From Desulfovibrionaceae bacterium (GTDB lineage: Bacteria; Desulfobacterota; Desulfovibrionia; Desulfovibrionales; Desulfovibrionaceae): a stretch of 64,000 nucleotides of DNA. The stretch spans positions 62,001 to 126,000 of the forward strand of contig JACCQO010000001.1 in NCBI GenBank assembly GCA_015709205.1, in the 5' to 3' direction. Made by a program: the position numbers and the translations under genes. Shown one piece after another: positions 1 to 64,000 of the stretch; within the stretch, counting starts at the first letter, position 1; each line of letters opens with the position of its first letter. The notes beneath the pieces were generated by a model. The model made no database searches and was not told the origin of the DNA. It saw only the letters and a program-made list of their open reading frames with translations.

Positions 1-1298
1 AACTGCCGACGCTCGGTGTAGTCCAGGCAGATGCCCCGGACCATGGCGGGCTCGCCCTCGGCGTTGCGCTCCACCACGGCCTGGCCGTGCAGGTGGAGCA
101 CCCTGCCGCGCGCGCCCAGGATGCGGAAGTCCGCGGCCGCGAAGTTCTCCCCGCGCAGCAGGTGGCCGAGCCGATCGCCGAGGCCCGCGAGGTCGTCGGG
201 GTGCACGCGCGCGGCGAAACGCTCCGGCCCGGCCTCCAGCGCGGCCGGGGCCAGCCCGAAGATGGCGTAGAGCTCGTCCGAGCAGGTGGCCGAGGCCGTG
301 GCGCAGTCGTATTCGAAGCTGCCGACCTTGGCGATGGCCTGGGCGCGCTTGAGGGCCTCGCCGTAGCCCTTGAGGCGCTCGATGCGCCGAGCGTTGGCCA
401 GGGCCACGCCCGCGTATTCGCCGAAGATGTCGGCCAGGCGCGCGGCCGCCTCGTCGAAGCCGTCGGGCCTGTTGGCCAGGCCAAGCAACCCCTGCACCTT
501 CCCGTCCACGCACAGCGGAGCAAAGAGCACGTTGTCCAGCCGGGCGTGCCCCTCGGGCAGGAAGGCCTGCCAGGGCCCGGCGGCGAAATCGTTCTCGTAC
601 GCCGCGCGGCCCGTGCGGTAGACCTCGCTGCGCAGGCCCCGGATGGGCATGGGCAGGTTCGGGTCCACGGTGCAGGGAATGCCCCCGGCCTCCAGGAAAA
701 GCAGTTCGTTCTCGCTGCCGTCGGCCGAGAGCAGGGCCACGTAACCGGCCTGCGCTCCCAGGACCTCGCGGCAAGCGTCGAAGATGGCCCGCGCGACCAC
801 GGGGAACTCCTCGGTGGAGAGCACGGAGCGGGCGGCCGCGAGCAGGGCCTGCTGCTCCCTCGAACGGCGCTCCACCTCGGCCAGGGAACGCCGCAGCCGC
901 TGCTGCTGCAGGTGCAGGTCCGCGAACAGGCGCACCTTGCCCTGGATCACGGACCGTTCCACGGGCTTGGCCAGATAGTCCACCGCCCCCAGGGCGTAGC
1001 CCTTGCGCATGTAGTCCGCGTTGCGGCCGTGGGCGGTGATGAAGAGCACGGGCAGGTTGGGGTTGTTCGTCACGCGCTGCAGTTCCAGCGCGGTGTCGAA
1101 GCCGTCCATGTCGGGCATCATCACGTCCAGCAGGACCATGGCCGGCCGCTCCCGGGCCGCGGCCTGCACGGCCTCGCGCCCGGACGCGGCCGGCAGCACC
1201 CGCGTCCCCTCCACCTGGGCCACGATCATGGAAAGCATCTTGCGGTTGACCGCGTCGTCGTCCACGACCAGGACGACGGCCTTGTCCTCGTCGCGCAC
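1..1298 (-). CDS. Response regulator with GAF and PAS domains, 3' end cut by window edge
   Basis: The reading frame is open from the left edge to about 1298 without a stop. It starts with a receiver domain: the acidic VVDDD pocket comes immediately after the start, and the phospho-acceptor Asp sits in LLDVMMPDMDG. A GAF-like middle follows, then a PAS domain whose end (CLDYTERRQ) is the usual PAS-to-output junction. The output domain (kinase or GGDEF) lies outside the window. I chose GTG at 1298 because GGAGG precedes it at good spacing. GTG at 1325 is in frame but has no clear ribosome site. It is probably a cytoplasmic signalling protein, partner unknown. The nearby hybrid kinase is a candidate but nothing in the sequence links them. 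Confidence 0.75.
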   Translation of the reverse strand, partial: MRDEDKAVVLVVDDDAVNRKMLSMIVAQVEGTRVLPAASGREAVQAAARERPAMVLLDVMMPDMDGFDTALELQRVTNNPNLPVLFITAHGRNADYMRKGYALGAVDYLAKPVERSVIQGKVRLFADLHLQQQRLRRSLAEVERRSREQQALLAAARSVLSTEEFPVVARAIFDACREVLGAQAGYVALLSADGSENELLFLEAGGIPCTVDPNLPMPIRGLRSEVYRTGRAAYENDFAAGPWQAFLPEGHARLDNVLFAPLCVDGKVQGLLGLANRPDGFDEAAARLADIFGEYAGVALANARRIERLKGYGEALKRAQAIAKVGSFEYDCATASATCSDELYAIFGLAPAALEAGPERFAARVHPDDLAGLGDRLGHLLRGENFAAADFRILGARGRVLHLHGQAVVERNAEGEPAMVRGICLDYTERRQ

Positions 1299-1714
1299 CT
1301 CACGGCCCTCCGGGGCCCGGGACACGATCCGGACCGCACGGCCGCCGGGCCGGGTGAAAGGTGGGAGAGGTGCTCTGCTCGCTGCTCACGGAAGCGCTCC
1401 TGCGGATGGGCCGAGGACAAGGGGTGGACGGACCCGGGGCCGGGCCGCACGCGGGCCACCGGCCGGGCTGCCGGAAAAGGCCCGGCGACGTCGGCACTCG
1501 GAAATTCCGCACCATTCTACCCCGAGGGCGCGCATTTTCAAAGCCTCCAACCGGCTCAGGCCAAAGAAAATAACGCCCCCGGGCGCGACCTCCGCCGCGC
1601 GCCGGGGCCACACGCCGCCACGGACCGTACGCGTTGCAAAAAAAGCCGGGAGGGCTGTGCCTCCCGGCGTTGCGGCCGTTGCGCGCACCCCCCCGGCGTC
1701 GCGCGCCGAAACGC
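1299..1714. other. Intergenic, 416 bp
   Basis: No convincing gene. It holds the terminator of the histidine-rich gene (1638-1668) and presumably the promoter of the response regulator. No clear promoter boxes were recognised. Confidence 0.5.
1638..1668 (-). terminator. Rho-independent terminator of the His-rich gene
   Basis: A 9-bp GC-rich stem (GCCGGGAGG / CCTCCCGGC) with a 6-nt loop. On the minus strand it is followed directly by a run of seven T. It lies about 50 bp past the stop codon of the histidine-rich gene. Confidence 0.8.
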
Positions 1715-2035
1715 TCAATCGTGGGGATGATCGTGCCCGTCCCCGCCCTCGTGGGCGTGGGCCGCGTCGGTGCTGTGCGCGCCGTGGCCGTGGGTGTGCT
1801 CGTGGGAGTGTTCGGCCTCGTGGGTGTGGATGTGATCGTGGCCGTGGGTGTGCCCGTGCTCGTGCACGTGGCAGTGCTCGTGGGTGTGCGTGGTGCCGTC
1901 GGCGTGGGTGTGCTCGTGCACATGGCTGTGCTCGTGCTCGTGGGTGTGCTCGTGGGCCTGGTCGGTAACGTGCCCATGGGCGTGGCTGTGCTCGCGCCGC
2001 TCGCCGCCGGTCCCGCATCCGCAATTCTTGCACAT
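1715..2035 (-). CDS. Histidine-rich HypB-N-terminus-like metal-binding protein
   Basis: The protein has 106 residues. It begins MCKNCGCG, like the N-terminal nickel site of the hydrogenase/urease GTPase HypB. The rest is almost entirely repeats of the His-Glu/Thr/Ser-His type (HEH, HTH, HSH) with several Asp residues. No GTPase domain follows, so this is either a detached HypB metal-storage segment or an independent nickel/zinc chelator. It is cytoplasmic by appearance, with no signal peptide. It stands alone between two signalling genes, with its own terminator. The family link rests on the N-terminal motif and composition. The biased composition makes database similarity unreliable. Confidence 0.7.
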   Translation of the reverse strand: MCKNCGCGTGGERREHSHAHGHVTDQAHEHTHEHEHSHVHEHTHADGTTHTHEHCHVHEHGHTHGHDHIHTHEAEHSHEHTHGHGAHSTDAAHAHEGGDGHDHPHD

Positions 2036-2231
2036 GGCTGGCTCCTTGGTTGCCGGTTGCCCCCGGCCGCGGGGCCCGCCGCAACTGCGCGATCCCTTGC
2101 CGGGACGCCGCGCCGGTCCTCGTCCGGGATTTCCTCAAAGATACTCCCGCAAATCGGGCGGTCAATACCCGACACCGAATAAGTATCCTTGTGGCCGGGC
2201 GCATACGTTCCCGGCAAACGTATTCCCGGGC

Positions 2232-6164
<3,933 letters not shown>

Positions 6165-6767
6165 CCACGACCCTTCCGGAAAATATGAGCGAACCCTGAA
6201 AAGGGCCGCCTGCCACAGGCGGTCCTTGAAAAGTGGCGAAGCGCACGGCCCAGCCGGACGAAGCGACACCTCTTTTTTGCTCAACCGTACTGCAAGAAGC
6301 GAATTCTGGCTACAGGAACAAGGGGTTTGTCTTTATCATGCCGCCTCCCCGTCAGGCGGACGACGGACGGCGCGGCGGCGGAAAGAGGTCTGGCGGCGAA
6401 GGGAGCCGCAAAGGGCAAGGAAGGCGCAACGTCAAAAGAACGCGCGACGGCAAAGACCTCGTGCAGGCCAAAAGAGGCGGCCGCGAGACGCGCGGCGGGG
6501 AACCGAGATGCCCCCCCGCTGCGCTGCCGGATCAACGGCGATCAGCGCCGCGAGGAGGGCCGGAGGGACAGGCAGTGGGAACGCCCCCGCGCGCAACGGC
6601 ACGGGGTGGGAAAACAGGGTCGGCGGGGGACGCGCTGCCGAGGACGCGTCCCCCGCCGACGACGGGGTGTTGCGGGTGTCAACCCGCTCTACGGGGAGTG
6701 TGGACCGGCGGCGGGACGGGGGAACGATGGTTCCCGTTATCGCGCCCCCTGCCGCGCCGCAGTGCGC
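6165..6767. other. Intergenic, about 600 bp
   Basis: No coding pattern was found on either strand. It separates the kinase promoter region from the end of the isethionate minus-strand operon, and contains the strong hairpin at 6619-6660. Confidence 0.5.
6619..6660 (-). terminator. Hairpin terminator at end of islAB-amidohydrolase transcript
   Basis: Perfect 16-bp arms (GTCGGCGGGGGACGCG and its complement) enclose a 10-nt loop. On the minus strand the stem is followed by ACCCTGTTTTCCC. The T-run is short, so termination may be partial. It is about 110 bp past the amidohydrolase stop. Confidence 0.6.
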
Positions 6768-7739
6768 CTACCCATCCAGGCGCACAAGCACTTCGCGCAC
6801 GATGTCGTTGACCAGGTCGCGCACCGAGCCATCGGCCGCGCCGACCACGGAGGCGGAGGCGGAGGCGGCGGCGCCCGCCGAGGCGGAGGCGGAGGCGCCG
6901 GCCGCCGGGGCCAGGCCGAGCAGCCCGGCCGCGTTCTCGTACATGATCTTGCGCCGGACCTCGGGCTTGAGCGGCAGGGACTCGTAGGTCTTGAGCGCGT
7001 CCGTGAACGGCACGAACGGGTGCGCGCTGGCGTAGAGGATCTTGTCCGGAATCATGGTGTTGGCCGCCTGCACGTAGGCCTCGGCCATGGGCGAGAACTC
7101 GTACTCGGAAAGATCGATGAACACGTTGCGGTTGCGCTGGGCCACGGTGATGGCCTCGTTGACCCAGGGATAGCCGCCGTGGCTGATGATGATCTTCAGC
7201 TCCGGGAAGTCGCGGGCCACGATGTCGATGTAGCGCGGAGCCACGTGGTCGATGATCGCGTTGGGCACCAGGGTCGCCGGGCCCGTGGTGAAGACGATGG
7301 GCACGTCCAACTCGCAGCACTTGGAATAGATCGGATAGTACTTGGCGTCGTTGGCGTAGAGCTGCGCCAGGTAGGGATCCACGGCCGCACCGTGCATGCC
7401 CAGGTCGCAGACCGAGGCCTTGAGCTCGGCGATGGCGCCCATGCCCTTGTGCGGATCCAGGCCGATGAAGCCCCGAAACTTGTTCGGAAACTTCTTCACG
7501 AACTCGATCACGCTGTCGTTGTTGGACTTGGAGCCGTAGGTGGTCTCGCAGTCGCGGCCCGTGATCACGGCCAGGACCACATTGTGGCGGTCCAGGTCGG
7601 CCACGACCTCTTCCACGGTCTGCGGCTTCATCCGGGAGAAGTCGATGTGCTGGCACAGCCCCTTGAACATCTTGCTGTTCTGGATGCCGGTCAGGGTCGC
7701 GGCCGTGTTCGGCCGGAAACGGAAATCGATGACGTTCAT
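6768..7739 (-). CDS. Amidohydrolase-2 fold protein with C-terminal microcompartment-targeting peptide
   Basis: The protein has 323 residues. Residues 1-275 form a PF04909-type TIM barrel (VIDFRFRP, ITGRDCETTYG, GLDPHKGMGAI, ISHGGYPWVNEA, KILYASAHPF). An Ala/Ser linker (about 278-302) leads to an amphipathic helix VRDLVNDIVREVLVRL at the very C-terminus. Linker plus helix is the usual layout of a BMC encapsulation peptide, and it resembles the N-terminal helix of the aldehyde dehydrogenase at 21231. The usual metal ligands appear lost: the HxH motif after the first strand reads RFR, and the Asp of the last strand is absent in SAHP. The gene is last in the islA-islB transcript. The cargo role is well supported by the tail. 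The reaction is unknown. Confidence 0.82.
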   Translation of the reverse strand: MNVIDFRFRPNTAATLTGIQNSKMFKGLCQHIDFSRMKPQTVEEVVADLDRHNVVLAVITGRDCETTYGSKSNNDSVIEFVKKFPNKFRGFIGLDPHKGMGAIAELKASVCDLGMHGAAVDPYLAQLYANDAKYYPIYSKCCELDVPIVFTTGPATLVPNAIIDHVAPRYIDIVARDFPELKIIISHGGYPWVNEAITVAQRNRNVFIDLSEYEFSPMAEAYVQAANTMIPDKILYASAHPFVPFTDALKTYESLPLKPEVRRKIMYENAAGLLGLAPAAGASASASAGAAASASASVVGAADGSVRDLVNDIVREVLVRLDG

Positions 7740-7797
7740 GTGGGAACTCCCCTTGTTGTTCCCGCCCGCGGCCCCGATGTCCGCCGGGCGGTCCGTT

Positions 7798-8739
7798 CTA
7801 GTTCGCGGCCTGGCAGCACTCCGCCCTGGCCTTGGCCACGGCGCGCAGTTCCTCGATGCGGCCCTCGGGCAGGTTGCCGACCCCCTCCAGGGGGTAGGTC
7901 CGGCCGATGTATCCGTATTTCGGCGTGCCCATGCGGTGGTACGCCAGCAGTTCGTACGTGGCCCCGGGCAGGGTGCACACGAAGTCGGCGATGGCCCCGA
8001 TGGACGCCTCGTCGTCGTTGACGCCGGGGATGACCGGCGTGCGCACGGTGATGGCCAGGCCCGGATAGGCCTCGCGCAGCTTGCGCAGGTTCTCCAGGAT
8101 GCGCTCGTTGCCCGTGCCCGTAACCCGGGCGTGGCGCGCGGAATCCGCGCTCTTGACGTCGTAGAACACGCTGTCGAGATAGCGGCCCGCTTCCTTGAGC
8201 ACCTCCCAGGGCACGTTGCCGCAGGTCTCGATGCAGGTGTTTATGCGCCGCTTGCGCGCCTCGCGCAGCAGGGCCAGGGCGAACTCGGACTGGTAGAGCG
8301 GCTCGCCGCCGCTCAGGGTCAGGCCGCCGCCGGAGCGCGAGTAGAAGATGTCGTCCTCCTCCACGCGGGCGAGGGCCTGCTCCACGGAAACCTCGTAGCC
8401 GTAGACGTTCAGGGCGTCGGCCGGACAGGCCTCGGCACACTGCAGACAGTTGTCGCACCGGGTGAAGTCCACGACGACCTTGCGGTCCTCGCCCACGGAG
8501 ATGGCCTTGTGCGGACACACGTCCAGACAGCGCTTGCACGCGTCCACGCCGAGACACTTCTGCGGGTTGTAGGCCAGCTGCCGATGCAGGGCCTGGGACT
8601 CGGGATTGCTGCACCAGTCGCAACGCAGGCTGCAGCCCTTGAGAAAGATGATCGTGCGGATGCCGGGCCCGTCGTGCACCGAGTACTTCTGGATGTTGAA
8701 GACGAGGCCCTTTTGTTTCGTATCCGGCAGAGTGGGCAA
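7798..8739 (-). CDS. islB: Glycyl-radical enzyme activase (radical SAM) for IslA
   Basis: The protein has 313 residues. It installs the glycyl radical on IslA using S-adenosylmethionine and a [4Fe-4S] cluster. The radical-SAM CxxxCxxC motif appears as CSLRCDWC. An inserted ferredoxin-like region carries two further clusters (CLGVDACKRCLDVCP and CDNCLQCAEACP), typical of PFL-type activases. SGGEP follows. I prefer the TTG start at 8739, because AAGGA sits 7 nt upstream. An in-frame ATG at 8832 would give 344 residues, but it has no ribosome site and falls inside a hairpin. Its position directly after islA fixes the partner. The name rests on pairing with IslA, since activases are alike across GRE families. 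Confidence 0.9.
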   Translation of the reverse strand: MPTLPDTKQKGLVFNIQKYSVHDGPGIRTIIFLKGCSLRCDWCSNPESQALHRQLAYNPQKCLGVDACKRCLDVCPHKAISVGEDRKVVVDFTRCDNCLQCAEACPADALNVYGYEVSVEQALARVEEDDIFYSRSGGGLTLSGGEPLYQSEFALALLREARKRRINTCIETCGNVPWEVLKEAGRYLDSVFYDVKSADSARHARVTGTGNERILENLRKLREAYPGLAITVRTPVIPGVNDDEASIGAIADFVCTLPGATYELLAYHRMGTPKYGYIGRTYPLEGVGNLPEGRIEELRAVAKARAECCQAAN

Positions 8740-8813
8740 GGTTTTTTCCTTGTGCAGTCGGTTGCGGGTATCGAACGCGCCCGCCGCAACGGCCGGGCGC
8801 GGCCGGAACGCCT

Positions 8814-8850
8814 GCGGCGCGGCGGGGGCCATCGGGCCCCCGCGCGCCGC
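8814..8850 (-). promoter_or_regulatory. Intercistronic hairpin between islA and islB
   Basis: A GC stem of about 16 bp with one bulged base, starting 10 bp past the islA stop. No T-run follows. It probably stabilises islA mRNA 3' ends or partially terminates, which would give much more lyase than activase. Confidence 0.55.
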
Positions 8851-8859
8851 CTGCGGTCG

Positions 8860-11346
8860 CTACATGGTATCGTGTCCGGTGCGGGCGATCAGGTCGTCCT
8901 GCAGATCCTTGGACAGGTCGCAGAAGTAGGCGCTGTACCCGGCGATGCGCACGATCAGGTTCCGGTACTTGTCCGGCTCGCGCTGGGCGGCGAGCAGGGT
9001 TTCCTTGTTGATGATGTTGAACTGGATGTGCCAAAGCTTGAGGTCGCACCAGGTCTTGATGAAGGAAACCAGCTTGGCCGTGCCCTCGTCGCCCTCCACG
9101 CAATGCGGGGTGAACTTGACGTTGAGCAGGCGCGCGGCGCGCTCGCGGTAGTCGTAGTTCTTGGAGGCGTAATTGGAGAGCAGGATGGCCGTGGGGCCGT
9201 TGATGTCCGCACCGTGCGAGGCCGAGGAGCCGTCGGAAAGCGCGGTCCAGGCGAGGCGGCCGTTGGGCGTGGCGCTGACCACGCGGCCGAAGGGCACATG
9301 CGAGGTGAAGGGCACGTAGCGCAGGTCCAGGTGCACGCCGAGTTCCTGGGAGTACTTCTTGGTGAACTCCAGGGAGGCCTTGTCGATGGCGTGTGCGATG
9401 GTGTCCGGATAGGAATCGTTGTTGCCGTAGCACGGGGAGTTGCGCAGCAGGGCCCGCAGGTCCTCCTTGCCCTCGAAGTTGGTGCGCAGGGCCTCGATCA
9501 GCTCGCCCATGCCGACCTTCTTCTCCTCGAAGACCAGCTTTTTGATGGCCGCCAGGGAGTCGATGACCGTGCCGTAGCCGATGCACTCGAAGTAGCCCAG
9601 GTTGATGCCGCCCTCGATCTGCGGGGTGTGGATGTCCACGCAGTTCTTCATGCACAGGTCGTGCATGGCGCTGCCCATGGGCATGGCGAAGTGCTCGGCG
9701 CGCAGGCGGATGATGTTGTGCTGCTGGATGAAGGCGTGCTTGATGAAGTTGAGCTGCTGGGCCAGGTAGGCGTTCCAGAACTGCTCCCAGTCGGTGAACT
9801 TCATCGGGTCGCCGGTCTCCAGGCCGATGAGCTCGTCACCGTACTTGAGCATGCGGCCGTTGTAGAGGGCCATTTCCAGGGCCGCGGCGTAGTTGATGTA
9901 GGCGCAGCAGCTCGTGTAGGTGTCGCGGTTGGGCATGCGGATCTCGGCGCAGCCGGACACGGCGTAGTCGTTGATCTCCTCGAAGGTCGCGCCCTTGGAC
10001 AGGTGCAGCGGGATGATCTCTTCGTCGTTGATCAGCTTGGGGAACCCGGAGCCTTCCTTGATGGTCTCGGCCACTTCCCACAGGTAGCGCTTGGGGGCGC
10101 GGGCGTGGATGCGCGCGGCCAGGTCGGGGTAGTGCAGCGGGAACTCGCGCTTGGAGCGCAGCAGCAGATAGGTCAGGTCGTTGGTGGCGTCGCGGCCGTC
10201 GCGGGTCTGGCCGCCCACGGTCACGGCCTCCCAGTGCGCGTAGCCCTCGTTGAAGGCGCCGCCGGTCGGGGAGATGTAGAGGTCGATGAACTGGGCCATG
10301 CCCACCCACATGCATTCGAACAACTCGATGGCCTCGTCCTCGGTGAGCACGCCGGCCTCGATGTCCGCCTTGTAGAAGGGGTACATGTACTGGTCCATGC
10401 GGCCGTTGGAGATGATCGTGCCGGTCTTCTGCTCGATGCGCGAGAACATCTGCACGAACCACTGGGACTGCATGGCCTCGTAGAAGTTGCGGGCCGGATT
10501 CTCCGGCACCCAGGCGCAGGTCTCGGCGATGCGCGCGAGCTCCTGCTTGCGCACGGGGTCGGTCTCCTTGGCGGCCATCTCGGCGGCCAGGGCGGCGTGG
10601 CGGTTGGCCCAGATGGTCACGGCGTCGCAGACGGTGACCACGGCCTCCAGGAAGGGACGCTTCTCGCAATTGCCCACCGGGCTATACGGATCGAGGGCGG
10701 CCAGCTTCTCCTGGGCCTCTTCCTTCAGGCCCTTGAAGCCGCGCTTGAGGACCTTCTCGAAATCCAGGACCCACTGCAGGGACGAGCGGAACGAGGCGGT
10801 CTCGTTGACGATGAAGCGGGAGAGCAGGACGTTGTCCGGATAGTAGGTCAGCTTGAGGGTGTCCTCGGGCAGGGCCACGGCGAGGTCCTCGTGAAAGGTC
10901 TTGCCCTTCCAGTAGGGAGCGATCTCCTCCATGATGACCTTGGCGTCCGAGGGGTCGATCACGAACGGGGAGACCTCGCGCTTGTCCAGCTCCTGGATGG
11001 CCAGATCGAGGAAGTCGCCGTCCAGCTCGGGATAGAGGATGCCGTAGCGGCCCTGGCTGCCGGCGCGGCCGACCAGGAGCTGGTCGTCGTCGATGTAGAC
11101 GGAGATCTTCTCGGCCACGTTCTTCATGGCCTTGGCCCAGCGCAGCACCAGGGCCTGCCCCTCGGTCTGGCGCATGGACTCGGTGAAGTATTTGCCGCGC
11201 TCCACGTCCACCTTGGGCGTGAGGGTCTGCACGCGGTCGAGGATCTTGAAGGCGCGCACGTGCCCGGCTTCCGAGCGGTGTTTGTTCTCGCGACCTTCAA
11301 TCTGGTTCTGTAGCATTTGTTCTTGCGGAGACAAGCAACAGGACAT
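8860..11346 (-). CDS. islA: Isethionate sulfite-lyase, glycyl radical enzyme
   Basis: The protein has 828 residues. It cleaves the C-S bond of isethionate (2-hydroxyethanesulfonate) to acetaldehyde and sulfite. The glycyl-radical loop RIAGYSAYF has Gly803, and the thiyl-radical site is Cys466 with Glu468 in SGCAE. As I recall them, the substrate residues of Bilophila IslA are R189, Q193, W374, C468, E470, R678, F682 and G805. At a constant offset of -2, all eight are present here: R187, Q191, W372, C466, E468, R676, F680 and G803. This argues against choline lyase or diol dehydratase. No encapsulation peptide is evident. A -24/-12 promoter lies 60 bp upstream, and a TRAP transporter operon precedes it. 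Acetaldehyde is presumably passed to the BMC. Confidence 0.95.
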
Positions 11347-11405
11347 GGTAACTCTCCTTGAAAGGTGAAGTATGTAGAAGTGACGCAGTATCTATTCCTG
11401 ATAGA

Positions 11406-11420
11406 GCAAATTCAGTGCCA
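11406..11420 (-). promoter_or_regulatory. Sigma-54 (-24/-12) promoter of islAB
   Basis: The minus strand reads TGGCACTGAATTTGC. This matches TGGCAC-N5-TTGC with exact GG-N10-GC spacing. Transcription would start near 11394, giving a leader of about 48 nt to the islA ATG. Confidence 0.85.
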
Positions 11421-11611
11421 GTAATGCGGACCCGTCGTCATTTTCTCGGTTCGTCCGGTAGTCGTTGAAACATTTGCTCTTTCTTCCTTCCCAACCGTTC
11501 CGATCGGGAATCGTTTTCAGGCCGAGAGCTGCGTCCTCCTTCCTTTTGCGTTGCAGTTTTTCAACACTGCACTTTATCCAGCCGAAAAAACTGGTAAACT
11601 TTTCAGGTACA

Positions 11612-11658
11612 CTTGCCACGCCCGGCCGCCCGTGTTGCAATTTCGCCACGGGCGGCCG
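11612..11658. promoter_or_regulatory. Stem-loop after dctM with candidate activator half-sites
   Basis: Perfect 12-bp arms (CGGCCGCCCGTG at 11623-11634 and its complement at 11647-11658) enclose TTGCAATTTCGC. Together with the neighbouring CTTGCCACG this gives two elements like the GTGGCAA/TTGCCAC motif upstream of dctP. It lies 190-240 bp upstream of the islA -24/-12 promoter, a usual enhancer distance. It could act as terminator, enhancer site, or both. Confidence 0.45.
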
Positions 11659-11671
11659 CATTGCGCCACGG

Positions 11672-12991
11672 CTAGTGATTGAGCACCTTCGGCAGCCAGG
11701 TGACCAGGGCCGGGAAGAGCATGATCATGGCGATGCCGAAGGCCTGGCAGCCGATGTACTGGATCATGCCGCGGTAGATGTCCGAAAGGTGCCACTTGGG
11801 GATGCAGCCCTTGATGAAGTAGCAGGACAGGGCCACCGGCGGGGACAGCCAGGACGTCTGCAGGGTCACGGCGTAGACGATGGCGAACCAGAGCAGGTCC
11901 ACGCCCATGGCCTTCACCGTGGGGAGCATGATCGGCAGGATGATGAGCACGATGGGCACCCACTCCATGGCCCAGCCGAGCAGGAACACGAAGACCATGA
12001 TCAGGGAGATCATGAGCATGGGCGGCAGGTTCATGCCGATCAGGGCGTTGGAGAGCCAGGCCGCGCCGCCGAGGCGGGAGAAGACCGAACCGAAGAAGTT
12101 GGAGGCCGCGATCATGATCAGGATCATGGCCGAGAGCTTCACGCTGTCGTACATGGCCTTCTTCAGGTTGGCCACCTTGAAGCGGCGGTAGGCGATGACC
12201 AGCACGAGGGCGCCGAAGGCGCCGCAGGCCGAGGCCTCGGTGGGCGTGGCCAGGCCGGCCAGAATGGAGCCCAGGGTCGCGCCGATGAGCAGGATCAGGG
12301 GCACCACGCCCTTGGCCAGGTCGATCATCAGGCCGGAGAAGGAATCGGCGCGCAGTTCCTTGGGCATCGGCGGACCGAGGCGCGGGTTGATCAGGCAGCG
12401 GATCAGCGAATAGGCGCAGTAGATGCCCGAGAGCAGCAGGCCGGGGATGACGGCGCCGGCAAAGAGGTCCGTCACCGGCACGCCCATGAGCGGACCCATG
12501 ACCACGAGCATGATGCTCGGCGGGATGAGGATGCCCAGGGTGCCGCCTGCCGCGATGGCGCCCGCGCCCATGCGGATGTCGTAGTTGGAGCGGCGCATGG
12601 CGGGCTCGGCCATGACGCACAGGAGCGTGATGGAGGAGCCGACGATGCCCGTGGCCGCGGCGAAGATGGTCCCGGTGAGCACGATGGCCACGTAGAGCGA
12701 GCCGGGGATCGGGGCCATGAGTTTCTGGAAGGAATGGAAAAGTTCGTCCATGAGCCCCGCGCTCTCCAGGATGTAGCCCATGAAGAGGAAGAACGGGATG
12801 GCCCCGAGGACCGGGTCGCTCATGACCTGATAGAACTGGATGTTCATCAGGTGGAAGACGAGGTTGCCGATGCCCATGTACCCGAAGGCCAGCCCGATGA
12901 ACATCATCGTGAAGGCGATGGGGAAGCCCGAACAGAAGGCGATGAGCAGACCGAAAAGGGAGAGGATCCCGAGCAATTCATTGGCGGACAT
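11672..12991 (-). CDS. dctM: TRAP transporter large membrane subunit, isethionate uptake candidate
   Basis: The protein has 439 residues. It is a hydrophobic 12-helix permease of the DctM family and catalyses Na+-driven uptake together with DctQ and the periplasmic DctP. DctM hallmarks are FPIAFTMMFIGLAFG near the N-terminus, FLFMGYI, and the conserved IPPSIMLVVMGPLMGVPV loop (about 160-180). It follows dctQ closely in the dctP-dctQ-dctM order and precedes islA, so isethionate is the likely substrate. That assignment is by context; the permease sequence does not show it. Confidence 0.88.
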   Translation of the reverse strand: MSANELLGILSLFGLLIAFCSGFPIAFTMMFIGLAFGYMGIGNLVFHLMNIQFYQVMSDPVLGAIPFFLFMGYILESAGLMDELFHSFQKLMAPIPGSLYVAIVLTGTIFAAATGIVGSSITLLCVMAEPAMRRSNYDIRMGAGAIAAGGTLGILIPPSIMLVVMGPLMGVPVTDLFAGAVIPGLLLSGIYCAYSLIRCLINPRLGPPMPKELRADSFSGLMIDLAKGVVPLILLIGATLGSILAGLATPTEASACGAFGALVLVIAYRRFKVANLKKAMYDSVKLSAMILIMIAASNFFGSVFSRLGGAAWLSNALIGMNLPPMLMISLIMVFVFLLGWAMEWVPIVLIILPIMLPTVKAMGVDLLWFAIVYAVTLQTSWLSPPVALSCYFIKGCIPKWHLSDIYRGMIQYIGCQAFGIAMIMLFPALVTWLPKVLNH

Positions 12992-13003
12992 ACGTGGCTC
13001 CCC

Positions 13004-13624
13004 CTATTTCGTTTCGAAATCCGAGCAGACGCCGGAGTCTTTGCTGGTGTCGTGGGCGGCTTCGGCGGCCCAGTAGAATTCGCCGTGGCGCCAGGCATAG
13101 TAGCTCTTGATGGTCTCGCTGAGGCCCTGCGCGATCATCAGCGCCAGGCTCACGGGAATGGCCATCTTCATGGGCCAGATGATGGGCATCCAGGGGCTGG
13201 AGATGATCGACTCGTTCTGCTGGAAGGACTTGAAGAAATAGTCCCAGCCCACCTTGAGGAACACGACGTGGGTGGGGAGGTACAGAAAAACGTAGACGAT
13301 CAGGTCGGCGAGCCCCTTGGCCTTGGTGGACCAGTGCGCGTACAGGAAGTCGGTGCGGATGTGCATGCCTTCCCGCAGGCAGAACGGGGATGCGATCATG
13401 AAATATATTCCGTACATGATAAGAGCGAGATCCCCCGCCCATATCGTCGGGGCATTGAAGAAGTAGCGAGCGATAACTTCGTGCACAAGCACATACATCA
13501 TGGGGATGATGAGATAGGAAACAGCCTTGCCGCTGAACCCGCTCAGCCTATCCAGAAAGGCGACGATATCTTTTACTCGCCGAGATGGTCCTCTTTTTTC
13601 GTTCAATCCTTGTGTTTGCACTCC
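13004..13624 (-). CDS. dctQ: TRAP transporter small membrane subunit
   Basis: The protein is about 206 residues, with four predicted membrane helices. It is the DctQ partner that joins the binding protein and the large permease. EVIARYFFNAPTIWAGDLA and the GMHIRTDF segment are typical of DctQ. I prefer GTG at 13624, with GAGGA upstream. An in-frame ATG at 13690 would add 22 residues, but it is read from within the strong hairpin after dctP. The C-terminal tail after the last helix is longer than usual and soluble. Confidence 0.8.
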   Translation of the reverse strand, partial: GVQTQGLNEKRGPSRRVKDIVAFLDRLSGFSGKAVSYLIIPMMYVLVHEVIARYFFNAPTIWAGDLALIMYGIYFMIASPFCLREGMHIRTDFLYAHWSTKAKGLADLIVYVFLYLPTHVVFLKVGWDYFFKSFQQNESIISSPWMPIIWPMKMAIPVSLALMIAQGLSETIKSYYAWRHGEFYWAAEAAHDTSKDSGVCSDFETK

Positions 13625-13657
13625 ACTATCCTCGCTGTTGGTGCTTTCTGCAGCGAA

Positions 13658-13688
13658 GAGGCTGCGGACGCAGCGCGTCCGCAGCCTC
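13658..13688 (-). promoter_or_regulatory. Hairpin between dctP and dctQ
   Basis: Perfect 14-bp arms (GAGGCTGCGGACGC) with a 3-nt loop, starting about 15 bp after the dctP stop and lacking a T-run. Such hairpins in TRAP operons commonly protect the dctP message, so that the binding protein is made in excess over the membrane subunits. Confidence 0.55.
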
Positions 13689-13702
13689 AAAGCGACATCT
13701 TC

Positions 13703-14812
13703 CTACTTGTAATCCTTCATCATACCGGTATCCAGGGCCGTCTTGGCCATCTTGTAGTAAAGACCGGAGACCTTTTCCTCGTAAGGAACGGTCATCTTGG
13801 CCCAGTCTTCGAGGGAGTTCAGGACCTGCTTGAAGAAGGCGTTCTTATCTGCGTACTTCTGGAGAATCTTGGGCGTGGCGGCCATGTATTCCGTGAAGTA
13901 CTCCTGCGGGGTGTCGTGCAGCTTGACGTTCTTCTCGAGCACCAGCTTGCGCAGGGCGGCGCTGTTGATGCTCACGTTCATGTTGATCTGGTTGGCGACG
14001 CAGGCCTTCATGGCCACTTCGACGACGGCCTGAAGGTGCTTGGGCAGGGAGTCGTACCAGGTCTTGTTGATGTAGACGTCGCCGATGGACAGGGCCTGGT
14101 GCAGGCCCTGGAGGTAGTAGTGCTTCCACACGTCGGCCAGGCCCAGGAACAGGTCGTCGCCGGGGCTGATCCACTCGGCCGCGTCGATGACGCCGCGCTG
14201 GGCGGAGGGCACGATCTCGCTACCCGGCATGGACACGACGGGCATGCCGATGGCCTTGAAGGTTTCCGCCGGGATGCCCGGAGGGGAGCGGAACTTCATG
14301 GCCTTGAGGTCGTTCATGTTATTGAATTCCTTTGGGAACCATCCGAACGGCTCAGGTCCCATGGGGATGCACAGCCAAGCCTTGATGTCGTACTTCAGTT
14401 CCTTCTGATAGTACTGGTTCAGGAGCTTGCCGCCGTCGCCTTCCCAGGCCCAGGACAGCAGCCCGGCCTGGTCCAGGCCCACGCCGAGGCCCGCGGTGGG
14501 CGCGGCGAAGAGCAGACCGGCCGGGTGCTTGCCGGACCAGTAGTGCGTCCAGGCCATGCCGCCGTTGACGATGCCTTCGCTCACGGCGTCGAGAATCTCG
14601 AAGGCCTTCACGATCGCGCCGTCGGGATAAATCTCGACGGAGATCTCACCGTTGGAGAGATCCTGGATGTCTTTGCCCAGGCGCTCCATGGTCTGAAAGT
14701 ACATGCTCGAGTTGGGGACGGCCGTCTGGATCTTGAGTTCGTACTTGGCGGCCCATGAGGGCACGGCCATACCAAGCACAAGAACCAACGTGAGGGCAAT
14801 ACTTCTCAACAT
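13703..14812 (-). CDS. dctP: TRAP transporter periplasmic binding protein, isethionate candidate
   Basis: The protein has 369 residues, starting at 14812 with AGGAG upstream. A Sec signal peptide (MLRSIALTLVLVLGMAVPSWA, cleaved near residue 22) leads into a DctP-fold solute receptor. LKIQTAVPNSSMYF, a KFRSPPG segment where family members usually carry the substrate-binding Arg, and the VIDAAEWISPGDD stretch mark the family. It is the first gene of the minus-strand operon, behind a sigma-54 promoter. It lies in a dctPQM-islAB arrangement like that of Desulfovibrio isethionate loci. The ligand is inferred from neighbours. Confidence 0.88.
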   Translation of the reverse strand: MLRSIALTLVLVLGMAVPSWAAKYELKIQTAVPNSSMYFQTMERLGKDIQDLSNGEISVEIYPDGAIVKAFEILDAVSEGIVNGGMAWTHYWSGKHPAGLLFAAPTAGLGVGLDQAGLLSWAWEGDGGKLLNQYYQKELKYDIKAWLCIPMGPEPFGWFPKEFNNMNDLKAMKFRSPPGIPAETFKAIGMPVVSMPGSEIVPSAQRGVIDAAEWISPGDDLFLGLADVWKHYYLQGLHQALSIGDVYINKTWYDSLPKHLQAVVEVAMKACVANQINMNVSINSAALRKLVLEKNVKLHDTPQEYFTEYMAATPKILQKYADKNAFFKQVLNSLEDWAKMTVPYEEKVSGLYYKMAKTALDTGMMKDYK

Positions 14813-15041
14813 AACCACTCTCCTCGCTTTGAAGTTGAACAACAACATCCTTCGACAGTGCGATGCGTTTTGGCTCGCGCGTTGGGCTTTTCCCAATCCC
14901 GCCGTGCCTGAAAGCCGTTGTCCCGCACCGGCAGGGGCGAGACCCCGCCGGGTCGGCGGCCTTGTCCAGGATTGAACAAACGGCGGCTTTCAGCCGGACC
15001 GCGTCCCACCCTGTACTGGCTCCAACAATTACAGCAAGAAA

Positions 15042-15056
15042 GCAAGGATAGTGCCA
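15042..15056 (-). promoter_or_regulatory. Sigma-54 (-24/-12) promoter of dctPQM
   Basis: The minus strand reads TGGCACTATCCTTGC and continues into TTTCTTGC. It is a consensus match with GG-N10-GC spacing. The predicted start is near 15030, leaving a leader of about 220 nt before dctP. Confidence 0.87.
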
Positions 15057-15082
15057 CCGGGGCCCAAGGGCCGGTATTGCAG

Positions 15083-15092
15083 GATTGCCACA
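15083..15092 (-). promoter_or_regulatory. GTGTGGCAAT motif, candidate activator site
   Basis: The minus strand reads GTGTGGCAAT, identical in its first nine bases to one arm of the palindrome at 15432-15451. It lies only about 30 bp upstream of the dctP -24 element. Confidence 0.4.
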
Positions 15093-15431
15093 CCTTCGGG
15101 CCTTCAGCCGCGCCGCTCCCGGCCGCCGGCCCTGCCTTCCGGCAGAAACGATTCTCGGCCGGAAAGCAGTATTTTGTTTTATTGCAGCCTGTTATAAAAA
15201 AAGCGGTTCCCCGACAAACCACGCGGTGAATGTTGCGTTTTTGCAACAATTGGAGGTTTTTTATTTAACTAGCTAAAATAATTTATATTCGTGTTTTTCA
15301 TTTTTGTGGCAATTTTGATACTTTTTTTTCCTGCCGGTTGCGCTTGTGTGATAATGAACGTGAAAAGTGTCACAAAAAGCAGGAAACGCAGTAGTTTTTC
15401 CCTGCGGCCGTTCCCGGCAAAAGGGCTTGTT

Positions 15432-15451
15432 GTGTGGCAAATTTGCCACAC
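15432..15451. promoter_or_regulatory. 20-bp perfect palindrome, candidate enhancer for the isl/BMC activator
   Basis: GTGTGGCAAATTTGCCACAC is its own reverse complement. A further GTGGCAATTTT copy lies at about 15306-15316. The palindrome is about 380 bp upstream of the dctP sigma-54 promoter and 430 bp upstream of the BMC operon, so it could serve both directions. Binding by the activator encoded at 33828-35246 is inferred. Confidence 0.6.
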
Positions 15452-15884
15452 GCCGCCGCACCTCTGCGTCAAAGCCGCCTCAAACCGACCCACCGCAGCA
15501 CCTCTCCCGCCGCGAGAACTTCCACCCTGCCCGACCTGATCTTCGCGCATCCCCCGGCGCCGCCCTCCGCCGCCTTGGTCTTTCCCGGGGGGCGACAATC
15601 CGCTTCCTGCCGCCCTCCCCTCTCGGCGCGCAACGGCAGCCGTGCCGCCGCGCGCCCGCTCCCCGCCGGCTCCGAAAACAAGGCCCGCCGCCGTGCAGCG
15701 ACCGTCTTCGCGCCGCCCGCACCGCGCCGCCGAACCGTCCGGAAAACACGCCGCGCCCGCAAACCGGCCACCCCCTTTGCACGATAGTTGCAACCGCCCG
15801 ACCCGACCAGCGGACCGCTTTCGAACGGCCGCGACCGGGATGTCGGTTTTCGGCATTGCATTTCTACATGCCGCAGGAGGAATC

Positions 15885-16682
15885 ATGGCAAAACGCATCA
15901 TCGCGGAGTCCGACATAATAAAGGTGTCGGAGGAGGGCGGCAGGTCCATCGCCGCCCCTGCGAAGGAATGCCTCGTCACTCCCAAGGCGCGGGACAAGGC
16001 CGCGGAACTGGGGGTGACCATCGTGGGCGACCCGGGGGCCGAGCCCCCGGCGCAGGCCGCCGCCGAGGCCCCGGGCCGGGCGTCCGCCACGGTCACGGCC
16101 GCGCCCGTGGCGGCGGTCGCCGCCGCGCGCCGGCCGAGCGGCGCCACGGCCGACGCGGTCATCGGCGAGGTTATCGCGCGGATGCGGCCCCGGCTCTCGG
16201 CCGACGTGCGCCCCGCGCAACTGGCGGACATGGTCCGCGCCGCGCTGAGCGCGCGCATCGCCGGACGCGCCGCCCCGGCGCAGGCGGCCGCCGCTGCCGC
16301 AGTCCCCGCCGCACCCGCCCCCGCCTCGGGAGGAGCCCGCACCACCGTCGAGGGCGTCTGCTTCATCGACAACGCCCGCCTGATGCGCACCGAGGAGGGC
16401 CCCACGCCCGTGCCCGGGAGCGTGATCATGGCCGAGGCCCTGGGCGGGCCCGACGAGACCCGCCTGTCCGGCGGCTACATGCAGTGGGAAAAGGCCTCGT
16501 TCAGCCGCACCGTGGAGTGCGCCGAGGTCTGCGTGGTCGTGGACGGCAAACTGCACCTGACCGTGGGCGGCGAAACGCTCATCGGCAGCCCCGGGGACAT
16601 GATCTACCTGCCCGAGGGCGCGCACGTGCTCTACAGCGCGCCGGACAAGGTGCGGCTGGCCTGCGTGAACTGCGTGGCCTGA
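15885..16682 (+). CDS. EutQ-like cupin protein of the microcompartment
   Basis: The protein has 265 residues; the start at 15885 has AGGAGG upstream. The N-terminus ([13 protein letters not shown], then a [15 protein letters not shown] segment) resembles EutQ, and the C-terminal 110 residues form a cupin barrel ([26 protein letters not shown]). EutQ proteins are reported to make acetate and ATP from acetyl-phosphate. No separate acetate kinase is seen in this window, so EutQ may supply ATP here. The middle (about 65-155) is Ala/Pro-rich linker around helical segments, one of which ([18 protein letters not shown]) looks like an internal encapsulation peptide. It is the first gene of the plus-strand run. 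Confidence 0.75.
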
Positions 16683-16711
16683 ACGGAAATCCTCAGCATC
16701 CGGACAAGCAC

Positions 16712-17713
16712 GTGAACATTCTGGACAGATGCAGGGAACTTTGCCGCGCCAACCCCGGTGTGGTGGCCTTCCCGGACAGCCTGGACCCCCGGGTCCTGGA
16801 GGCGGTGAAGATGTTGCGCAGGGACGGCGTGGCCCGGCCCGTGCTCGTGGCCTCGCCCTTCGAGCTGCGCAGCAAGCTGCGCGAGGACCGGCTGTGCACC
16901 CCGGGCGTGGCCGTGGTCGATCCCGGCTGCACCGAGGTGCTGGACCGCAACACCGAGGAATTTCTGGCCATCCGCAAGGAGATGGGCAAGCCCGCGGACG
17001 CCGACGAAAGCCGTCGGCTGATGAACTGTCCCCTGGTGGCCTCGGCCATGATGGTGCGCCGGGGCGAGGCCGAGGTCGGCGTGGGCGGCAACCTTTCGCC
17101 CACCGCGGCCATGCTGCGCACCGGCCTGCGCATCATTCCGCGCAAGCCGGGCATCAAGACGATCTCCAGCTTCTTCCTGATGGTCGCGCCCGATTCCGAG
17201 CGCAAGTTCATCTTCGCGGACTGCGCCGTGGTGCCCGAGCCCACCTCCGAGACCCTGGCGGACATCGCCCTGGCCTCGGCGGACATGGCCCGCACCCTGC
17301 TCGGCGAGGAGCCGCGCGTGGCCCTGCTCTCCTTTTCCACCAAGGGCAGCGCGGACCATCCGCGCGCGCGCATGGTCCGCGAGGCCGTGGACATGGTGCG
17401 CGGCCGCGCCCCGGACCTGCTCGTGGACGGCGAACTGCAGTTCGACGCCGCCTCGGTGCCCGCGGTGGCCGCGCTCAAGGCCCCGGGCAGCGTGATCGAG
17501 GGCCGGGCCAACGTGCTCGTGTTTCCGTCCCTGGAGGCCGGGAACATCGGCTACAAGCTCGTGCAGCGCCTGGGCGGCTACACGGCCCTGGGACCCTTCC
17601 TGCAAGGCTTTGCCGGAGGCTGGCACGATCTTTCCAGGGGCTGCAGCGCCAAGGACATCTACAAGGTCGCCGTGGTCGGGCTCTGCCTGCAACGCGGCGT
17701 GGCGCTCAACTGA
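16712..17713 (+). CDS. pta: Phosphate acetyltransferase (PTA/PTB family)
   Basis: The protein is about 333 residues with a GTG start at 16712, 30 bp after the EutQ-like gene. It converts acetyl-CoA and phosphate to acetyl-phosphate and recycles CoA for the aldehyde dehydrogenase. The PTA_PTB fold is complete. [15 protein letters not shown] opens the protein, and [20 protein letters not shown] and [12 protein letters not shown] are standard. The C-terminal [10 protein letters not shown]...LGPFLQGF matches the family signature. It belongs to the classical Pta type; the BMC PduL type has a different fold. No obvious encapsulation peptide is seen, so it may act outside the shell. The ribosome site is weak, so the exact start is uncertain. 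Confidence 0.87.
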
Positions 17714-17769
17714 CGACGTGAACCAACCCACAACCCAGTCGGTTTAACCGCATTGCAAAGGAGACTCAA

Positions 17770-18051
17770 ATGACCATGGATGCATTGGGCATGATCGAAA
17801 CCAGGGGCCTGACGGCGTTGATCGAAGCCGCTGACGCGATGGTCAAGGCCGCGCGCGTGCAGTTGGTCGGCTACCAGCAGATCGGCGCGGGCTACGTGAC
17901 CGCCCTGGTGCGCGGCGACGTGGCCGCGTGCAAGGCCGCCACCGACGCAGGCGCCGCCGCTGCCCAGCGCGTGGGCGAGGTCATCGCCGTGCACGTGATT
18001 CCGCGGCCCCACGGGGATCTGGAAGAAGTCTTCCCGATCAAGCGCAAGTAG
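17770..18051 (+). CDS. Hexameric microcompartment shell protein BMC-H (PduA/EutM-like)
   Basis: The protein has 93 residues and one BMC domain ([49 protein letters not shown]). It forms the flat hexamers of the shell facet. The loop around [12 protein letters not shown] should line the central pore. It is very similar to the third BMC-H at 20535 and probably arose by duplication. A ribosome site AGGAG sits just before the ATG. Confidence 0.95.
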
Positions 18052-18084
18052 CGCGGCAGCAACCCTCAACATCCTGAAGGCGGC

Positions 18085-19440
18085 ATGGACAAGGAAGCCC
18101 TGATCCAAGCGATACGCGACGCGGGCGTCGTGGGCCAAGGCGGGGCCGGTTTTCCGGCCCACGTCAAGTACGACGTCGGCGTGGAGACGGTCATCGCCAA
18201 CGGCTGCGAGTGCGAGCCGCTGCTGCACACCGACCAGCACGTCATGCGCACCGAGGCGCGGGAGATCGTCCGCGCCCTGCGGGAGGTCGTCACGGCCACC
18301 GGCGCGGCGCGCGGCGTGGTGGGCATCAAGCGCAAGTACGCGGCCGTGGCCGAGGCCTTCACCCAGGCCTTTGCCGAACCCGGGCCCGGGAGCGGCGTTC
18401 CCCTGGAGTTGTTCCAGATGGACAACTTCTATCCGGCCGGCGACGAACAGATCCTGGTGCACGAGGTCACGGGCCGCACCATCCCGCCCCTGGGACTGCC
18501 CAAGGACGTGGGCGCGCTGGTGGCCAACGTCGGCACCCTGTACGCGGTGAGCCGGGCCATGGACGGCGAGCCCGTGACGCACAAGCTGCTCACGGTCACG
18601 GGCGAGGTCGCCCGGCCCGCGATCCTGCGCGTGCCCATCGGCACGACCATCGCCGAGTGCGTGGCCCACTGCGGCGGCGCCACGGTGGAAGATCCGGTCT
18701 TCCTGCTCGGCGGGCCGATGATGGGCCGCTTCGCGGACACCCCGGAGGCCATGGCCTCCACCCTGGTGACCAAGACCAGCGGCGGGGTCATCGTCCTGGA
18801 GCGGGGCCACCACCTGCACCGCAGCGCCACGCTGCCGGTGCGCGAGATGCAGCGCCGCGCCGCCGTGGCCTGCATCCAGTGCCGCGCCTGCACGGACCTG
18901 TGCCCCCGGCATCTCATCGGGCACGGGTTCGAGACCCACAAGGTCATGCGGGCCTTCGGCGGCGGAACGGACGCGGCCATGGGCGCGCTGCAGGCCTGGA
19001 TGTGCTGCGAATGCGGCGTGTGCGAGCTGTTCAGCTGTCCCATGAGCCTGTCGCCCCGGCGCATCAACGCCCTGCTCAAGCAGGAATTCCGGCGCGCCGG
19101 CGCGCAGTACTCGGGCCCCAGGGAGGTGCTCCCCGCCCAGGCGGACCTGCGCCCCTTCCGCAAGATCCCGGTGCCGCGCCTGGCCCACCGGCTGGACATC
19201 GACCGCTACATGGACATCCATCCCGAGTTCCAGGGCGACTACGCCCCCGGAAGCGTGCGCATCCCCCTGCAGCAACACATCGGGGCCCCGGCGGTCGCGA
19301 CCGTCAAGGCGGGGGATGCGGTGAAGGCGGGTGCGCGCATCGGCGCGATTCCCGAGGGCAAGCTCGGCGCGGCCGTGCACGCCTCGATCTCCGGCACGGT
19401 GGCCGAGGTCGATGACTGCATAACCATCAAAGGAGATTGA
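18085..19440 (+). CDS. PduS/RnfC-like flavo-iron-sulfur oxidoreductase
   Basis: The protein has 451 residues. The N-terminus has the RnfC/NuoF-type nucleotide and FMN site (GVVGQGGAGFPAHVK and IANGCECEPLLHTD), followed by an SLBB-like domain. Two [4Fe-4S] motifs follow (CIQCRACTDLCP and CCECGVCELFSCP, about 270-320). A C-terminal barrel-sandwich domain (VKAGDAVKAG...) completes the PduS layout. PduS is a BMC-bound electron-transfer protein that pairs with the Fe-S shell protein PduT, whose likely homolog is the next gene. Here it could pass electrons from NADH made by the aldehyde dehydrogenase across the shell. No B12 enzyme is present, so a cobalamin-reductase role is unlikely. Confidence 0.85.
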   Translation: MDKEALIQAIRDAGVVGQGGAGFPAHVKYDVGVETVIANGCECEPLLHTDQHVMRTEAREIVRALREVVTATGAARGVVGIKRKYAAVAEAFTQAFAEPGPGSGVPLELFQMDNFYPAGDEQILVHEVTGRTIPPLGLPKDVGALVANVGTLYAVSRAMDGEPVTHKLLTVTGEVARPAILRVPIGTTIAECVAHCGGATVEDPVFLLGGPMMGRFADTPEAMASTLVTKTSGGVIVLERGHHLHRSATLPVREMQRRAAVACIQCRACTDLCPRHLIGHGFETHKVMRAFGGGTDAAMGALQAWMCCECGVCELFSCPMSLSPRRINALLKQEFRRAGAQYSGPREVLPAQADLRPFRKIPVPRLAHRLDIDRYMDIHPEFQGDYAPGSVRIPLQQHIGAPAVATVKAGDAVKAGARIGAIPEGKLGAAVHASISGTVAEVDDCITIKGD

Positions 19441-19442
19441 GG

Positions 19443-20000
19443 GTGGAAGCCAGACTCCAGGCACTGGGCATGATCGAGTGCAACAGCATCGCATCCGGCA
19501 TCGAGGCGGCGGACTTCATGATCAAGGCCGCCCTGGTGGAGCCGCTGATGCTCAAGACGATCTGTCCGGGCAAGTTCGTGGTCGCCGTGTACGGCGAGGT
19601 GGCTTCGGTGCGCTCCTCCCTGGACGCGGGCCTGGCTTCGGCCGGTGCGTCCGTGGTGGACCACTTCCTCATCCCCAACATCAGCCATCCGGTGATCTCG
19701 GCCATGGCCTGCGCCCTGGCCGAACCGCATGGGACGGCCGTGGGCGTGGTGGAGACCTTCTCCGCGGCCGCGACCATCGAGGCCGCTGATGCGGCGGTCA
19801 AGGCCGCCAACGTGGAGCTGATCGAAGTGCGCATCGCCATGGGCCTGGGGGGCAAGGGCTTCAGCCTGCTCTGCGGCGACGTGGCCGGCGTGCAGACCGC
19901 CGTGGACGCGGGAGCGGCCACGGCCATGGAAAAGGGCCTTCTGGTGCGCAAGGTGGTCATTCCCAGCATGGCCCCGCAGGTGCTGCGCCATCTGATGTAA
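19443..20000 (+). CDS. Tandem-domain shell protein BMC-T, PduT-like with candidate Fe-S cysteine
   Basis: The protein has 185 residues and two BMC domains in tandem (about 5-90 and 95-180), forming pseudohexameric trimers. In domain 1 a Cys at position 41 lies in KTICPGKF, the place where PduT carries the Cys that holds a [4Fe-4S] cluster on the trimer axis. The start is GTG at 19443, which has AGGAG 7 nt upstream; an in-frame TTG six bases earlier is too close to that site. It directly follows the PduS-like gene, as expected for an electron-conducting shell patch. Confidence 0.88.
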   Translation: MEARLQALGMIECNSIASGIEAADFMIKAALVEPLMLKTICPGKFVVAVYGEVASVRSSLDAGLASAGASVVDHFLIPNISHPVISAMACALAEPHGTAVGVVETFSAAATIEAADAAVKAANVELIEVRIAMGLGGKGFSLLCGDVAGVQTAVDAGAATAMEKGLLVRKVVIPSMAPQVLRHLM

Positions 20001-20076
20001 CCGCCCCCGGGCCGGGAGGCGACCAACGCAGCGGCGCGGCCCTTTCGCAAGCGCGCGCCGCCAGGGACGGGACGTA

Positions 20077-20478
20077 ATGGCATACGATCAATCCTTCGGT
20101 TTTGTGGAGACGGTGGGCCTGGTGGCGGCCATCGAGGCCGCCGACGCCATGGTCAAGACCGCGCGCGTGCGCGTGAAGACCGTGGCCAACGCGGACGCGG
20201 CGCTGATCAGCGTGATCTGCGAGGGCGACCTGGCCTCGTGCCGCGCGGCCGTGGACGCGGGCAAGGCCGCGGCGGCCCGCGTGGGCGACCTGGCCGGGGA
20301 CAATCTCATCGCCCGGCCCGACGACGACACCAACTACGTGGTCGCGGAGCTGATCGGCTCCCTGCGGCCGAAGGCGGCCACGCCGCCCACGGCCGCGCCC
20401 GAAAAGGTCGCGCCCGAAAAAGCCGCGACGGCCAAGCCGACGGCGGCCAAGCCCGCCGGGCGCGGCAAGAAGAAGTAG
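20077..20478 (+). CDS. BMC-H shell protein with basic Ala/Pro/Lys-rich tail
   Basis: The protein has 133 residues. Residues 1-95 form a BMC domain ([47 protein letters not shown]). A disordered tail of about 35 residues follows, rich in Ala, Pro and Lys and ending GRGKKK. The usual pore-loop motif is replaced by [12 protein letters not shown]. The tail may bind cargo, nucleic acid or cytoskeleton, as suggested for PduK/PduV-type partners. This is inference from composition only. Confidence 0.88.
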
Positions 20479-20534
20479 CCCGCCACGGCGATCCCGGATT
20501 TCCGGACAACAACGAATCAATGAGGAGTCTGATC

Positions 20535-20822
20535 ATGGATGACGCTCTCGGAATGGTGGAAACCAAGGGATTGACCGGTCTGATCGAGGCCGCCGACGCC
20601 ATGAGCAAGGCGGCGCGCGTGAAGGTCGTGGGCTACCAGCGCATCGGCGCGGGCCTGGTCACCGTGCTCGTGCGCGGCGACGTGGCGGCCTGCAAGGCGG
20701 CCACCGACGCCGGGGCCGCCGCGGCCCAGCGCGTGGGCGAGCTGCTGACCTCGCACGTGATCCCCCGGCCGCACCTGGACCTGGAAAACGTATTTCCCAT
20801 CGCGCTCAAGCAGGAAATCTAG
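20535..20822 (+). CDS. Hexameric microcompartment shell protein BMC-H (PduA/EutM-like)
   Basis: The protein has 95 residues and is a close paralog of the shell protein at 17770: [36 protein letters not shown] and [11 protein letters not shown] differ at few positions. The pore-loop residue changes from Gln to Arg (YQRIGAG), which should make this pore more positive and could favour an anion such as isethionate or acetyl-phosphate. The ATG at 20535 has TGAGGAG upstream. Confidence 0.94.
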
Positions 20823-20918
20823 GCGGGGCGCGCCCCTCCTCCGCCCGGCATGGGGCCGGCCGGAAATTCAAGGACCCGCGTTTCGGCCGGGTCGAGGACG
20901 CCGCAGCAGGAGAAGACA

Positions 20919-21203
20919 ATGGAACTGGGCAAGGTCGTTGGACAGGTGGTGGCCACCGTACGGGACGCCGGACTGCCGAACCTGAAGTTCCTCCTGGTCG
21001 ACATCATCGACCCCCGGGGGAAGGTCATGGCGTGCGGCCAGGTGGCCGTGGACACCATCGGCGCGGGCGAGGGCGAGATCGTCCTCCTGGTTCGCGGCAG
21101 TTCGGCGCGGCTGGTCCGGGACAACACGACACCCATGGATTTGAGCGTGGTCGGCATCGTGGACCAGATCACCTCGGGCCGCAGCGCGGTCTACTCCAAG
21201 TAA
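20919..21203 (+). CDS. Pentameric shell vertex protein BMC-P (EutN/CcmL family)
   Basis: The protein has 94 residues. MELGKVVGQVVATVRDAGLPNLKFLLVDIIDP, the central DTIGAGEGEIVLLVRGSSAR and the final VGIVDQI are diagnostic of the EutN/CcmL family. These pentamers cap the vertices of the polyhedral shell. It is the only pentamer gene in the window. The ATG at 20919 has an AGGAGA ribosome site. It lies between the last BMC-H and the aldehyde dehydrogenase. Confidence 0.95.
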   Translation: MELGKVVGQVVATVRDAGLPNLKFLLVDIIDPRGKVMACGQVAVDTIGAGEGEIVLLVRGSSARLVRDNTTPMDLSVVGIVDQITSGRSAVYSK

Positions 21204-21230
21204 GCGCACAATCGAAGAGGATGGTAGCAG

Positions 21231-22667
21231 ATGTCCATTCGACAGGAAGACATTGAATCTATCGTGAACGAGGTCTTGAGCAAGCTGGGCGGCTCCGGCG
21301 AGGTCATCCGCGCCGCCGCCGGAGCGGCGGACGGCGCGGGCGGCGACCACGGCGTGTTCGAACGCCTCGAGGACGCCGTGGCCGCGGCCCAGAGGGCCCA
21401 CAAGGCCATCCCCACCGTGGCCATCCGCGAGAAGGTCATCCGCGTGATCCGCCGCGCCGCGCGCGCCAATGCCCGCCGCCTGGCCGAAATGGCCGTGGAG
21501 GAGACCGGCATGGGCCGCATCGAGGACAAGATCCGCAAGAACATGCTCGTGGCCACGCGCACGCCCGGCCCCGAGGTCCTCACGCCCGCGGCCATCAGCG
21601 GCGACACCGGCCTGACCCTGATCGAGAACGCGCCCTGGGGCGTCATCGCCTCGGTCACGCCCTCCACCAACCCGGCCGCCACGGTCATCAACAACGCCAT
21701 CAGCATGATTTCCGGCGGCAACGCCGTGGTCTTCGCCCCGCATCCCAGCGCCAAGCGCACCACCCAGGAGGCCATCCGCATCCTGAACCGGGCCCTGGAG
21801 GAGGAGGCCGGCGTGGCCAACCTGCTGGTCTGTGTGCGCGAGCCGAGCATCGAGGTGGCCCAGAAGCTCTTCACCTTCCCGGGCATCAACCTGCTCGTGG
21901 TCACGGGCGGCGAGGCCGTGGTCGAGGCGGCGCGCAAGGTCACGGACAAGCGGCTCATCGCCGCGGGCGCGGGCAACCCGCCCGTGGTCGTGGACGAGAC
22001 CGCGGACCTGGCGCGCGCGGCCAAGAGCATCTACGACGGCGCGTCCTTCGACAACAACATCATCTGCGCCGACGAGAAGGAAATCATCGCCGTGGACGCC
22101 ATCGCCGACCAGCTCAAGGCCGAGATGAAGGCCTGCGGCGCGGTGGAGATCACCCCGGACCAGGCCGAGACCCTGGCCCGCGCCGTGCTCCTGGACTACC
22201 CGGGCCCCAAGCGCCGCCCCAACCCCAAGTGGGTGGGCCGCGACGCCCGCGAGCTGGCGCGCGCCGCCGGGTTCGACGTGCCCGAGTCCTGCCGCCTGCT
22301 GCTCGTGGACGTGGGCCGCGACGTCGACCACGTCTTCGCGCGCGTGGAACAGATGATGCCCATCCTGCCCGTGCTGCGCGCCAACGACTTCCGGGAGGCC
22401 CTGGACTGGGCCATGCTCCTGGAGCGCGGCCTGTCGCACACCGCGGGCCTGCATTCGCGCAACATCGAGAACATGGACGCCATGGCCAGGCGCATGAACA
22501 CGAGCCTGTTCGTGAAGAACGGCCCGCACGTGGCCGGTCTGGGCGCGGGCGGCGAAGGCTGGACCTCCATGACCATCTCCACCCCCACCGGCGAAGGCGT
22601 GACCAACGCGCGCAGCTTCGTGCGCCTGCGCCGCTGCACCCTGGTGGGCAGCTTCAGGATCGTCTAG
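21231..22667 (+). CDS. CoA-acylating acetaldehyde dehydrogenase (PduP/EutE-like), BMC cargo
   Basis: The protein has 478 residues. It oxidises acetaldehyde to acetyl-CoA with NAD+. The N-terminal amphipathic helix EDIESIVNEVLSKLGG (about 6-21), followed by a Gly/Ala linker, is a classic encapsulation peptide. The ALDH core includes PWGVIASVTPSTNP, VVTGGEAVVEAA, AAGAGNPPVVVD and catalytic Cys279 in FDNNIICADEKE, all PduP/EutE hallmarks. In this locus it consumes the acetaldehyde released by IslA, keeping the toxic aldehyde inside the shell. Its NADH must be recycled, which may explain the PduS and Flx-Hdr genes nearby. Confidence 0.94.
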   Translation: MSIRQEDIESIVNEVLSKLGGSGEVIRAAAGAADGAGGDHGVFERLEDAVAAAQRAHKAIPTVAIREKVIRVIRRAARANARRLAEMAVEETGMGRIEDKIRKNMLVATRTPGPEVLTPAAISGDTGLTLIENAPWGVIASVTPSTNPAATVINNAISMISGGNAVVFAPHPSAKRTTQEAIRILNRALEEEAGVANLLVCVREPSIEVAQKLFTFPGINLLVVTGGEAVVEAARKVTDKRLIAAGAGNPPVVVDETADLARAAKSIYDGASFDNNIICADEKEIIAVDAIADQLKAEMKACGAVEITPDQAETLARAVLLDYPGPKRRPNPKWVGRDARELARAAGFDVPESCRLLLVDVGRDVDHVFARVEQMMPILPVLRANDFREALDWAMLLERGLSHTAGLHSRNIENMDAMARRMNTSLFVKNGPHVAGLGAGGEGWTSMTISTPTGEGVTNARSFVRLRRCTLVGSFRIV

Positions 22668-22669
22668 CG

Positions 22670-23497
22670 ATGACCGTGACCTGGGAAGAAGCCGACCGCC
22701 GCCTGGACAGGGCCGCGGACATCCTCAACCGCACCAATCCGGTGCGTTGCGAGGGGCCCCTGCGCGTGGGCGTGGACCTGGGCACTGCCGACGTGGTGCT
22801 CATGGTCCTGGACCACGCCGGAGAGCCGGTGGCCTGCTTCCTGGAATGGGCCGAGGTGGTCCGCGACGGCGTCGTGGTCGACTTCATCGGCGCCGTGGAC
22901 ATCCTCCGCGACCTCCTGGCCCGCGCCCAACAGCGCGTGGGCCGGGAGATCGCGGCGGCCGCGACCTCGTTCCCGCCAGGCACCGACGCCCGGCTCTCCA
23001 CCAACATCCTGGAGACCGCCGGGCTGGAAGTGGCCGCCGTGGAGGACGAACCCACGTGCGTGGCGAAGCTCTTCCGCCTGGACAAGGCCGCGGTGGTGGA
23101 CATCGGCGGCGGCACCACGGGCACGGCCGTGGTGCGCAAGGGCAAGGTGGTCTTCAGCGGCGACGAGCCCAGCGGCGGGCGGCACATCACTCTGACCATC
23201 GCCGGGCACTTCGGCGTGGACCTGGCCGAGGCCGAGCGGCGCAAGCGCGAACACGAGCGCTACGGCGTCCTGAGCCTGGCGCGGCCCACCCTGCAACGCA
23301 TCTCGGACATCGTGGCCAAGCACATCCGGGGCCACGCGGTCGAGACCGTGTACCTCACCGGCGGCACCTGCTGCCTGACCGGCATCGAATCCGTGTTCAA
23401 GGCCGAACTGGGGCTGCCCACGCGGCTGCCCAGCCAGCCCCTGCTGCTCACGCCCCTGTCCATTGCCGCGCTCTGCCCCCCTCGGGAGCCGCGCTGA
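22670..23497 (+). CDS. EutJ-like Hsp70/actin-fold chaperone
   Basis: The protein has 275 residues. Its actin/Hsp70 ATPase fold shows phosphate 1 VGVDLGTADVVLMVLD, phosphate 2 VVDIGGGTTGTAVVRKGK and an adenosine-type motif VYLTGGTCCLTGIE. This size and motif set fit EutJ, encoded in ethanolamine and related BMC operons and thought to help fold or assemble cargo or shell. It starts 2 bp after the aldehyde dehydrogenase stop, so the two are translationally linked. The precise client is unknown. Confidence 0.85.
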   Translation: MTVTWEEADRRLDRAADILNRTNPVRCEGPLRVGVDLGTADVVLMVLDHAGEPVACFLEWAEVVRDGVVVDFIGAVDILRDLLARAQQRVGREIAAAATSFPPGTDARLSTNILETAGLEVAAVEDEPTCVAKLFRLDKAAVVDIGGGTTGTAVVRKGKVVFSGDEPSGGRHITLTIAGHFGVDLAEAERRKREHERYGVLSLARPTLQRISDIVAKHIRGHAVETVYLTGGTCCLTGIESVFKAELGLPTRLPSQPLLLTPLSIAALCPPREPR

Positions 23498-23626
23498 TCC
23501 CCCACAGAAAACGCGCACGCCGTTTTTTCGGGATGTCACCCCTCATGTGAAAAAAAGAACAAGTCATGGCCGCCACCAACACGCCGACGGCCGCAAACAT
23601 CCCTGACCGGGAACCAAAGACGCACC

Positions 23627-24301
23627 ATGAGCACACGCACCACTCCGCCCGCCGGGCCCGGCGATCTTTCGCGCCCGAACGGACCCGCACGCCCGGACGA
23701 CGGCGCCCGCGACAAGGATTTCATCGCCGAACTGCGGCGCCTTTCGGGCCAGAACCCGGCCCGTTGCATCCAGTGCGGCAAATGCACCGCGGGCTGCCCC
23801 GCGGCCTTCGCCCACGACTACGGCGTCAGCCAGATCCTGCGCCTGGCCCAGGAGGGCCGCAAGGACGCCCTGCTCTCCAGCCGCACCATTTGGCTGTGCC
23901 TCTCCTGCCAGACCTGCGCCACGCGCTGCCCCATGGGCATCGACACGCCCGCGCTCATGGACGCCCTGCGGCACATGGCGCGCGCCGAGGGCCGCGTCTC
24001 GGAGCGCGCCGTGAACAGCTTCCACGAGTCCTTCCTGGACTCGGCCCGCAAGCACGGCCGCGTGCACGAGCTGGGGCTGATGCTCGACTACGTGCGCCGC
24101 ACCGGCCGCGTGCTCACGGACGTGGGACTGGCGGGCAAGGTCCTGGCCCTGCGCAAGCTTTCGCTGCGGCCCCACGGCATCCGTGGCCGGGCCGAGGTCA
24201 AGGACATCGTGCGCCGCTTCGAGGACGACGACGCCAAGGGCCTCACGCAGCCCGCGCCGCCCAAGCAGGGCCGCGCGCGGCAGGGACGGGCCCCGCGATG
24301 A
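23627..24301 (+). CDS. hdrC: Heterodisulfide reductase subunit C-like iron-sulfur protein
   Basis: The protein has 224 residues. Two [4Fe-4S] motifs (CIQCGKCTAGCP and CLSCQTCATRCPMG) are typical of HdrC, which carries electrons from HdrA to the catalytic HdrB. The first 45 residues are a disordered Pro/Gly-rich extension, and the C-terminus is basic. Its stop overlaps the hdrB start (ATGA), marking the first gene of a tightly coupled hdrCBA-flxDCBA set. Confidence 0.9.
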   Translation: MSTRTTPPAGPGDLSRPNGPARPDDGARDKDFIAELRRLSGQNPARCIQCGKCTAGCPAAFAHDYGVSQILRLAQEGRKDALLSSRTIWLCLSCQTCATRCPMGIDTPALMDALRHMARAEGRVSERAVNSFHESFLDSARKHGRVHELGLMLDYVRRTGRVLTDVGLAGKVLALRKLSLRPHGIRGRAEVKDIVRRFEDDDAKGLTQPAPPKQGRARQGRAPR

Positions 24302-25251
24302 GTGCGAAAAAAACGACCGGCGCGAAAGCGACCGACGCCCCCCTGGCCTACTACCCGGGCTGTTCCCAGACCGGCACGGCCGTGGAGTACGACCAGTCCT
24401 CCCGCGCCCTGTGCGCGGCCCTGGGCCTGGAGCTGCGCGAGGTGCCGGACTGGAGCTGCTGCGGGGCCTCGCCGGCGCACGGCCGGGGCAAGGAGCTGCA
24501 GGCGGCCATGGCCGCGCGCAACGTGGAGCTGGCCCGCGCGGCCGGGCTGGAGGAACTCGTGACCCCCTGCCCGAGCTGTCTGGCGGCCCTGAAGACCGCC
24601 GAGGCCTACGCGGCCAGCGAAACCGGCCGCGAACGGCTCTCCGCCCTGTGCGGCCTGGACGTGCAGCCCGGGCTGCCCGCGCGCTCCCTGTTGGAGGTGG
24701 TGCACGCGCGGGTCGGCATCGAGGGCATCGCCGGGCGCACGGCGCACCCCCTGGCCGGGCTGCGCGCCGCGACCTACTACGGCTGCCTGCTGACGCGCCC
24801 CGCGGAGCTCATGGCCTTCGACGACGCGGAAAACCCCGTGGCCATGGACGAGCTGCTGCTCGCCGCCGGAGCCGAGGTGGTGGACTTTCCCTTCAAGACC
24901 GAATGCTGCGGCGCGAGCTTCGGGGTGCCCAAGCGCGAGCTGGTGACGCACCTCTCCGGCCGCATCGTGGCCATGGCCGAACGCTGCGGGGCCAACGCCA
25001 TCGTGGTGGCCTGCCCCCTGTGCCACCAGAACCTGGACCTCAGGCGCTCCCAACTGGGCCCCGAGGGCAAGGGCGCGGCCCTGCCGGTGCTCTACTTCAC
25101 CCAGGCCCTGGGGCTGGCCCTGGGGCTGGAACCCCGCGCCCTGGGCCTGAACCGCCACGCCGTGAGCACGGACGCGCTGGTGCGCGACGTGCTCGCCGGA
25201 CGCACTGCGGCCGGGGAGAGCTCCGCCGCGGCGCACGGGAGGTCGTCATGA
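24298..25251 (+). CDS. hdrB: Heterodisulfide reductase subunit B-like, catalytic non-cubane Fe-S protein
   Basis: The protein has 317 residues. Two CCG domains are present (YYPGCSQTG...WSCCGASPAHG...CPSC, and YYGCLLTRP...ECCGASFG...CPLCHQN). In HdrB these bind two noncubane [4Fe-4S] clusters that reduce a disulfide. In sulfite-reducing bacteria the disulfide-type substrate of Flx-Hdr is thought to be DsrC, the protein that carries sulfur from sulfite reductase. That fits the sulfite released by IslA. The substrate here is inferred. It overlaps hdrC and hdrA by ATGA junctions. Confidence 0.9.
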   Translation: MSAKKTTGAKATDAPLAYYPGCSQTGTAVEYDQSSRALCAALGLELREVPDWSCCGASPAHGRGKELQAAMAARNVELARAAGLEELVTPCPSCLAALKTAEAYAASETGRERLSALCGLDVQPGLPARSLLEVVHARVGIEGIAGRTAHPLAGLRAATYYGCLLTRPAELMAFDDAENPVAMDELLLAAGAEVVDFPFKTECCGASFGVPKRELVTHLSGRIVAMAERCGANAIVVACPLCHQNLDLRRSQLGPEGKGAALPVLYFTQALGLALGLEPRALGLNRHAVSTDALVRDVLAGRTAAGESSAAAHGRSS

Positions 25252-27224
25252 AGATAGGCGTCTTCGTCTGCCTCTGCGGCAGCAACATCGCGGCCACCGT
25301 GGACGTGGAAACCGTGGCCGAGAGCGCGCGCGGCCTGCCCGACGTGGCCTACGCCAAGGCCGAGATGTACGCCTGCTCCGAGCCGGGCCAGGCGGCCATC
25401 CGCGCGGCCATCGAGGAGCGCGGCCTGACCGGCGTGGTCGTGGCTTCCTGCTCCCCGCGCATGCACGAGAACACCTTCCGCCGCGCCGTGGAGCGCGCCG
25501 GGCTGAACCCCTACCTGTTCGAGATGGCCAACATCCGCGAGCACGTCTCCTGGGTCAGCCTGGACAAGGCCGCGAACACGCGCAAGGCCTCGGAACTGGT
25601 CCGCGCGGCCGTGGAGAAGCTGCGCTGCAACCGCGGGCTGCAGCGCTCGCGCTTCGACGTGCACAAGCGCGCCATGGTCGTGGGCGGCGGCGTGGCCGGG
25701 ATCCAGGCCGCCCTGGACCTGGCCGAGGGCGGCCTGACCGTGGCCCTGGTGGAGCGCGAATCCTCCATCGGCGGCAAGATGGCCAAGCTGGACAAGACCT
25801 TTCCCACGGTGGACTGCTCCACCTGCATCCTGGGCCCCAAGATGGTCGACGTGGCCCAGCACCCGAACATCACGCTCTACGCCCATTCCGAGGTGGAGTC
25901 CGTGTCCGGGTACGTGGGCAACTTCTCGGTCAAGGTGCGCCGCAGGGCCACCTTCGTGGACTGGACCAAGTGCACGGGCTGCGGCCTGTGCATGGAAAAG
26001 TGCCCCAGCCGCAAGGGGCCGGACCGCTTCAACGAGCGGCTGGCCACGACCACGGCCATCGGCATCCCCTTTCCCCAGGCCATTCCCAAGAAGGCGACCA
26101 TCGATCCGGACGCCTGCCTGCGGCTGACCAAGGGCAAGTGCGGGGTCTGCGCCAAGGTCTGCCCCACGGGCGCCATCGACTTCGAGATGGCCGACGAGAT
26201 GATCGAGGAAGAGGTCGGGGCCATCGTCGCGGCCACGGGCTACGACGTGTTCGATCCCGCGGCCTGCGCCGAATACGGGGCGGGCCGCCACCCGGACGTG
26301 ATCAACTCCCTGCAGTACGAACGCATGCTCAGCGCCTCGGGCCCCACCCGGGGCCACGTGGTCCGGCCCTCGGACGGCCGCGAGCCCGGGACCGTGGTCT
26401 TCGTGCAGTGCGTGGGCTCGCGCGACCTCTCCCTGGGGCGGCCCTACTGCTCGGGCTTCTGCTGCATGGCCACGGCCAAGCAGGCCGTGCTCACGCGCGA
26501 CCACGTGCCCGACGCGGAGATCATCGTCTTCTACATCGACATCCGCGCCCCGCAAAAGGGCTACGAGGAGTTCGTCAACCGCGCGCGCGAGGAATACGGC
26601 GTGCGCTACTGCCGGGGCCGGGTCTCGTCCATCTACCGCGTGGGCGACAAGACCGTGGTGCGCGGCGCGGACACCCTGCTCGGCGCGCAGATGGAGGTGG
26701 AGGCGGACCTGGTGGTGCTCGCCGTGGGCGGCCAGCCCTCGGAGGGCGCGCGCGCCCTGGCCGAAAAGCTGCGCATCTCCAGCGACCAGTACGGCTTCTT
26801 CATGGAGGGCCACCCCAAGCTGAGGCCCGTGGAGACGAACACGGCCGGGGTCTTTCTGGCCGGGGCCTGCCAGGGGCTCAAGGACATCCCGTCCTCCGTG
26901 GCCCAGGGCAGCGCGGCCGCGGCCAAGGCCCTGGTGCTGCTCTCGCGCGACAAGCTCGAATCGGACCCCCAGGTGGCCCGGGTCAACCCCAAACGCTGCA
27001 TCGGCTGCGGCAAGTGCGTCTCGGTCTGCCCCTTCGGGGCCATCCGCCTGGTGGAGACGCGCTTCGGCACCCAGGTGGCCGAGGTGGTCGAGGCGGTGTG
27101 CCAGGGGTGCGGCGTGTGCAACGTGGCCTGCATGGACAAGGCCATCCAGCTCGATCATTTCACGGACGACCAAATCCTTGCCGAGGTGAACGCCCTATGT
27201 CGGGAATGGCGTGTAGCGAACTGA
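25248..27224 (+). CDS. hdrA: Heterodisulfide reductase subunit A-like, bifurcating flavoprotein
   Basis: The protein has 658 residues. FAD site VVGGGVAGIQAALDLAEGG (about 144-162) is followed by the HdrA signature GGKMAKLDKTFPTVDCSTC. Ferredoxin motifs CTGCGLCMEKCP, CGVCAKVCPTG, CIGCGKCVSVCP and CQGCGVCNVAC follow. The N-terminal domain begins VFVCLCGSNI. HdrA carries the flavin where electrons bifurcate, one path to ferredoxin and one to HdrCB. Selenocysteine is not needed in this form. Overlaps with hdrB (4 bp) and flxD (28 bp) indicate coupled translation. Confidence 0.92.
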   Translation: MKIGVFVCLCGSNIAATVDVETVAESARGLPDVAYAKAEMYACSEPGQAAIRAAIEERGLTGVVVASCSPRMHENTFRRAVERAGLNPYLFEMANIREHVSWVSLDKAANTRKASELVRAAVEKLRCNRGLQRSRFDVHKRAMVVGGGVAGIQAALDLAEGGLTVALVERESSIGGKMAKLDKTFPTVDCSTCILGPKMVDVAQHPNITLYAHSEVESVSGYVGNFSVKVRRRATFVDWTKCTGCGLCMEKCPSRKGPDRFNERLATTTAIGIPFPQAIPKKATIDPDACLRLTKGKCGVCAKVCPTGAIDFEMADEMIEEEVGAIVAATGYDVFDPAACAEYGAGRHPDVINSLQYERMLSASGPTRGHVVRPSDGREPGTVVFVQCVGSRDLSLGRPYCSGFCCMATAKQAVLTRDHVPDAEIIVFYIDIRAPQKGYEEFVNRAREEYGVRYCRGRVSSIYRVGDKTVVRGADTLLGAQMEVEADLVVLAVGGQPSEGARALAEKLRISSDQYGFFMEGHPKLRPVETNTAGVFLAGACQGLKDIPSSVAQGSAAAAKALVLLSRDKLESDPQVARVNPKRCIGCGKCVSVCPFGAIRLVETRFGTQVAEVVEAVCQGCGVCNVACMDKAIQLDHFTDDQILAEVNALCREWRVAN

Positions 27225-27670
27225 AGATCATAGGCTTTCTGTGCAACTGGTGCTCCTACGGCGGAGCGGACACGGCCGGGGTGGCGCGCTTTCGCCAGCC
27301 CACGGACCTGCGCATCATCCGCCTGCCCTGCACCGGGCGCATGGACCCCCTGTTCGTGCTCAAGGCCCTGCTCGGCGGCGCGGACGGCGTGCTCGTCTCC
27401 GGCTGCCACCCCTTCGACTGCCACTACTCCTCGGGCAACTTCATGGCCCGCCGCAGGCTGGAGGTGCTGGCCCGGTTCCTGCCCGTGCTGGGCATCGACC
27501 CGCGCCGGTTCGTCTACACCTGGGTCTCGGCCGCCGAGGGGGCCAAATGGCAGGCCGTGGTCACGGCCTTTACGGAAACCATCCACGAACTCGGGCCCGC
27601 ACCGCGCGTGCTGGACCCGGACGACGCGCCCCTGCGCTTCAAGGAAGGAAGAGAGATATGGCCGACGTAG
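27197..27670 (+). CDS. flxD: MvhD/FlpD-like [2Fe-2S] electron adaptor of the Flx-Hdr complex
   Basis: The protein has 157 residues. CNWCSYGGADTAG, RIIRLPCTGRMDP and SGCHPFDCHYSSGN give the five-cysteine pattern of MvhD, which passes electrons from a dehydrogenase to HdrA. It reaches 28 bp into hdrA and overlaps the next gene by 13 bp. Confidence 0.9.
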   Translation: MSGMACSELKIIGFLCNWCSYGGADTAGVARFRQPTDLRIIRLPCTGRMDPLFVLKALLGGADGVLVSGCHPFDCHYSSGNFMARRRLEVLARFLPVLGIDPRRFVYTWVSAAEGAKWQAVVTAFTETIHELGPAPRVLDPDDAPLRFKEGREIWPT

Positions 27671-28617
27671 CCGCGCTCCGGCGCACGGTGCTGGAAATCC
27701 TGCCCCGGGTGGACCTGGTCATCGGCTGGCAGCGCGGACCCGACGCGCTGCGCGCCGCCCCGCTGCTGATGCGCAACGCGGCCGACGTGGACAGGCTCAT
27801 CTGGGACCGCACCTGCGTGCACAACCTGGCCACCTTCCTGCCCCGGGAAAAGGGCAAGAAGGTCGCGATCATCGTCAAGGGCTGCGACAGCCGCTCGGTG
27901 ATCCAGCTCGTGCAGGAAGGCCTGGTCGACCGCGAGGACCTCACGGTCATCGGTCTGCCCTGCGACGGGGTGGTGAGCCAGGCCAAGCTGCGCCGCGCCG
28001 CGGACATGGACCGCCTGGAAAGCGCCGAGATCGGCGCGGACCACGTGGAGATCACGGCGGCCGGCAAGACGCTCCGGATGGCCCTGGACGCGGTCATGCC
28101 GGACAAGTGCCTGTCCTGCGCCTACCCCAACGCCCTGCTCTTCGACCGTTTCGTGGGCGATCCCATGGAGCCGCCGCAGCAGCGCCAGGATCCCTACGCC
28201 CGGCTGGACGCCTTCGAGGCCCTGCCCCTGGAGGAGCGGTTCGACTTCTGGAAGCGGGAGATGAGCCGCTGCATCCGTTGCTACGCCTGCCGCAACGCCT
28301 GCCCGCTGTGCGTGTGCCGGGACTACTGCCTGGCCGAGTCGCGCCAGCCGCACTACCAGTCCCAGGAAAGCGACGTGCGCGAGAAGTGGTTCTTCCAGCT
28401 CATCCACGCCACGCACCTGGCCGGGCGGTGCACGGAATGCGGCGAATGCGAACGCGCCTGCCCCATGGGCATCCCGGTCCTGCTGTTCAAGAAAAAGCTC
28501 GGCCGGATCATGACCGAGCTCTTCCAGTACGAGGCCGGCCTGGACGTCTCGGCCACCGCGCCCCTGCTCACGTTCCAGGCCGAGGAGGAAAACATCGTGG
28601 AGAAGCAATGGCTGTGA
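27658..28617 (+). CDS. flxC: FrhB/HdrL-type iron-sulfur subunit (FlxC-like)
   Basis: The protein has 319 residues. The N-terminal half resembles coenzyme F420 hydrogenase/formate dehydrogenase beta proteins (GCDSRSVIQLVQEGLV, IGLPCDGVV). The C-terminal half has two ferredoxin motifs (CIRCYACRNACPLCVC, CTECGECERACPMG). It lies between flxD and flxB as part of the NADH-oxidising module. Assignment to FlxC rests on order and size, since FlxB and FlxC are similar in content. Confidence 0.75.
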   Translation: MADVAALRRTVLEILPRVDLVIGWQRGPDALRAAPLLMRNAADVDRLIWDRTCVHNLATFLPREKGKKVAIIVKGCDSRSVIQLVQEGLVDREDLTVIGLPCDGVVSQAKLRRAADMDRLESAEIGADHVEITAAGKTLRMALDAVMPDKCLSCAYPNALLFDRFVGDPMEPPQQRQDPYARLDAFEALPLEERFDFWKREMSRCIRCYACRNACPLCVCRDYCLAESRQPHYQSQESDVREKWFFQLIHATHLAGRCTECGECERACPMGIPVLLFKKKLGRIMTELFQYEAGLDVSATAPLLTFQAEEENIVEKQWL

Positions 28618-29717
28618 CGCAACGCTTTTTCCTGGCCCACGAGGGCCCCGGCGGCGTGGCCGCGTGGCTTTCGGCCATGGCCGAGACCATGCGCGTGATG
28701 ACCCCGGTGCGCGAAGGCATCTCCGTGGTCTTCCGCGACCACTCGCCCGAGGCCCCCTTGGACTTCGGCGGCCTGGACACGGCCGGGCCCAAGGCCGCGG
28801 TCTTTCCGCAGACCGAATACCTGCTGCGCTACCGCGCCGAGCGCACCGCGCCCGTGGGCGGGCACCGCGGCGTGAAGCTGGAGGAGGTCCGGCCCGAGGG
28901 CGACGTGCTGCTCTTCGGGGCCTCGCCCTGCGGCGCGCGCGGGCTCACGCTCATGGACCAGGTCCTGCTCCGGGACGGGGTCGAGGACCCCTGTTACCGG
29001 ATCTGGCGCGAGCACGCCCTGGTGGCGGCCATCGTCTGCCAGGCGCCCTACTCCAGCTGCTTCTGCAACTGGGTGGGCGGCGCGCCGGACGATGCGCGCG
29101 GATCGGACCTGCTGCTCGCGGAGATCGAGGACGGCTTCGTGGTCGAAGCGGTCACGGACAAGGGGCTCGCCGCGGTCCGCGAACGGCTGGCCGTGGCCAC
29201 GGAGGAACAGGCCCGCGCCGCGGCCGAACGCGCCGAGGCCGCCCGGGCCGCCCTGCCCGCGCCGCCGGACCTGGACGACTGCCCGGCCCGGCTGAACGCG
29301 GCCTTCGACGACATGGACTTCTGGAACGAGGCGGCCGCGGGCTGCATCCACTGCGGGGCCTGCACCTACGCCTGTCCCACCTGCACCTGCTTCAACATCA
29401 CGGACGAGGCCTCCGGGCTGGCCGGGGAACGCATCCGCACCTGGGATTCCTGCATGTTCCCCAACTACACGCAGGAGGCCGGGGGCCACAACCCCAGGCC
29501 CACGCGGGCGCACCGGCTGCGCAACCGGGTGCTGCACAAATTCGCCTTCCACCCGGCCCGGTTCGGCGAGTTCTCCTGCACGGGCTGCGGACGCTGCATC
29601 CGGCTGTGCCCCATGGGCCTGGACATCCGGACCATCATCCGGACCATCGAACCCCGGACCGCCACCCAGACCACCGAGTCCCGGACCGGACGCGCCAAGG
29701 AGGCGAAACATGTCTAA
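28608..29717 (+). CDS. flxB: Iron-sulfur subunit of the Flx module (FlxB-like)
   Basis: The protein has 369 residues. It resembles the 4Fe-4S partner of AsrAB/HydBG-type NAD(P)H enzymes: the N-terminal part has FGASPCGARGLTLMD, and the C-terminal part has CIHCGACTYACPTCTC and CTGCGRCIRLCPMG. It carries electrons from FlxA flavin toward FlxC/D. It overlaps flxC by 10 bp and ends 8 bp upstream of the flxA start. Confidence 0.8.
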   Translation: MAVTQRFFLAHEGPGGVAAWLSAMAETMRVMTPVREGISVVFRDHSPEAPLDFGGLDTAGPKAAVFPQTEYLLRYRAERTAPVGGHRGVKLEEVRPEGDVLLFGASPCGARGLTLMDQVLLRDGVEDPCYRIWREHALVAAIVCQAPYSSCFCNWVGGAPDDARGSDLLLAEIEDGFVVEAVTDKGLAAVRERLAVATEEQARAAAERAEAARAALPAPPDLDDCPARLNAAFDDMDFWNEAAAGCIHCGACTYACPTCTCFNITDEASGLAGERIRTWDSCMFPNYTQEAGGHNPRPTRAHRLRNRVLHKFAFHPARFGEFSCTGCGRCIRLCPMGLDIRTIIRTIEPRTATQTTESRTGRAKEAKHV

Positions 29718-30546
29718 GCGCGCCAATCCCTACCTGCCCCAGCCGGGCACGATCATCGACGTGGTCGAGGAAACCCCGGCCATCAAGACCTTCCGCGTGG
29801 TCCTGGACGATCCGGAGGCCATGCTCGACTTTCGGTTCCTGCCCGGCCAGGTGGCCCAGCTCTCGGTCTTCGGCGCGGGCGAGGCCACCTTCGTGATCAA
29901 TTCCCCGCCCACGCGCATGGAGTATCTGCAGTTCACTGTGCTCAGGACCGGCGAGGTCACGGCGCGGCTGCACGCCCTGGGCGTGGGCGACCACGTGGGA
30001 GTGCGCGGCCCGCTTGGCAACCATTTTCCTGTTGCACAACTGAGGGGAAGAGATTTACTGTTTGTTGGCGGTGGGATAGGAATGGCCCCCTTGAGGACCC
30101 TGCTGCTCTACGTTTTGGACAACCGCGCCGACTTCGGCCACCTGGCCCTGCTCTACGGGGCCAGGACGCCGCAGGACTTCTGTTTCGGCGAGGAACTGGC
30201 CACGTGGGGCGCCCGCAGGGACATCGACGTCGTGCGCACCGTGGACGCTCCGGCCGAGGGCTGGGACGGCCGGGTGGGGTTGGTGCCGCACGTGCTGGAG
30301 GAGTTGCGGCCCACGGCCGAAGGGTGTACGGCCGTGACGTGCGGGCCGCCCGTGATGATCCGTTTCACCGTGCAGGCTTTGGAGAAACTGGGCTTTGGGC
30401 CCGAGCGCATCGTCACCACCCTGGAACGGCGCATGAAATGCGGCGTCGGTCTGTGCGGGCGCTGCAACATCGGGTCCGTCCTGGTCTGCAGGGACGGGCC
30501 GGTCTTCACAAAGGCGGAACTCGATCTGCTGCCGAACGACTATTGA
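29710..30546 (+). CDS. flxA: NAD(P)H-oxidising FAD subunit FlxA
   Basis: The protein has 278 residues. It is a ferredoxin-NADP reductase-like subunit with an FAD domain ([19 protein letters not shown]), an NAD domain ([21 protein letters not shown]) and a C-terminal [2Fe-2S] site ([16 protein letters not shown]). It oxidises NADH and feeds the Flx-Hdr complex. In the BMC context it would reoxidise the NADH formed by the aldehyde dehydrogenase. Confidence 0.92.
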
Positions 30547-30616
30547 CGGCGGCGCAACAAGCAGCATGCGGGGCGCAGCGAGGGGGGGCGCCCGATCCCC
30601 GAAAGGAGCACGATCC

Positions 30617-33019
30617 ATGACCAACAGAATGCCCTTTTTTCTCAAGCTGGCCCTTTCCATCGGCGGCTTGGTGGTCTTCTGCATTCTGGTTCTGCTGGCC
30701 ATCAACCTCTGGCAGGTCACGTCCGAACTGACCACAGTGGGGCGGCGCACGATCAAGGCCAGCTGCATCGCGCTGCACGACTCCATCGCCGTGCAGCGCA
30801 GCATGGCCGAACGCACCAACAAGGCGGCCCTGAACTACCTGGAGAAGATCGGCCTGCCGGGTTCGGTGCTTCTGGCGGCCAGGTTCGTGGACGACATCGA
30901 GATCACCGACGGCAGCGGCAAAACCAAAACCGTGGCCGTACCCCGCCTTTACAGCGGCACCGTGCGCATGGGCGACAAGGCCCTGGCCGACGAGGTCGTG
31001 GCCCGCTTCGGCGGGTTCGCCATCGTGTATCAGAACATTGACGGCGACCTGGTGCCCGTGACCGAGGCCCCCGAGGTCCTGGCCGCGGACGGCAAGGCCC
31101 GCTTCTACATCCCCGGAGGATCCGAACGCGCCGCGCGCATGGCCAGCGCGGACGGCAAGCTGCACCTGGAGAAGATCGCCGGGGCCATGCAGCTCGTGGC
31201 CTACCATCCCTTCAAGCGCATGGGCTCCGACGAACTGGCCGGCGTGCTCGTGGTCGGCCGTCCCCTGGTCAGCGAGGACATCGCCGCGCTCATCGCCCAC
31301 GCGAACATCGAGGAACAGGGCTTCACCCTGCTCCTGGACGCGGACGGCAACCTGCTCAACAGCTCCGACGGTGCGGCGGTGGGGGCCGGCAACCCCGAAC
31401 TGCTCCGGCGCATGGCCAACGAAGACAGCAACTTCCTTACCTTCGAAGAGGGCGGGAAGAACTATTCCGTCTACGTCATGCAGTTCGGCCCCTGGAACTG
31501 GCGCGTGGTCGTGGGCATGACCAAGGAGAACATGCTCCAGCATGCGGACGTGCGCTTCCTGCAGTCCAACCTGCTGGCCGGGCTCGCCCTGCTGCTGGGC
31601 GCGGCGCTGGCCATCTTCGGCATCATGCGCTTCTCCACCAAGCCCATCCGCGGCATCCACGGCTTTGCCGACGCCGTGGCCAAGGGCGATTACAACGCCG
31701 GACTCTCCTACCCCGCCAAGGACATCATCGGCGACACCATCCAGGCCGTGCAGGCCATGGTGCGCGACCTCAAGAGCAAACTGGGCTTCTCCAACGGATT
31801 GCTCTCCGGCCTGACCCTGGCCTGCGTGGTCGTGGACACGGACAGCCGCGTGACCTTCGTCAACCGCCGCTTCCTGGACCTCTTCGAGGTCTCCGGCGAG
31901 CCGCAGCGCCACGAGGGCGAGCCCTGCTCCTCGCTGCTGCGCATGGCCGAGGCCGTGGAGGGGCTGCAGAACTGCGTGCGCGAGCGCAAGCCCATGCAGA
32001 ACCTGGACGTGGCCGTGCACCTGAATTCGGGCCGCGAACTGAGCATCCGCTTCGACGCCGCACCGCTCTTCGACCTGGACGGCAACCTCATCGGGGCCTT
32101 CGCCCTGTTCACGGACCTGACCGAGGCCCGCGAGCGCCAGCGCCAGATCGAGGCCAAGAACCAGGCCATCGAGACCGGCGCGGAAAAGGCCCGCGAGGTG
32201 GGCCAGGAGGTCATCCAGGCCTCGCAGGAACTCTCCGACAACATCGACCGCGCCACCCAGGGCGCGCAGCAGCAGCGCAACCGCGCCGCCGAGACCGCCG
32301 TGGCCATGGAACAGATGGACGCCACGGTGCAGGAGGTCGCGCGCAACGCCTCGGACCTCTCGGCCACGGCCGACGCCTCCGTGGCCAAGGCCCGCGAGGG
32401 CGAGGCCGCGGTGCACTCCCTGGTGCAGACCATCGAGGACATCATGAGCCGCACCAACCGGCTCAGCGAGGACATGGAGCAACTCGGCGGCCAGGCCGAG
32501 GGCATCGGCAAGATCATCCACGTGATCAACGACATCGCGGACCAGACCAACCTGCTGGCGCTCAACGCGGCCATCGAGGCGGCGCGCGCGGGCGAGGCGG
32601 GCCGCGGCTTCGCCGTGGTCGCGGACGAGGTGCGCAAGCTGGCCGAGAAGACCATGGCCGCCACCGGCGAGGTGGACTCCTTCATCCGCACCATCCTGGG
32701 CAGCATCCAGCACGGCGTGGCCGGAACCCGCGAGGCCGTGGAGTCGGTGCGCCGCTCCTCGGAGCTGGCCTCGCGCTCGGGCGCGACCCTGGCCGAGATC
32801 GTGGCCATGTTCGAGGAGACCTCGCAGCAGGTGCGCTCCATCGCCACCGCCGCCGAGGAACAGGCCGCCTCCAGCCGCGAGATCGGCCGGGCCACGGAAG
32901 AGGTCCAGAACATCGCCCTGGACACGGCCGAGCTGATGAGCGCCTCGGGCGAGGCCCTGGAGCGCATGTCCAAGACCATCACCCAGCTCACGGACGTCAT
33001 CGAGGCGCTGCGCGCCTAG
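30617..33019 (+). CDS. Methyl-accepting chemotaxis protein with Cache and PAS domains
   Basis: The protein has 800 residues. A first membrane helix (about 8-32) is followed by a Cache-type periplasmic domain to about 305, then a second helix (about 318-340) and HAMP. A cytoplasmic PAS domain (about 390-510) leads into the signalling hairpin with its conserved tip ([20 protein letters not shown]). There is no CheR-docking pentapeptide at the C-terminus. It sits 70 bp after flxA on the same strand, so it may be expressed with the pathway and guide cells toward its substrate or acceptor. The ligand is unknown. Confidence 0.92.
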
Positions 33020-33055
33020 GCGGAAAACGGAACCCACGAACCAACGGGAGAAGCG

Positions 33056-33757
33056 ATGGAGAAGCGTGTCTGCGTCACCGGCGGCAACAAGGGCATCGGC
33101 CTGGAGATCACCCGGCTCTTCCTGGCCTCGGGCTGCGAAGTGGCCGTGGTGGCCCGGGACTTCGCCGCCTTTCCCCTGGCCGACGAGCCCGGGGTGGCGA
33201 CGCTGCCCTTCGACCTGACCGACGTGGAGGCCATCCCCGGGCTCGTGGAACGCATGGGCCCGGTGGACGTCCTGGTGAACAACGCCGGGGTGATGTTCTC
33301 CCTGCCCTATGACGCCTACCCCGAAGACAAGGTGCGGCGGATGCTGCGCATCAACCTGGAGGCCCCGGTGGCCCTGATCCGCGAATGCTCCCGCGCCATG
33401 CTGGAAAAGGGCGCGGGCCGGATCGTGAACGTGGCCTCGGTGGCCGGGCACACCGGGCACCCGGACGTCTGGTACGGCGTGGCCAAGGCCGGGCTCATCA
33501 ACCTGACCAAGAGCTTCGCCCAGGTTCTGGGCCCCGGGGGCGTGGTGGTCAACGCCGTGGCCCCGAGCCCCACGGAGACGGACATGCTCGCGACCATCCC
33601 GGAGGCGCGGCGCGAGGCCTTCCTCAAGCGCGTCATCCTGGGCCGCTTCGCCCGGCCCGAGGAGGTGGCGCGCACCGTGCACTGGCTCGGCACGGACAGC
33701 CCCGAGTACATCAACGGCGTGTGCATCGACCTGAACAACGGCTCGCTGCCGCGCTGA
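33056..33757 (+). CDS. Short-chain dehydrogenase/reductase
   Basis: The protein has 233 residues. It is a classical SDR with Rossmann motif TGGNKGIG near the N-terminus, NNAG at about 78-81, and the catalytic Ser, Tyr and Lys in VASVAGHTGHPDVWYGVAKAG. The C-terminus keeps the usual cap. It is the last gene before the operon terminator, 36 bp after the chemoreceptor. Candidate roles include reduction of sulfoacetaldehyde to isethionate or of acetaldehyde to ethanol for redox balance. Neither can be read from the sequence. It is shorter than most SDRs (about 250). Confidence 0.8.
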   Translation: MEKRVCVTGGNKGIGLEITRLFLASGCEVAVVARDFAAFPLADEPGVATLPFDLTDVEAIPGLVERMGPVDVLVNNAGVMFSLPYDAYPEDKVRRMLRINLEAPVALIRECSRAMLEKGAGRIVNVASVAGHTGHPDVWYGVAKAGLINLTKSFAQVLGPGGVVVNAVAPSPTETDMLATIPEARREAFLKRVILGRFARPEEVARTVHWLGTDSPEYINGVCIDLNNGSLPR

Positions 33758-33768
33758 CGCCCCCCCCC

Positions 33769-33824
33769 GAACCGCATAAAAAAACGGGGCCCGCATCTGC
33801 GGGCCCCGTTTTTTTATGCGGTTC
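33769..33824. terminator. Bidirectional terminator: 56-bp palindrome with 27-bp perfect arms
   Basis: The arms run 33769-33795 and 33798-33824 with a 2-nt TC centre. Each includes a seven-base A or T tract flanking a GC stem (ACGGGGCCCGCA), so both strands show stem plus T-run. It separates the convergent SDR and sigma-54 activator genes, and ends 3 bp from the activator stop codon. Confidence 0.95.
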
Positions 33825-33827
33825 TGC

Positions 33828-35246
33828 TCACTTGGCCTTGTGCGCGGCCTTGAGCTTGCGGAACAGCGTGCCCCGGTCCACCTGGAGGACCTCGGCCGCC
33901 TTGGACGCGGTGCCGTAGATGGCCAGAGTCTCGTTGATGATCTCCAGCTCCATGTCGCGGACCATCTCCTTCAGGGAGCGTTTGCCGATATTGAAGGCCT
34001 GCATGACGTGCGCAATATCGTGGTACTCGCCGTTCTTGGCGATGGCCTGCGGCAGGTCGGACGAAGTGATCAGGTCCTTCGTGCACATGACGACGATGCT
34101 GTGAATGGTATTTTCCATTTCCCGGACGTTTCCAGGCCAGTCGTAATGGAAAATAGCGTTCTCAGCGTCGTTGGACATCATGATGTTCTTGTTGTACTTG
34201 TTGTTGAACCGGTAGAGAAAAACGCGCGCCAGGGGCAGGATGTCGTCGCGCCGCTCGCGCAGGGGCAGGATCTGCAGCACGGCAACCTTGAGCCTGTAGA
34301 AGAGGTCGCTGCGGAAGGTACCGTCCAGCACCTCCTGCTCCAGGTTCCGGTTCGTGGCGGCCACGATGCGCACGTTCACGGGCGTGACCTTGGTGGAGCC
34401 CAGGCGGATGATCTCCTGGTCCTGGATGGCGCGCAGCAGCTTGGTCTGCATGACCAGGGACAGCTCGCCGATCTCGTCCAGGAACAGGGTGCCGTTGTTG
34501 GCCTTCTCGAAAAAGCCTTCCTTGCCCTTGGTATGCGCGCCGGAAAACGCGCCCGGCGCGTAGCCGAACAGTTCCGACTCCACCAGGCTCTCGGGAATGG
34601 CCGTACAGTCCACCTTGAGAAACGGCAGGGACGCGCGCTGGCTTTTCTTGTGGATCTTGCGGGCCACGATGTCCTTGCCCACGCCGGTCTCGCCGAGAAT
34701 CAGCACGGCGGCGTCCGTGGGCGCGATGTTCTCCAGGGATGCCAAAAGATTGAGCGATGCCTCGCTGACCGCGACCATGCCGTCGTCCTGAAACACGCTC
34801 TCGGGATTGAAGTTGGCCACCTGGCGCTGGTAGGAGTCGATGAGCGTGCGCTGGGTGGCGATCTCGCGCTTGAGCCGGGCAAAGGCCGTGATGTCGCGCA
34901 CAAAGGTGACGACCAGTTCCACCTTGCCCCTGTCGTCCAGCACGGGATAGCCGTGCAGGACCACGGTGCGGCCGCGCACCTCCTGCACCGAGGTGGTGGT
35001 GGAGCCCGAGGCCACGACCTGGGGATTGACGATGGTCGTGAAAAAGCCGTTGGCCACCAGCTCGTGCACGCTCTTGCCCACGAGCTCGGCCGCGTCCACG
35101 CCCACGAGTTTCTCGTAGGCCGCGTTCACGTAGAGGGTGCGGCCCTCGGTGTCGGAAATGTAGACGCCGTCCTGGAGAATATCGAGGATATCGTTGAAGT
35201 GGCGCAGCAAGGATTCATAGCCTTGGGGATTATTGTCATCAACCAT
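33828..35246 (-). CDS. Sigma-54-dependent transcriptional activator with PAS domain
   Basis: The protein has 472 residues. An N-terminal PAS domain (about 12-125; ILQDGVYISDTEGRTLYVNAA) is the likely ligand sensor. The AAA+ domain (about 155-395) has Walker A GETGVGKD, the sigma-54 contact loop as GAFSGA in place of GAFTGA, and Walker B LFLDEIGE. A Fis-type helix-turn-helix ends the protein (GTASKAAEVLQVDRGTLFRKLKAA). No receiver domain is present, so it responds to a small molecule and does not depend on a phosphorelay. It is the closest candidate activator of the two sigma-54 promoters of the isl/TRAP operons. Confidence 0.92.
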   Translation of the reverse strand: MVDDNNPQGYESLLRHFNDILDILQDGVYISDTEGRTLYVNAAYEKLVGVDAAELVGKSVHELVANGFFTTIVNPQVVASGSTTTSVQEVRGRTVVLHGYPVLDDRGKVELVVTFVRDITAFARLKREIATQRTLIDSYQRQVANFNPESVFQDDGMVAVSEASLNLLASLENIAPTDAAVLILGETGVGKDIVARKIHKKSQRASLPFLKVDCTAIPESLVESELFGYAPGAFSGAHTKGKEGFFEKANNGTLFLDEIGELSLVMQTKLLRAIQDQEIIRLGSTKVTPVNVRIVAATNRNLEQEVLDGTFRSDLFYRLKVAVLQILPLRERRDDILPLARVFLYRFNNKYNKNIMMSNDAENAIFHYDWPGNVREMENTIHSIVVMCTKDLITSSDLPQAIAKNGEYHDIAHVMQAFNIGKRSLKEMVRDMELEIINETLAIYGTASKAAEVLQVDRGTLFRKLKAAHKAK

Positions 35247-35582
35247 CTCATCCCTCTCTTGGTGCTCTGCGTCGACCGCCGGGCCCGACGCGGCCCTCCC
35301 GGAGGGCCGTGAAACGGACAGGACGCCCTATTGCCGCAGTATTTCTACGGATTACCACAAGTCATACTGCAGCAAAAAACGCGCCAGAGGGCCCTGCTGC
35401 AAAAAAACCTTCAAAAACGACGCGCGGATCGGTCCGGAGGCGAACTTTTGGCAAAGTCCTTGCTGCGCCTTGGATGCCCCTGACGGGGCGACCGGACCTC
35501 TCCCGCGCCGCGGGAGCGGCCGACGACCGCAACCCCAACGTTCTCCCCGGAGGAGTACCGGCACGCGCCGGACAACCACGCC
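35247..35582. other. Intergenic between activator gene and EamA gene, 336 bp
   Basis: No gene. It contains a -24/-12-like element for the activator (35372-35386) and A-rich stretches (35374-35420). No clear promoter was found for the plus-strand transporter. Confidence 0.55.
35372..35386 (-). promoter_or_regulatory. Candidate sigma-54 promoter of the activator gene
   Basis: The minus strand reads TGGCGCGTTTTTTGC, one mismatch from TGGCAC-N5-TTGC with correct spacing. If used, it lies about 125 bp upstream of the activator start and implies sigma-54-dependent autoregulation. Confidence 0.55.
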
Positions 35583-36500
35583 ATGCTCGCACGATTCCTC
35601 ACCCTCCTCTCGCGCCACCCCCTGTCCAGCGTCGTGGCGGGTTCGCTGATGATCAGCTTTTCCGCCGTATTTGTGAAGCTGGTCTCGGTCAGCCCGGATA
35701 CCGCGGCCTTCTACCGCGTCTTCTTCGGCGGGGCCGGGCTGCTCGGGCTCTCCCTGTGCCTGCGCGAACGCCAGCGCTTCCCGCTCAGGGCCGTGCTCCT
35801 GCTCGTGGCCGCGGCCCTGAGCCTGGGGCTGGACCTGACAACCTGGCACCGCTCCATCGCCCTGGTGGGCCCGGGGTTGGCGACCATCTGCATCAACTTC
35901 CAGGTCTTTCTGGTGGCCCTGTGGGGCTGCGCGGTGCACAAGGAGCCCCTGCGCCTACGCGTGCTCGTGGCCATGCCCATGGCCCTGCTCGGCCTCTGGC
36001 TGCTGGTGGGCGTGGACACGGCCGGCGGCCCGCCGAGCCTGCCCGGCGTGCTCCTGGGCCTGGTGGCCGCCGCGGCCTTCGCGGCCTACATCCTGTGCAT
36101 CCGCGCCTCCCAGTCCATGGCCGACCGGCTCGAACCCATGAGCAACATGGCCGTGGCCTCGCTGGCCACGGCGGCGCTGCTCGGCGCGGCCTGCGGGGCG
36201 CGCGGCGTCTCCCTGGCCATTCCGGACCTGGAGAACGGCGCCTGGCTCCTGGCCTACGGCCTGGTTTCCCAGGGCGCGGGCTGGCTGATGATCTCCCAGG
36301 GGCTGCCGCGGCTGCCCGCCTCGGTGGGCGGCGTGACCATCCTGATCATGCCAACCTTTTCCTTCATCTGGGACATCCTCTTCTTCGCCCGGCCCACAGG
36401 GTTGCTCGGCATCGTGGGCGCGGTCCTGGCCATCGGGGCCATCTGGCTGGGCGTCTCCGGCCCGGGGGCCCAGGCGCAGCCGGACGCCCAAGCCGAGTAG
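35583..36500 (+). CDS. EamA/DMT-family membrane transporter
   Basis: The protein has 305 residues and about ten predicted membrane helices in two EamA repeats (about 15-140 and 155-290). ISFSAVFVKL at the start, the conserved TWHRSIALVGPGLATI segment, and VTILIMPTFSFIWDILFF in repeat 2 fit the drug/metabolite exporter family. The substrate is unknown. EamA proteins often export amino acids or sulfur metabolites. It is monocistronic, convergent with the efflux operon and separated from it by a palindromic terminator. Confidence 0.85.
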   Translation: MLARFLTLLSRHPLSSVVAGSLMISFSAVFVKLVSVSPDTAAFYRVFFGGAGLLGLSLCLRERQRFPLRAVLLLVAAALSLGLDLTTWHRSIALVGPGLATICINFQVFLVALWGCAVHKEPLRLRVLVAMPMALLGLWLLVGVDTAGGPPSLPGVLLGLVAAAAFAAYILCIRASQSMADRLEPMSNMAVASLATAALLGAACGARGVSLAIPDLENGAWLLAYGLVSQGAGWLMISQGLPRLPASVGGVTILIMPTFSFIWDILFFARPTGLLGIVGAVLAIGAIWLGVSGPGAQAQPDAQAE

Positions 36501-36540
36501 AAGGCGCCCGGCGGGGCCTGCGGCCCCGCCGGAACACGCG

Positions 36541-36585
36541 GCAACGAGAAAGGCCCGGAGCGTACGCTCCGGGCCTTTTGGTTGC
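36541..36585. terminator. Bidirectional terminator between EamA gene and RND operon
   Basis: A 30-bp perfect palindrome (36549-36578, arms AAAGGCCCGGAGCGT). It is extended by outer GCAAC/GTTGC pairing, with T4 on the plus strand and T-rich sequence on the minus strand. It serves convergent genes. Confidence 0.85.
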
Positions 36586-36623
36586 AAGCTCGCCGCGGGG
36601 CGCGCCGCGGCCGTCCCACGGAA

Positions 36624-39600
36624 TCACGGCCGCGTCCGGCCGTCTCCTCCCCCGTCCGTCGGTCCTTCGGGGGCCACGGCCCCGCCGGGGCCGCCGTTGG
36701 CGATGGACAGGTCCAGTTCCTTGGGAATCTCCCCGACCTTCTTGCCCTTGAACAGGCGCGAAACGAGCACGAAGAACAAGGGGATGAAGATGAGGTCGAT
36801 GAAGGTGGCCGAGAGCATGCCGCCGCACACGGCCGTGCCGATGGCGTTCATGGCCCCGGCGCCAGCGCCCGTTGCGATGGCCAGCGGGAGCACGCCGAAG
36901 AAGAACGCCAGCGAGGTCATCATGACCGGCCGGAACCGGGTCTTGACCGCGCCCAGGGTGGAATCGACCAGTCCCTGGCCCAGGGCCATGCGCTCCTTGA
37001 TGAACTGGATGATCAGGATGGCGTTCTTGGTGGACAGGCCCAGGGTCGTGAGGAAGCCGATCTGGAAGTACACGTCGTTGGGCATGCCGCGCAACGACGT
37101 GGCCACGATGGCCCCGAACACGCCCAGGGGCAGCATGAGCAGGTTGACGAAGGGGATGGTCCAGCTCTCGTACAGGGCCGCCACGCACAGGAAGATCACG
37201 AAGATCGAGAAGGCGTAGAGGAGCGGCCCCTGCTTGGTGGCCATGCGCTCCTGGTAGGACAGGCCGGTCCAGTCGTAGCCGATGCCCTGGGGGAGCTTGG
37301 ACGCCAACTCCTCCATGACGGCCATGGCCTCGCCGGTGCTGTGCCCGGGCGCGGGTTCGCCCCAGATGTTCACGGCGGGGAAGGCGTTGTAGCGCTCCAG
37401 CCGGGGCGACCCGGTGGTCCACCGCCCCGAGGCCAGGGCCGAGAACGGAACCATCTTGCCGTCCTCGTTGCGCACGTAGAGCCGTTCCAGGTCGCTCGGG
37501 GTCATGCGGAAGGGGGCGTCCGCCTGGGCGTAGACCTTCTTCACGCGCCCGGCCTGGATGAAGTCGTTGACGTAGGTGCTGCCGTAGGCCACGGACAGCG
37601 TGTTGTGGATGGAGGTGATCGGCACCCCAAGGGCGCCCGCCTTCTCCCAGTCCACGTCGATGTGGTACTCGGCCACGTCCTCCATGCCGCGCGGCCGCAC
37701 CCGGATCAGCCGGGAATCCTGCATGGCCATCCCCAGAAGCCGGTTGCGCGCGTCCATGAGCTGCTGGTGGCCCAGACCGCCCATGTCCTGGAGCTCGAAG
37801 TCGAAGCCGCTGGCCATGCCCAGTTCGACGACCGGCGGCGGCGGAAAGGCGTAGACCCGCGCGCCCTTTATCTGCGAGAGGACGCGCATGGCCCGGCCCA
37901 CGATGGGCCCGACCTTGAGGTCAGGCCGTTCCCGCAGATCCCAGTCCTTGAGCTTGACGAACCCCAGGGCCGTGTTCTGCCCCTGCCCGCCGAAGCTCAC
38001 GCCCGAAACGTCCATGACCGACTCCACCGCGTCCTTCTCCTCGGTCAGGAAGTAGTCCCGGACCTGGGACATGATCGCCTGGGTCTGCTCCAGGGTCGAA
38101 CCCGACGGCAGGTTGGCCTGGACCATGAGCACGCCCTGGTCCTCGTCGGGAATGTAGGAGGTGGGCATGCGCACGAACAGCCAGCCCACCGCGACCAGGA
38201 GCAGTACGTAGATCACGAGGTAGCGGGTCTTCTTGGCGAAGGAGTGGCCGACCACGCGCACGTAGATGCGCCGCGAGCGGTAGAAGACGCGGTCGAAGGC
38301 CTGGAAGAACGGCCGCAGGAAGAAGACCGCGTTGACCGAGGGCTCGTGGCCCTTGGGCACGGGCTTGAGGAACGTGGCGCAGAGCACGGGCGTGAGGATC
38401 AAGGCCACGACCACGGACAGGAGCATGGCGGCGATGATCGTTACCGAGAACTGGCGGTAGAGCACGCCGGTGGAGCCCTCGAAGAACGCCATGGGCCCGA
38501 ACACCGCGGAGAGCACCAGGCCGATGCCGATCAGGGCGCTGGTGATCTCGCCCATGGACTTGGCCGTGGCCTCCTTGGGCGGCAAGCCCTCCTCGCTCAT
38601 GACGCGCTCCACGTTCTCCACCACGACGATGGCGTCGTCCACCAGGAGGCCGATGGCCAGGACCATGGCGAACATGGTCAGCATGTTGATGGAGAAGCCG
38701 AACGCGCCGAGCACGGCGAACGTGCCCAGGAGCACCACGGGCACCGCGATGGTCGGAATCAGCGTGGCCCGGATGTTGCCCATGAACACGTACATGATCA
38801 TGAAGACGAGGATGACGGCCTCGTAGAGGGTCTTGACCACCTCGTCGATGGCCACGACCGTGAAGGGCGTGGTGTCGTAGGGATAGATGACCTTGATCCC
38901 CGAAGGGAAGAAGGCGCTCATTTCCTTGAGCTTGTCCTTGACCGCCTGGGCCGTGTCCAGGGCGTTGGCCCCGGCGGCCTGGCGGATGGCCATGGCGGCC
39001 GAGGGCAGGCCGTTGTAGCGGCCGGTGATGTCGGAGCGCTCGGCGCCGAGTTCCGTGCGGCCGATGTCCCGGATGCGCACCGCGGAACCGTCCCGGTTGA
39101 TGCGCACGGGGATGTTGGCGAACTCCTCAGGGGTCTGCAGCAGGTGCTGGACGATGATCGAGAAGTTCATCCGCTGGCCCTTCACGGCCGGAGCGCCGCC
39201 GAGCTGGCCCGCCGAGACCTCCACGTTGTAGGAGGCCAGGGCCGTGGTCACGTCCTCCATGGTCAGGTTGTAGCTCGTGAGCCGGTCCGGGTTGAGCCAG
39301 ATGCGCATGGCGTACTGGGTGCCGAAGCTCTCGACCTCGCCCACGCCGGGCACGCGCGAGAGGATCTTCTCCAGGTTGGACTGGGCGAAGTCGCGCAGGT
39401 CCGTCCCGCTCATGCTCCCGTCCTCGGAAATCAGGCCGACCACGAGCAGGTAGTTGCGCGTGGACTTGCTGACCTTGACGCCGGAACGCTGCACCGTGTC
39501 GGGCAGGCTGGCCATGGCGAGCTGAAGCTTGTTCTGGACCTTGGACCAGGCGACGTCGGGGTCCGTACCCGGGGCGAAGGTCATCTCGATGCGCGAGGAG

Positions 39601-39860
39601 CCCGAGGAGGAGCTCGTGCCCGAGAGGTAGAGCATGTTGTCCAGGCCGGTCATCTTCTGTTCGATGACCTGGGTGACCGTGTTCTCCACGGTCTCGGCCG
39701 AGGCGCCCGGGAAGTAGGCGTCAATGGCGATGGAGGGCGGCGCGATGGGCGGATACTGCGAAATGGGCATCCGATGGATCGTCAGCAGCCCCGCCGCCAT
39801 GATGACGATGGCGATGACCCATGCGAACACGGGCCTGTCGAGGAAGAATCTGGAGAGCAT
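36624..39860 (-). CDS. RND efflux pump inner-membrane transporter (AcrB/HAE1 family)
   Basis: The protein has 1078 residues. MLSRFFLDRPVFAWVIAIVIMAAG and QYPPIAPPSI at the N-terminus are AcrB-like. The proton-relay Asp pair lies in LAIGLLVDDAIVVVENVERV, and FEGSTGVLYRQFSVTI is also typical. It is full length for the hydrophobe/amphiphile efflux class. Its ATG overlaps the stop of the adaptor gene. No outer-membrane TolC gene is in the window, so a shared channel is presumably used. The C-terminal tail is Gly-rich. Confidence 0.93.
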   Translation of the reverse strand: MLSRFFLDRPVFAWVIAIVIMAAGLLTIHRMPISQYPPIAPPSIAIDAYFPGASAETVENTVTQVIEQKMTGLDNMLYLSGTSSSSGSSRIEMTFAPGTDPDVAWSKVQNKLQLAMASLPDTVQRSGVKVSKSTRNYLLVVGLISEDGSMSGTDLRDFAQSNLEKILSRVPGVGEVESFGTQYAMRIWLNPDRLTSYNLTMEDVTTALASYNVEVSAGQLGGAPAVKGQRMNFSIIVQHLLQTPEEFANIPVRINRDGSAVRIRDIGRTELGAERSDITGRYNGLPSAAMAIRQAAGANALDTAQAVKDKLKEMSAFFPSGIKVIYPYDTTPFTVVAIDEVVKTLYEAVILVFMIMYVFMGNIRATLIPTIAVPVVLLGTFAVLGAFGFSINMLTMFAMVLAIGLLVDDAIVVVENVERVMSEEGLPPKEATAKSMGEITSALIGIGLVLSAVFGPMAFFEGSTGVLYRQFSVTIIAAMLLSVVVALILTPVLCATFLKPVPKGHEPSVNAVFFLRPFFQAFDRVFYRSRRIYVRVVGHSFAKKTRYLVIYVLLLVAVGWLFVRMPTSYIPDEDQGVLMVQANLPSGSTLEQTQAIMSQVRDYFLTEEKDAVESVMDVSGVSFGGQGQNTALGFVKLKDWDLRERPDLKVGPIVGRAMRVLSQIKGARVYAFPPPPVVELGMASGFDFELQDMGGLGHQQLMDARNRLLGMAMQDSRLIRVRPRGMEDVAEYHIDVDWEKAGALGVPITSIHNTLSVAYGSTYVNDFIQAGRVKKVYAQADAPFRMTPSDLERLYVRNEDGKMVPFSALASGRWTTGSPRLERYNAFPAVNIWGEPAPGHSTGEAMAVMEELASKLPQGIGYDWTGLSYQERMATKQGPLLYAFSIFVIFLCVAALYESWTIPFVNLLMLPLGVFGAIVATSLRGMPNDVYFQIGFLTTLGLSTKNAILIIQFIKERMALGQGLVDSTLGAVKTRFRPVMMTSLAFFFGVLPLAIATGAGAGAMNAIGTAVCGGMLSATFIDLIFIPLFFVLVSRLFKGKKVGEIPKELDLSIANGGPGGAVAPEGPTDGGGDGRTRP

Positions 39861-41077
39861 CACTCACCTCCGGCGCCGCTGTTCCGGGACTGATCGGCCT
39901 CCTTGGCGACGTAGGGCGTGGCCTGGACCGGCGCGCCCGACCGCAGCATCTGCAACCCCTCGACGATGAGCGTATCGCCCGGGGCCAGGCCGGAGAGCAC
40001 GAGCCACTTGTCGCCGATGGCCCGGTCGAGGGTCAGCGGCCTGCGTTGCGCCTTGCTCTCGCCGTCCACGATCATGGCGAAGGGATTGCCCTGGTGGTCT
40101 CGGGAGACCGCCTGCTGGGGGATGAGGATGCCGTTGTCGTCCACGCCTTCGGGGACCACGGCCTTGACGAACATGCCCGGCAGCAGCGTGCCGTCGGGAT
40201 TGGGGAAGACCGCGCGCAGGATGACCGAACCCGTGGTCTGGTCCACGGTCACGTCGCTGAACTGCAGGTTGCCTTCGTGGGCGTAGGGCTGGCCGTCCTC
40301 GAGGATCAGGCCCACGCGGTTGTGCTCGGCCTCGTCGCGGTCCAGCTGGCCCTTCTGCAGGCGCGTCTTGATGCGCAGCAGTTCGGTGGTCGACTGGGGC
40401 ACGTCCACGTAGATGGGGTCGAGCTGCTGGATGGTGGCCAGGGCCGTGGTCTGGTAGGCCGTGACGATGGCTCCGTCCGTGACGCTGGACTTGCCGATGC
40501 GCCCGGAGATGGGCGCAGTGATCTTGGTGTAGCCCAGGTTGATGCGCGCGACCTCCACCGAGGCCTGCAGCGACTTGATCTCGGCCTTGAGCTCGTTGAG
40601 CGCCGCGGCCGCGTCGTCGTAGTCCTGCTGGCTCAGGGTGCGCGCCTTGAGGAGTTCCTTGTAGCGCGCGGCCTTGGCACCCACCGAGGGGATCTGGGCC
40701 TCGGCGCGCGCCAGCGACGCCTCGGCGCTGTTCAACTCCGCCAGGAACGGCGCGGGGTCGATCTGGTAAAGGACCTGCCCGGCCTTGACGTCGGAGCCCT
40801 CCACGAACAGCCGCTTGAGGATCAGGCCGTTGATGCGCGGCCGGATCTCCGCGATGCGGTAGGCCGTGGTGCGGCCCGAAAGTTCGGTGGACAGCGTGAC
40901 CCGCTGGGGTTCCACGGTCACCGTGGACACGGCCTGGGCCCGAACCCGGCTCTGGGCCGGGGCATCCGGCTTGCGGTCGCAGCCAAGCGCCAACGCGGCC
41001 GCCACCAGGAGGGCCGCCAGAATCACGGTCGCAACGCCGGAGCGGTACGCCTTCTCGAAATCCTTGTCGAATCGCAT
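39860..41077 (-). CDS. RND periplasmic adaptor (AcrA-like lipoprotein)
   Basis: The protein has 405 residues, starting at 41077 with AAGGATC upstream. The lipoprotein signal ends in the lipobox LALGC, so it is a lipid-anchored periplasmic adaptor. The barrel-sandwich halves (EIRPRINGLILKRLFVEGSDVKAGQVLYQID and YTKITAPISGRIGKSSV) surround a coiled-coil hairpin (about 110-175). The beta-barrel and membrane-proximal domains follow. It is transcribed from the marR side and followed directly by the pump. Confidence 0.92.
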   Translation of the reverse strand: MRFDKDFEKAYRSGVATVILAALLVAAALALGCDRKPDAPAQSRVRAQAVSTVTVEPQRVTLSTELSGRTTAYRIAEIRPRINGLILKRLFVEGSDVKAGQVLYQIDPAPFLAELNSAEASLARAEAQIPSVGAKAARYKELLKARTLSQQDYDDAAAALNELKAEIKSLQASVEVARINLGYTKITAPISGRIGKSSVTDGAIVTAYQTTALATIQQLDPIYVDVPQSTTELLRIKTRLQKGQLDRDEAEHNRVGLILEDGQPYAHEGNLQFSDVTVDQTTGSVILRAVFPNPDGTLLPGMFVKAVVPEGVDDNGILIPQQAVSRDHQGNPFAMIVDGESKAQRRPLTLDRAIGDKWLVLSGLAPGDTLIVEGLQMLRSGAPVQATPYVAKEADQSRNSGAGGE

Positions 41078-41219
41078 AGATGATCCTTGGCAAAGTGTGA
41101 CTGCGCCATCGGTTCCCAACAGTGCGCCGACCCCTCCGGTCGGCCTCTCTCGTGCGTCGCCGCGCCCCCCCCCCGGCCCAGCGACGGCCGAAAATCGACT
41201 TTTCAGCCCGCGCCGAGCC

Positions 41220-41744
41220 TCAGGCGGGCGGCTCGTCGGCGGCCTCGAAACGGGCGATGCCGCCCTGCAGCCGCTCCAGCAGCGCGGACAGTTCGCCCCA
41301 TTCCTGCGCGGAAAGACACGTGGAAAAATGCGTGGTGCGGCGGCAATACTCCGGGGTGAGTCGGCGCAGCAGGTCCAGCCCGTGGCCGGTCAGCCGCGCC
41401 CGCTTGCGGCGGCGGTCGGCAGGGTCGGCCTCGCGCGCCACCAGGCCGTCGCGCTCCAGTTCGTCCAGGATGCCGGTCATGCTCCCTCGCGTGACCCCCA
41501 CGCCGTACGCCAGTTCCGACGGAGCCACGGCCCGCTGCGGGTCGCGATACATGGTCATGAGCGTGATGAACCGTCCGTCCGACAAGCCGTATCGCGCAAG
41601 AAAGCGGCCAAAGGCATCGCGCATGTCCCGGCCGACCAGACACAGGGCCAGGCAGGCGCGCACGGCCTCCGGCTTCACGGAGCTGAAGCGCCTGGCGATG
41701 TCCAACAGCATGGCCTCATCGGGAAATTCACGAACGAACAACAT
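41220..41744 (-). CDS. MarR-family transcriptional regulator
   Basis: The protein has 174 residues. The winged helix is clear: SELAYGVGVTRGSMTGILDELERDGLVAREADPADRRRKRARLTGHG. It most likely represses its own operon, adaptor and pump included; the adaptor gene starts 142 bp downstream. A palindromic site lies inside its promoter spacer. The N-terminal segment before the wing is longer than the minimum MarR. Confidence 0.9.
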   Translation of the reverse strand: MLFVREFPDEAMLLDIARRFSSVKPEAVRACLALCLVGRDMRDAFGRFLARYGLSDGRFITLMTMYRDPQRAVAPSELAYGVGVTRGSMTGILDELERDGLVAREADPADRRRKRARLTGHGLDLLRRLTPEYCRRTTHFSTCLSAQEWGELSALLERLQGGIARFEAADEPPA

Positions 41745-41766
41745 TGTCGATCCTCGCTCGGGGCCT

Positions 41767-41795
41767 TATATAGTTCGGAGCCTAACGATTTGCAA
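41767..41795 (-). promoter_or_regulatory. Sigma-70 promoter of the marR-efflux operon with operator in the spacer
   Basis: On the minus strand, TTGCAA (41790-41795), a 17-bp spacer and TATATA (41767-41772). The spacer contains GTTAGGCTCCGAAC (41773-41786), a palindrome with one mismatched pair. That is typical of MarR operators, so repressor binding would block polymerase. Confidence 0.8.
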
Positions 41796-41845
41796 GCCCG
41801 GGCGCGGTCTTTTCCGCCCAATCCGCACGGGCCGAGCGGATGGAA

Positions 41846-43966
41846 TCAGACCGGACCACCCGGCGTCGGGGCGCCGAGGACCCTGTCCCGGCCCTGGCTC
41901 TTGGCCCGGTACATGGCCGCATCGGCCTCCCTGAGCATGGCCTCCAGCGTCTCCCGGCCCGGCCCAAGCTCGCTCACGCCGATGCTCACCGTGACCCGCA
42001 GCGCGGCGCCGGAAAACGGGAATTCCAGCTCAGCCACGGACCGCCGCAACCGCTCGGCCAGACCGGCCGCGGCCTGGCCCGGGGTGTTGGGCAGCAGGAT
42101 GCAGAACTCCTCCCCGCCCAGACGACCGATGATGTCGATCTCGCGCATGTTCTGGCGCAACGCGGCGGCCACGCCCGCAAGCACGCGGTCGCCCGCGTCG
42201 TGGCCGCAGGTGTCGTTGACCTGCTTGAAGCGGTCCAGGTCGAGCATGAGCAGCGCCAGGGGCGCCTGGTAGCGCCGGGCCCGGCGAACCTCCTCCTCGC
42301 CATGCAGGAAAAAGGCGCGCCGGTTCCTGAGCCCGGTGAGCTCGTCGGTCATGGCCTGGCTCCTGAGCTGGGCGTTGAGGCGCACGATGTCCTCGTAGGA
42401 GCGCTTCTGCTCCACGATGGACCAGGCGATGTCCGCGATGAACACGGCGTGGCCCACGTCCAGGTCCGTGTAGTCCGCGGGCTTGTTGCCCACCCCGAGC
42501 ACGGCCACGGGCCTGCCCTCGCGCAGCACCGGCACGGTCAGTTCGCGCAGCACGGGCACGTGGCCGGGCGGCAGCCCGCCGGGCCGGGCCAGGGCCGCGT
42601 AGTCGTTGTGCACCACGGGTTCGCCCTGGCGCACGCAGTCCGCCCACACGCCCGCCCGCTCCAGAGGAAGGTGGCCGACACGCTCCACGGAGCAGGCCGT
42701 GGCGTTGGTGCGCGCCGACCAGACCTGCGGATCCACCCTATTGCGCTCGGCGTCGATGCTGTGAAAAAAGCCGATGCGGCTGCCGGTCATGTCTTCGACC
42801 TCGTCCAGGGCCTTGCGCATCAGTTCGCGCACGGAGTGGTCCGCGGCGTATTCCCAGAGGCGCAGCCGGGTGCGCACGATCCTGTCGGCCAGCTTGCGTT
42901 CGGTGATGTTGCGCACGATGGCCAACACGTGCGCCTCGCCGCCCACGTCGATGACGTTCGAGGTGCCCAGGCAGTTGAGCACGATGCCGGAGCGGGTGCG
43001 CAGATCGACCTCCCAGTCGCGCACGCGGCCGTTTTCGCGCAATCCGGCCAGGAGCCGTTCCCGGTCCCGCGGCTCGGCCCAGAGCCCCATTTCCAGGGCG
43101 CTGGCACCCAGGGCCTGCTGGCGGGAGTAGCCGAGCTGGGCGGAGAAGCCGTCGTTGACCTCCACGAAGCGGCCGTCGTTCAGGCGCACCAGGGCCACCA
43201 TGTCCGGGCTGGCGTTGAAGGCCTTGTAGAACTTCTCCTCGCTCAGGCGCAGCTCGGCCTCGGTGCGCCCGCGCATCGCGATCTCGTCCGCCAGTTCCGC
43301 GACCAGGCGGTTGTTGAGCATCAGGACCAGGGAAAGCGCCAGGGCAACCTGGAGCATCTGCACGGAAATGACGCTCAGGGTGCTGTAGGAATTGGAGCGC
43401 ATGAAATCGTTGTTCACCGGGTAGGCCAGGTCCACGCCGATCCGCAGGAGGCAGACCAGGCACAGGGCCGCGAAGACCGCGCCCGGCCAAAAGGCGGCGC
43501 GGCGCATGCCCTGGTCGTGGCCGCGGAACATGGCCAGGGCGCACTGCAGGTTGAGCAGCAGAAAGGCGACGGACAGGAGGTGGTTGCGCGCGTTCAGGTT
43601 CGCATGGTCAAAGGCGAAGTACTCGTGCAGCGCCACGAAGGCGGCCAGCAGCAGGTAGTTCGGGATGCGCAGCCCGCTCCTGCCCACGAAGCGCTCCACA
43701 CCCACGAGCATGGCCAGCGCCCCGGCAATGATCAGGGGGCTTCCCAGGCCGATGGACAGTCCGTCGGGGATGAAGCCGCGCAGGGCCATGAAGGAGGAGC
43801 CCAGAAGGAGCAGAACGTAGTGGACCAGCCAGAAACCCGTGCCATGGAAGCGGTCCCGGTTCTGCCGCCACAGCGCGGCCATGACGCCCGCGCACAACAG
43901 GCTGCTGAGCGCAAAGCCGATGAGCACCGTGCGCATGTCCAGAATGTTCGGGAGCACGTGTTCCAT
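41846..43966 (-). CDS. Membrane diguanylate cyclase with PAS and GAF domains
   Basis: The protein has 706 residues. About seven membrane helices (10-225) are followed by a PAS domain (about 245-365), a GAF domain (about 375-530) and a GGDEF domain. The active site GGEEF is at 617-621, and the inhibitory I-site REID sits five residues before it, so product feedback is expected. MTDELTGLRNRR opens the catalytic domain. It makes cyclic di-GMP at the membrane. The gene follows the D-aminoacylase after a 311-bp gap with hairpins, so it is probably a separate unit. Confidence 0.92.
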   Translation of the reverse strand: MEHVLPNILDMRTVLIGFALSSLLCAGVMAALWRQNRDRFHGTGFWLVHYVLLLLGSSFMALRGFIPDGLSIGLGSPLIIAGALAMLVGVERFVGRSGLRIPNYLLLAAFVALHEYFAFDHANLNARNHLLSVAFLLLNLQCALAMFRGHDQGMRRAAFWPGAVFAALCLVCLLRIGVDLAYPVNNDFMRSNSYSTLSVISVQMLQVALALSLVLMLNNRLVAELADEIAMRGRTEAELRLSEEKFYKAFNASPDMVALVRLNDGRFVEVNDGFSAQLGYSRQQALGASALEMGLWAEPRDRERLLAGLRENGRVRDWEVDLRTRSGIVLNCLGTSNVIDVGGEAHVLAIVRNITERKLADRIVRTRLRLWEYAADHSVRELMRKALDEVEDMTGSRIGFFHSIDAERNRVDPQVWSARTNATACSVERVGHLPLERAGVWADCVRQGEPVVHNDYAALARPGGLPPGHVPVLRELTVPVLREGRPVAVLGVGNKPADYTDLDVGHAVFIADIAWSIVEQKRSYEDIVRLNAQLRSQAMTDELTGLRNRRAFFLHGEEEVRRARRYQAPLALLMLDLDRFKQVNDTCGHDAGDRVLAGVAAALRQNMREIDIIGRLGGEEFCILLPNTPGQAAAGLAERLRRSVAELEFPFSGAALRVTVSIGVSELGPGRETLEAMLREADAAMYRAKSQGRDRVLGAPTPGGPV

Positions 43967-44277
43967 GAGGCAGCCACCAGCGAGGAGCTTCGGGTGCGGG
44001 GTGCACTTCGCCGCGCGCCCTTTTCGGCCGGATCCGGACGTGCGGGAGCCCCGGACCATGGCCGCGCCCGGGTGGCGGGTCTCCCAGGGCGGGCATGTTG
44101 CCCTGCCTTGCGCCCTGGCGCAAGGCGTTGTTGCGGAAAAAGGCGGTCCCAGACCGGGCGCGGGACGCGACTGCGAAGGCCGCAGGCCTTCGCAGCCCCG
44201 AATGGCGGGATTTTGCGGACGGCCCGGGCCGATCCTCGAACGGGCCGGGACCGCAAAGAAAAAATATAACGCCGGAA
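43967..44277. other. Intergenic, 311 bp, with hairpins
   Basis: No gene. A perfect 11-bp hairpin at 44171-44195 (CTGCGAAGGCC, 3-nt loop) and T-rich minus-strand sequence just after the D-aminoacylase stop probably end the catabolic operon. Confidence 0.55.
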
Positions 44278-45906
44278 TCAGGCCCCGGCGCGGCCCCGGC
44301 GCAGCACCGCGCCCGAGGGCGCGGCGGCCAGGCGCTCGTTGCCGAGCGCGCGGGCCGAGCCGTAGGCCGTGACGCCGTTGACCATCACCAGTTCGATGCC
44401 CTCCGGATGGCGGCAGGGATCGGTGTAGTCGCCCACGTCGCGCACGCGGGCCGGGTCGAAGAGCACCAGGTCCGCGTGATGGCCGACTCGCAGCTCGCCG
44501 CGCCGGTCGATGCCGAAGACCCGCGCGGGCTGCGAGGTCATCTTGCGCACGGCCTCCCGGAGGGTCAGCACGCCGCGCTCGCGGGCATAGAGCCCGAGCA
44601 CGCGCGCGAACGCGCCGTAGGCGCGCGGATGCGGCTTGCCGAACATCAGCCCGTCCGTGCACACGTTCATCTCCGGCCGGGCCATGAAGCCCTCCACGTG
44701 CTCCTCCATGCCGTAGAAATCGACCATGCTGACCCCGTTCTCCTCCTGCTCGATGATGTCCAGGGCCGCCTCCAGGGGCGTGGTCCCGCGCATGGCGCCC
44801 AGTTCCACCAGGCTCTTGCCGATGGCGTCGCCGTTGGCCGCGGACTGCACCGCGGTCACGAAGATGCCGTCCAGCCCGGCGAAGGCCACGAAGTTGTCCC
44901 AGTCGCAGGGGAAGGTCTGCACGTCGCGCAGGATCTTCTCCCGCGCGGCGGGGTCGCGCAGCCGCGCCAGCAGCGCGTCCGTGCCTCCGGCATGGGCCCA
45001 GGGCGGCAGGATGGCGCTGAGCATGGTGCTGCCCGCCACGTAGGGGTACTGGTCGAAGGTCACGTCCAGCCCCTCGGCGCGCGCCGCGTCCAGCAGGCCG
45101 AGCATGGCCCCGAACTTGTCCGCGTTGTACACGCCGCAGAGCTTGAAGTGCGAGAAGTGCACGTGCACGCCGGTCTCGCGGCCCCAGGCGAGCACCTCGC
45201 GCATGGAGCCGAGCACGTCGTCGGCCTCGCTGCGCTGGTGGATGACCAGGGGCGCGCCGTGCTCGGCGGCCACGCGGCACAGGGCGGCCATCTCGCGGCC
45301 GTCGGCGTAGGTGCACGGCGGGTAGATCAGCCCGGTGGACAACCCCATGCCCCCGGCCTCCAGCTCGCGGGCCAGCACGCCGCACATGGCCTCCAGCTCG
45401 GCGTCCGTGGCGGGCCGGGCGTCCAGCCCCATGGCCTCCATGCGCACGTTGCCGTGCGGCACCAGATACCCGGCGTTGACGCCCACGCCGCGCTCCTCCA
45501 GCAGGGCCAGGTACCCGGCCGTGTCGCGGTGGTCCCAGGGGATGTCCCCGCACACGCCTTCCAGCCCGGCCAGGTTCTTGCGCCACGCGCCCACGTGGGA
45601 CGGAGGCAGCGGGGCCATGGAGATGCCGTCCTGGCCGAAGAGTTCCGTGGTCACGCCCTGGCGCAGCTTGGGCCAGACCATGGGGTTCGCCAGGATCACG
45701 AGGTCCGAGTGGCTGTGCGTGTCGATGAACCCGGGGCACAGGGCCAGGCCATGCCCGTCGATGACCGTGTCCGCCGGAAGGTCCGCGCCGCCCGCACCGC
45801 CCGGCAGCACGGCGGCGATCAGCCCGTCCGCCGCCAGGAGCGACCCGAGGACCGGGTCCGCACCGGTGCCGTCGATGAGCAGGACGTCGTCGAATCGGAT
45901 GCGCAT
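44278..45906 (-). CDS. D-aminoacylase / N-acyl-D-amino-acid deacylase family amidohydrolase
   Basis: The protein has 542 residues. The amidohydrolase core shows CPGFIDTHSHSD (metal HxH), GQDGISMAPLP, HGNVRMEAMG, GLSTGLIYPPCTYA, HQRSEADD, HFSHFKLCG and CTDGLMFGKPHPRAYGAF. These fit zinc D-aminoacylases and related N-acyl-D-amino-acid or dipeptide hydrolases. It removes an acyl group from an imported N-acyl amino acid or related amide. Fifth-from-end context: it follows a YgeY-like peptidase, two PLP enzymes and a TRAP system. The natural substrate is not evident. Confidence 0.85.
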   Translation of the reverse strand: MRIRFDDVLLIDGTGADPVLGSLLAADGLIAAVLPGGAGGADLPADTVIDGHGLALCPGFIDTHSHSDLVILANPMVWPKLRQGVTTELFGQDGISMAPLPPSHVGAWRKNLAGLEGVCGDIPWDHRDTAGYLALLEERGVGVNAGYLVPHGNVRMEAMGLDARPATDAELEAMCGVLARELEAGGMGLSTGLIYPPCTYADGREMAALCRVAAEHGAPLVIHQRSEADDVLGSMREVLAWGRETGVHVHFSHFKLCGVYNADKFGAMLGLLDAARAEGLDVTFDQYPYVAGSTMLSAILPPWAHAGGTDALLARLRDPAAREKILRDVQTFPCDWDNFVAFAGLDGIFVTAVQSAANGDAIGKSLVELGAMRGTTPLEAALDIIEQEENGVSMVDFYGMEEHVEGFMARPEMNVCTDGLMFGKPHPRAYGAFARVLGLYARERGVLTLREAVRKMTSQPARVFGIDRRGELRVGHHADLVLFDPARVRDVGDYTDPCRHPEGIELVMVNGVTAYGSARALGNERLAAAPSGAVLRRGRAGA

Positions 45907-45927
45907 GTCGTGCCTCCTTGCTCCGCC

Positions 45928-47151
45928 CTACTCCGGCGACCGGGCGCCCAATTGCGCGCCGAGGAGGGCGCCGAGAATCGCGCGGTAGCCGAGCACGCCC
46001 TTTTCCAGCTGCTCGATGGCGATGTATTCGTCGATGGTGTGGGCCAGGTGCTCCAGCGAAGGGCCGAACCCCAGGGTCGGGATGTGCGCCTCGCCCGCGT
46101 AGTGGCTGCCGTTGGTGCAGAAGGCGTAGTGCGAGACCCGGGGCGCGAGCCCGGCCGCGCGCAGCCCGGCGAGCACGTCCTGGACGAAGGGCTCGTCCGG
46201 TTCGTGCAGCCAGCCCGGGAAGAACCGCTCGCCCTCGATGGGCGCGCCCGTGTAGCAGACGTCCGCGCCGCGCGCAAAGGACACGGTGGCGTGGAAGTCG
46301 GCCACCGCCGCGCTGAGTTCGGCGATGGCCAGGCGGAAGGGCCGCAGCACGTCCTCGGGCGTCTCGCCCACGAGCAGCCGCCGGTCGTAGGTGGCGCGGC
46401 AGCCGCTGGGCACCACGGAAGCGCCCGGGTACGGCGTGGACTTGATGTCCGTGAGCACGCAGATGCCCTTGCCGAGCACCGGGTGCGCGGGCGGCTCGAT
46501 GCGCTCGATGCGCTCGATGAGCCGCTGCATCATGAGCACGGCGTTGACGCCCTTTTCCGGGCTGGCCGAATGCGCGGGGCGGCCGATGGTCTCGACCACG
46601 ATCTCGGCGCGGCCGCGCTGGCCGATCTTCAGGTTCAGCTCCGAGGCCTCGCCGATGATCACGTAGTCCGGCCTGTGCGCGGCGGAGATCTCGCGCGCGG
46701 CCACGCCCTCGAAGCACTCCTCGTGCACCCCGCCGGCCACGCAGACCGTGCCCTTGAAGGCGCGGTCCACGGACGCGGCGAACCAGGCGGCCCCGGCGGC
46801 CATGCAGGCCACCGCGCCCTTCATGTCCGAGGTGCCCCGGCCGTAGATCCTGCCGTCCACCACGTCGCCGCCGAAGGGCGGATGCGTCCAGACCGAGGGG
46901 TCGGGCACGGGCACGGTGTCGATGTGCCCGTCGAGCAGCACGCACGGCCCGGGCCCGTTGCCCTCGATCACGCCGACCACGTTGCCGCAGCGGTCCGGCC
47001 CGGCGCTGTCGAACCCCATCTCCAGCATGGCGGCGGCCAGGGTCTCGGCCGCCTCCTTCTCCCGGCCGGAAAGGCTGGGTCGGGCCACCAGGGCCCGGCA
47101 CAGGTCCACGGCCTTTTGCGAGTAGGCCTCTTGCGAATGGTTTTCGCCCAT
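45928..47151 (-). CDS. YgeY-like M20 peptidase/deacylase
   Basis: The protein has 407 residues. It is a di-zinc M20 hydrolase with LLDGHIDTVPVPD and GRIYGRGTSDMKGAVACM (metal ligands), VHEECFEG (catalytic Glu pair region) and GEASELNLKIGQRG. The sequence pattern is closest to the YgeY branch of ArgE/DapE enzymes. It starts 3 bp before the end of the PLP enzyme gene region, so translation is tightly coupled. It probably deacylates or opens an intermediate of the same catabolic route. Confidence 0.85.
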   Translation of the reverse strand: MGENHSQEAYSQKAVDLCRALVARPSLSGREKEAAETLAAAMLEMGFDSAGPDRCGNVVGVIEGNGPGPCVLLDGHIDTVPVPDPSVWTHPPFGGDVVDGRIYGRGTSDMKGAVACMAAGAAWFAASVDRAFKGTVCVAGGVHEECFEGVAAREISAAHRPDYVIIGEASELNLKIGQRGRAEIVVETIGRPAHSASPEKGVNAVLMMQRLIERIERIEPPAHPVLGKGICVLTDIKSTPYPGASVVPSGCRATYDRRLLVGETPEDVLRPFRLAIAELSAAVADFHATVSFARGADVCYTGAPIEGERFFPGWLHEPDEPFVQDVLAGLRAAGLAPRVSHYAFCTNGSHYAGEAHIPTLGFGPSLEHLAHTIDEYIAIEQLEKGVLGYRAILGALLGAQLGARSPE

Positions 47152-47153
47152 GG

Positions 47154-48626
47154 CTAGGCCCCGAGCTCGGCCAGCAGGCCGGTGCGCGCGTTGAATTCGT
47201 CGATCAGTTTGTCCACCTGCGGGGCCAGGGCCGGAACCGCGTTCCAGTAGTTCCCGTCGTACCACTGGGCCTGGATTTCCTGGAAGGTTTTGCCCTGCTG
47301 CTCGACCCAGGTGTAGTACTTGAGGTTGTGCAGCCGCTTGCGGCCGTAGTAGGTCAGCTCCTCCATGCGGTCCAGGGCCGCGCCGTGCAGGTCGGCCAGG
47401 GCCGCGGCCGCCGTGGCCCGGTCCAGGGGGCCGCGCTCGGCGGTCAGTTCCTCCAGGCGGCTGCCGTACATCTCCATGGAATCCGTGGCCACGGTCAGGA
47501 CCACGTCCTCCTCGGTCAGCTCGTAGTACTTGGCGAACTTGATGGCCGCGATGGTGTTGGCCACCGAGGAGATGCCGAGCAGGTCCAGCCGGGACACGAT
47601 GTCCGCGTCCACGCCCCGCTCGACGAGATAGTCGCGGCCCTCGGGCTCGTTGAACAGGCGGATCAGGCGCATGGGGATCTCGTCGTCCACGGCGATGACC
47701 ATGTCGGTGTTCTTCGTATTGTGCACCCAGGGCACGTGCTTGTCCCCGATGCCCTCGATGCGGTGCTCGCCGAAGCCGTTGAGCAGCAGCGTGGGGCACT
47801 GCGCGGCCTCGCAGGCCGCGACCTTGACCGTGGGGTACAGGGCCTTGAGGTAGTCGCCGCTGGCCAGGGTGCCGCCCGAGCCCGTGGACAGGACCACGCC
47901 CCGGAAATGGCGCGGGTCCGCCGTGGTGGCCGCGATGACCTCGGCCATGGCCGGGCCCGTGACCTCGTGGTGCCAGAGGTAGTTGCCCATGTCGTCGAAC
48001 TGGTTGAAGATCATGATCTTGTCGCCGGAGGCGCGCAGCTCCCAGCACTTGTCGAAGATCTCCTTGACGTTGCTCTCGGTGCCCGGGGTCTTGATGGTCT
48101 CCCCGGCCACGGCGGCCAGCCAGTCGAAGCGCTCCTGGCTCATGCCCTCGGGCAGGATGGCGATGGACTCGCAGCCGAGCAGGTTGGAGTCGTAGGCCCC
48201 GCCGCGGCAGTAGTTGCCCGTGGAGGGCCACACGGCCTTCTGCTCCGTGGGGTCGAACTGGCCGGTGACCAGACGGGGCACCAGGCAGCCGAAGGCCGCG
48301 CCGACCTTGTGCGCGCCCGTGGGAAACCACTTGCCCACCAAAAGCACGATGCGCGCGCGCACGCCCGTGAGCGAGGACGGCAGGACCATGTGGTTCACGC
48401 CGCCGAACCCGCCGCCCGAGGCCACGGGCGCGTTCTTCCAGGTGATGCGGAAAAGGTTGGTGGGGTCCAGGTCCCACAATCCCAAGGAGGCCAAGCGCTT
48501 GACGATGGGCGCGGGCATCCTTTCCGGGTGGCGCATCTGCTCCAGGGTGGGAATGATGATGTTCCGCTCCCGGGCGCGCTGCACGGCCCGGGCCAGCCCG
48601 GCCTCGTTGATGGTCATGTCCAGCAT
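47154..48626 (-). CDS. PLP-dependent fold-type II enzyme (cysteine synthase/threonine deaminase superfamily)
   Basis: The protein has 490 residues, longer than CysK or YgeX. The PLP Lys is in TGAHKVGAA, the substrate loop is STGNYCRGG, and the phosphate loop is LSTGSGGTLASG. A C-terminal extension of about 100 residues (YYGRKRLHNLKYYTW) is unusual. It could be an ammonia-lyase, a beta-substituting enzyme or a thiolase-type subunit like OrtB. I could not choose among these. It lies between a threonine synthase-like gene and the YgeY-like gene. Confidence 0.7.
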   Translation of the reverse strand: MLDMTINEAGLARAVQRARERNIIIPTLEQMRHPERMPAPIVKRLASLGLWDLDPTNLFRITWKNAPVASGGGFGGVNHMVLPSSLTGVRARIVLLVGKWFPTGAHKVGAAFGCLVPRLVTGQFDPTEQKAVWPSTGNYCRGGAYDSNLLGCESIAILPEGMSQERFDWLAAVAGETIKTPGTESNVKEIFDKCWELRASGDKIMIFNQFDDMGNYLWHHEVTGPAMAEVIAATTADPRHFRGVVLSTGSGGTLASGDYLKALYPTVKVAACEAAQCPTLLLNGFGEHRIEGIGDKHVPWVHNTKNTDMVIAVDDEIPMRLIRLFNEPEGRDYLVERGVDADIVSRLDLLGISSVANTIAAIKFAKYYELTEEDVVLTVATDSMEMYGSRLEELTAERGPLDRATAAAALADLHGAALDRMEELTYYGRKRLHNLKYYTWVEQQGKTFQEIQAQWYDGNYWNAVPALAPQVDKLIDEFNARTGLLAELGA

Positions 48627-48668
48627 GTTCTTTTCCTTCTGCTGCGGGCTGTCCGCCGCAAGCTGGTT

Positions 48669-50027
48669 TTATCGGGACGCGGCGCGCGGGGGGACGGCCC
48701 CGAAGAGTCCGTCCGCCGCGCGCCGCACGGCCGCCGGCGTGGGGGCGACCGTCACAGGGGAAATCTTCACATCGGCGCAGGCCGTGAGCACCGCGCCCAC
48801 GTCCTTGAGCCCGCTGCCCGTGGCCAGCACGACCACGCGGTCCTCCGGACCCACGAGCCCCTGCTCCCGGGCCGCGCGCAGCCCGGCCCAGGAGGCCGCG
48901 CCCGCGGGCTCGGCGAACACGCCGGAATGGCGCGCCAGTTCGGGGATGCCCGCGAGGATGGCCGCGTCGGCCACGCGCACGAAGGCCCCGCCGGTCCCGC
49001 GCACGGCGTTCATGGCCTTGATGCGGTCGCGGGGGAGCCCGGCGGCGATGGAGTCGGCCACGGTGTGCGCCGCGATGGGCGGGAAGGTCAGCGGGTCCGC
49101 CCCGCTCTTCCAGGCCCGGTAAAGATAGTCGCTGCCCTCGGCCTGCACGCCGTAGAGGCGCGGCATGCGCGCGATCCAGCCCAGGGCGAGCAGGTCGCGG
49201 AACCCCTTGTGCAGCCCGCCGATGATGCAGCCGTCGCCCACGCCCACGAACACGGCGTCGGGCGCGTTCCACCCGAGCTGCTCGCAGATCTCGTAGGCCG
49301 CGGTCTTCTTGCCCTCGGACATGTAGGGGTTGTAGCCGGTGTTGCGGTTGTACCAGCCGTACTCGCGCGAGGCCTCCAGGCACAGGGAAAAGGCCGCATC
49401 GTAGGTGCCCTGGACCAGGAAGACGCGCGCGCCGTAGGCCAGGAGCTGGGCGATCTTGGCCTGGGGCGCGCTCTCGGGCACGAAGATCACGCAGTCCATG
49501 GCCGCGGCCGCGCACATGCCCGCCAGGGCCGCAGCCGCGTTGCCGGTGCTCGCGGTGGTGATCACCGTGGCCCCGGCCTCGCGCGCCTTCATCACGGCCA
49601 GGGCGCTGGCGCGGTCCTTGAGCGAGCCCGTGGGCTGGCGCGACTCGTCCTTGACGTACACGGCTCCCGCACCGCCGAGCACGGCCAGACGCGGGGCCTC
49701 CACCAGCGGGGTCCAGCCCACAGGCAGGGGCGGCACCGGGGTTTCGGGCAGCACGGGCAGGAGCGGGCGGTAGCGCCACTGGCTCGCCTCGCGGCATCCG
49801 GCCAGGCTCTCGCGCGAAAAGGCCGCGCGGATGGCGTCGTAGTCGTAGACCACGTCGAGCACGCCGTCGGCCCCGTCCCCGGAGCCGACGGCGGGGCCGC
49901 CATAGGGCCCGCCGTCGGGGGCGCCGTGATCGGGACAGACGTAGCGCACCGCGCCGGGCGCGTACTCCCTGCCGCACACGGTGCAGCGCAGGGCCAGGAT
50001 GTGGGAGGGATGGTTCTCGTGCATCAT
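48669..50027 (-). CDS. Threonine synthase-like PLP enzyme
   Basis: The protein has 452 residues. An N-terminal zinc-ribbon-like segment (CTVCGREYAPGAVRYVCPDHG) is followed by a fold-type II core. KDESRQPTGSLKDRAS carries the PLP Lys, and TTASTGNAAAALAGM and VGVGDGCIIGGLHKGF are also typical. Biosynthetic threonine synthase would normally cluster with homoserine genes. Here the setting is catabolic, next to a TRAP transporter and deacylases, so a beta- or gamma-elimination of an unusual amino acid is more likely. Confidence 0.78.
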   Translation of the reverse strand: MMHENHPSHILALRCTVCGREYAPGAVRYVCPDHGAPDGGPYGGPAVGSGDGADGVLDVVYDYDAIRAAFSRESLAGCREASQWRYRPLLPVLPETPVPPLPVGWTPLVEAPRLAVLGGAGAVYVKDESRQPTGSLKDRASALAVMKAREAGATVITTASTGNAAAALAGMCAAAAMDCVIFVPESAPQAKIAQLLAYGARVFLVQGTYDAAFSLCLEASREYGWYNRNTGYNPYMSEGKKTAAYEICEQLGWNAPDAVFVGVGDGCIIGGLHKGFRDLLALGWIARMPRLYGVQAEGSDYLYRAWKSGADPLTFPPIAAHTVADSIAAGLPRDRIKAMNAVRGTGGAFVRVADAAILAGIPELARHSGVFAEPAGAASWAGLRAAREQGLVGPEDRVVVLATGSGLKDVGAVLTACADVKISPVTVAPTPAAVRRAADGLFGAVPPRAASR

Positions 50028-50114
50028 GCCGCCGGTTGCTGAAAAACGTGTTCCCCCCGCCCGGGTCGCCCCGGGCGGGTGGGAACGGAAGTCGATACAG
50101 GCCGAAGACGCCCG

Positions 50115-51146
50115 CTAGGAGGCCTTGTCGATGGCGTCCATGAACTCCTTGAGCAGCTTCTTGCCCTCTTCGCCGTAGGAGGTCTCGATGTACTTGCGCA
50201 CCGCGGGCAGGGTCGCCGCGCGCAGCTTGTCCTTCTCGGACTCGGGCAGGGTGTAGATCTCCATCTTGGACTGCAGGAACGGCAGGCCGCGGTCGGAGGC
50301 CTCGATGGCGTTGGCGATGCCCCGGCTGGTGACCACGGCGGCCTTGACGGCGGCGGTCACGATCTTCTGCTCGGACGGGGTCAGGGACTTCCAGAACTCC
50401 TCGTTGCACAGCCAGACGTGGGGCGCGAAGAGGTGGTTGGAGATGGTCAGGTACTTCTGCACCTCGTACAGCTTGGCGAACTCCACGATGGGCACCGGAT
50501 TCATCTGGCCGTCGGCCACGCCGGTCTGCAGGGCGGTGTAGACCTCGGACCAGGCGATGGCCGCGGGCTGCGCGCCCAGGCTGGAAACCAGCTGCTTGTG
50601 CGTCTCCAGCCCCATGGTGCGGATCTTCAGGCCCTTGAAGTCCTCGATGGTCTTGATCGGGCGCTTGGAGTTGGTGAACTGGAAGAACCCGCCGGAATCG
50701 CTGAAGGCCAGGGCCTTGATGCCGGTCTTGGCCTCGATGTCCGCGCGCAGGTGCCGGCCGAAGGGACCGTCCAGGACCTCATAGGCCGCGGCGATGTTCG
50801 GGAAGGCGAAGGGCAGGTCCAGCACGGAGATCATGGGGTACACGCTGGCCACGGCGCCCACGGAGTGCACGCCCATCTGGATGATGCCGGACTTGACCTG
50901 CTGGACGACTTCGGCGTCCTTGCCCAACTGGCCGCTGGGGAAGATCTGCACGGTGATCTCGCCGTTGGTGGCGGACTCCACGATGTTCTTGAACACGAGC
51001 ACGGACGAGCCGGAGGGGTTGTCGAACGCGCCGTTGGGGTTGAGGTGGTGCAGCTTGATGACCTTGCCGGCCAGGGCGGCCTGGCAGGTCATGGCCACCA
51101 GGGCGACGGTCGCCAGGAGCGTGAGGATTTTCTTGGAAATGCGCAT
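50115..51146 (-). CDS. dctP: TRAP transporter periplasmic binding protein (second system)
   Basis: The protein has 343 residues. The signal peptide (MRISKKILTLLATVALVAMTCQAALAG) leads into a DctP fold (HLNPNGAFDNPSGSSVLVFKNIVE, IRTMGLETHKQLVSSLGAQPAAIAWSEVYTALQTGVADGQ). The conserved Arg that binds carboxylates is in LKIRTMG. Its gene follows dctM in the order dctQ-dctM-dctP, unlike the first system. It probably imports the N-acyl or unusual amino acid used by the downstream enzymes. Confidence 0.88.
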   Translation of the reverse strand: MRISKKILTLLATVALVAMTCQAALAGKVIKLHHLNPNGAFDNPSGSSVLVFKNIVESATNGEITVQIFPSGQLGKDAEVVQQVKSGIIQMGVHSVGAVASVYPMISVLDLPFAFPNIAAAYEVLDGPFGRHLRADIEAKTGIKALAFSDSGGFFQFTNSKRPIKTIEDFKGLKIRTMGLETHKQLVSSLGAQPAAIAWSEVYTALQTGVADGQMNPVPIVEFAKLYEVQKYLTISNHLFAPHVWLCNEEFWKSLTPSEQKIVTAAVKAAVVTSRGIANAIEASDRGLPFLQSKMEIYTLPESEKDKLRAATLPAVRKYIETSYGEEGKKLLKEFMDAIDKAS

Positions 51147-51176
51147 GACTCTCTCTGCCTCTCAGGGGTTTTCCCG

Positions 51177-52460
51177 CTACAGGTCGAGCAGGAGTTTGGG
51201 GAAGTACATCGCCAATTCGGGGAGATAGGTGATGAGCACGAGCACGCCCACCTCCACGAGGATGAACGGCCACAGCGCGCCGCTGATCTTTTCGATGCGC
51301 TCGCCCGTGACCGACGAAAGCACGAACAGGCAGGCGCCAACCGGCGGCGTCATCAGCGAGATGTTCAGCGCGAGCACGATCATGACGCCGGCGTGCACCG
51401 GGTGCATGCCGATGGCCAGGGTCAGGGCGCTGAGCATGGGCGTGAGGATGATCAGGGCCGCGTTGATGTCCATGAACATGCCGATGGAGAGCAGCAGCGC
51501 CAGAATGAGGCCCTTGACCACCAGCGGGTTGCCGGACAGGCCCAGGATCAACGCGGCGATCTGCTGCGGAATCTGCATGAAGGTCATCCACCAGCTCAGG
51601 ATCGAGGCCGAGGCGATGATCAGGAAGACCACGCCCGTGATCCGCGCCGTGCGGATGAGCATGCCCATGATCTCGCGCACGGCCAGGTTGCGCTGCACGA
51701 AGAGCCCGATGACGAAAGCGTAGAAAACCGCGATGGCCGCGGCCTCGGTGGGCGTGACCACGCCGCCGAGGATGCCGCCGAGGATGATCACCGGCATGAT
51801 CAGCGCGGCGAGGCTGCCGCGGAAGGCCAGCAGGATGGACCGCAGCGACGGCCCGCCCGCGGCGCGCGGCAGGCCGAGCCTGCGGCCCAGGCCCGCGATG
51901 AGCGCCATGCAGAGCAGGCAGATGAGCAGCCCCGGCAGGATGCCCGCGGCAAAGAGCCCGGCTATGGAGACCCCGGCCAGGGAACCGTAGATGACCATGA
52001 GGTTGGAGGGCGGGATGGTCGGGCCGATGATCGACCCGGCGGCCGTGACCGCGCAGGCGAAGGGCCGCGAGTAGCCCTGCTTGACCATGGCCGGGACCAG
52101 GGTGTTGCCGAAGGCCGCGGCGTCGGAGACCGCCGCGCCGGTCATGCCCGCGAAGAGCACCGAGGCGACCATGTTGGAGTGCGCCAGGCCGCCGCGCAGG
52201 TAGCCCACCAGCGAGTCCGCGAAGTCGGCCAGCTTCTGGGTCATGCCGACCTTGTTCATGATCTCGCCCGCGAGGATGAAGAAGGGCATGGCCATGAAGG
52301 TGAAGAGGTTGAGCCCTTCGAAGAACCGCTTGGGCGCCATGGTCAGGAAGTTGTCCCCGCCGATCTGGTAGAGCCCGGCCACGCCCGCGATGCCGAGCAC
52401 GAAACCGATGGGCACGCCCGCCAGGAGCAGGCCGAAGAAGATGACGACGACGAGGATCAT
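51177..52460 (-). CDS. dctM: TRAP transporter large membrane subunit (second system)
   Basis: The protein has 427 residues and about 12 helices. FPIGFVLG-type opening (GVPIGFVLGIAG), FFILAGEIMNKVG, GSIIGPTIPPSNLMVIYGSLAGVSIAGLFAAGILPG and a C-terminal LNISLMTPPVGACLFVL are DctM hallmarks. It overlaps dctQ by 4 bp (ATGA). Confidence 0.92.
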   Translation of the reverse strand: MILVVVIFFGLLLAGVPIGFVLGIAGVAGLYQIGGDNFLTMAPKRFFEGLNLFTFMAMPFFILAGEIMNKVGMTQKLADFADSLVGYLRGGLAHSNMVASVLFAGMTGAAVSDAAAFGNTLVPAMVKQGYSRPFACAVTAAGSIIGPTIPPSNLMVIYGSLAGVSIAGLFAAGILPGLLICLLCMALIAGLGRRLGLPRAAGGPSLRSILLAFRGSLAALIMPVIILGGILGGVVTPTEAAAIAVFYAFVIGLFVQRNLAVREIMGMLIRTARITGVVFLIIASASILSWWMTFMQIPQQIAALILGLSGNPLVVKGLILALLLSIGMFMDINAALIILTPMLSALTLAIGMHPVHAGVMIVLALNISLMTPPVGACLFVLSSVTGERIEKISGALWPFILVEVGVLVLITYLPELAMYFPKLLLDL

Positions 52461-53011
52461 GCGCCCTCCCGGGTGACGAACAGGGGCACGGTCCGCCCGT
52501 ATTCGCGCATCATGCAGACCAGGATCTGGACCACCGTGAGCAGACAGGAGACGGTGACCGAGAGGAAGGGCACGGTCATGGTCATGCCGAAGATGGAGGC
52601 GTACTGGCTGCCGCCCTGGCGGACCATGGGGAAGCTGTAAAAGGAAAGGAAGGCGAAGAAGGCCAGGCCCAACGCGTCCAGCGCGATGCGCGCCGGGCGC
52701 TGCGCGGCCGGCGGCAGCCGGCTGAAGACCAGGTCCAGGCCGATGTGCTCGCGCCGGTAGGTGCAGCAGGGCACGGCCATGAGCGCCGCCCAGATCATCA
52801 GGTAGCGGGCCAGTTCCTCGGTCCAGGTCGCGCCCATGGCCAGCACGTAGCGCTCCACGATGCCGAACCAGACCACGGCCACGGTGGCGGCCACGAGCAG
52901 CGCGCAGAGCCGCTCGTTCACGTAGTTGAGCCAGTAGCCCAGGGCCTCCACCCGGCTCGCCAGCGAGCCGGACGGGACCAGAGCCTCCAGGCCGGGTTCC
53001 TGTCGATTCAT
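52457..53011 (-). CDS. dctQ: TRAP transporter small membrane subunit (second system)
   Basis: The protein is about 184 residues with four helices. VERYVLAMGATWTEELARYLMIWAALMAVPCCTYRREHIGLDLVF is a standard DctQ core. I chose the ATG at 53011 with a GGAGGG site. A GTG further upstream at 53077 overlaps the sigma-54 promoter and is rejected. It is the first gene of the second catabolic operon. Confidence 0.88.
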   Translation of the reverse strand: MNRQEPGLEALVPSGSLASRVEALGYWLNYVNERLCALLVAATVAVVWFGIVERYVLAMGATWTEELARYLMIWAALMAVPCCTYRREHIGLDLVFSRLPPAAQRPARIALDALGLAFFAFLSFYSFPMVRQGGSQYASIFGMTMTVPFLSVTVSCLLTVVQILVCMMREYGRTVPLFVTREGA

Positions 53012-53073
53012 AGCGCCCTCCTTCCGGCCGGACGCCGCGGTTGTTGCGTGATCGTCATGATGGACGGAGTAAA

Positions 53074-53088
53074 GCACAGAACATGCCA
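53074..53088 (-). promoter_or_regulatory. Sigma-54 promoter of the second TRAP/catabolic operon
   Basis: The minus strand reads TGGCATGTTCTGTGC, with exact GG-N10-GC spacing. It lies about 60 bp before dctQ and is divergent from a sigma-54 activator gene. The predicted start is near 53062. Confidence 0.75.
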
Positions 53089-53246
53089 GCCGTCACGGCG
53101 GTTCAGCCCGCTTTGGCCCCATGAGAAAATCTCCCGCCTTTCCGTCGCCTTGGCGCTCCCGTCCTCCTCCCCCTTCGGATGCCGTGCGGTTCCGCAAGCG
53201 GTGAATAGTGCTCCCCGGGGGCTTGTTTTTCACAAAAACGTCATCT

Positions 53247-53256
53247 ATGATATCAT
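53247..53256. promoter_or_regulatory. ATGATATCAT palindrome upstream of the activator
   Basis: A perfect 10-bp palindrome in an AT-rich patch 30 bp before the activator ATG and about 160 bp upstream of the divergent sigma-54 promoter. It could be an enhancer or autoregulatory site. It is short and may be chance. Confidence 0.3.
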
Positions 53257-53285
53257 TTTGATACGCCGATCCGCCAGGAGCACCC

Positions 53286-55214
53286 ATGTCCCTTTCGTCC
53301 GATTCCCAGCCCCGTCCCCTCCCCTCTTGCAGGCCCCCTCACCGGCCCCCGCCGCTGTCCGCCCAGCTGTCCGCCGTGGTGGCCGAGTCCCTGGCCGCCG
53401 CCCCGCCCCCCGTTCCGTCCCCCGCCCCGCCCGGCACCCTGCTGCGCGGCCTGCAGGACGAGGCCGGACCGTTCGCCGAGGTCATCTCGCGCGTGCTCCA
53501 GGTGGATGTGGAGATCGTGGACGAGGACCTCTTCCGCGTGGCGGGCACGGGCCGTTTCGCGGACAAGGTCGGCCGGTTCATGGATGCGGCCAGCAGCGTC
53601 TACCGCAAGGTGGTGGCCCTGGGCCAGCCGCTGATCGTGCGTGAGCCCGGGCATGCGGAGATGTGCCGTGAGTGCCCCTGCTGGGGCAATTGCGAGGAGA
53701 CCTTCGAGATGAGCACCCCGATCCTGCTGGAGGGCGCGGTGATCGGGGTCATCGGCTTCGTGTGCTTCACCGAGGCGCAGAAGGAGCACATCCTGGCCTC
53801 CTTCGACGTGTTCTTCGACTTTCTGGCCCAGATGGCCGACCTGCTGGCGGCCAAGGCCCTGGAAAAGCGCGAACTGGCGCGCAGCCGCGCCGTGGGCGAA
53901 CTGCTGGAATGCGTGGTCAACCGCGTGGACGAGGGCGTGCTCCTGCTGGACGCGGACAACGCGGTGATCCGCTGCAACAAGGCGGCCTGCGCCATCCTGG
54001 AGATCGACGAGGGACACAGCCTGGGCGACGGCTCGGGCCTGGCCGTGGACGGGGACGTGCTCCCCGGCCCGGTCGCGCTGCGCCGCGACGCCCAGGACGT
54101 GCTCCACTACCACGGCTACGAACTGGCCCTGGGCGGCCGGACCTTCCACGTGGTCGGCGAGGAGCACCGGCTCAACTACGGGGACTGCGCGCGGGTCTTC
54201 GTGTTCCACGACGCCCAGGTCATGCACCGCAACGCCTACCGGCTGGTGGCCTCGTCCGAGTCCGTGGGGCTGGACGTGCTCATCGGCGATTCCGGCGCGC
54301 TGGCCGCGCTCAAGGAGCGCGTGCGCCGCTTCGCCAACGCCTCGGCCACCACCCTGGTGGCGGGCGAGTCCGGCACGGGCAAGGAACTGGTGGCCCGCGC
54401 CCTGCACGCGGAAAGCGACCGGGCCGGGGAGGTCTTCGTGGCCGTGAACTGCAGCGCCATTCCCGAGACCCTGCTGGAGAGCGAGCTTTTCGGCTACGCG
54501 GGCGGCGCGTTCACGGGCGCGGACCCGCGCGGGCGCATGGGCAAGTTCGAGCAGGCCCAGGGCGGCACGCTGTTTCTGGACGAGATCGGGGATTTTCCGC
54601 TGCACCTGCAGCCCAAGCTGCTGCGCGCGCTGGAGCAACGCGAGGTCACGCGCATCGGCGCGGGCGCGGCCACGCCCGTGGACATCCGCGTCATCGCGGC
54701 CACCAACCGCGACCTGGAGCGCATGGTCCAGGAGGGCATGTTCCGCGAGGACCTCTTCTACCGGCTCAACGTGCTGCCCATCCTGGTGCCGCCGCTGCGC
54801 GCGCGCGGCAGGGACGTCTTCCTGCTGGCGCGCCACTTCCTGGAGCGCAGCTTCGACCGGCTGAACAAGTCCATCCTCACGGTGCGCGACGGGTTCTGGC
54901 GGGCCATCGAGGCCTACCACTGGCCGGGCAACGTGCGCGAACTGCAGAACGTCATGGAGTACATCGCCAACGTCGCCGACTCGCCCTGCGTGATCTCCAG
55001 CGCGCTGTTGCCGCGCAAGGTCATCGCCCGGGAGGGGATGCTCACCAGCGGCACCCTGCACCTGGCGACCATCGAAAAGTTCGTTATCTCCCGGGCCCTG
55101 TCGCCCTACGGCGGCGCGGGCGCGAGCCGGGCGGACAAGGAGCGCGCCGCCGCCACCCTGGGCATCGGCATCGCCACGCTCTACCGCAAGATCAAGCAGT
55201 ACGGGCTGACGTAG
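53286..55214 (+). CDS. Sigma-54-dependent activator of the second catabolic operon
   Basis: The protein has 642 residues. A Pro-rich N-terminus (1-50) leads to a sensor domain containing a cysteine cluster (C127, C130, C132 and C136 in [10 protein letters not shown]). A PAS domain follows (about 205-310). The AAA+ domain has Walker A GESGTGKE, a canonical GAFTGA loop and LFLDEIGDF, and a Fis-type helix-turn-helix ([23 protein letters not shown]) closes the protein. The cysteines could bind a metal or sense redox, but this is inference. Divergent placement next to a -24/-12 promoter makes the dctQMP operon its obvious target. Confidence 0.9.
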
Positions 55215-55238
55215 GCGCCGCCCGTTCCTTCCGCCGGG

Positions 55239-55952
55239 TCAGGGCACGCGCACGATGATTCGGCGGGCCTGGTCGGGCCGAAGGTACAGGCGCAGGCCCG
55301 AACGGGACTCGACCACGATCTGCTTGCGGTCGTGGCGCCACATGATCCGCGCGGAGGCGACCCGCTCCGGCACCACGACCTTGCCCGGCACGATGCCGTT
55401 GCGCTCGAGCAGGGCCACGGCGCGCTCGCCGCCCAGGAGCTGGAGCACCTCGAAGGGCTTGCCCGTGGCGGCCATGCAGAGCTGCAGGTCGCGCCCGGCC
55501 TGACGGCCCCAGACCTTGGCCGCCGCGCCCTCGGGCAGCCGCACGGGCGCGCCGTCCACGAGCACGGTGTATTCCATGGGCGGGATGCGGTGGCGCATCT
55601 CCACGCGGTCGTTCTCCTGCAGCCCGAGCACGGCCAGCCCCCATTCCAGGGATTCGCCGCAGAGCAGCCCCTCCACGTGGCCGCGCTCGCCCGGGGTCAT
55701 CTCCAGGATCGGCGTCATGTGGCCGTCGTCGTGGTGCGCGATGACCTTGGCGGCCATGCCCGGCGCAAGCACGACCTCGCCGGCCGGGCCCTTGATGCGC
55801 ACGGGCCCGGGCGCGACCTCCTCGTCCAGGCGCACGATCTCGTCGCCCGGGTTGAGCCCCATGCGCGCCAGCCGCGCCGCGAGCACCGAGTCCTCCAGGG
55901 CCACGAGCACCAGGGGCGTGTCGCACGGGGCCTTGTCCATGGTCAGCAGCAT
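55239..55952 (-). CDS. Multi-FeoA-domain protein
   Basis: The protein has 237 residues. It seems to contain FeoA-like SH3 barrels in series. The first (about 12-75) is clear (LARMGLNPGDEIVRLDEEV...VVLAPGMAAKVIAH). The second (about 80-145; AVLGLQENDRVEMRHRI...VRLPEGAAAKVWG) is also fairly clear. The third (about 150-237; ALLERNGIVPGKVVVPER...LYLRPDQARRIIV) is more diverged. FeoA domains act in ferrous iron transport. Its start overlaps the end of the P-type ATPase by 10 bp, so it probably works with that pump. Confidence 0.78.
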   Translation of the reverse strand: MLLTMDKAPCDTPLVLVALEDSVLAARLARMGLNPGDEIVRLDEEVAPGPVRIKGPAGEVVLAPGMAAKVIAHHDDGHMTPILEMTPGERGHVEGLLCGESLEWGLAVLGLQENDRVEMRHRIPPMEYTVLVDGAPVRLPEGAAAKVWGRQAGRDLQLCMAATGKPFEVLQLLGGERAVALLERNGIVPGKVVVPERVASARIMWRHDRKQIVVESRSGLRLYLRPDQARRIIVRVP

Positions 55953-58150
55953 GCTGTCCCCTCCTGCGCGCCGGTGACGGCGGGCGCGGTCTGCGGGCCG
56001 AGCCCGTCCGGCGCGCCCGTTCCCTCGGGCGCTCCCGTTCCCTCGGGCGCGGCCTGGTCCAGGGAGCGGCGCGCGGCGTAGGCCAGGATGCCGATGGTCG
56101 TGCCGTTGTGCACCGCGGCCGCGGCCACGGCGGGCAGCGCGCCCGCCCCGGCCAGGACCAGCAGCGCCGAATTGACCCCCACCGAGGTCCAGAGGCAGCG
56201 GCGCAGGGTGGCGTCCGTGCGTTCGCCCAGCCGCCGGGCCAGGACCAGCCCGCCGAGGTCCTCCTGGAGGAGGACCACGTGGGCCGTCTCGCGCGCCAGG
56301 TCCGCGCCCGAGGGCATGCACACGCCCACGTCGGCCGTGAGCAGCGCCGGGGCGTCGTTGACCCCGTCGCCCACAAAGGCCACCACGCACCCCTCGGCCC
56401 GCAACCGCTCGATCACGGCGGCCTTGTCCTCGGGCTTGAGATCGGCCCGGCATTCGTCCAGTTCGGGCAGCAGCCCGTGCGCCGCGCGGGCCGAGCGCGG
56501 GTGGTCGCCCGTGAGCATGACCAGCCGCCGCACCCCGAGCCCGCGCAGTTCCCGCAGCACGCCGGCCGCCTCGGGCCGCAGCCTGTCGCGCAGGCCGATG
56601 AGCCCGGCCAGCCGCCCGCCGCGCGCCACGTAGAGCAGGGACTTGCCCGCGTCGCGCAGCCTTTCGGCCGCCGCGTCCGTGGCGGAGCAGTCCACGCCCT
56701 CGTCCTCGTGCACGAAATGGCGGCTGCCCACGAGCACCTGCTCGCCGTCCACATAGGCCGACACGCCGTGGGCCACGATGAAGTCCACCTGGCTCATGCC
56801 CGGCATGGGCAGGCCGCGCCGCGCGGCCTCGGCCACCACGGCCCGGGCCACGGGGTGGGTGTAGTGCTCCTCGGCCCCGGCGGCCAGGGCCAGAAGGTCG
56901 TCCGCCGCCATGGCCGCGCCGCGCCCGTCCGCCTGGGGCAGCACGTCCGTGACCTCGATCTCGCCGCGCGTCAGGGTGCCGGTCTTGTCGAAGACCACCG
57001 TGTCCACGCGGGCCAGGGCGTCCAGGGCCTCGGCCCCGCGCAGGAGCACGCCGTGCGTGCCCGCCGCGTACATGGCCGCGCGCACGGCCACGGGCGTGGA
57101 GAGCTTGACCGCGCAGGAATAGTCCACCGTGAGCACCGAGGCCGCGCGCTTGAGCTCGCCCGTGAGGGCGTAGACCCCGAGCCCGGCCGCGAAGGTGTAG
57201 GGCACGAGGCGGTCCGCCAGCCGCTCGTTGGCCTTCTGGGTGCGCGAGGTGGTGCGCAGGGATTTCTGCAGGTAGCCGGAGATGCGCGCCATGTTCGTGG
57301 ACGCGCCGACCTGGCGGGCCTCGATCACCAGTCTGCCCTCCTCCACCACGCAGCCGGACAGGGCCTCGTCGCCCGGGGCCAGGTGCGCGGGCGCGGCCTC
57401 GCCGGTCATGGAGCTGGTGTTCACCGAGGCCTCGCCCCGGCGCACCACGCCGTCCACGGGAATGAGCTCGCCGGGGCCGACGACCACCAGGTCGCCCGGG
57501 GCCGCGTCGGCATAGGGGATTTCCGTCTCCACGCCGTCGCGCTCCACCCAGACCGTCTCCACCCCGGGCCGAAGCAGCCCGGCGAGCAGGTCCGTGGAGC
57601 GGCGCTCCATGGAGTGCTCCATGTACCCGCCCAGGGCCACCAGCGCGCCCACGGTGTTGGCCGTGAAATAGTCGCCGCGCGCCAGGGCGAAGGCCCGGGA
57701 GCAGGCGTCCAGGACCTCGATGCCCAGGCCCCGGGAAAGCAGCGCCTCGGCCCCCTTGAGGAACGCGGGCAGGGCCAGGAGCCAGCTCAGCCCGGCGCGC
57801 AGGGGCTGGGGCAGCAGCGGCGTGGCCACGGCCGCGGCCGCCAGGGCCACGACGTCGGCGCGTTCCGGCGCGTCGGGCCGCCGGGCGTCGGGCAGGTAGA
57901 TTTCGTGCGGCAGGCCGTCGAGCGCGGCCAGCAGGGCCTGTTCGAACCCCGCGCCGCCGTCGTGCTCGACCACCACGCTCGCGGCCGCCACGTTCACGCG
58001 CACGGAGCGCACCTCGGGCATGGCCGCGAGCAGCGCGGCCAGGTAGTCCGCGTCCAGGGCCGGATCGCGCAGGGCGTTGCCCCGCAGGCGGACGCGCCCG
58101 GGCACGCGGTGCGCGACGCGGAACCCCGGCACAGCGGCGGCGCGGGTCAT
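55943..58150 (-). CDS. P1B-type metal ATPase with SCA motif (FezB-like)
   Basis: The protein has 735 residues. The N-terminal HMA-like domain lacks CxxC but has HRVPGRVRLRG (about 14-24). Membrane metal site: YSCAVKLSTP (Ser345, Cys346, Ala347) replaces the CPC motif of copper pumps. Catalytic motifs are intact: TGE in SSMTGEA, phosphorylated Asp388 in DKTGTLT, TGDHP and GDGVNDAPAL. The SCA-type site is, as I recall, that of the P1B-6 class used in iron-storing ferrosomes. The start at 58150 overlaps the preceding gene (ATGA). The C-terminal tail is low-complexity Pro/Gly and ends in CC. Confidence 0.85.
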   Translation of the reverse strand: MTRAAAVPGFRVAHRVPGRVRLRGNALRDPALDADYLAALLAAMPEVRSVRVNVAAASVVVEHDGGAGFEQALLAALDGLPHEIYLPDARRPDAPERADVVALAAAAVATPLLPQPLRAGLSWLLALPAFLKGAEALLSRGLGIEVLDACSRAFALARGDYFTANTVGALVALGGYMEHSMERRSTDLLAGLLRPGVETVWVERDGVETEIPYADAAPGDLVVVGPGELIPVDGVVRRGEASVNTSSMTGEAAPAHLAPGDEALSGCVVEEGRLVIEARQVGASTNMARISGYLQKSLRTTSRTQKANERLADRLVPYTFAAGLGVYALTGELKRAASVLTVDYSCAVKLSTPVAVRAAMYAAGTHGVLLRGAEALDALARVDTVVFDKTGTLTRGEIEVTDVLPQADGRGAAMAADDLLALAAGAEEHYTHPVARAVVAEAARRGLPMPGMSQVDFIVAHGVSAYVDGEQVLVGSRHFVHEDEGVDCSATDAAAERLRDAGKSLLYVARGGRLAGLIGLRDRLRPEAAGVLRELRGLGVRRLVMLTGDHPRSARAAHGLLPELDECRADLKPEDKAAVIERLRAEGCVVAFVGDGVNDAPALLTADVGVCMPSGADLARETAHVVLLQEDLGGLVLARRLGERTDATLRRCLWTSVGVNSALLVLAGAGALPAVAAAAVHNGTTIGILAYAARRSLDQAAPEGTGAPEGTGAPDGLGPQTAPAVTGAQEGTACC

Positions 58151-58518
58151 CGGGGCCCTCCGGACTCTCGGGAACCGCCGGAATCGCCGCCGGACCGGCC
58201 TCCGGAGTCGCCGCTCCGCTGGTAGAGGGTGTGGTGCCACAGGCTCAGGCCGAGCAGGGCCGCTCCGGCGGCCAGGTGCAGCCGCCGCGCCCCGCGCGAA
58301 CGCACGAAGCCCGTGACCGTGAGTACGCCGAGGACGGCGGTCAGGCCGACCTTGGCCAGTTGCCGGTCGCGCGCCCTGCGCCGCGCGGCATCGGCGCGGG
58401 CCGCGCCCGTGGCCGTGGCGACGCGGGCCGCGTCGGACGCAATGTCAGGCTGCGCCGCGCCGTGCGCCTCGCTGGCCCGTTCGCGCCCCTGTGCGACTTC
58501 CGTTCCGATATCCGCCAT
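58147..58518 (-). CDS. Small membrane protein of the metal locus
   Basis: The protein has 123 residues. A charged Ala-rich N-terminus (1-50) is followed by two short hydrophobic segments (VGLTAVLGVLTVTGFV and LHLAAGAALLGLSLW) and a Gly/Ser-rich tail. It is not recognised as a named family. It overlaps the ATPase start by 4 bp, suggesting a partner or accessory of that pump. Confidence 0.7.
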   Translation of the reverse strand: MADIGTEVAQGRERASEAHGAAQPDIASDAARVATATGAARADAARRRARDRQLAKVGLTAVLGVLTVTGFVRSRGARRLHLAAGAALLGLSLWHHTLYQRSGDSGGRSGGDSGGSRESGGPR

Positions 58519-58630
58519 GAATGTGCTTCCTTGCCCCGTGCGCCGCGCCGAGTGCGGGGCCGGGGCCGGGTCCGAGGAGGCAGACCCGGCCGCGCGGCCC
58601 CGCCGGGCGCGGGCGCCCGCATCGAGGGGG

Positions 58631-58993
58631 CTAGTCCTTGCGGCTCACTTCGGCCTTGATGTCCTTGATCTGCTCCTTGACCTCCTCCACGCCGCCCTGC
58701 ACCGCGGACCAGAGCTTCACGGCCCCGGCCACGATCTTCTTCTGCACGTAGGGGTTGGTGGCCACCACGGCCACGGCCGCGCCGACCACAAACCCCTTGA
58801 GGTAGGTTCCGTCGCGGAAGTTCAGCCAGCCCGAGGTGTAGGGGGAGTAGTTCGCCGGGACCTGTGCGGCCGGATAGCGGTAGTCCGCGTATTGGGGCGC
58901 GTATTGGGGCGCGTAGGTGTAGGCGTAGTCGCGGGGCGCGTCGGCGGCCGGGATCCCGGGGCCGACTGCGTTGGGGACGGAATCGTGGGACAT
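58631..58993 (-). CDS. Tyr-rich protein with glycine-zipper membrane segment
   Basis: The protein has 120 residues. Residues 15-60 are rich in Tyr, Pro and Gln (YAYTYAPQYAPQYADY). A hydrophobic glycine-containing segment KGFVVGAAVAVVATNPYVQKK follows (about 66-86), then a charged helix (GVEEVKEQIKDIKAEV). The hydrophobic segment aligns well with that of the 339-residue protein at 59530 (KGAAVGAGLALLLTND), so the two are paralogs. Function unknown. It is probably membrane-bound, in the style of organelle-membrane proteins. Confidence 0.72.
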   Translation of the reverse strand: MSHDSVPNAVGPGIPAADAPRDYAYTYAPQYAPQYADYRYPAAQVPANYSPYTSGWLNFRDGTYLKGFVVGAAVAVVATNPYVQKKIVAGAVKLWSAVQGGVEEVKEQIKDIKAEVSRKD

Positions 58994-59011
58994 GGACGTT
59001 CTCCTTGCTGG

Positions 59012-59533
59012 TTATTCCGCGCCGCCGACGGCGGGCTCGGCCGATTTCGCGGGCGCGGCGGTCGTCTTCTTGGGCGTGGCCGCCTTGGCGGCGGACTTGG
59101 CGGTCCTGGTCTTCCTGGTGGTCGTGCCCTTGGCGGCGGTTTTCTTCGGGGCCTCGGCCTTTGCGGGCGCGGCCTTTTCCTGCGCCGCGCCGGTTCCGGC
59201 GGGCAGGGCCGGAGCGGCCTTGCGGCAGCTCCGCGCGTCCAGGGCCTTGTCCACGAGGTATTTCGCGCCCACGGATACGGTCACCAGCCCCAGCAGGGAG
59301 AGCAGCCCGCCCAGGTTCAGCGCGCCGACCACGGCCGTGGCGGCCGCCGTGGACGCGCCCGTGGTCCCGGCCTCGCGCAGGGCGTCCTTGACGGCCGCCT
59401 CGCGGGTCATCTCGCCCTTGCGCACGCGCGCGATGTTGCGGGCGGCCCCGATGCTGCCGCCGACGATGGCTCCGGCCGCGCCCACGGCCAATACGGCCCG
59501 GGGCGCGCCCGCGTGCAATCCGATCTTGCTCAT
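59012..59533 (-). CDS. Hydrophobic glycine-rich protein with basic histone-like tail
   Basis: The protein has 173 residues. The N-terminal half is hydrophobic and Gly/Ala-rich (VLAVGAAGAIVGGSIGAARN and LNLGGLLSLLGLVTVSVGA). The C-terminal 70 residues are Lys/Ala/Pro-rich (KTAAKGTTTRKTRTAKSAAK), like histone H1 tails. The start at 59533 overlaps the preceding gene by 4 bp. Such tails can bind polyanions, possibly polyphosphate or iron-phosphate granules. That is inference. No named family was recognised. Confidence 0.7.
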   Translation of the reverse strand: MSKIGLHAGAPRAVLAVGAAGAIVGGSIGAARNIARVRKGEMTREAAVKDALREAGTTGASTAAATAVVGALNLGGLLSLLGLVTVSVGAKYLVDKALDARSCRKAAPALPAGTGAAQEKAAPAKAEAPKKTAAKGTTTRKTRTAKSAAKAATPKKTTAAPAKSAEPAVGGAE

Positions 59534-60549
59534 TTCGCCTCCCTTGCGGCCCGTTCCTCGGCCTTTCTGTCTTCCTCGGCCTCCAACTCCTCGGCGATGT
59601 CCTCGGCTACGCCCGTGGCCCGCTTGCCGAAGGCCCCGAACAGCCCTCCGAGCCCGCCCGCGATGGCGGACTTCACGGTGTCGTTGGTCAGCAGCAGGGC
59701 CAGCCCCGCGCCCACGGCCGCGCCCTTCCAAAAGTCGGCGCCCGAGCTCGTGAAGAAGCGCAGGAACCGCGAGACGTCGGCGTTGCCGTCGGCCGCTTCC
59801 TGAATAAGCCCGTAGAGTTCTCCGTAGCGTTTGCCCTCCTCCGCGCCCGGAGCGCCGGAAACCGGCGCGAACGGCGCGGGACGCCGCCCGCCGGGGGCCC
59901 CGTAGCCGCCCGGCGCGTCATGGACAGGCGAGTCATGGACCGGCGAGTCATAGACCGGTGCATACCCGGGCTGGGCAAAGGGCTGCGGGCCGTACAGGGG
60001 CTGGCCGTACATGGGCTGCCCATAGGCAGGCTGGCCATACGGCTGGCCATACGGCTGGCCATAGACGGACTGACCGTACACGGGTTGCCCATAGGTCGCT
60101 TGGCCGGACGCGCCCTGCCCCAGGTCCTGCGGGCCGGATGCGCCCTGCGGGGCCGACCCGGCCTCGCCGCCCGGCCCCCCCTGGCCCATGAACGTGGGGC
60201 CCTGATAAGGGGATGCGCCGGGCATCTGCCCGGCGTAGTGCGGCTGGCCCATGTCCGGTCCGGCCACGTACCGGCTCGCCTGGGCCTGTCCGGCCTGGGG
60301 CGAACCGAATTGGGCCTGCCCGGCCTGAGCCTGTCCGGCCTGAACCTGGCCTGTCGAAGCCTGCCCAGCCTGATACGCCCCGGCCTGGGGCATGCCGCCC
60401 TGCGTTCCCGAAGCCTCGCCGCCGGCCGACTGGTGGCCCGAGGCCTGTCCTGCCGCAACCGCCCCCATGTGGGGCGCGCCCTTGGCGTAACCGCCCGACT
60501 CGCCTCCCTTGGAGACGTCCGGGCTCTGTGCGTCACTGCACATCGTCAA
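59530..60549 (-). CDS. Low-complexity Gly/Gln/Tyr-repeat protein with glycine-zipper segment
   Basis: The protein has 339 residues. Residues 1-240 are disordered: AGQAQ-type repeats (about 56-91) and YGQP repeats (about 153-187), with DSPVH repeats after them. A folded C-terminal part follows, with a helix (KRYGELYGLIQEAADG), the hydrophobic WKGAAVGAGLALLLTNDTVKSAIAGGLGG and an acidic tail. The repeat region resembles prion-like, phase-separating domains. With its paralog at 58631 it may coat or scaffold a membrane-bound metal granule. The function is not recognised and the proposal is contextual. Confidence 0.75.
   Translation of the reverse strand: MTMCSDAQSPDVSKGGESGGYAKGAPHMGAVAAGQASGHQSAGGEASGTQGGMPQAGAYQAGQASTGQVQAGQAQAGQAQFGSPQAGQAQASRYVAGPDMGQPHYAGQMPGASPYQGPTFMGQGGPGGEAGSAPQGASGPQDLGQGASGQATYGQPVYGQSVYGQPYGQPYGQPAYGQPMYGQPLYGPQPFAQPGYAPVYDSPVHDSPVHDAPGGYGAPGGRRPAPFAPVSGAPGAEEGKRYGELYGLIQEAADGNADVSRFLRFFTSSGADFWKGAAVGAGLALLLTNDTVKSAIAGGLGGLFGAFGKRATGVAEDIAEELEAEEDRKAEERAAREAK
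59986..60093 (-). repeat. In-gene tandem repeats encoding YGQP units
   Basis: About eight imperfect 12-15 bp units encode YGQP, with variants YGQPV, YGQPA, YGQPM and YGQPL. Being short and in frame, they could expand or contract by slippage without breaking the gene. Confidence 0.8.
60277..60384 (-). repeat. In-gene repeats encoding AGQAQ units
   Basis: Five-codon Ala/Gly/Gln units (QAGQAQAGQAQFGSPQAGQA) in the disordered half of the same gene. The repeats are in frame. Confidence 0.7.
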
Positions 60550-60558
60550 CCTCCTTTG

Positions 60559-60873
60559 TTACCGCGTTCCGCCCACGGCGGCGTAAAGCCGGGCCGCCAA
60601 TTCCGCGGCCCTGGCGTCGTCCTGCGTGGTCGCCAATTCTTCCAACAATTCCGGATCGATGATCTCGCTATCGTATTCGATGACCACCGACCGGGCGAGC
60701 ATGTTCCGGCGCACGCCCAGCACAGCCGGGGGCAGTTCACCGTTGGACTGCGCCAGGCGCAGCGCCTCCGGGTCCCGGGTGATGGCCGCGTCGAACTTGA
60801 TCCTGATCCTGCCCGGCAGGTGGTGCTTCACGCTCAGATACCTGCGCAGCCCCGCCAGCACGTGAAAATCCAT
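60559..60873 (-). CDS. HMA-like domain protein
   Basis: The protein has 104 residues. It is a single ferredoxin-fold domain like HMA but without CxxC. Its KHHLPGRIRIKF motif matches HRVPGRVRLRG and RHAIPGRIRFRL in the two P-type ATPases of the locus, suggesting a common partner or ligand. The C-terminal half is helical and acidic. The start has AGGAGGAG upstream. The gene overlaps the end of the upstream ATPase frame by 137 bp. Confidence 0.8.
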   Translation of the reverse strand: MDFHVLAGLRRYLSVKHHLPGRIRIKFDAAITRDPEALRLAQSNGELPPAVLGVRRNMLARSVVIEYDSEIIDPELLEELATTQDDARAAELAARLYAAVGGTR

Positions 60874-63178
60874 GGTCTCCTCCTGTTGACCGTTCCGCGT
60901 CCCCTTGGCCCCCGGCGGCGAAGCCGAGCAGCCGGGACGAGTTCGCCAGCACGCCCAGGGAGTGGCCGACGTGCAGCAGCCCGGCGGCCACCGGGGACAG
61001 CAGCCCCAACGCCCCGAGCGCCACTCCGGCCACGTTCGATCCCGTGGCGATCCAGAAATTCTGCCGCACCACCGCGAGCGTCCGGCGGCTCAGGCCGTAG
61101 ACGTCGGCCAGACCTTCCAGGTCGTCGGCCACCAGGGCGATGTCCGCGGCCTCCACGGCCACCTCGGAGCCGCCCGTGCCCACGGCCACGCCCACGTCGA
61201 CCCGGGCCAGGGCCAGGGCGTCGTTGATGCCGTCGCCGACCATGAGCACCTTGTGCCCCCGGGCCATGGCAGCTTCCACGATGCGCGCCTTGTCGCCCGG
61301 CAGCACCGAGGCGTGCACCTCGTCGATGTCCAGGCGGCGCGCCATGTCCCGGGCCGTGGCCTGCTCGTCGCCGGTCACGAGCATGAAGCGGCGCACGCCC
61401 AGGCCGCGCAGGCGGCGCACCACCTCGCGCGCGCCCTCGCGCTCGCGCGACTCGAAGGCCAGCACGCCCAGCGGCGCTCCGGCCCGGAAGGCGTAGAGCA
61501 CGGTCATGCCCCGCTCGCGCGGGCCGCGCGCGGCCTCCTCCAGTTCCGCCACGTTCAGCCCGAACAGCCGCGCGAGCTTGGCGTTGCCGACCACGATCTC
61601 CTCCCCGCCCACCTCGGCGCGCATGCCCATGCCCAGCTCGTAGTGGCACACGGAGTGCGCCAGGGGCTCGATGCCCAGCCGCGCGGCCTCGGCCTTGAGG
61701 GCCTGGGCCAGGGGATGGTGGTTGTGCGCCTCGGCGGACACGGCCAGCCGCAGCAGGGTCGCGCCGTCCACGCCCTCGGCCGGAGCCGCCAGGGCCAGGG
61801 CGGGCTCGGAGGTGGTCAGGGTCCCGGTCTTGTCGAAGCAGACCGTGTCGCAGGAGCCGATCTCCTCCAGATAGCGGCCGCCCTTGATCAGGATGTGCCG
61901 CCGGGCCGCGGCGCTCAGGCTGGCGCTCACGGCCGTGGACGCGGCCAGGGCCGTGGCGCAGGGGCAGGCCATGACCAGCAGCACGGTGAAGGCCCGCCAC
62001 GCGCTGCCCGTGAGCAGGAAGGTGCCCAGGGTGGCGGCCCCGCCCACGCGCACCAGGGTGGCCGCGAGGCGGTCGGCCACACCCTCGATGGGCGCGCGGC
62101 TCTCCAGGGAATCCTGGACCTTGCGCATGATCCGCGCCAGGTAGGTGCAGTCGCCCACGCGGTCCGCGCGCACGTAGACCACGCCCTGGCGCACGAAGGT
62201 TCCGGCGAAGACCTCCTGGCCGGGCCCCTTGTGCGCCAGCTCGGCGCGGCCCGTGATCGGGGCCTCGTCGAACAGGGCCTCGCCCTCCTCGATGATCCCG
62301 TCCACGCAGACCTTCTCGCCCGTGTGCAGCACGACCATGTCGCCGGGCACGAGATCGTCCACGGCGCGCTCCACCTCCACCCCGCCCGCGAGCACGAAGG
62401 TATGGTGCGAGGTGATCTCCAGCATCTCGGCCACGCTGCGCCGCGAGCGCTCGCCGATCCAGCTCGTGAGCAGTTCAGCGCCCGAATTGATCCACAGGAT
62501 CTCGAAGGCCGTGAGCGCCTCGCCCGCGGCCACGGCGGCCACGGCCCCGGCCCCGAGAAAGATGTCCTGGCTGAAACGCTTCTCCTTCAGGTTGCGCACG
62601 CCCTTGCCGAGCAGCGGCAGGCCGAAGGCCAGGGCCGCCAGTCCCAACGGGCTGAGCGGCCCCTGGGCCAGGGCCGCGCCCGTGACCGCGCGCCGCGCCA
62701 GCGCCGCCGCCGCGACGGCGGAAATGGCCACGAAACGGCGCAGGGCCGAGCGCACCGCCTTGCCGTCGTCGGCCGGGCACGGGCAGGCCCTGGGGCCCGG
62801 GCAGGCTCCCTTGCCCGCGGGCCGCGCGGCGAGCACGGCGCCCTGGTTCCCGCCGGTCCCGAAAAGCCGCAGGACCTCGGCCTCCACCTCGGCGCGGTCC
62901 AGCGCGTGGGGGTCGTAGCGCACCACCATGGAAGCGCACCGGGCGTTGACGCGCACGAAGACGACGCCGCGCAGGTTGCGCAGGCGGTCCAGGGCCACGC
63001 CGGTCCTTGCGCCGCGCGCGCCCCGCTTGAGCGCGGCGAGGCGAAAACGGATGCGGCCCGGAATGGCGTGCCGGACGCCGACGCCGCTCGACCCGCCCGG
63101 CGCAAGGCCGGGCGCGGGAGCGGGAACGGGCGCGGAAGAGGATGCGGCAGCGGACACGGCGACGGAAGATGCGGACAT
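60737..63178 (-). CDS. Second P1B-like ATPase with atypical catalytic motifs
   Basis: The protein has 813 residues. A Pro/Ala N-terminus leads to an HMA-like domain with RHAIPGRIRFRL (about 36-47), and a Cys-Pro cluster follows at about 126-135 (CPGPRACPCP). The membrane site has CPC (405-407), but the Pro normally seven residues on is Ser. The phosphorylation motif DKTGTLT is present. The actuator TGE reads ITGRAE, and the hinge NDAPAL reads NDALAL. These changes may weaken or alter transport. The last 45 codons lie inside the next gene in another frame. No stop exists earlier, so this may be true overlap or an old frameshift. Confidence 0.8.
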   Translation of the reverse strand: MSASSVAVSAAASSSAPVPAPAPGLAPGGSSGVGVRHAIPGRIRFRLAALKRGARGARTGVALDRLRNLRGVVFVRVNARCASMVVRYDPHALDRAEVEAEVLRLFGTGGNQGAVLAARPAGKGACPGPRACPCPADDGKAVRSALRRFVAISAVAAAALARRAVTGAALAQGPLSPLGLAALAFGLPLLGKGVRNLKEKRFSQDIFLGAGAVAAVAAGEALTAFEILWINSGAELLTSWIGERSRRSVAEMLEITSHHTFVLAGGVEVERAVDDLVPGDMVVLHTGEKVCVDGIIEEGEALFDEAPITGRAELAHKGPGQEVFAGTFVRQGVVYVRADRVGDCTYLARIMRKVQDSLESRAPIEGVADRLAATLVRVGGAATLGTFLLTGSAWRAFTVLLVMACPCATALAASTAVSASLSAAARRHILIKGGRYLEEIGSCDTVCFDKTGTLTTSEPALALAAPAEGVDGATLLRLAVSAEAHNHHPLAQALKAEAARLGIEPLAHSVCHYELGMGMRAEVGGEEIVVGNAKLARLFGLNVAELEEAARGPRERGMTVLYAFRAGAPLGVLAFESREREGAREVVRRLRGLGVRRFMLVTGDEQATARDMARRLDIDEVHASVLPGDKARIVEAAMARGHKVLMVGDGINDALALARVDVGVAVGTGGSEVAVEAADIALVADDLEGLADVYGLSRRTLAVVRQNFWIATGSNVAGVALGALGLLSPVAAGLLHVGHSLGVLANSSRLLGFAAGGQGDAERSTGGDHGFSRAGGAAQVSEREAPPAGQDQDQVRRGHHPGPGGAAPGAVQR

Positions 63179-63228
63179 GGACGACTCTCTGAGCGTGGTG
63201 TGCGACGGAAAAGGCGGGGCGGACGACC

Positions 63229-63510
63229 TCAGCTCCGGCCCGTTGCGGAGCGGACGGACGCGGGGGCCGCTTCCCCGGTCTGCGGGGACAGGGCGGACGC
63301 GGCTTCGCGCGGCGAGCCGATGGAACCGTGCGCCCCGATCCCGCCGGTGTCCTTGCCGCCCGTGGCGATGAACCGGGCCAGGAAGCGGCGCTGCTCCCGG
63401 CGGGCGCGCTCGGCGGCCTGCTCGACGTCCTGGGCCGCCGCGGGGGTGCCGGAGCGGGGTGCTGCGGAGGACCCGGCCGTACGGTCGGGACGATCGGTGC
63501 TCTGGGACAT
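63229..63510 (-). CDS. Small hypothetical protein
   Basis: The protein has 93 residues, starting at 63510 with GGAGAG upstream. It has an Ala/Arg/Glu-rich helix (DVEQAAERARREQRRFLARFIATGG) inside disordered sequence. No family was recognised. It lies 50 bp upstream of the second ATPase and is probably the first gene of the metal operon. Confidence 0.55.
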   Translation of the reverse strand: MSQSTDRPDRTAGSSAAPRSGTPAAAQDVEQAAERARREQRRFLARFIATGGKDTGGIGAHGSIGSPREAASALSPQTGEAAPASVRSATGRS

Positions 63511-63655
63511 TGCTCTCTCCTGGCTGAAGCGTTTGGCGCTGCAGGTCGGGCCGGGCGCTTTCCGCCCGCCCCTCCTCGCGCGCATGCCGGACCGCCGCGC
63601 GGCGGCGCGGACGTGGAGCGGCCCGGCCTCCTTGCAGGCCCGAAGGCCTGGAGGC

Positions 63656-63683
63656 GGCCCGGCCCGGAGGACCGGGCCGGGCC
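63656..63683 (-). terminator. Hairpin after the DUF4198-like gene
   Basis: Perfect 12-bp GC arms (GGCCCGGCCCGG) with an AGGA loop, 20 bp past the stop. There is no T-run, so it may be Rho-assisted or a transcript-end stabiliser. Confidence 0.5.
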
Positions 63684-63701
63684 TAACGCAATTAAGACGG
63701 A

Positions 63702-64000
63702 CTACTGCATATCAACTGCCTGGACCCAAATGACGGCGTCCTGGGAGTTGTCTTTGCCCTTGTAGGTCTTGAGCGGACCCACACCCAGGGCGGCGAAGCC
63801 CCACCAACCGGCCTTGGGAATGCCGAAGACGAACTCGCCGTCGGCGTCGGCCTTGATGGTCAGGGTCACGAAGGCGTCCTGCGGCGCCGTGGCCAGGGCC
63901 GCCTTCTGGAATTCGTTCTTGCCGGGCACGGGCGGGTGATTGAGGAATTCCACCTCGATCTCCGCGCCGGGCACGGGCTTGCCCTCGGAGAGCACCACGC
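63702..64000 (-). CDS. DUF4198-like periplasmic protein, 5' part outside the window
   Basis: Only the C-terminal 99 or so residues are seen, and the frame stays open to the right edge. The segment is a beta-rich carboxypeptidase-regulatory/Ig-like module (GKPVPGAEIEVEF, LTIKADADGEFVFGIPKAGWWGFAAL). It ends with a strand and VDMQ. This fits DUF4198 proteins linked to nickel or cobalt uptake (NikK/CbtJ-like). Whether it belongs to the metal locus next door is unclear; a hairpin separates them. Confidence 0.6.
   Translation of the reverse strand, partial: VVLSEGKPVPGAEIEVEFLNHPPVPGKNEFQKAALATAPQDAFVTLTIKADADGEFVFGIPKAGWWGFAALGVGPLKTYKGKDNSQDAVIWVQAVDMQ

Follow-up and report, generated by a model that had tools for sequence, protein, structure and literature searches.

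An amidohydrolase-fold protein without the metal ligands of its family: a near-certain companion of desulfonation by glycyl radical enzymes

An amidohydrolase-fold protein with two arginines in an RxR motif (the RxR-type amidohydrolase-2 protein, AH) is almost certainly a conserved companion of desulfonation by glycyl radical enzymes (GREs). It is encoded in the window, i.e. the whole stretch of 64,000 nucleotides that was analysed, close to a GRE of the isethionate lyase (IslA) type and to microcompartment shell genes, and its sequence makes it very likely that AH is microcompartment cargo at this locus. Of the 110 sampled genomes of the order with AH or the GRE, 101 had both, and AH carries a targeting-type tail beside shell genes; hence, AH is probably part of a working desulfonation pathway.

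AH starts 58 bases past the ORF of the GRE activase, and the activase as called starts 27 bases past the GRE. A run of genes on the + strand spans about 15.6 to 23.5 kb and includes a EutJ-like protein (EutJ was read from sequence). The features of the locus are:

6768..7739, - strand: RxR-type amidohydrolase-2 protein (AH), ORF of 323 amino acids with a PF04909 match
7798..8832, - strand: glycyl radical enzyme activase (radical SAM; NF048010 461.9 bits, cut-off 430); the true start is possibly inside the ORF
8860..11346, - strand: C-S-lyase-type glycyl radical enzyme, IslA type (PF02901 and PF01228)
11672..14896, - strand: TRAP transporter of three genes, upstream of the GRE on the same strand
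11672-12991, - strand: TRAP large permease (TIGR00786 below its cut-off)
13004-13690, - strand: TRAP small permease, called by position (no NCBIfam match)
13703-14896, - strand: DctP (NF037995)
15642-16682, + strand: ORF of a EutQ-like protein (PF06249)
about 16660-17713, + strand: phosphotransacetylase (PTA)-like protein, read from sequence without a profile scan
17770..21203, + strand: shell and electron-transfer block (basis PF00936, PF03319 and PF01512), with the following six genes
17770-18051, + strand: BMC-H
18085-19440, + strand: PduS/RnfC-like protein
19437-20000, + strand: BMC-T
20077-20478, + strand: second BMC-H
ending at 20822, + strand: third BMC-H, read from sequence without a profile scan
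20850-21203, + strand: BMC-P
21231..22667, + strand: CoA-acylating-type aldehyde dehydrogenase (ALDH; NF011927 644.6 bits, cut-off 403) with N-terminal peptide QEDIESIVNEVLSKLGG

The locus had earlier been taken for an isethionate microcompartment, and the GRE bears this out. It is 73% identical to IslA of Desulfovibrio vulgaris (5ymr), 67% to IslA of Bilophila wadsworthia (7kq3) and 63% to 6lon. Its residues R189, L192, Q193, W374, C468, E470, R678, V680, F682 and G805 (Bilophila numbering) equal those of IslA at nine of the ten active-site positions compared, Leu replacing I192; the residue list was taken from the consulted part of PMC8473560. Furthermore, the window holds the gene set of isethionate microcompartments, with an acylating ALDH, PTA (by sequence), EutQ, a PduS-like protein and shell genes. 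Since the ALDH is of the acylating type, acetaldehyde, and hence isethionate, is the better guess for the pathway. The NCBIfam name 'DHPS dehydratase' was dropped as a guide to the window GRE. On the model concerned (NF048011, the 'HpsG' model) the window GRE scored 1562.6 bits, the proven isethionate lyase of D. vulgaris 1558.8 and 6lon 1509.3, so that the model cannot separate isethionate lyases from HpsG, and automatic annotation with it would label isethionate lyases as DHPS dehydratases. Elsewhere in the window (1715-2035, - strand) lies a His-rich ORF of 106 amino acids with many HEH/HTH repeats that looks like a metal-binding protein.

AH matched PF04909 with 132.7 bits (cut-off 26.4) in a Pfam profile scan, in agreement with the amidohydrolase fold claimed by the earlier note, while an NCBIfam profile scan of AH gave no match. 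Thirteen orthologs were 52-86% identical over the core. Profile and sequence searches placed AH in the family of the PF04909 metal enzymes, such as gamma-resorcylate decarboxylase and 5-carboxyvanillate decarboxylase. These use a His and an Asp as metal ligands, whereas AH has Thr and Ala at the two positions and lacks the N-terminal HxH. The residues concerned are:

7713..7721, - strand: R7-F8-R9, taken as the counterpart of HxH on motif and position
7287..7289, - strand: Thr151, which replaces the strand-5 metal His (alignments to 3nur, to LigW-type decarboxylases and to paralog L002)
7179..7181, - strand: His187, the sole canonical active-site His retained (aligned with the His of relatives)
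7017..7028, - strand: S238-A239-H240-P241, in which Ala239 replaces the strand-8 metal Asp (alignments)

The proposal, made from RFR and SAHP, that AH has lost the metal ligands typical of its family held up at each of these positions, with strands assigned from the motif alignment. In the alignments Thr151 stood opposite the strand-5 His of 3nur, 5-carboxyvanillate decarboxylase and L002, Ala239 opposite an Asp, and His187 opposite a His. No N-terminal HxH was found in AH, the first His being H31. RFR (residues 7-9) is equated with HxH by its motif (I-D-F-R-F-R versus x-D-x-H-x-H) and its N-terminal location only, no alignment securing the match: the PF04909 match starts at residue 36, no printed alignment to a metal enzyme extends to the RFR, hhalign of AH with its own-genome paralog L002 (DVHTH) did not reach the N-terminus, and MAFFT aligned the two with an offset of two positions, placing R7 opposite Asp and R9 opposite the first His.

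The altered site is strongly conserved. R7, R9, R62, H187, S238, A239 and P241 were invariant in all 98 homologs above 150 bits, and R7, R9, R62 and H187 also in a set of 19 sequences that included distant homologs, where A239 varied (Gly in L049). Within the clade, R7, R9, R62, D95, K98, D121, Y123, H187, E212, E214 and S238 were identical in 88 of 88 members. Such invariance of polar residues argues for a working pocket, and the conserved residues may all line one single pocket. The closest solved relative, the uncharacterised protein BB4693 (PDB 3irs and 3k4w; E 1e-33), has the same RxR and the same Ala for Asp; its alignment stops before any AH tail, and the molecule is named only 'uncharacterized'. 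Together with the invariant residues, the shared pattern of 3irs points to an old branch of the family rather than a decayed gene. Moreover, RxR is present in 3irs and in relatives without a GRE found alongside (L048-L051), which implies that the pocket predates the sulfonate role. As judged from sequence, loss of the metal site is thus a trait of the whole RxR branch, 3irs included, and not of the window locus alone; the earlier view of a change peculiar to a microcompartment protein is not supported. AH might instead be a metal enzyme that uses other ligands, for example Asp95, His97, His187 and Glu212, several His, Asp and Glu residues being invariant or nearly so. However, H31 is the first His of AH, and Thr and Ala occupy two more ligand positions; we regard such an enzyme as quite improbable. 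By comparison, these residues make it reasonably probable that AH is metal-independent and active, either in catalysis or in ligand binding.

At its C-terminus, AH carries a tail of two parts:

6825..6911, - strand: linker of 29 residues, largely Ala/Ser, outside the conserved core
6771..6824, - strand: encapsulation-type peptide VRDLVNDIVREVLVRLDG, like the N-terminal peptide of the ALDH

The first reading of this tail as an Ala/Ser linker followed by an amphipathic targeting helix was upheld in part. The linker is there, and VRDLVNDIVREVLVRLDG resembles the N-terminal peptide QEDIESIVNEVLSKLGG of the co-encoded ALDH, only 1 of 1000 shuffles being equally good. In contrast, the hydrophobic moment of the tail peptide was not significant (3827 of 20000 shuffles were as high) and was dropped as proof of an encapsulation peptide. 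The encapsulation peptides of microcompartment ALDHs likewise combine a short helix-like terminal peptide with a linker, although AH, unlike these enzymes, has no assigned step; an N-terminal peptide of this kind is noted for the type II AldDH of microcompartments in the consulted part of PMC8217296.

The tail was closely linked to shell genes. We compared 98 loci with 95 different core sequences, some loci sharing a genome, and counted a tail from 20 residues upwards and a shell locus from at least two shell genes. All 31 shell loci encoded a tailed AH, versus 9 of the 67 other loci, where 58 were untailed. A whole-genome search for shell genes found them in or just past the fetched stretch for six of the nine tailed exceptions: just past it in L090, L096, L097 and L098 (contigs matched via coordinates), and as a single shell gene within the locus in L095 and L108. 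The other three (L144, L148 and L156) had shell genes on other contigs only. Among 15 untailed control genomes, eight were without any shell gene and seven had some somewhere. A test on independent branches gave 4.1 pairs for the link, 0 against and 2.9 without difference, with a median p of 0.125, which is not significant in a test that is too small.

Several kinds of tail were present, namely an IVREVL-type, a VIKELA-type in Firmicutes, an L162-type and a PLPFxPF-like ending in Bilophila-type loci. When AH tails were compared with the ends of ALDHs in 27 loci, at most 10 of 1000 shuffles were as good in 11 loci and at most 50 of 1000 in 16. The tail of L162, SDIDAIASRIVAELKKVM, is almost identical to the ALDH tail IDIDAIASLIVAELKKAL of the same locus. 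The Bilophila-type relatives L119, L120 and L130 have the PLPFxPF-like tail instead of the helix tail of the window AH, and in five Bilophila-type loci this tail did not resemble the ALDH peptide: between 219 and 953 of 1000 shuffles did equally well. We observed the PLPFxPF-like ending on AH in L117, L119, L120, L125, L130, L144 and L148, and on no other ORF of at least 60 amino acids there. The tail could be a neutral C-terminal extension without targeting function, given that its amphipathicity alone did not exceed that of shuffles and that the branch test was not significant. Its presence in 31 of 31 shell loci against 9 of 67 others, and the resemblance to ALDH peptides in 16 of 27 loci, where at most 50 of 1000 shuffles did as well, speak against this, and we consider a neutral tail very improbable.

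AH and the GRE also occurred together at the level of genomes. In a sample of 298 genomes of the order, including the own genome, 101 had both (AH at E<=1e-50, GRE at E<=1e-230), eight had the GRE only, one had AH only and 188 had neither (Fisher p about 1e-68, with kinship ignored). Similarly, 12 of 59 other relatives in a first sample had AH (E<=1e-60), and the same 12 had a GRE above 1000 bits. Within genomes, at least 104 of the 135 listed AH places had a listed GRE no more than 20 kb away, at a median of 2.8 kb. A scan of a larger collection confirmed 202 AH relatives, and 80 loci were retrieved. Their titles assign these 80 to Desulfobacterota, to Firmicutes, to one bin of Nitrospiraceae and to another labelled just Pseudomonadota. 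DsrA was above its cut-off in the own genome and in 45 of the 49 AH genomes tested, out of 80 fetched; of the exceptions, G322 had a partial match of 87.6 bits, G345 had split matches, and G339 and G346 had none.

Some genomes have the GRE without AH. Three loci with 6lon-like GREs (L189, L190 and L193) had no AH within 9-10 kb and none above 80 bits elsewhere in the genome. In addition, eight genomes of the order sample had a GRE and no AH ortholog, and the loci of seven (all but G296) were read. In G159 the contig ends near the place where AH would lie if the locus were arranged as in G009, and this absence may thus be an assembly gap; in G234 and G285, where AH was not found, the contigs that carry the GRE are 12.8 and 8.5 kb long. 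These cases imply that AH is not strictly required.

The companion GREs are of several types. AH was located near IslA-type GREs and near 6lon-like GREs (L061, L062, L116, L128, L132, L166 and L167), and a form 42-45% identical to AH near a third GRE type (L163, L164, L169-L171 and L174). In many of the loci with IslA-type or 6lon-like GREs that lack shell genes, the adjoining AH is untailed, and the expectation that AH is peculiar to microcompartments is not supported. We take 6lon to be HpsG, the DHPS sulfolyase; the PDB listing offers a family name only. It was ruled out as HpfG: the HpfG-model proteins of L181-L185 were 28-31% identical, and 6lon reached 457.7 bits on the HpfG model, whose cut-off is 1000. 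As an observation apart, L163, L164, L169-L171, L173 and L174 contain a second GRE-like ORF with Tyr or Ser at the position of the catalytic Cys, which adjoins the sulfonate-lyase-like GRE in six of these seven loci and in L163 and L171 has Ser at the position of the radical Gly. These ORFs are reminiscent of the aminoacyl radical enzymes described in the consulted part of PMC11528403.

The absence of the canonical metal ligands and the proximity of AH to the GRE and activase genes in many loci are also consistent with a non-catalytic helper, in which the fold would serve without chemistry as a scaffold, a chaperone or a sulfite-binding buffer for the GRE or its activase. Defunct enzyme copies are reported from other GRE microcompartments in the consulted part of PMC4207490. 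A scaffold, however, seems to require fewer invariant polar residues than the 88 clade members share, and a general GRE helper would be expected beside other GREs as well. The family to which G346 belongs was sampled with 200 genomes, G346 itself having AH and no DsrA match. Five of the 200 had the C-O-cleaving HpfG above its cut-off; all five lacked an AH ortholog (91.8 bits at best), and DsrA exceeded its cut-off in none of them. On this small sample a general GRE accessory was set aside, and the non-catalytic helper seems rather unlikely to us.

Chemistry on another compound has a similarly small chance of being correct. AH would then work like metal-free members of the superfamily, as a metal-independent hydrolase or lyase, on some other side product, for instance one that is carboxylated or acylated, or a lactone. 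The amidohydrolase superfamily includes such catalysis: LigI, the 2-pyrone-4,6-dicarboxylate lactonase, is said to need no metal, with HxH retained. The PF04909 match and the conserved residues fit this reading, and distant RxR relatives adjoin ORFs that resemble flavin oxidoreductases, RidA and transport genes (named from sequence only). From such varied neighbours, the branch probably has several substrates. Yet AH is tied to sulfite-releasing GREs and to sulfite reducers more closely than a generic by-product would explain. One distant RxR relative deserves separate mention. In L052 (about 3430-11893), a GRE (L076) with V at the F682 position is followed by the RxR AH-like protein and then by an ALDH-like ORF, and a TctABC-like transporter precedes them; the names of the transporter and the dehydrogenase come from sequence alone. 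This locus is possibly another sulfonate pathway.

In the part of the open-licence literature that was covered, we found the association of AH with a GRE in print once, unexplained, for Bilophila wadsworthia. Table 1 of PMC8667426 (Burrichter and others) lists HMPREF0179_00649, with 'predicted amidohydrolase function', at the end of the isethionate microcompartment cluster. In the consulted portion of that paper, '00649' appears only in Table 1, is absent from the proteomics passages and is given no function, which matches the earlier statement that AH has no assigned step in the pathway. The cluster resembles the window in combining an amidohydrolase gene with IslA, activase, ALDH, PTA, EutQ, PduS-like and shell genes, a likeness drawn by annotation. 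Peck 2019 (PMC6386719), in the part consulted, names knockouts of the GRE, activase, transporter and regulator for loss of growth of D. alaskensis on isethionate and does not name the AH gene. The word 'amidohydrolase' was absent from the consulted main text of Xing (PMC6453916), Peck (PMC6386719) and Sayavedra (PMC12125255) and from that of the microcompartment catalogue PMC8217296, and the mentions of isethionate or amidohydrolase in the consulted parts of PMC9594981 and PMC10266427 were unrelated to AH.

These findings suggest what AH might do at the GRE. Since AH tracks a sulfite-releasing GRE and has a targeting-type tail beside shell genes, it probably meets its partner or substrate where that reaction takes place. 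Furthermore, IslA and HpsG systems have in common that sulfite arises beside a carbonyl compound, and a cationic pocket without metal suits a sulfonate or sulfite anion, which favours a metal-independent enzyme acting on a sulfite-derived anion. We therefore tentatively propose, with the substrate a matter of inference, that AH is an encapsulated, metal-independent companion of GRE desulfonation that works on such an anion. The tail would place AH where IslA releases sulfite and acetaldehyde. Its pocket would bind anions and hold no metal, whose place Arg7, Arg9, Arg62 and Lys98 would take, and AH would act on a sulfite-derived anion formed at the reaction site of IslA. A first guess at the substrate is a carbonyl-bisulfite adduct, namely 1-hydroxyethanesulfonate from acetaldehyde, or the hydroxyacetone adduct in HpsG systems; splitting by AH would provide free substrates for the ALDH and the sulfite reductase. 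That the adduct is indeed the substrate is doubtful. It is less likely still that AH represents an offshoot of the amidohydrolase fold that relies on arginines instead of a metal and cleaves carbonyl-bisulfite adducts (an alpha-hydroxysulfonate lyase), and that gain or loss of a peptide tail has taken it into and out of microcompartments together with its partner radical enzyme. We know of no enzyme family with alpha-hydroxysulfonate lyase activity.

By desulfonating isethionate and DHPS, the oxygen-sensitive GREs supply the formation of hydrogen sulfide in bacteria that respire sulfite, some of them gut species, and AH hints at a step or helper in this pathway that has been overlooked. If AH does handle sulfite-carbonyl adducts, this would explain how both toxic products stay available in a closed space, and it would add metal-free chemistry to a large enzyme family.
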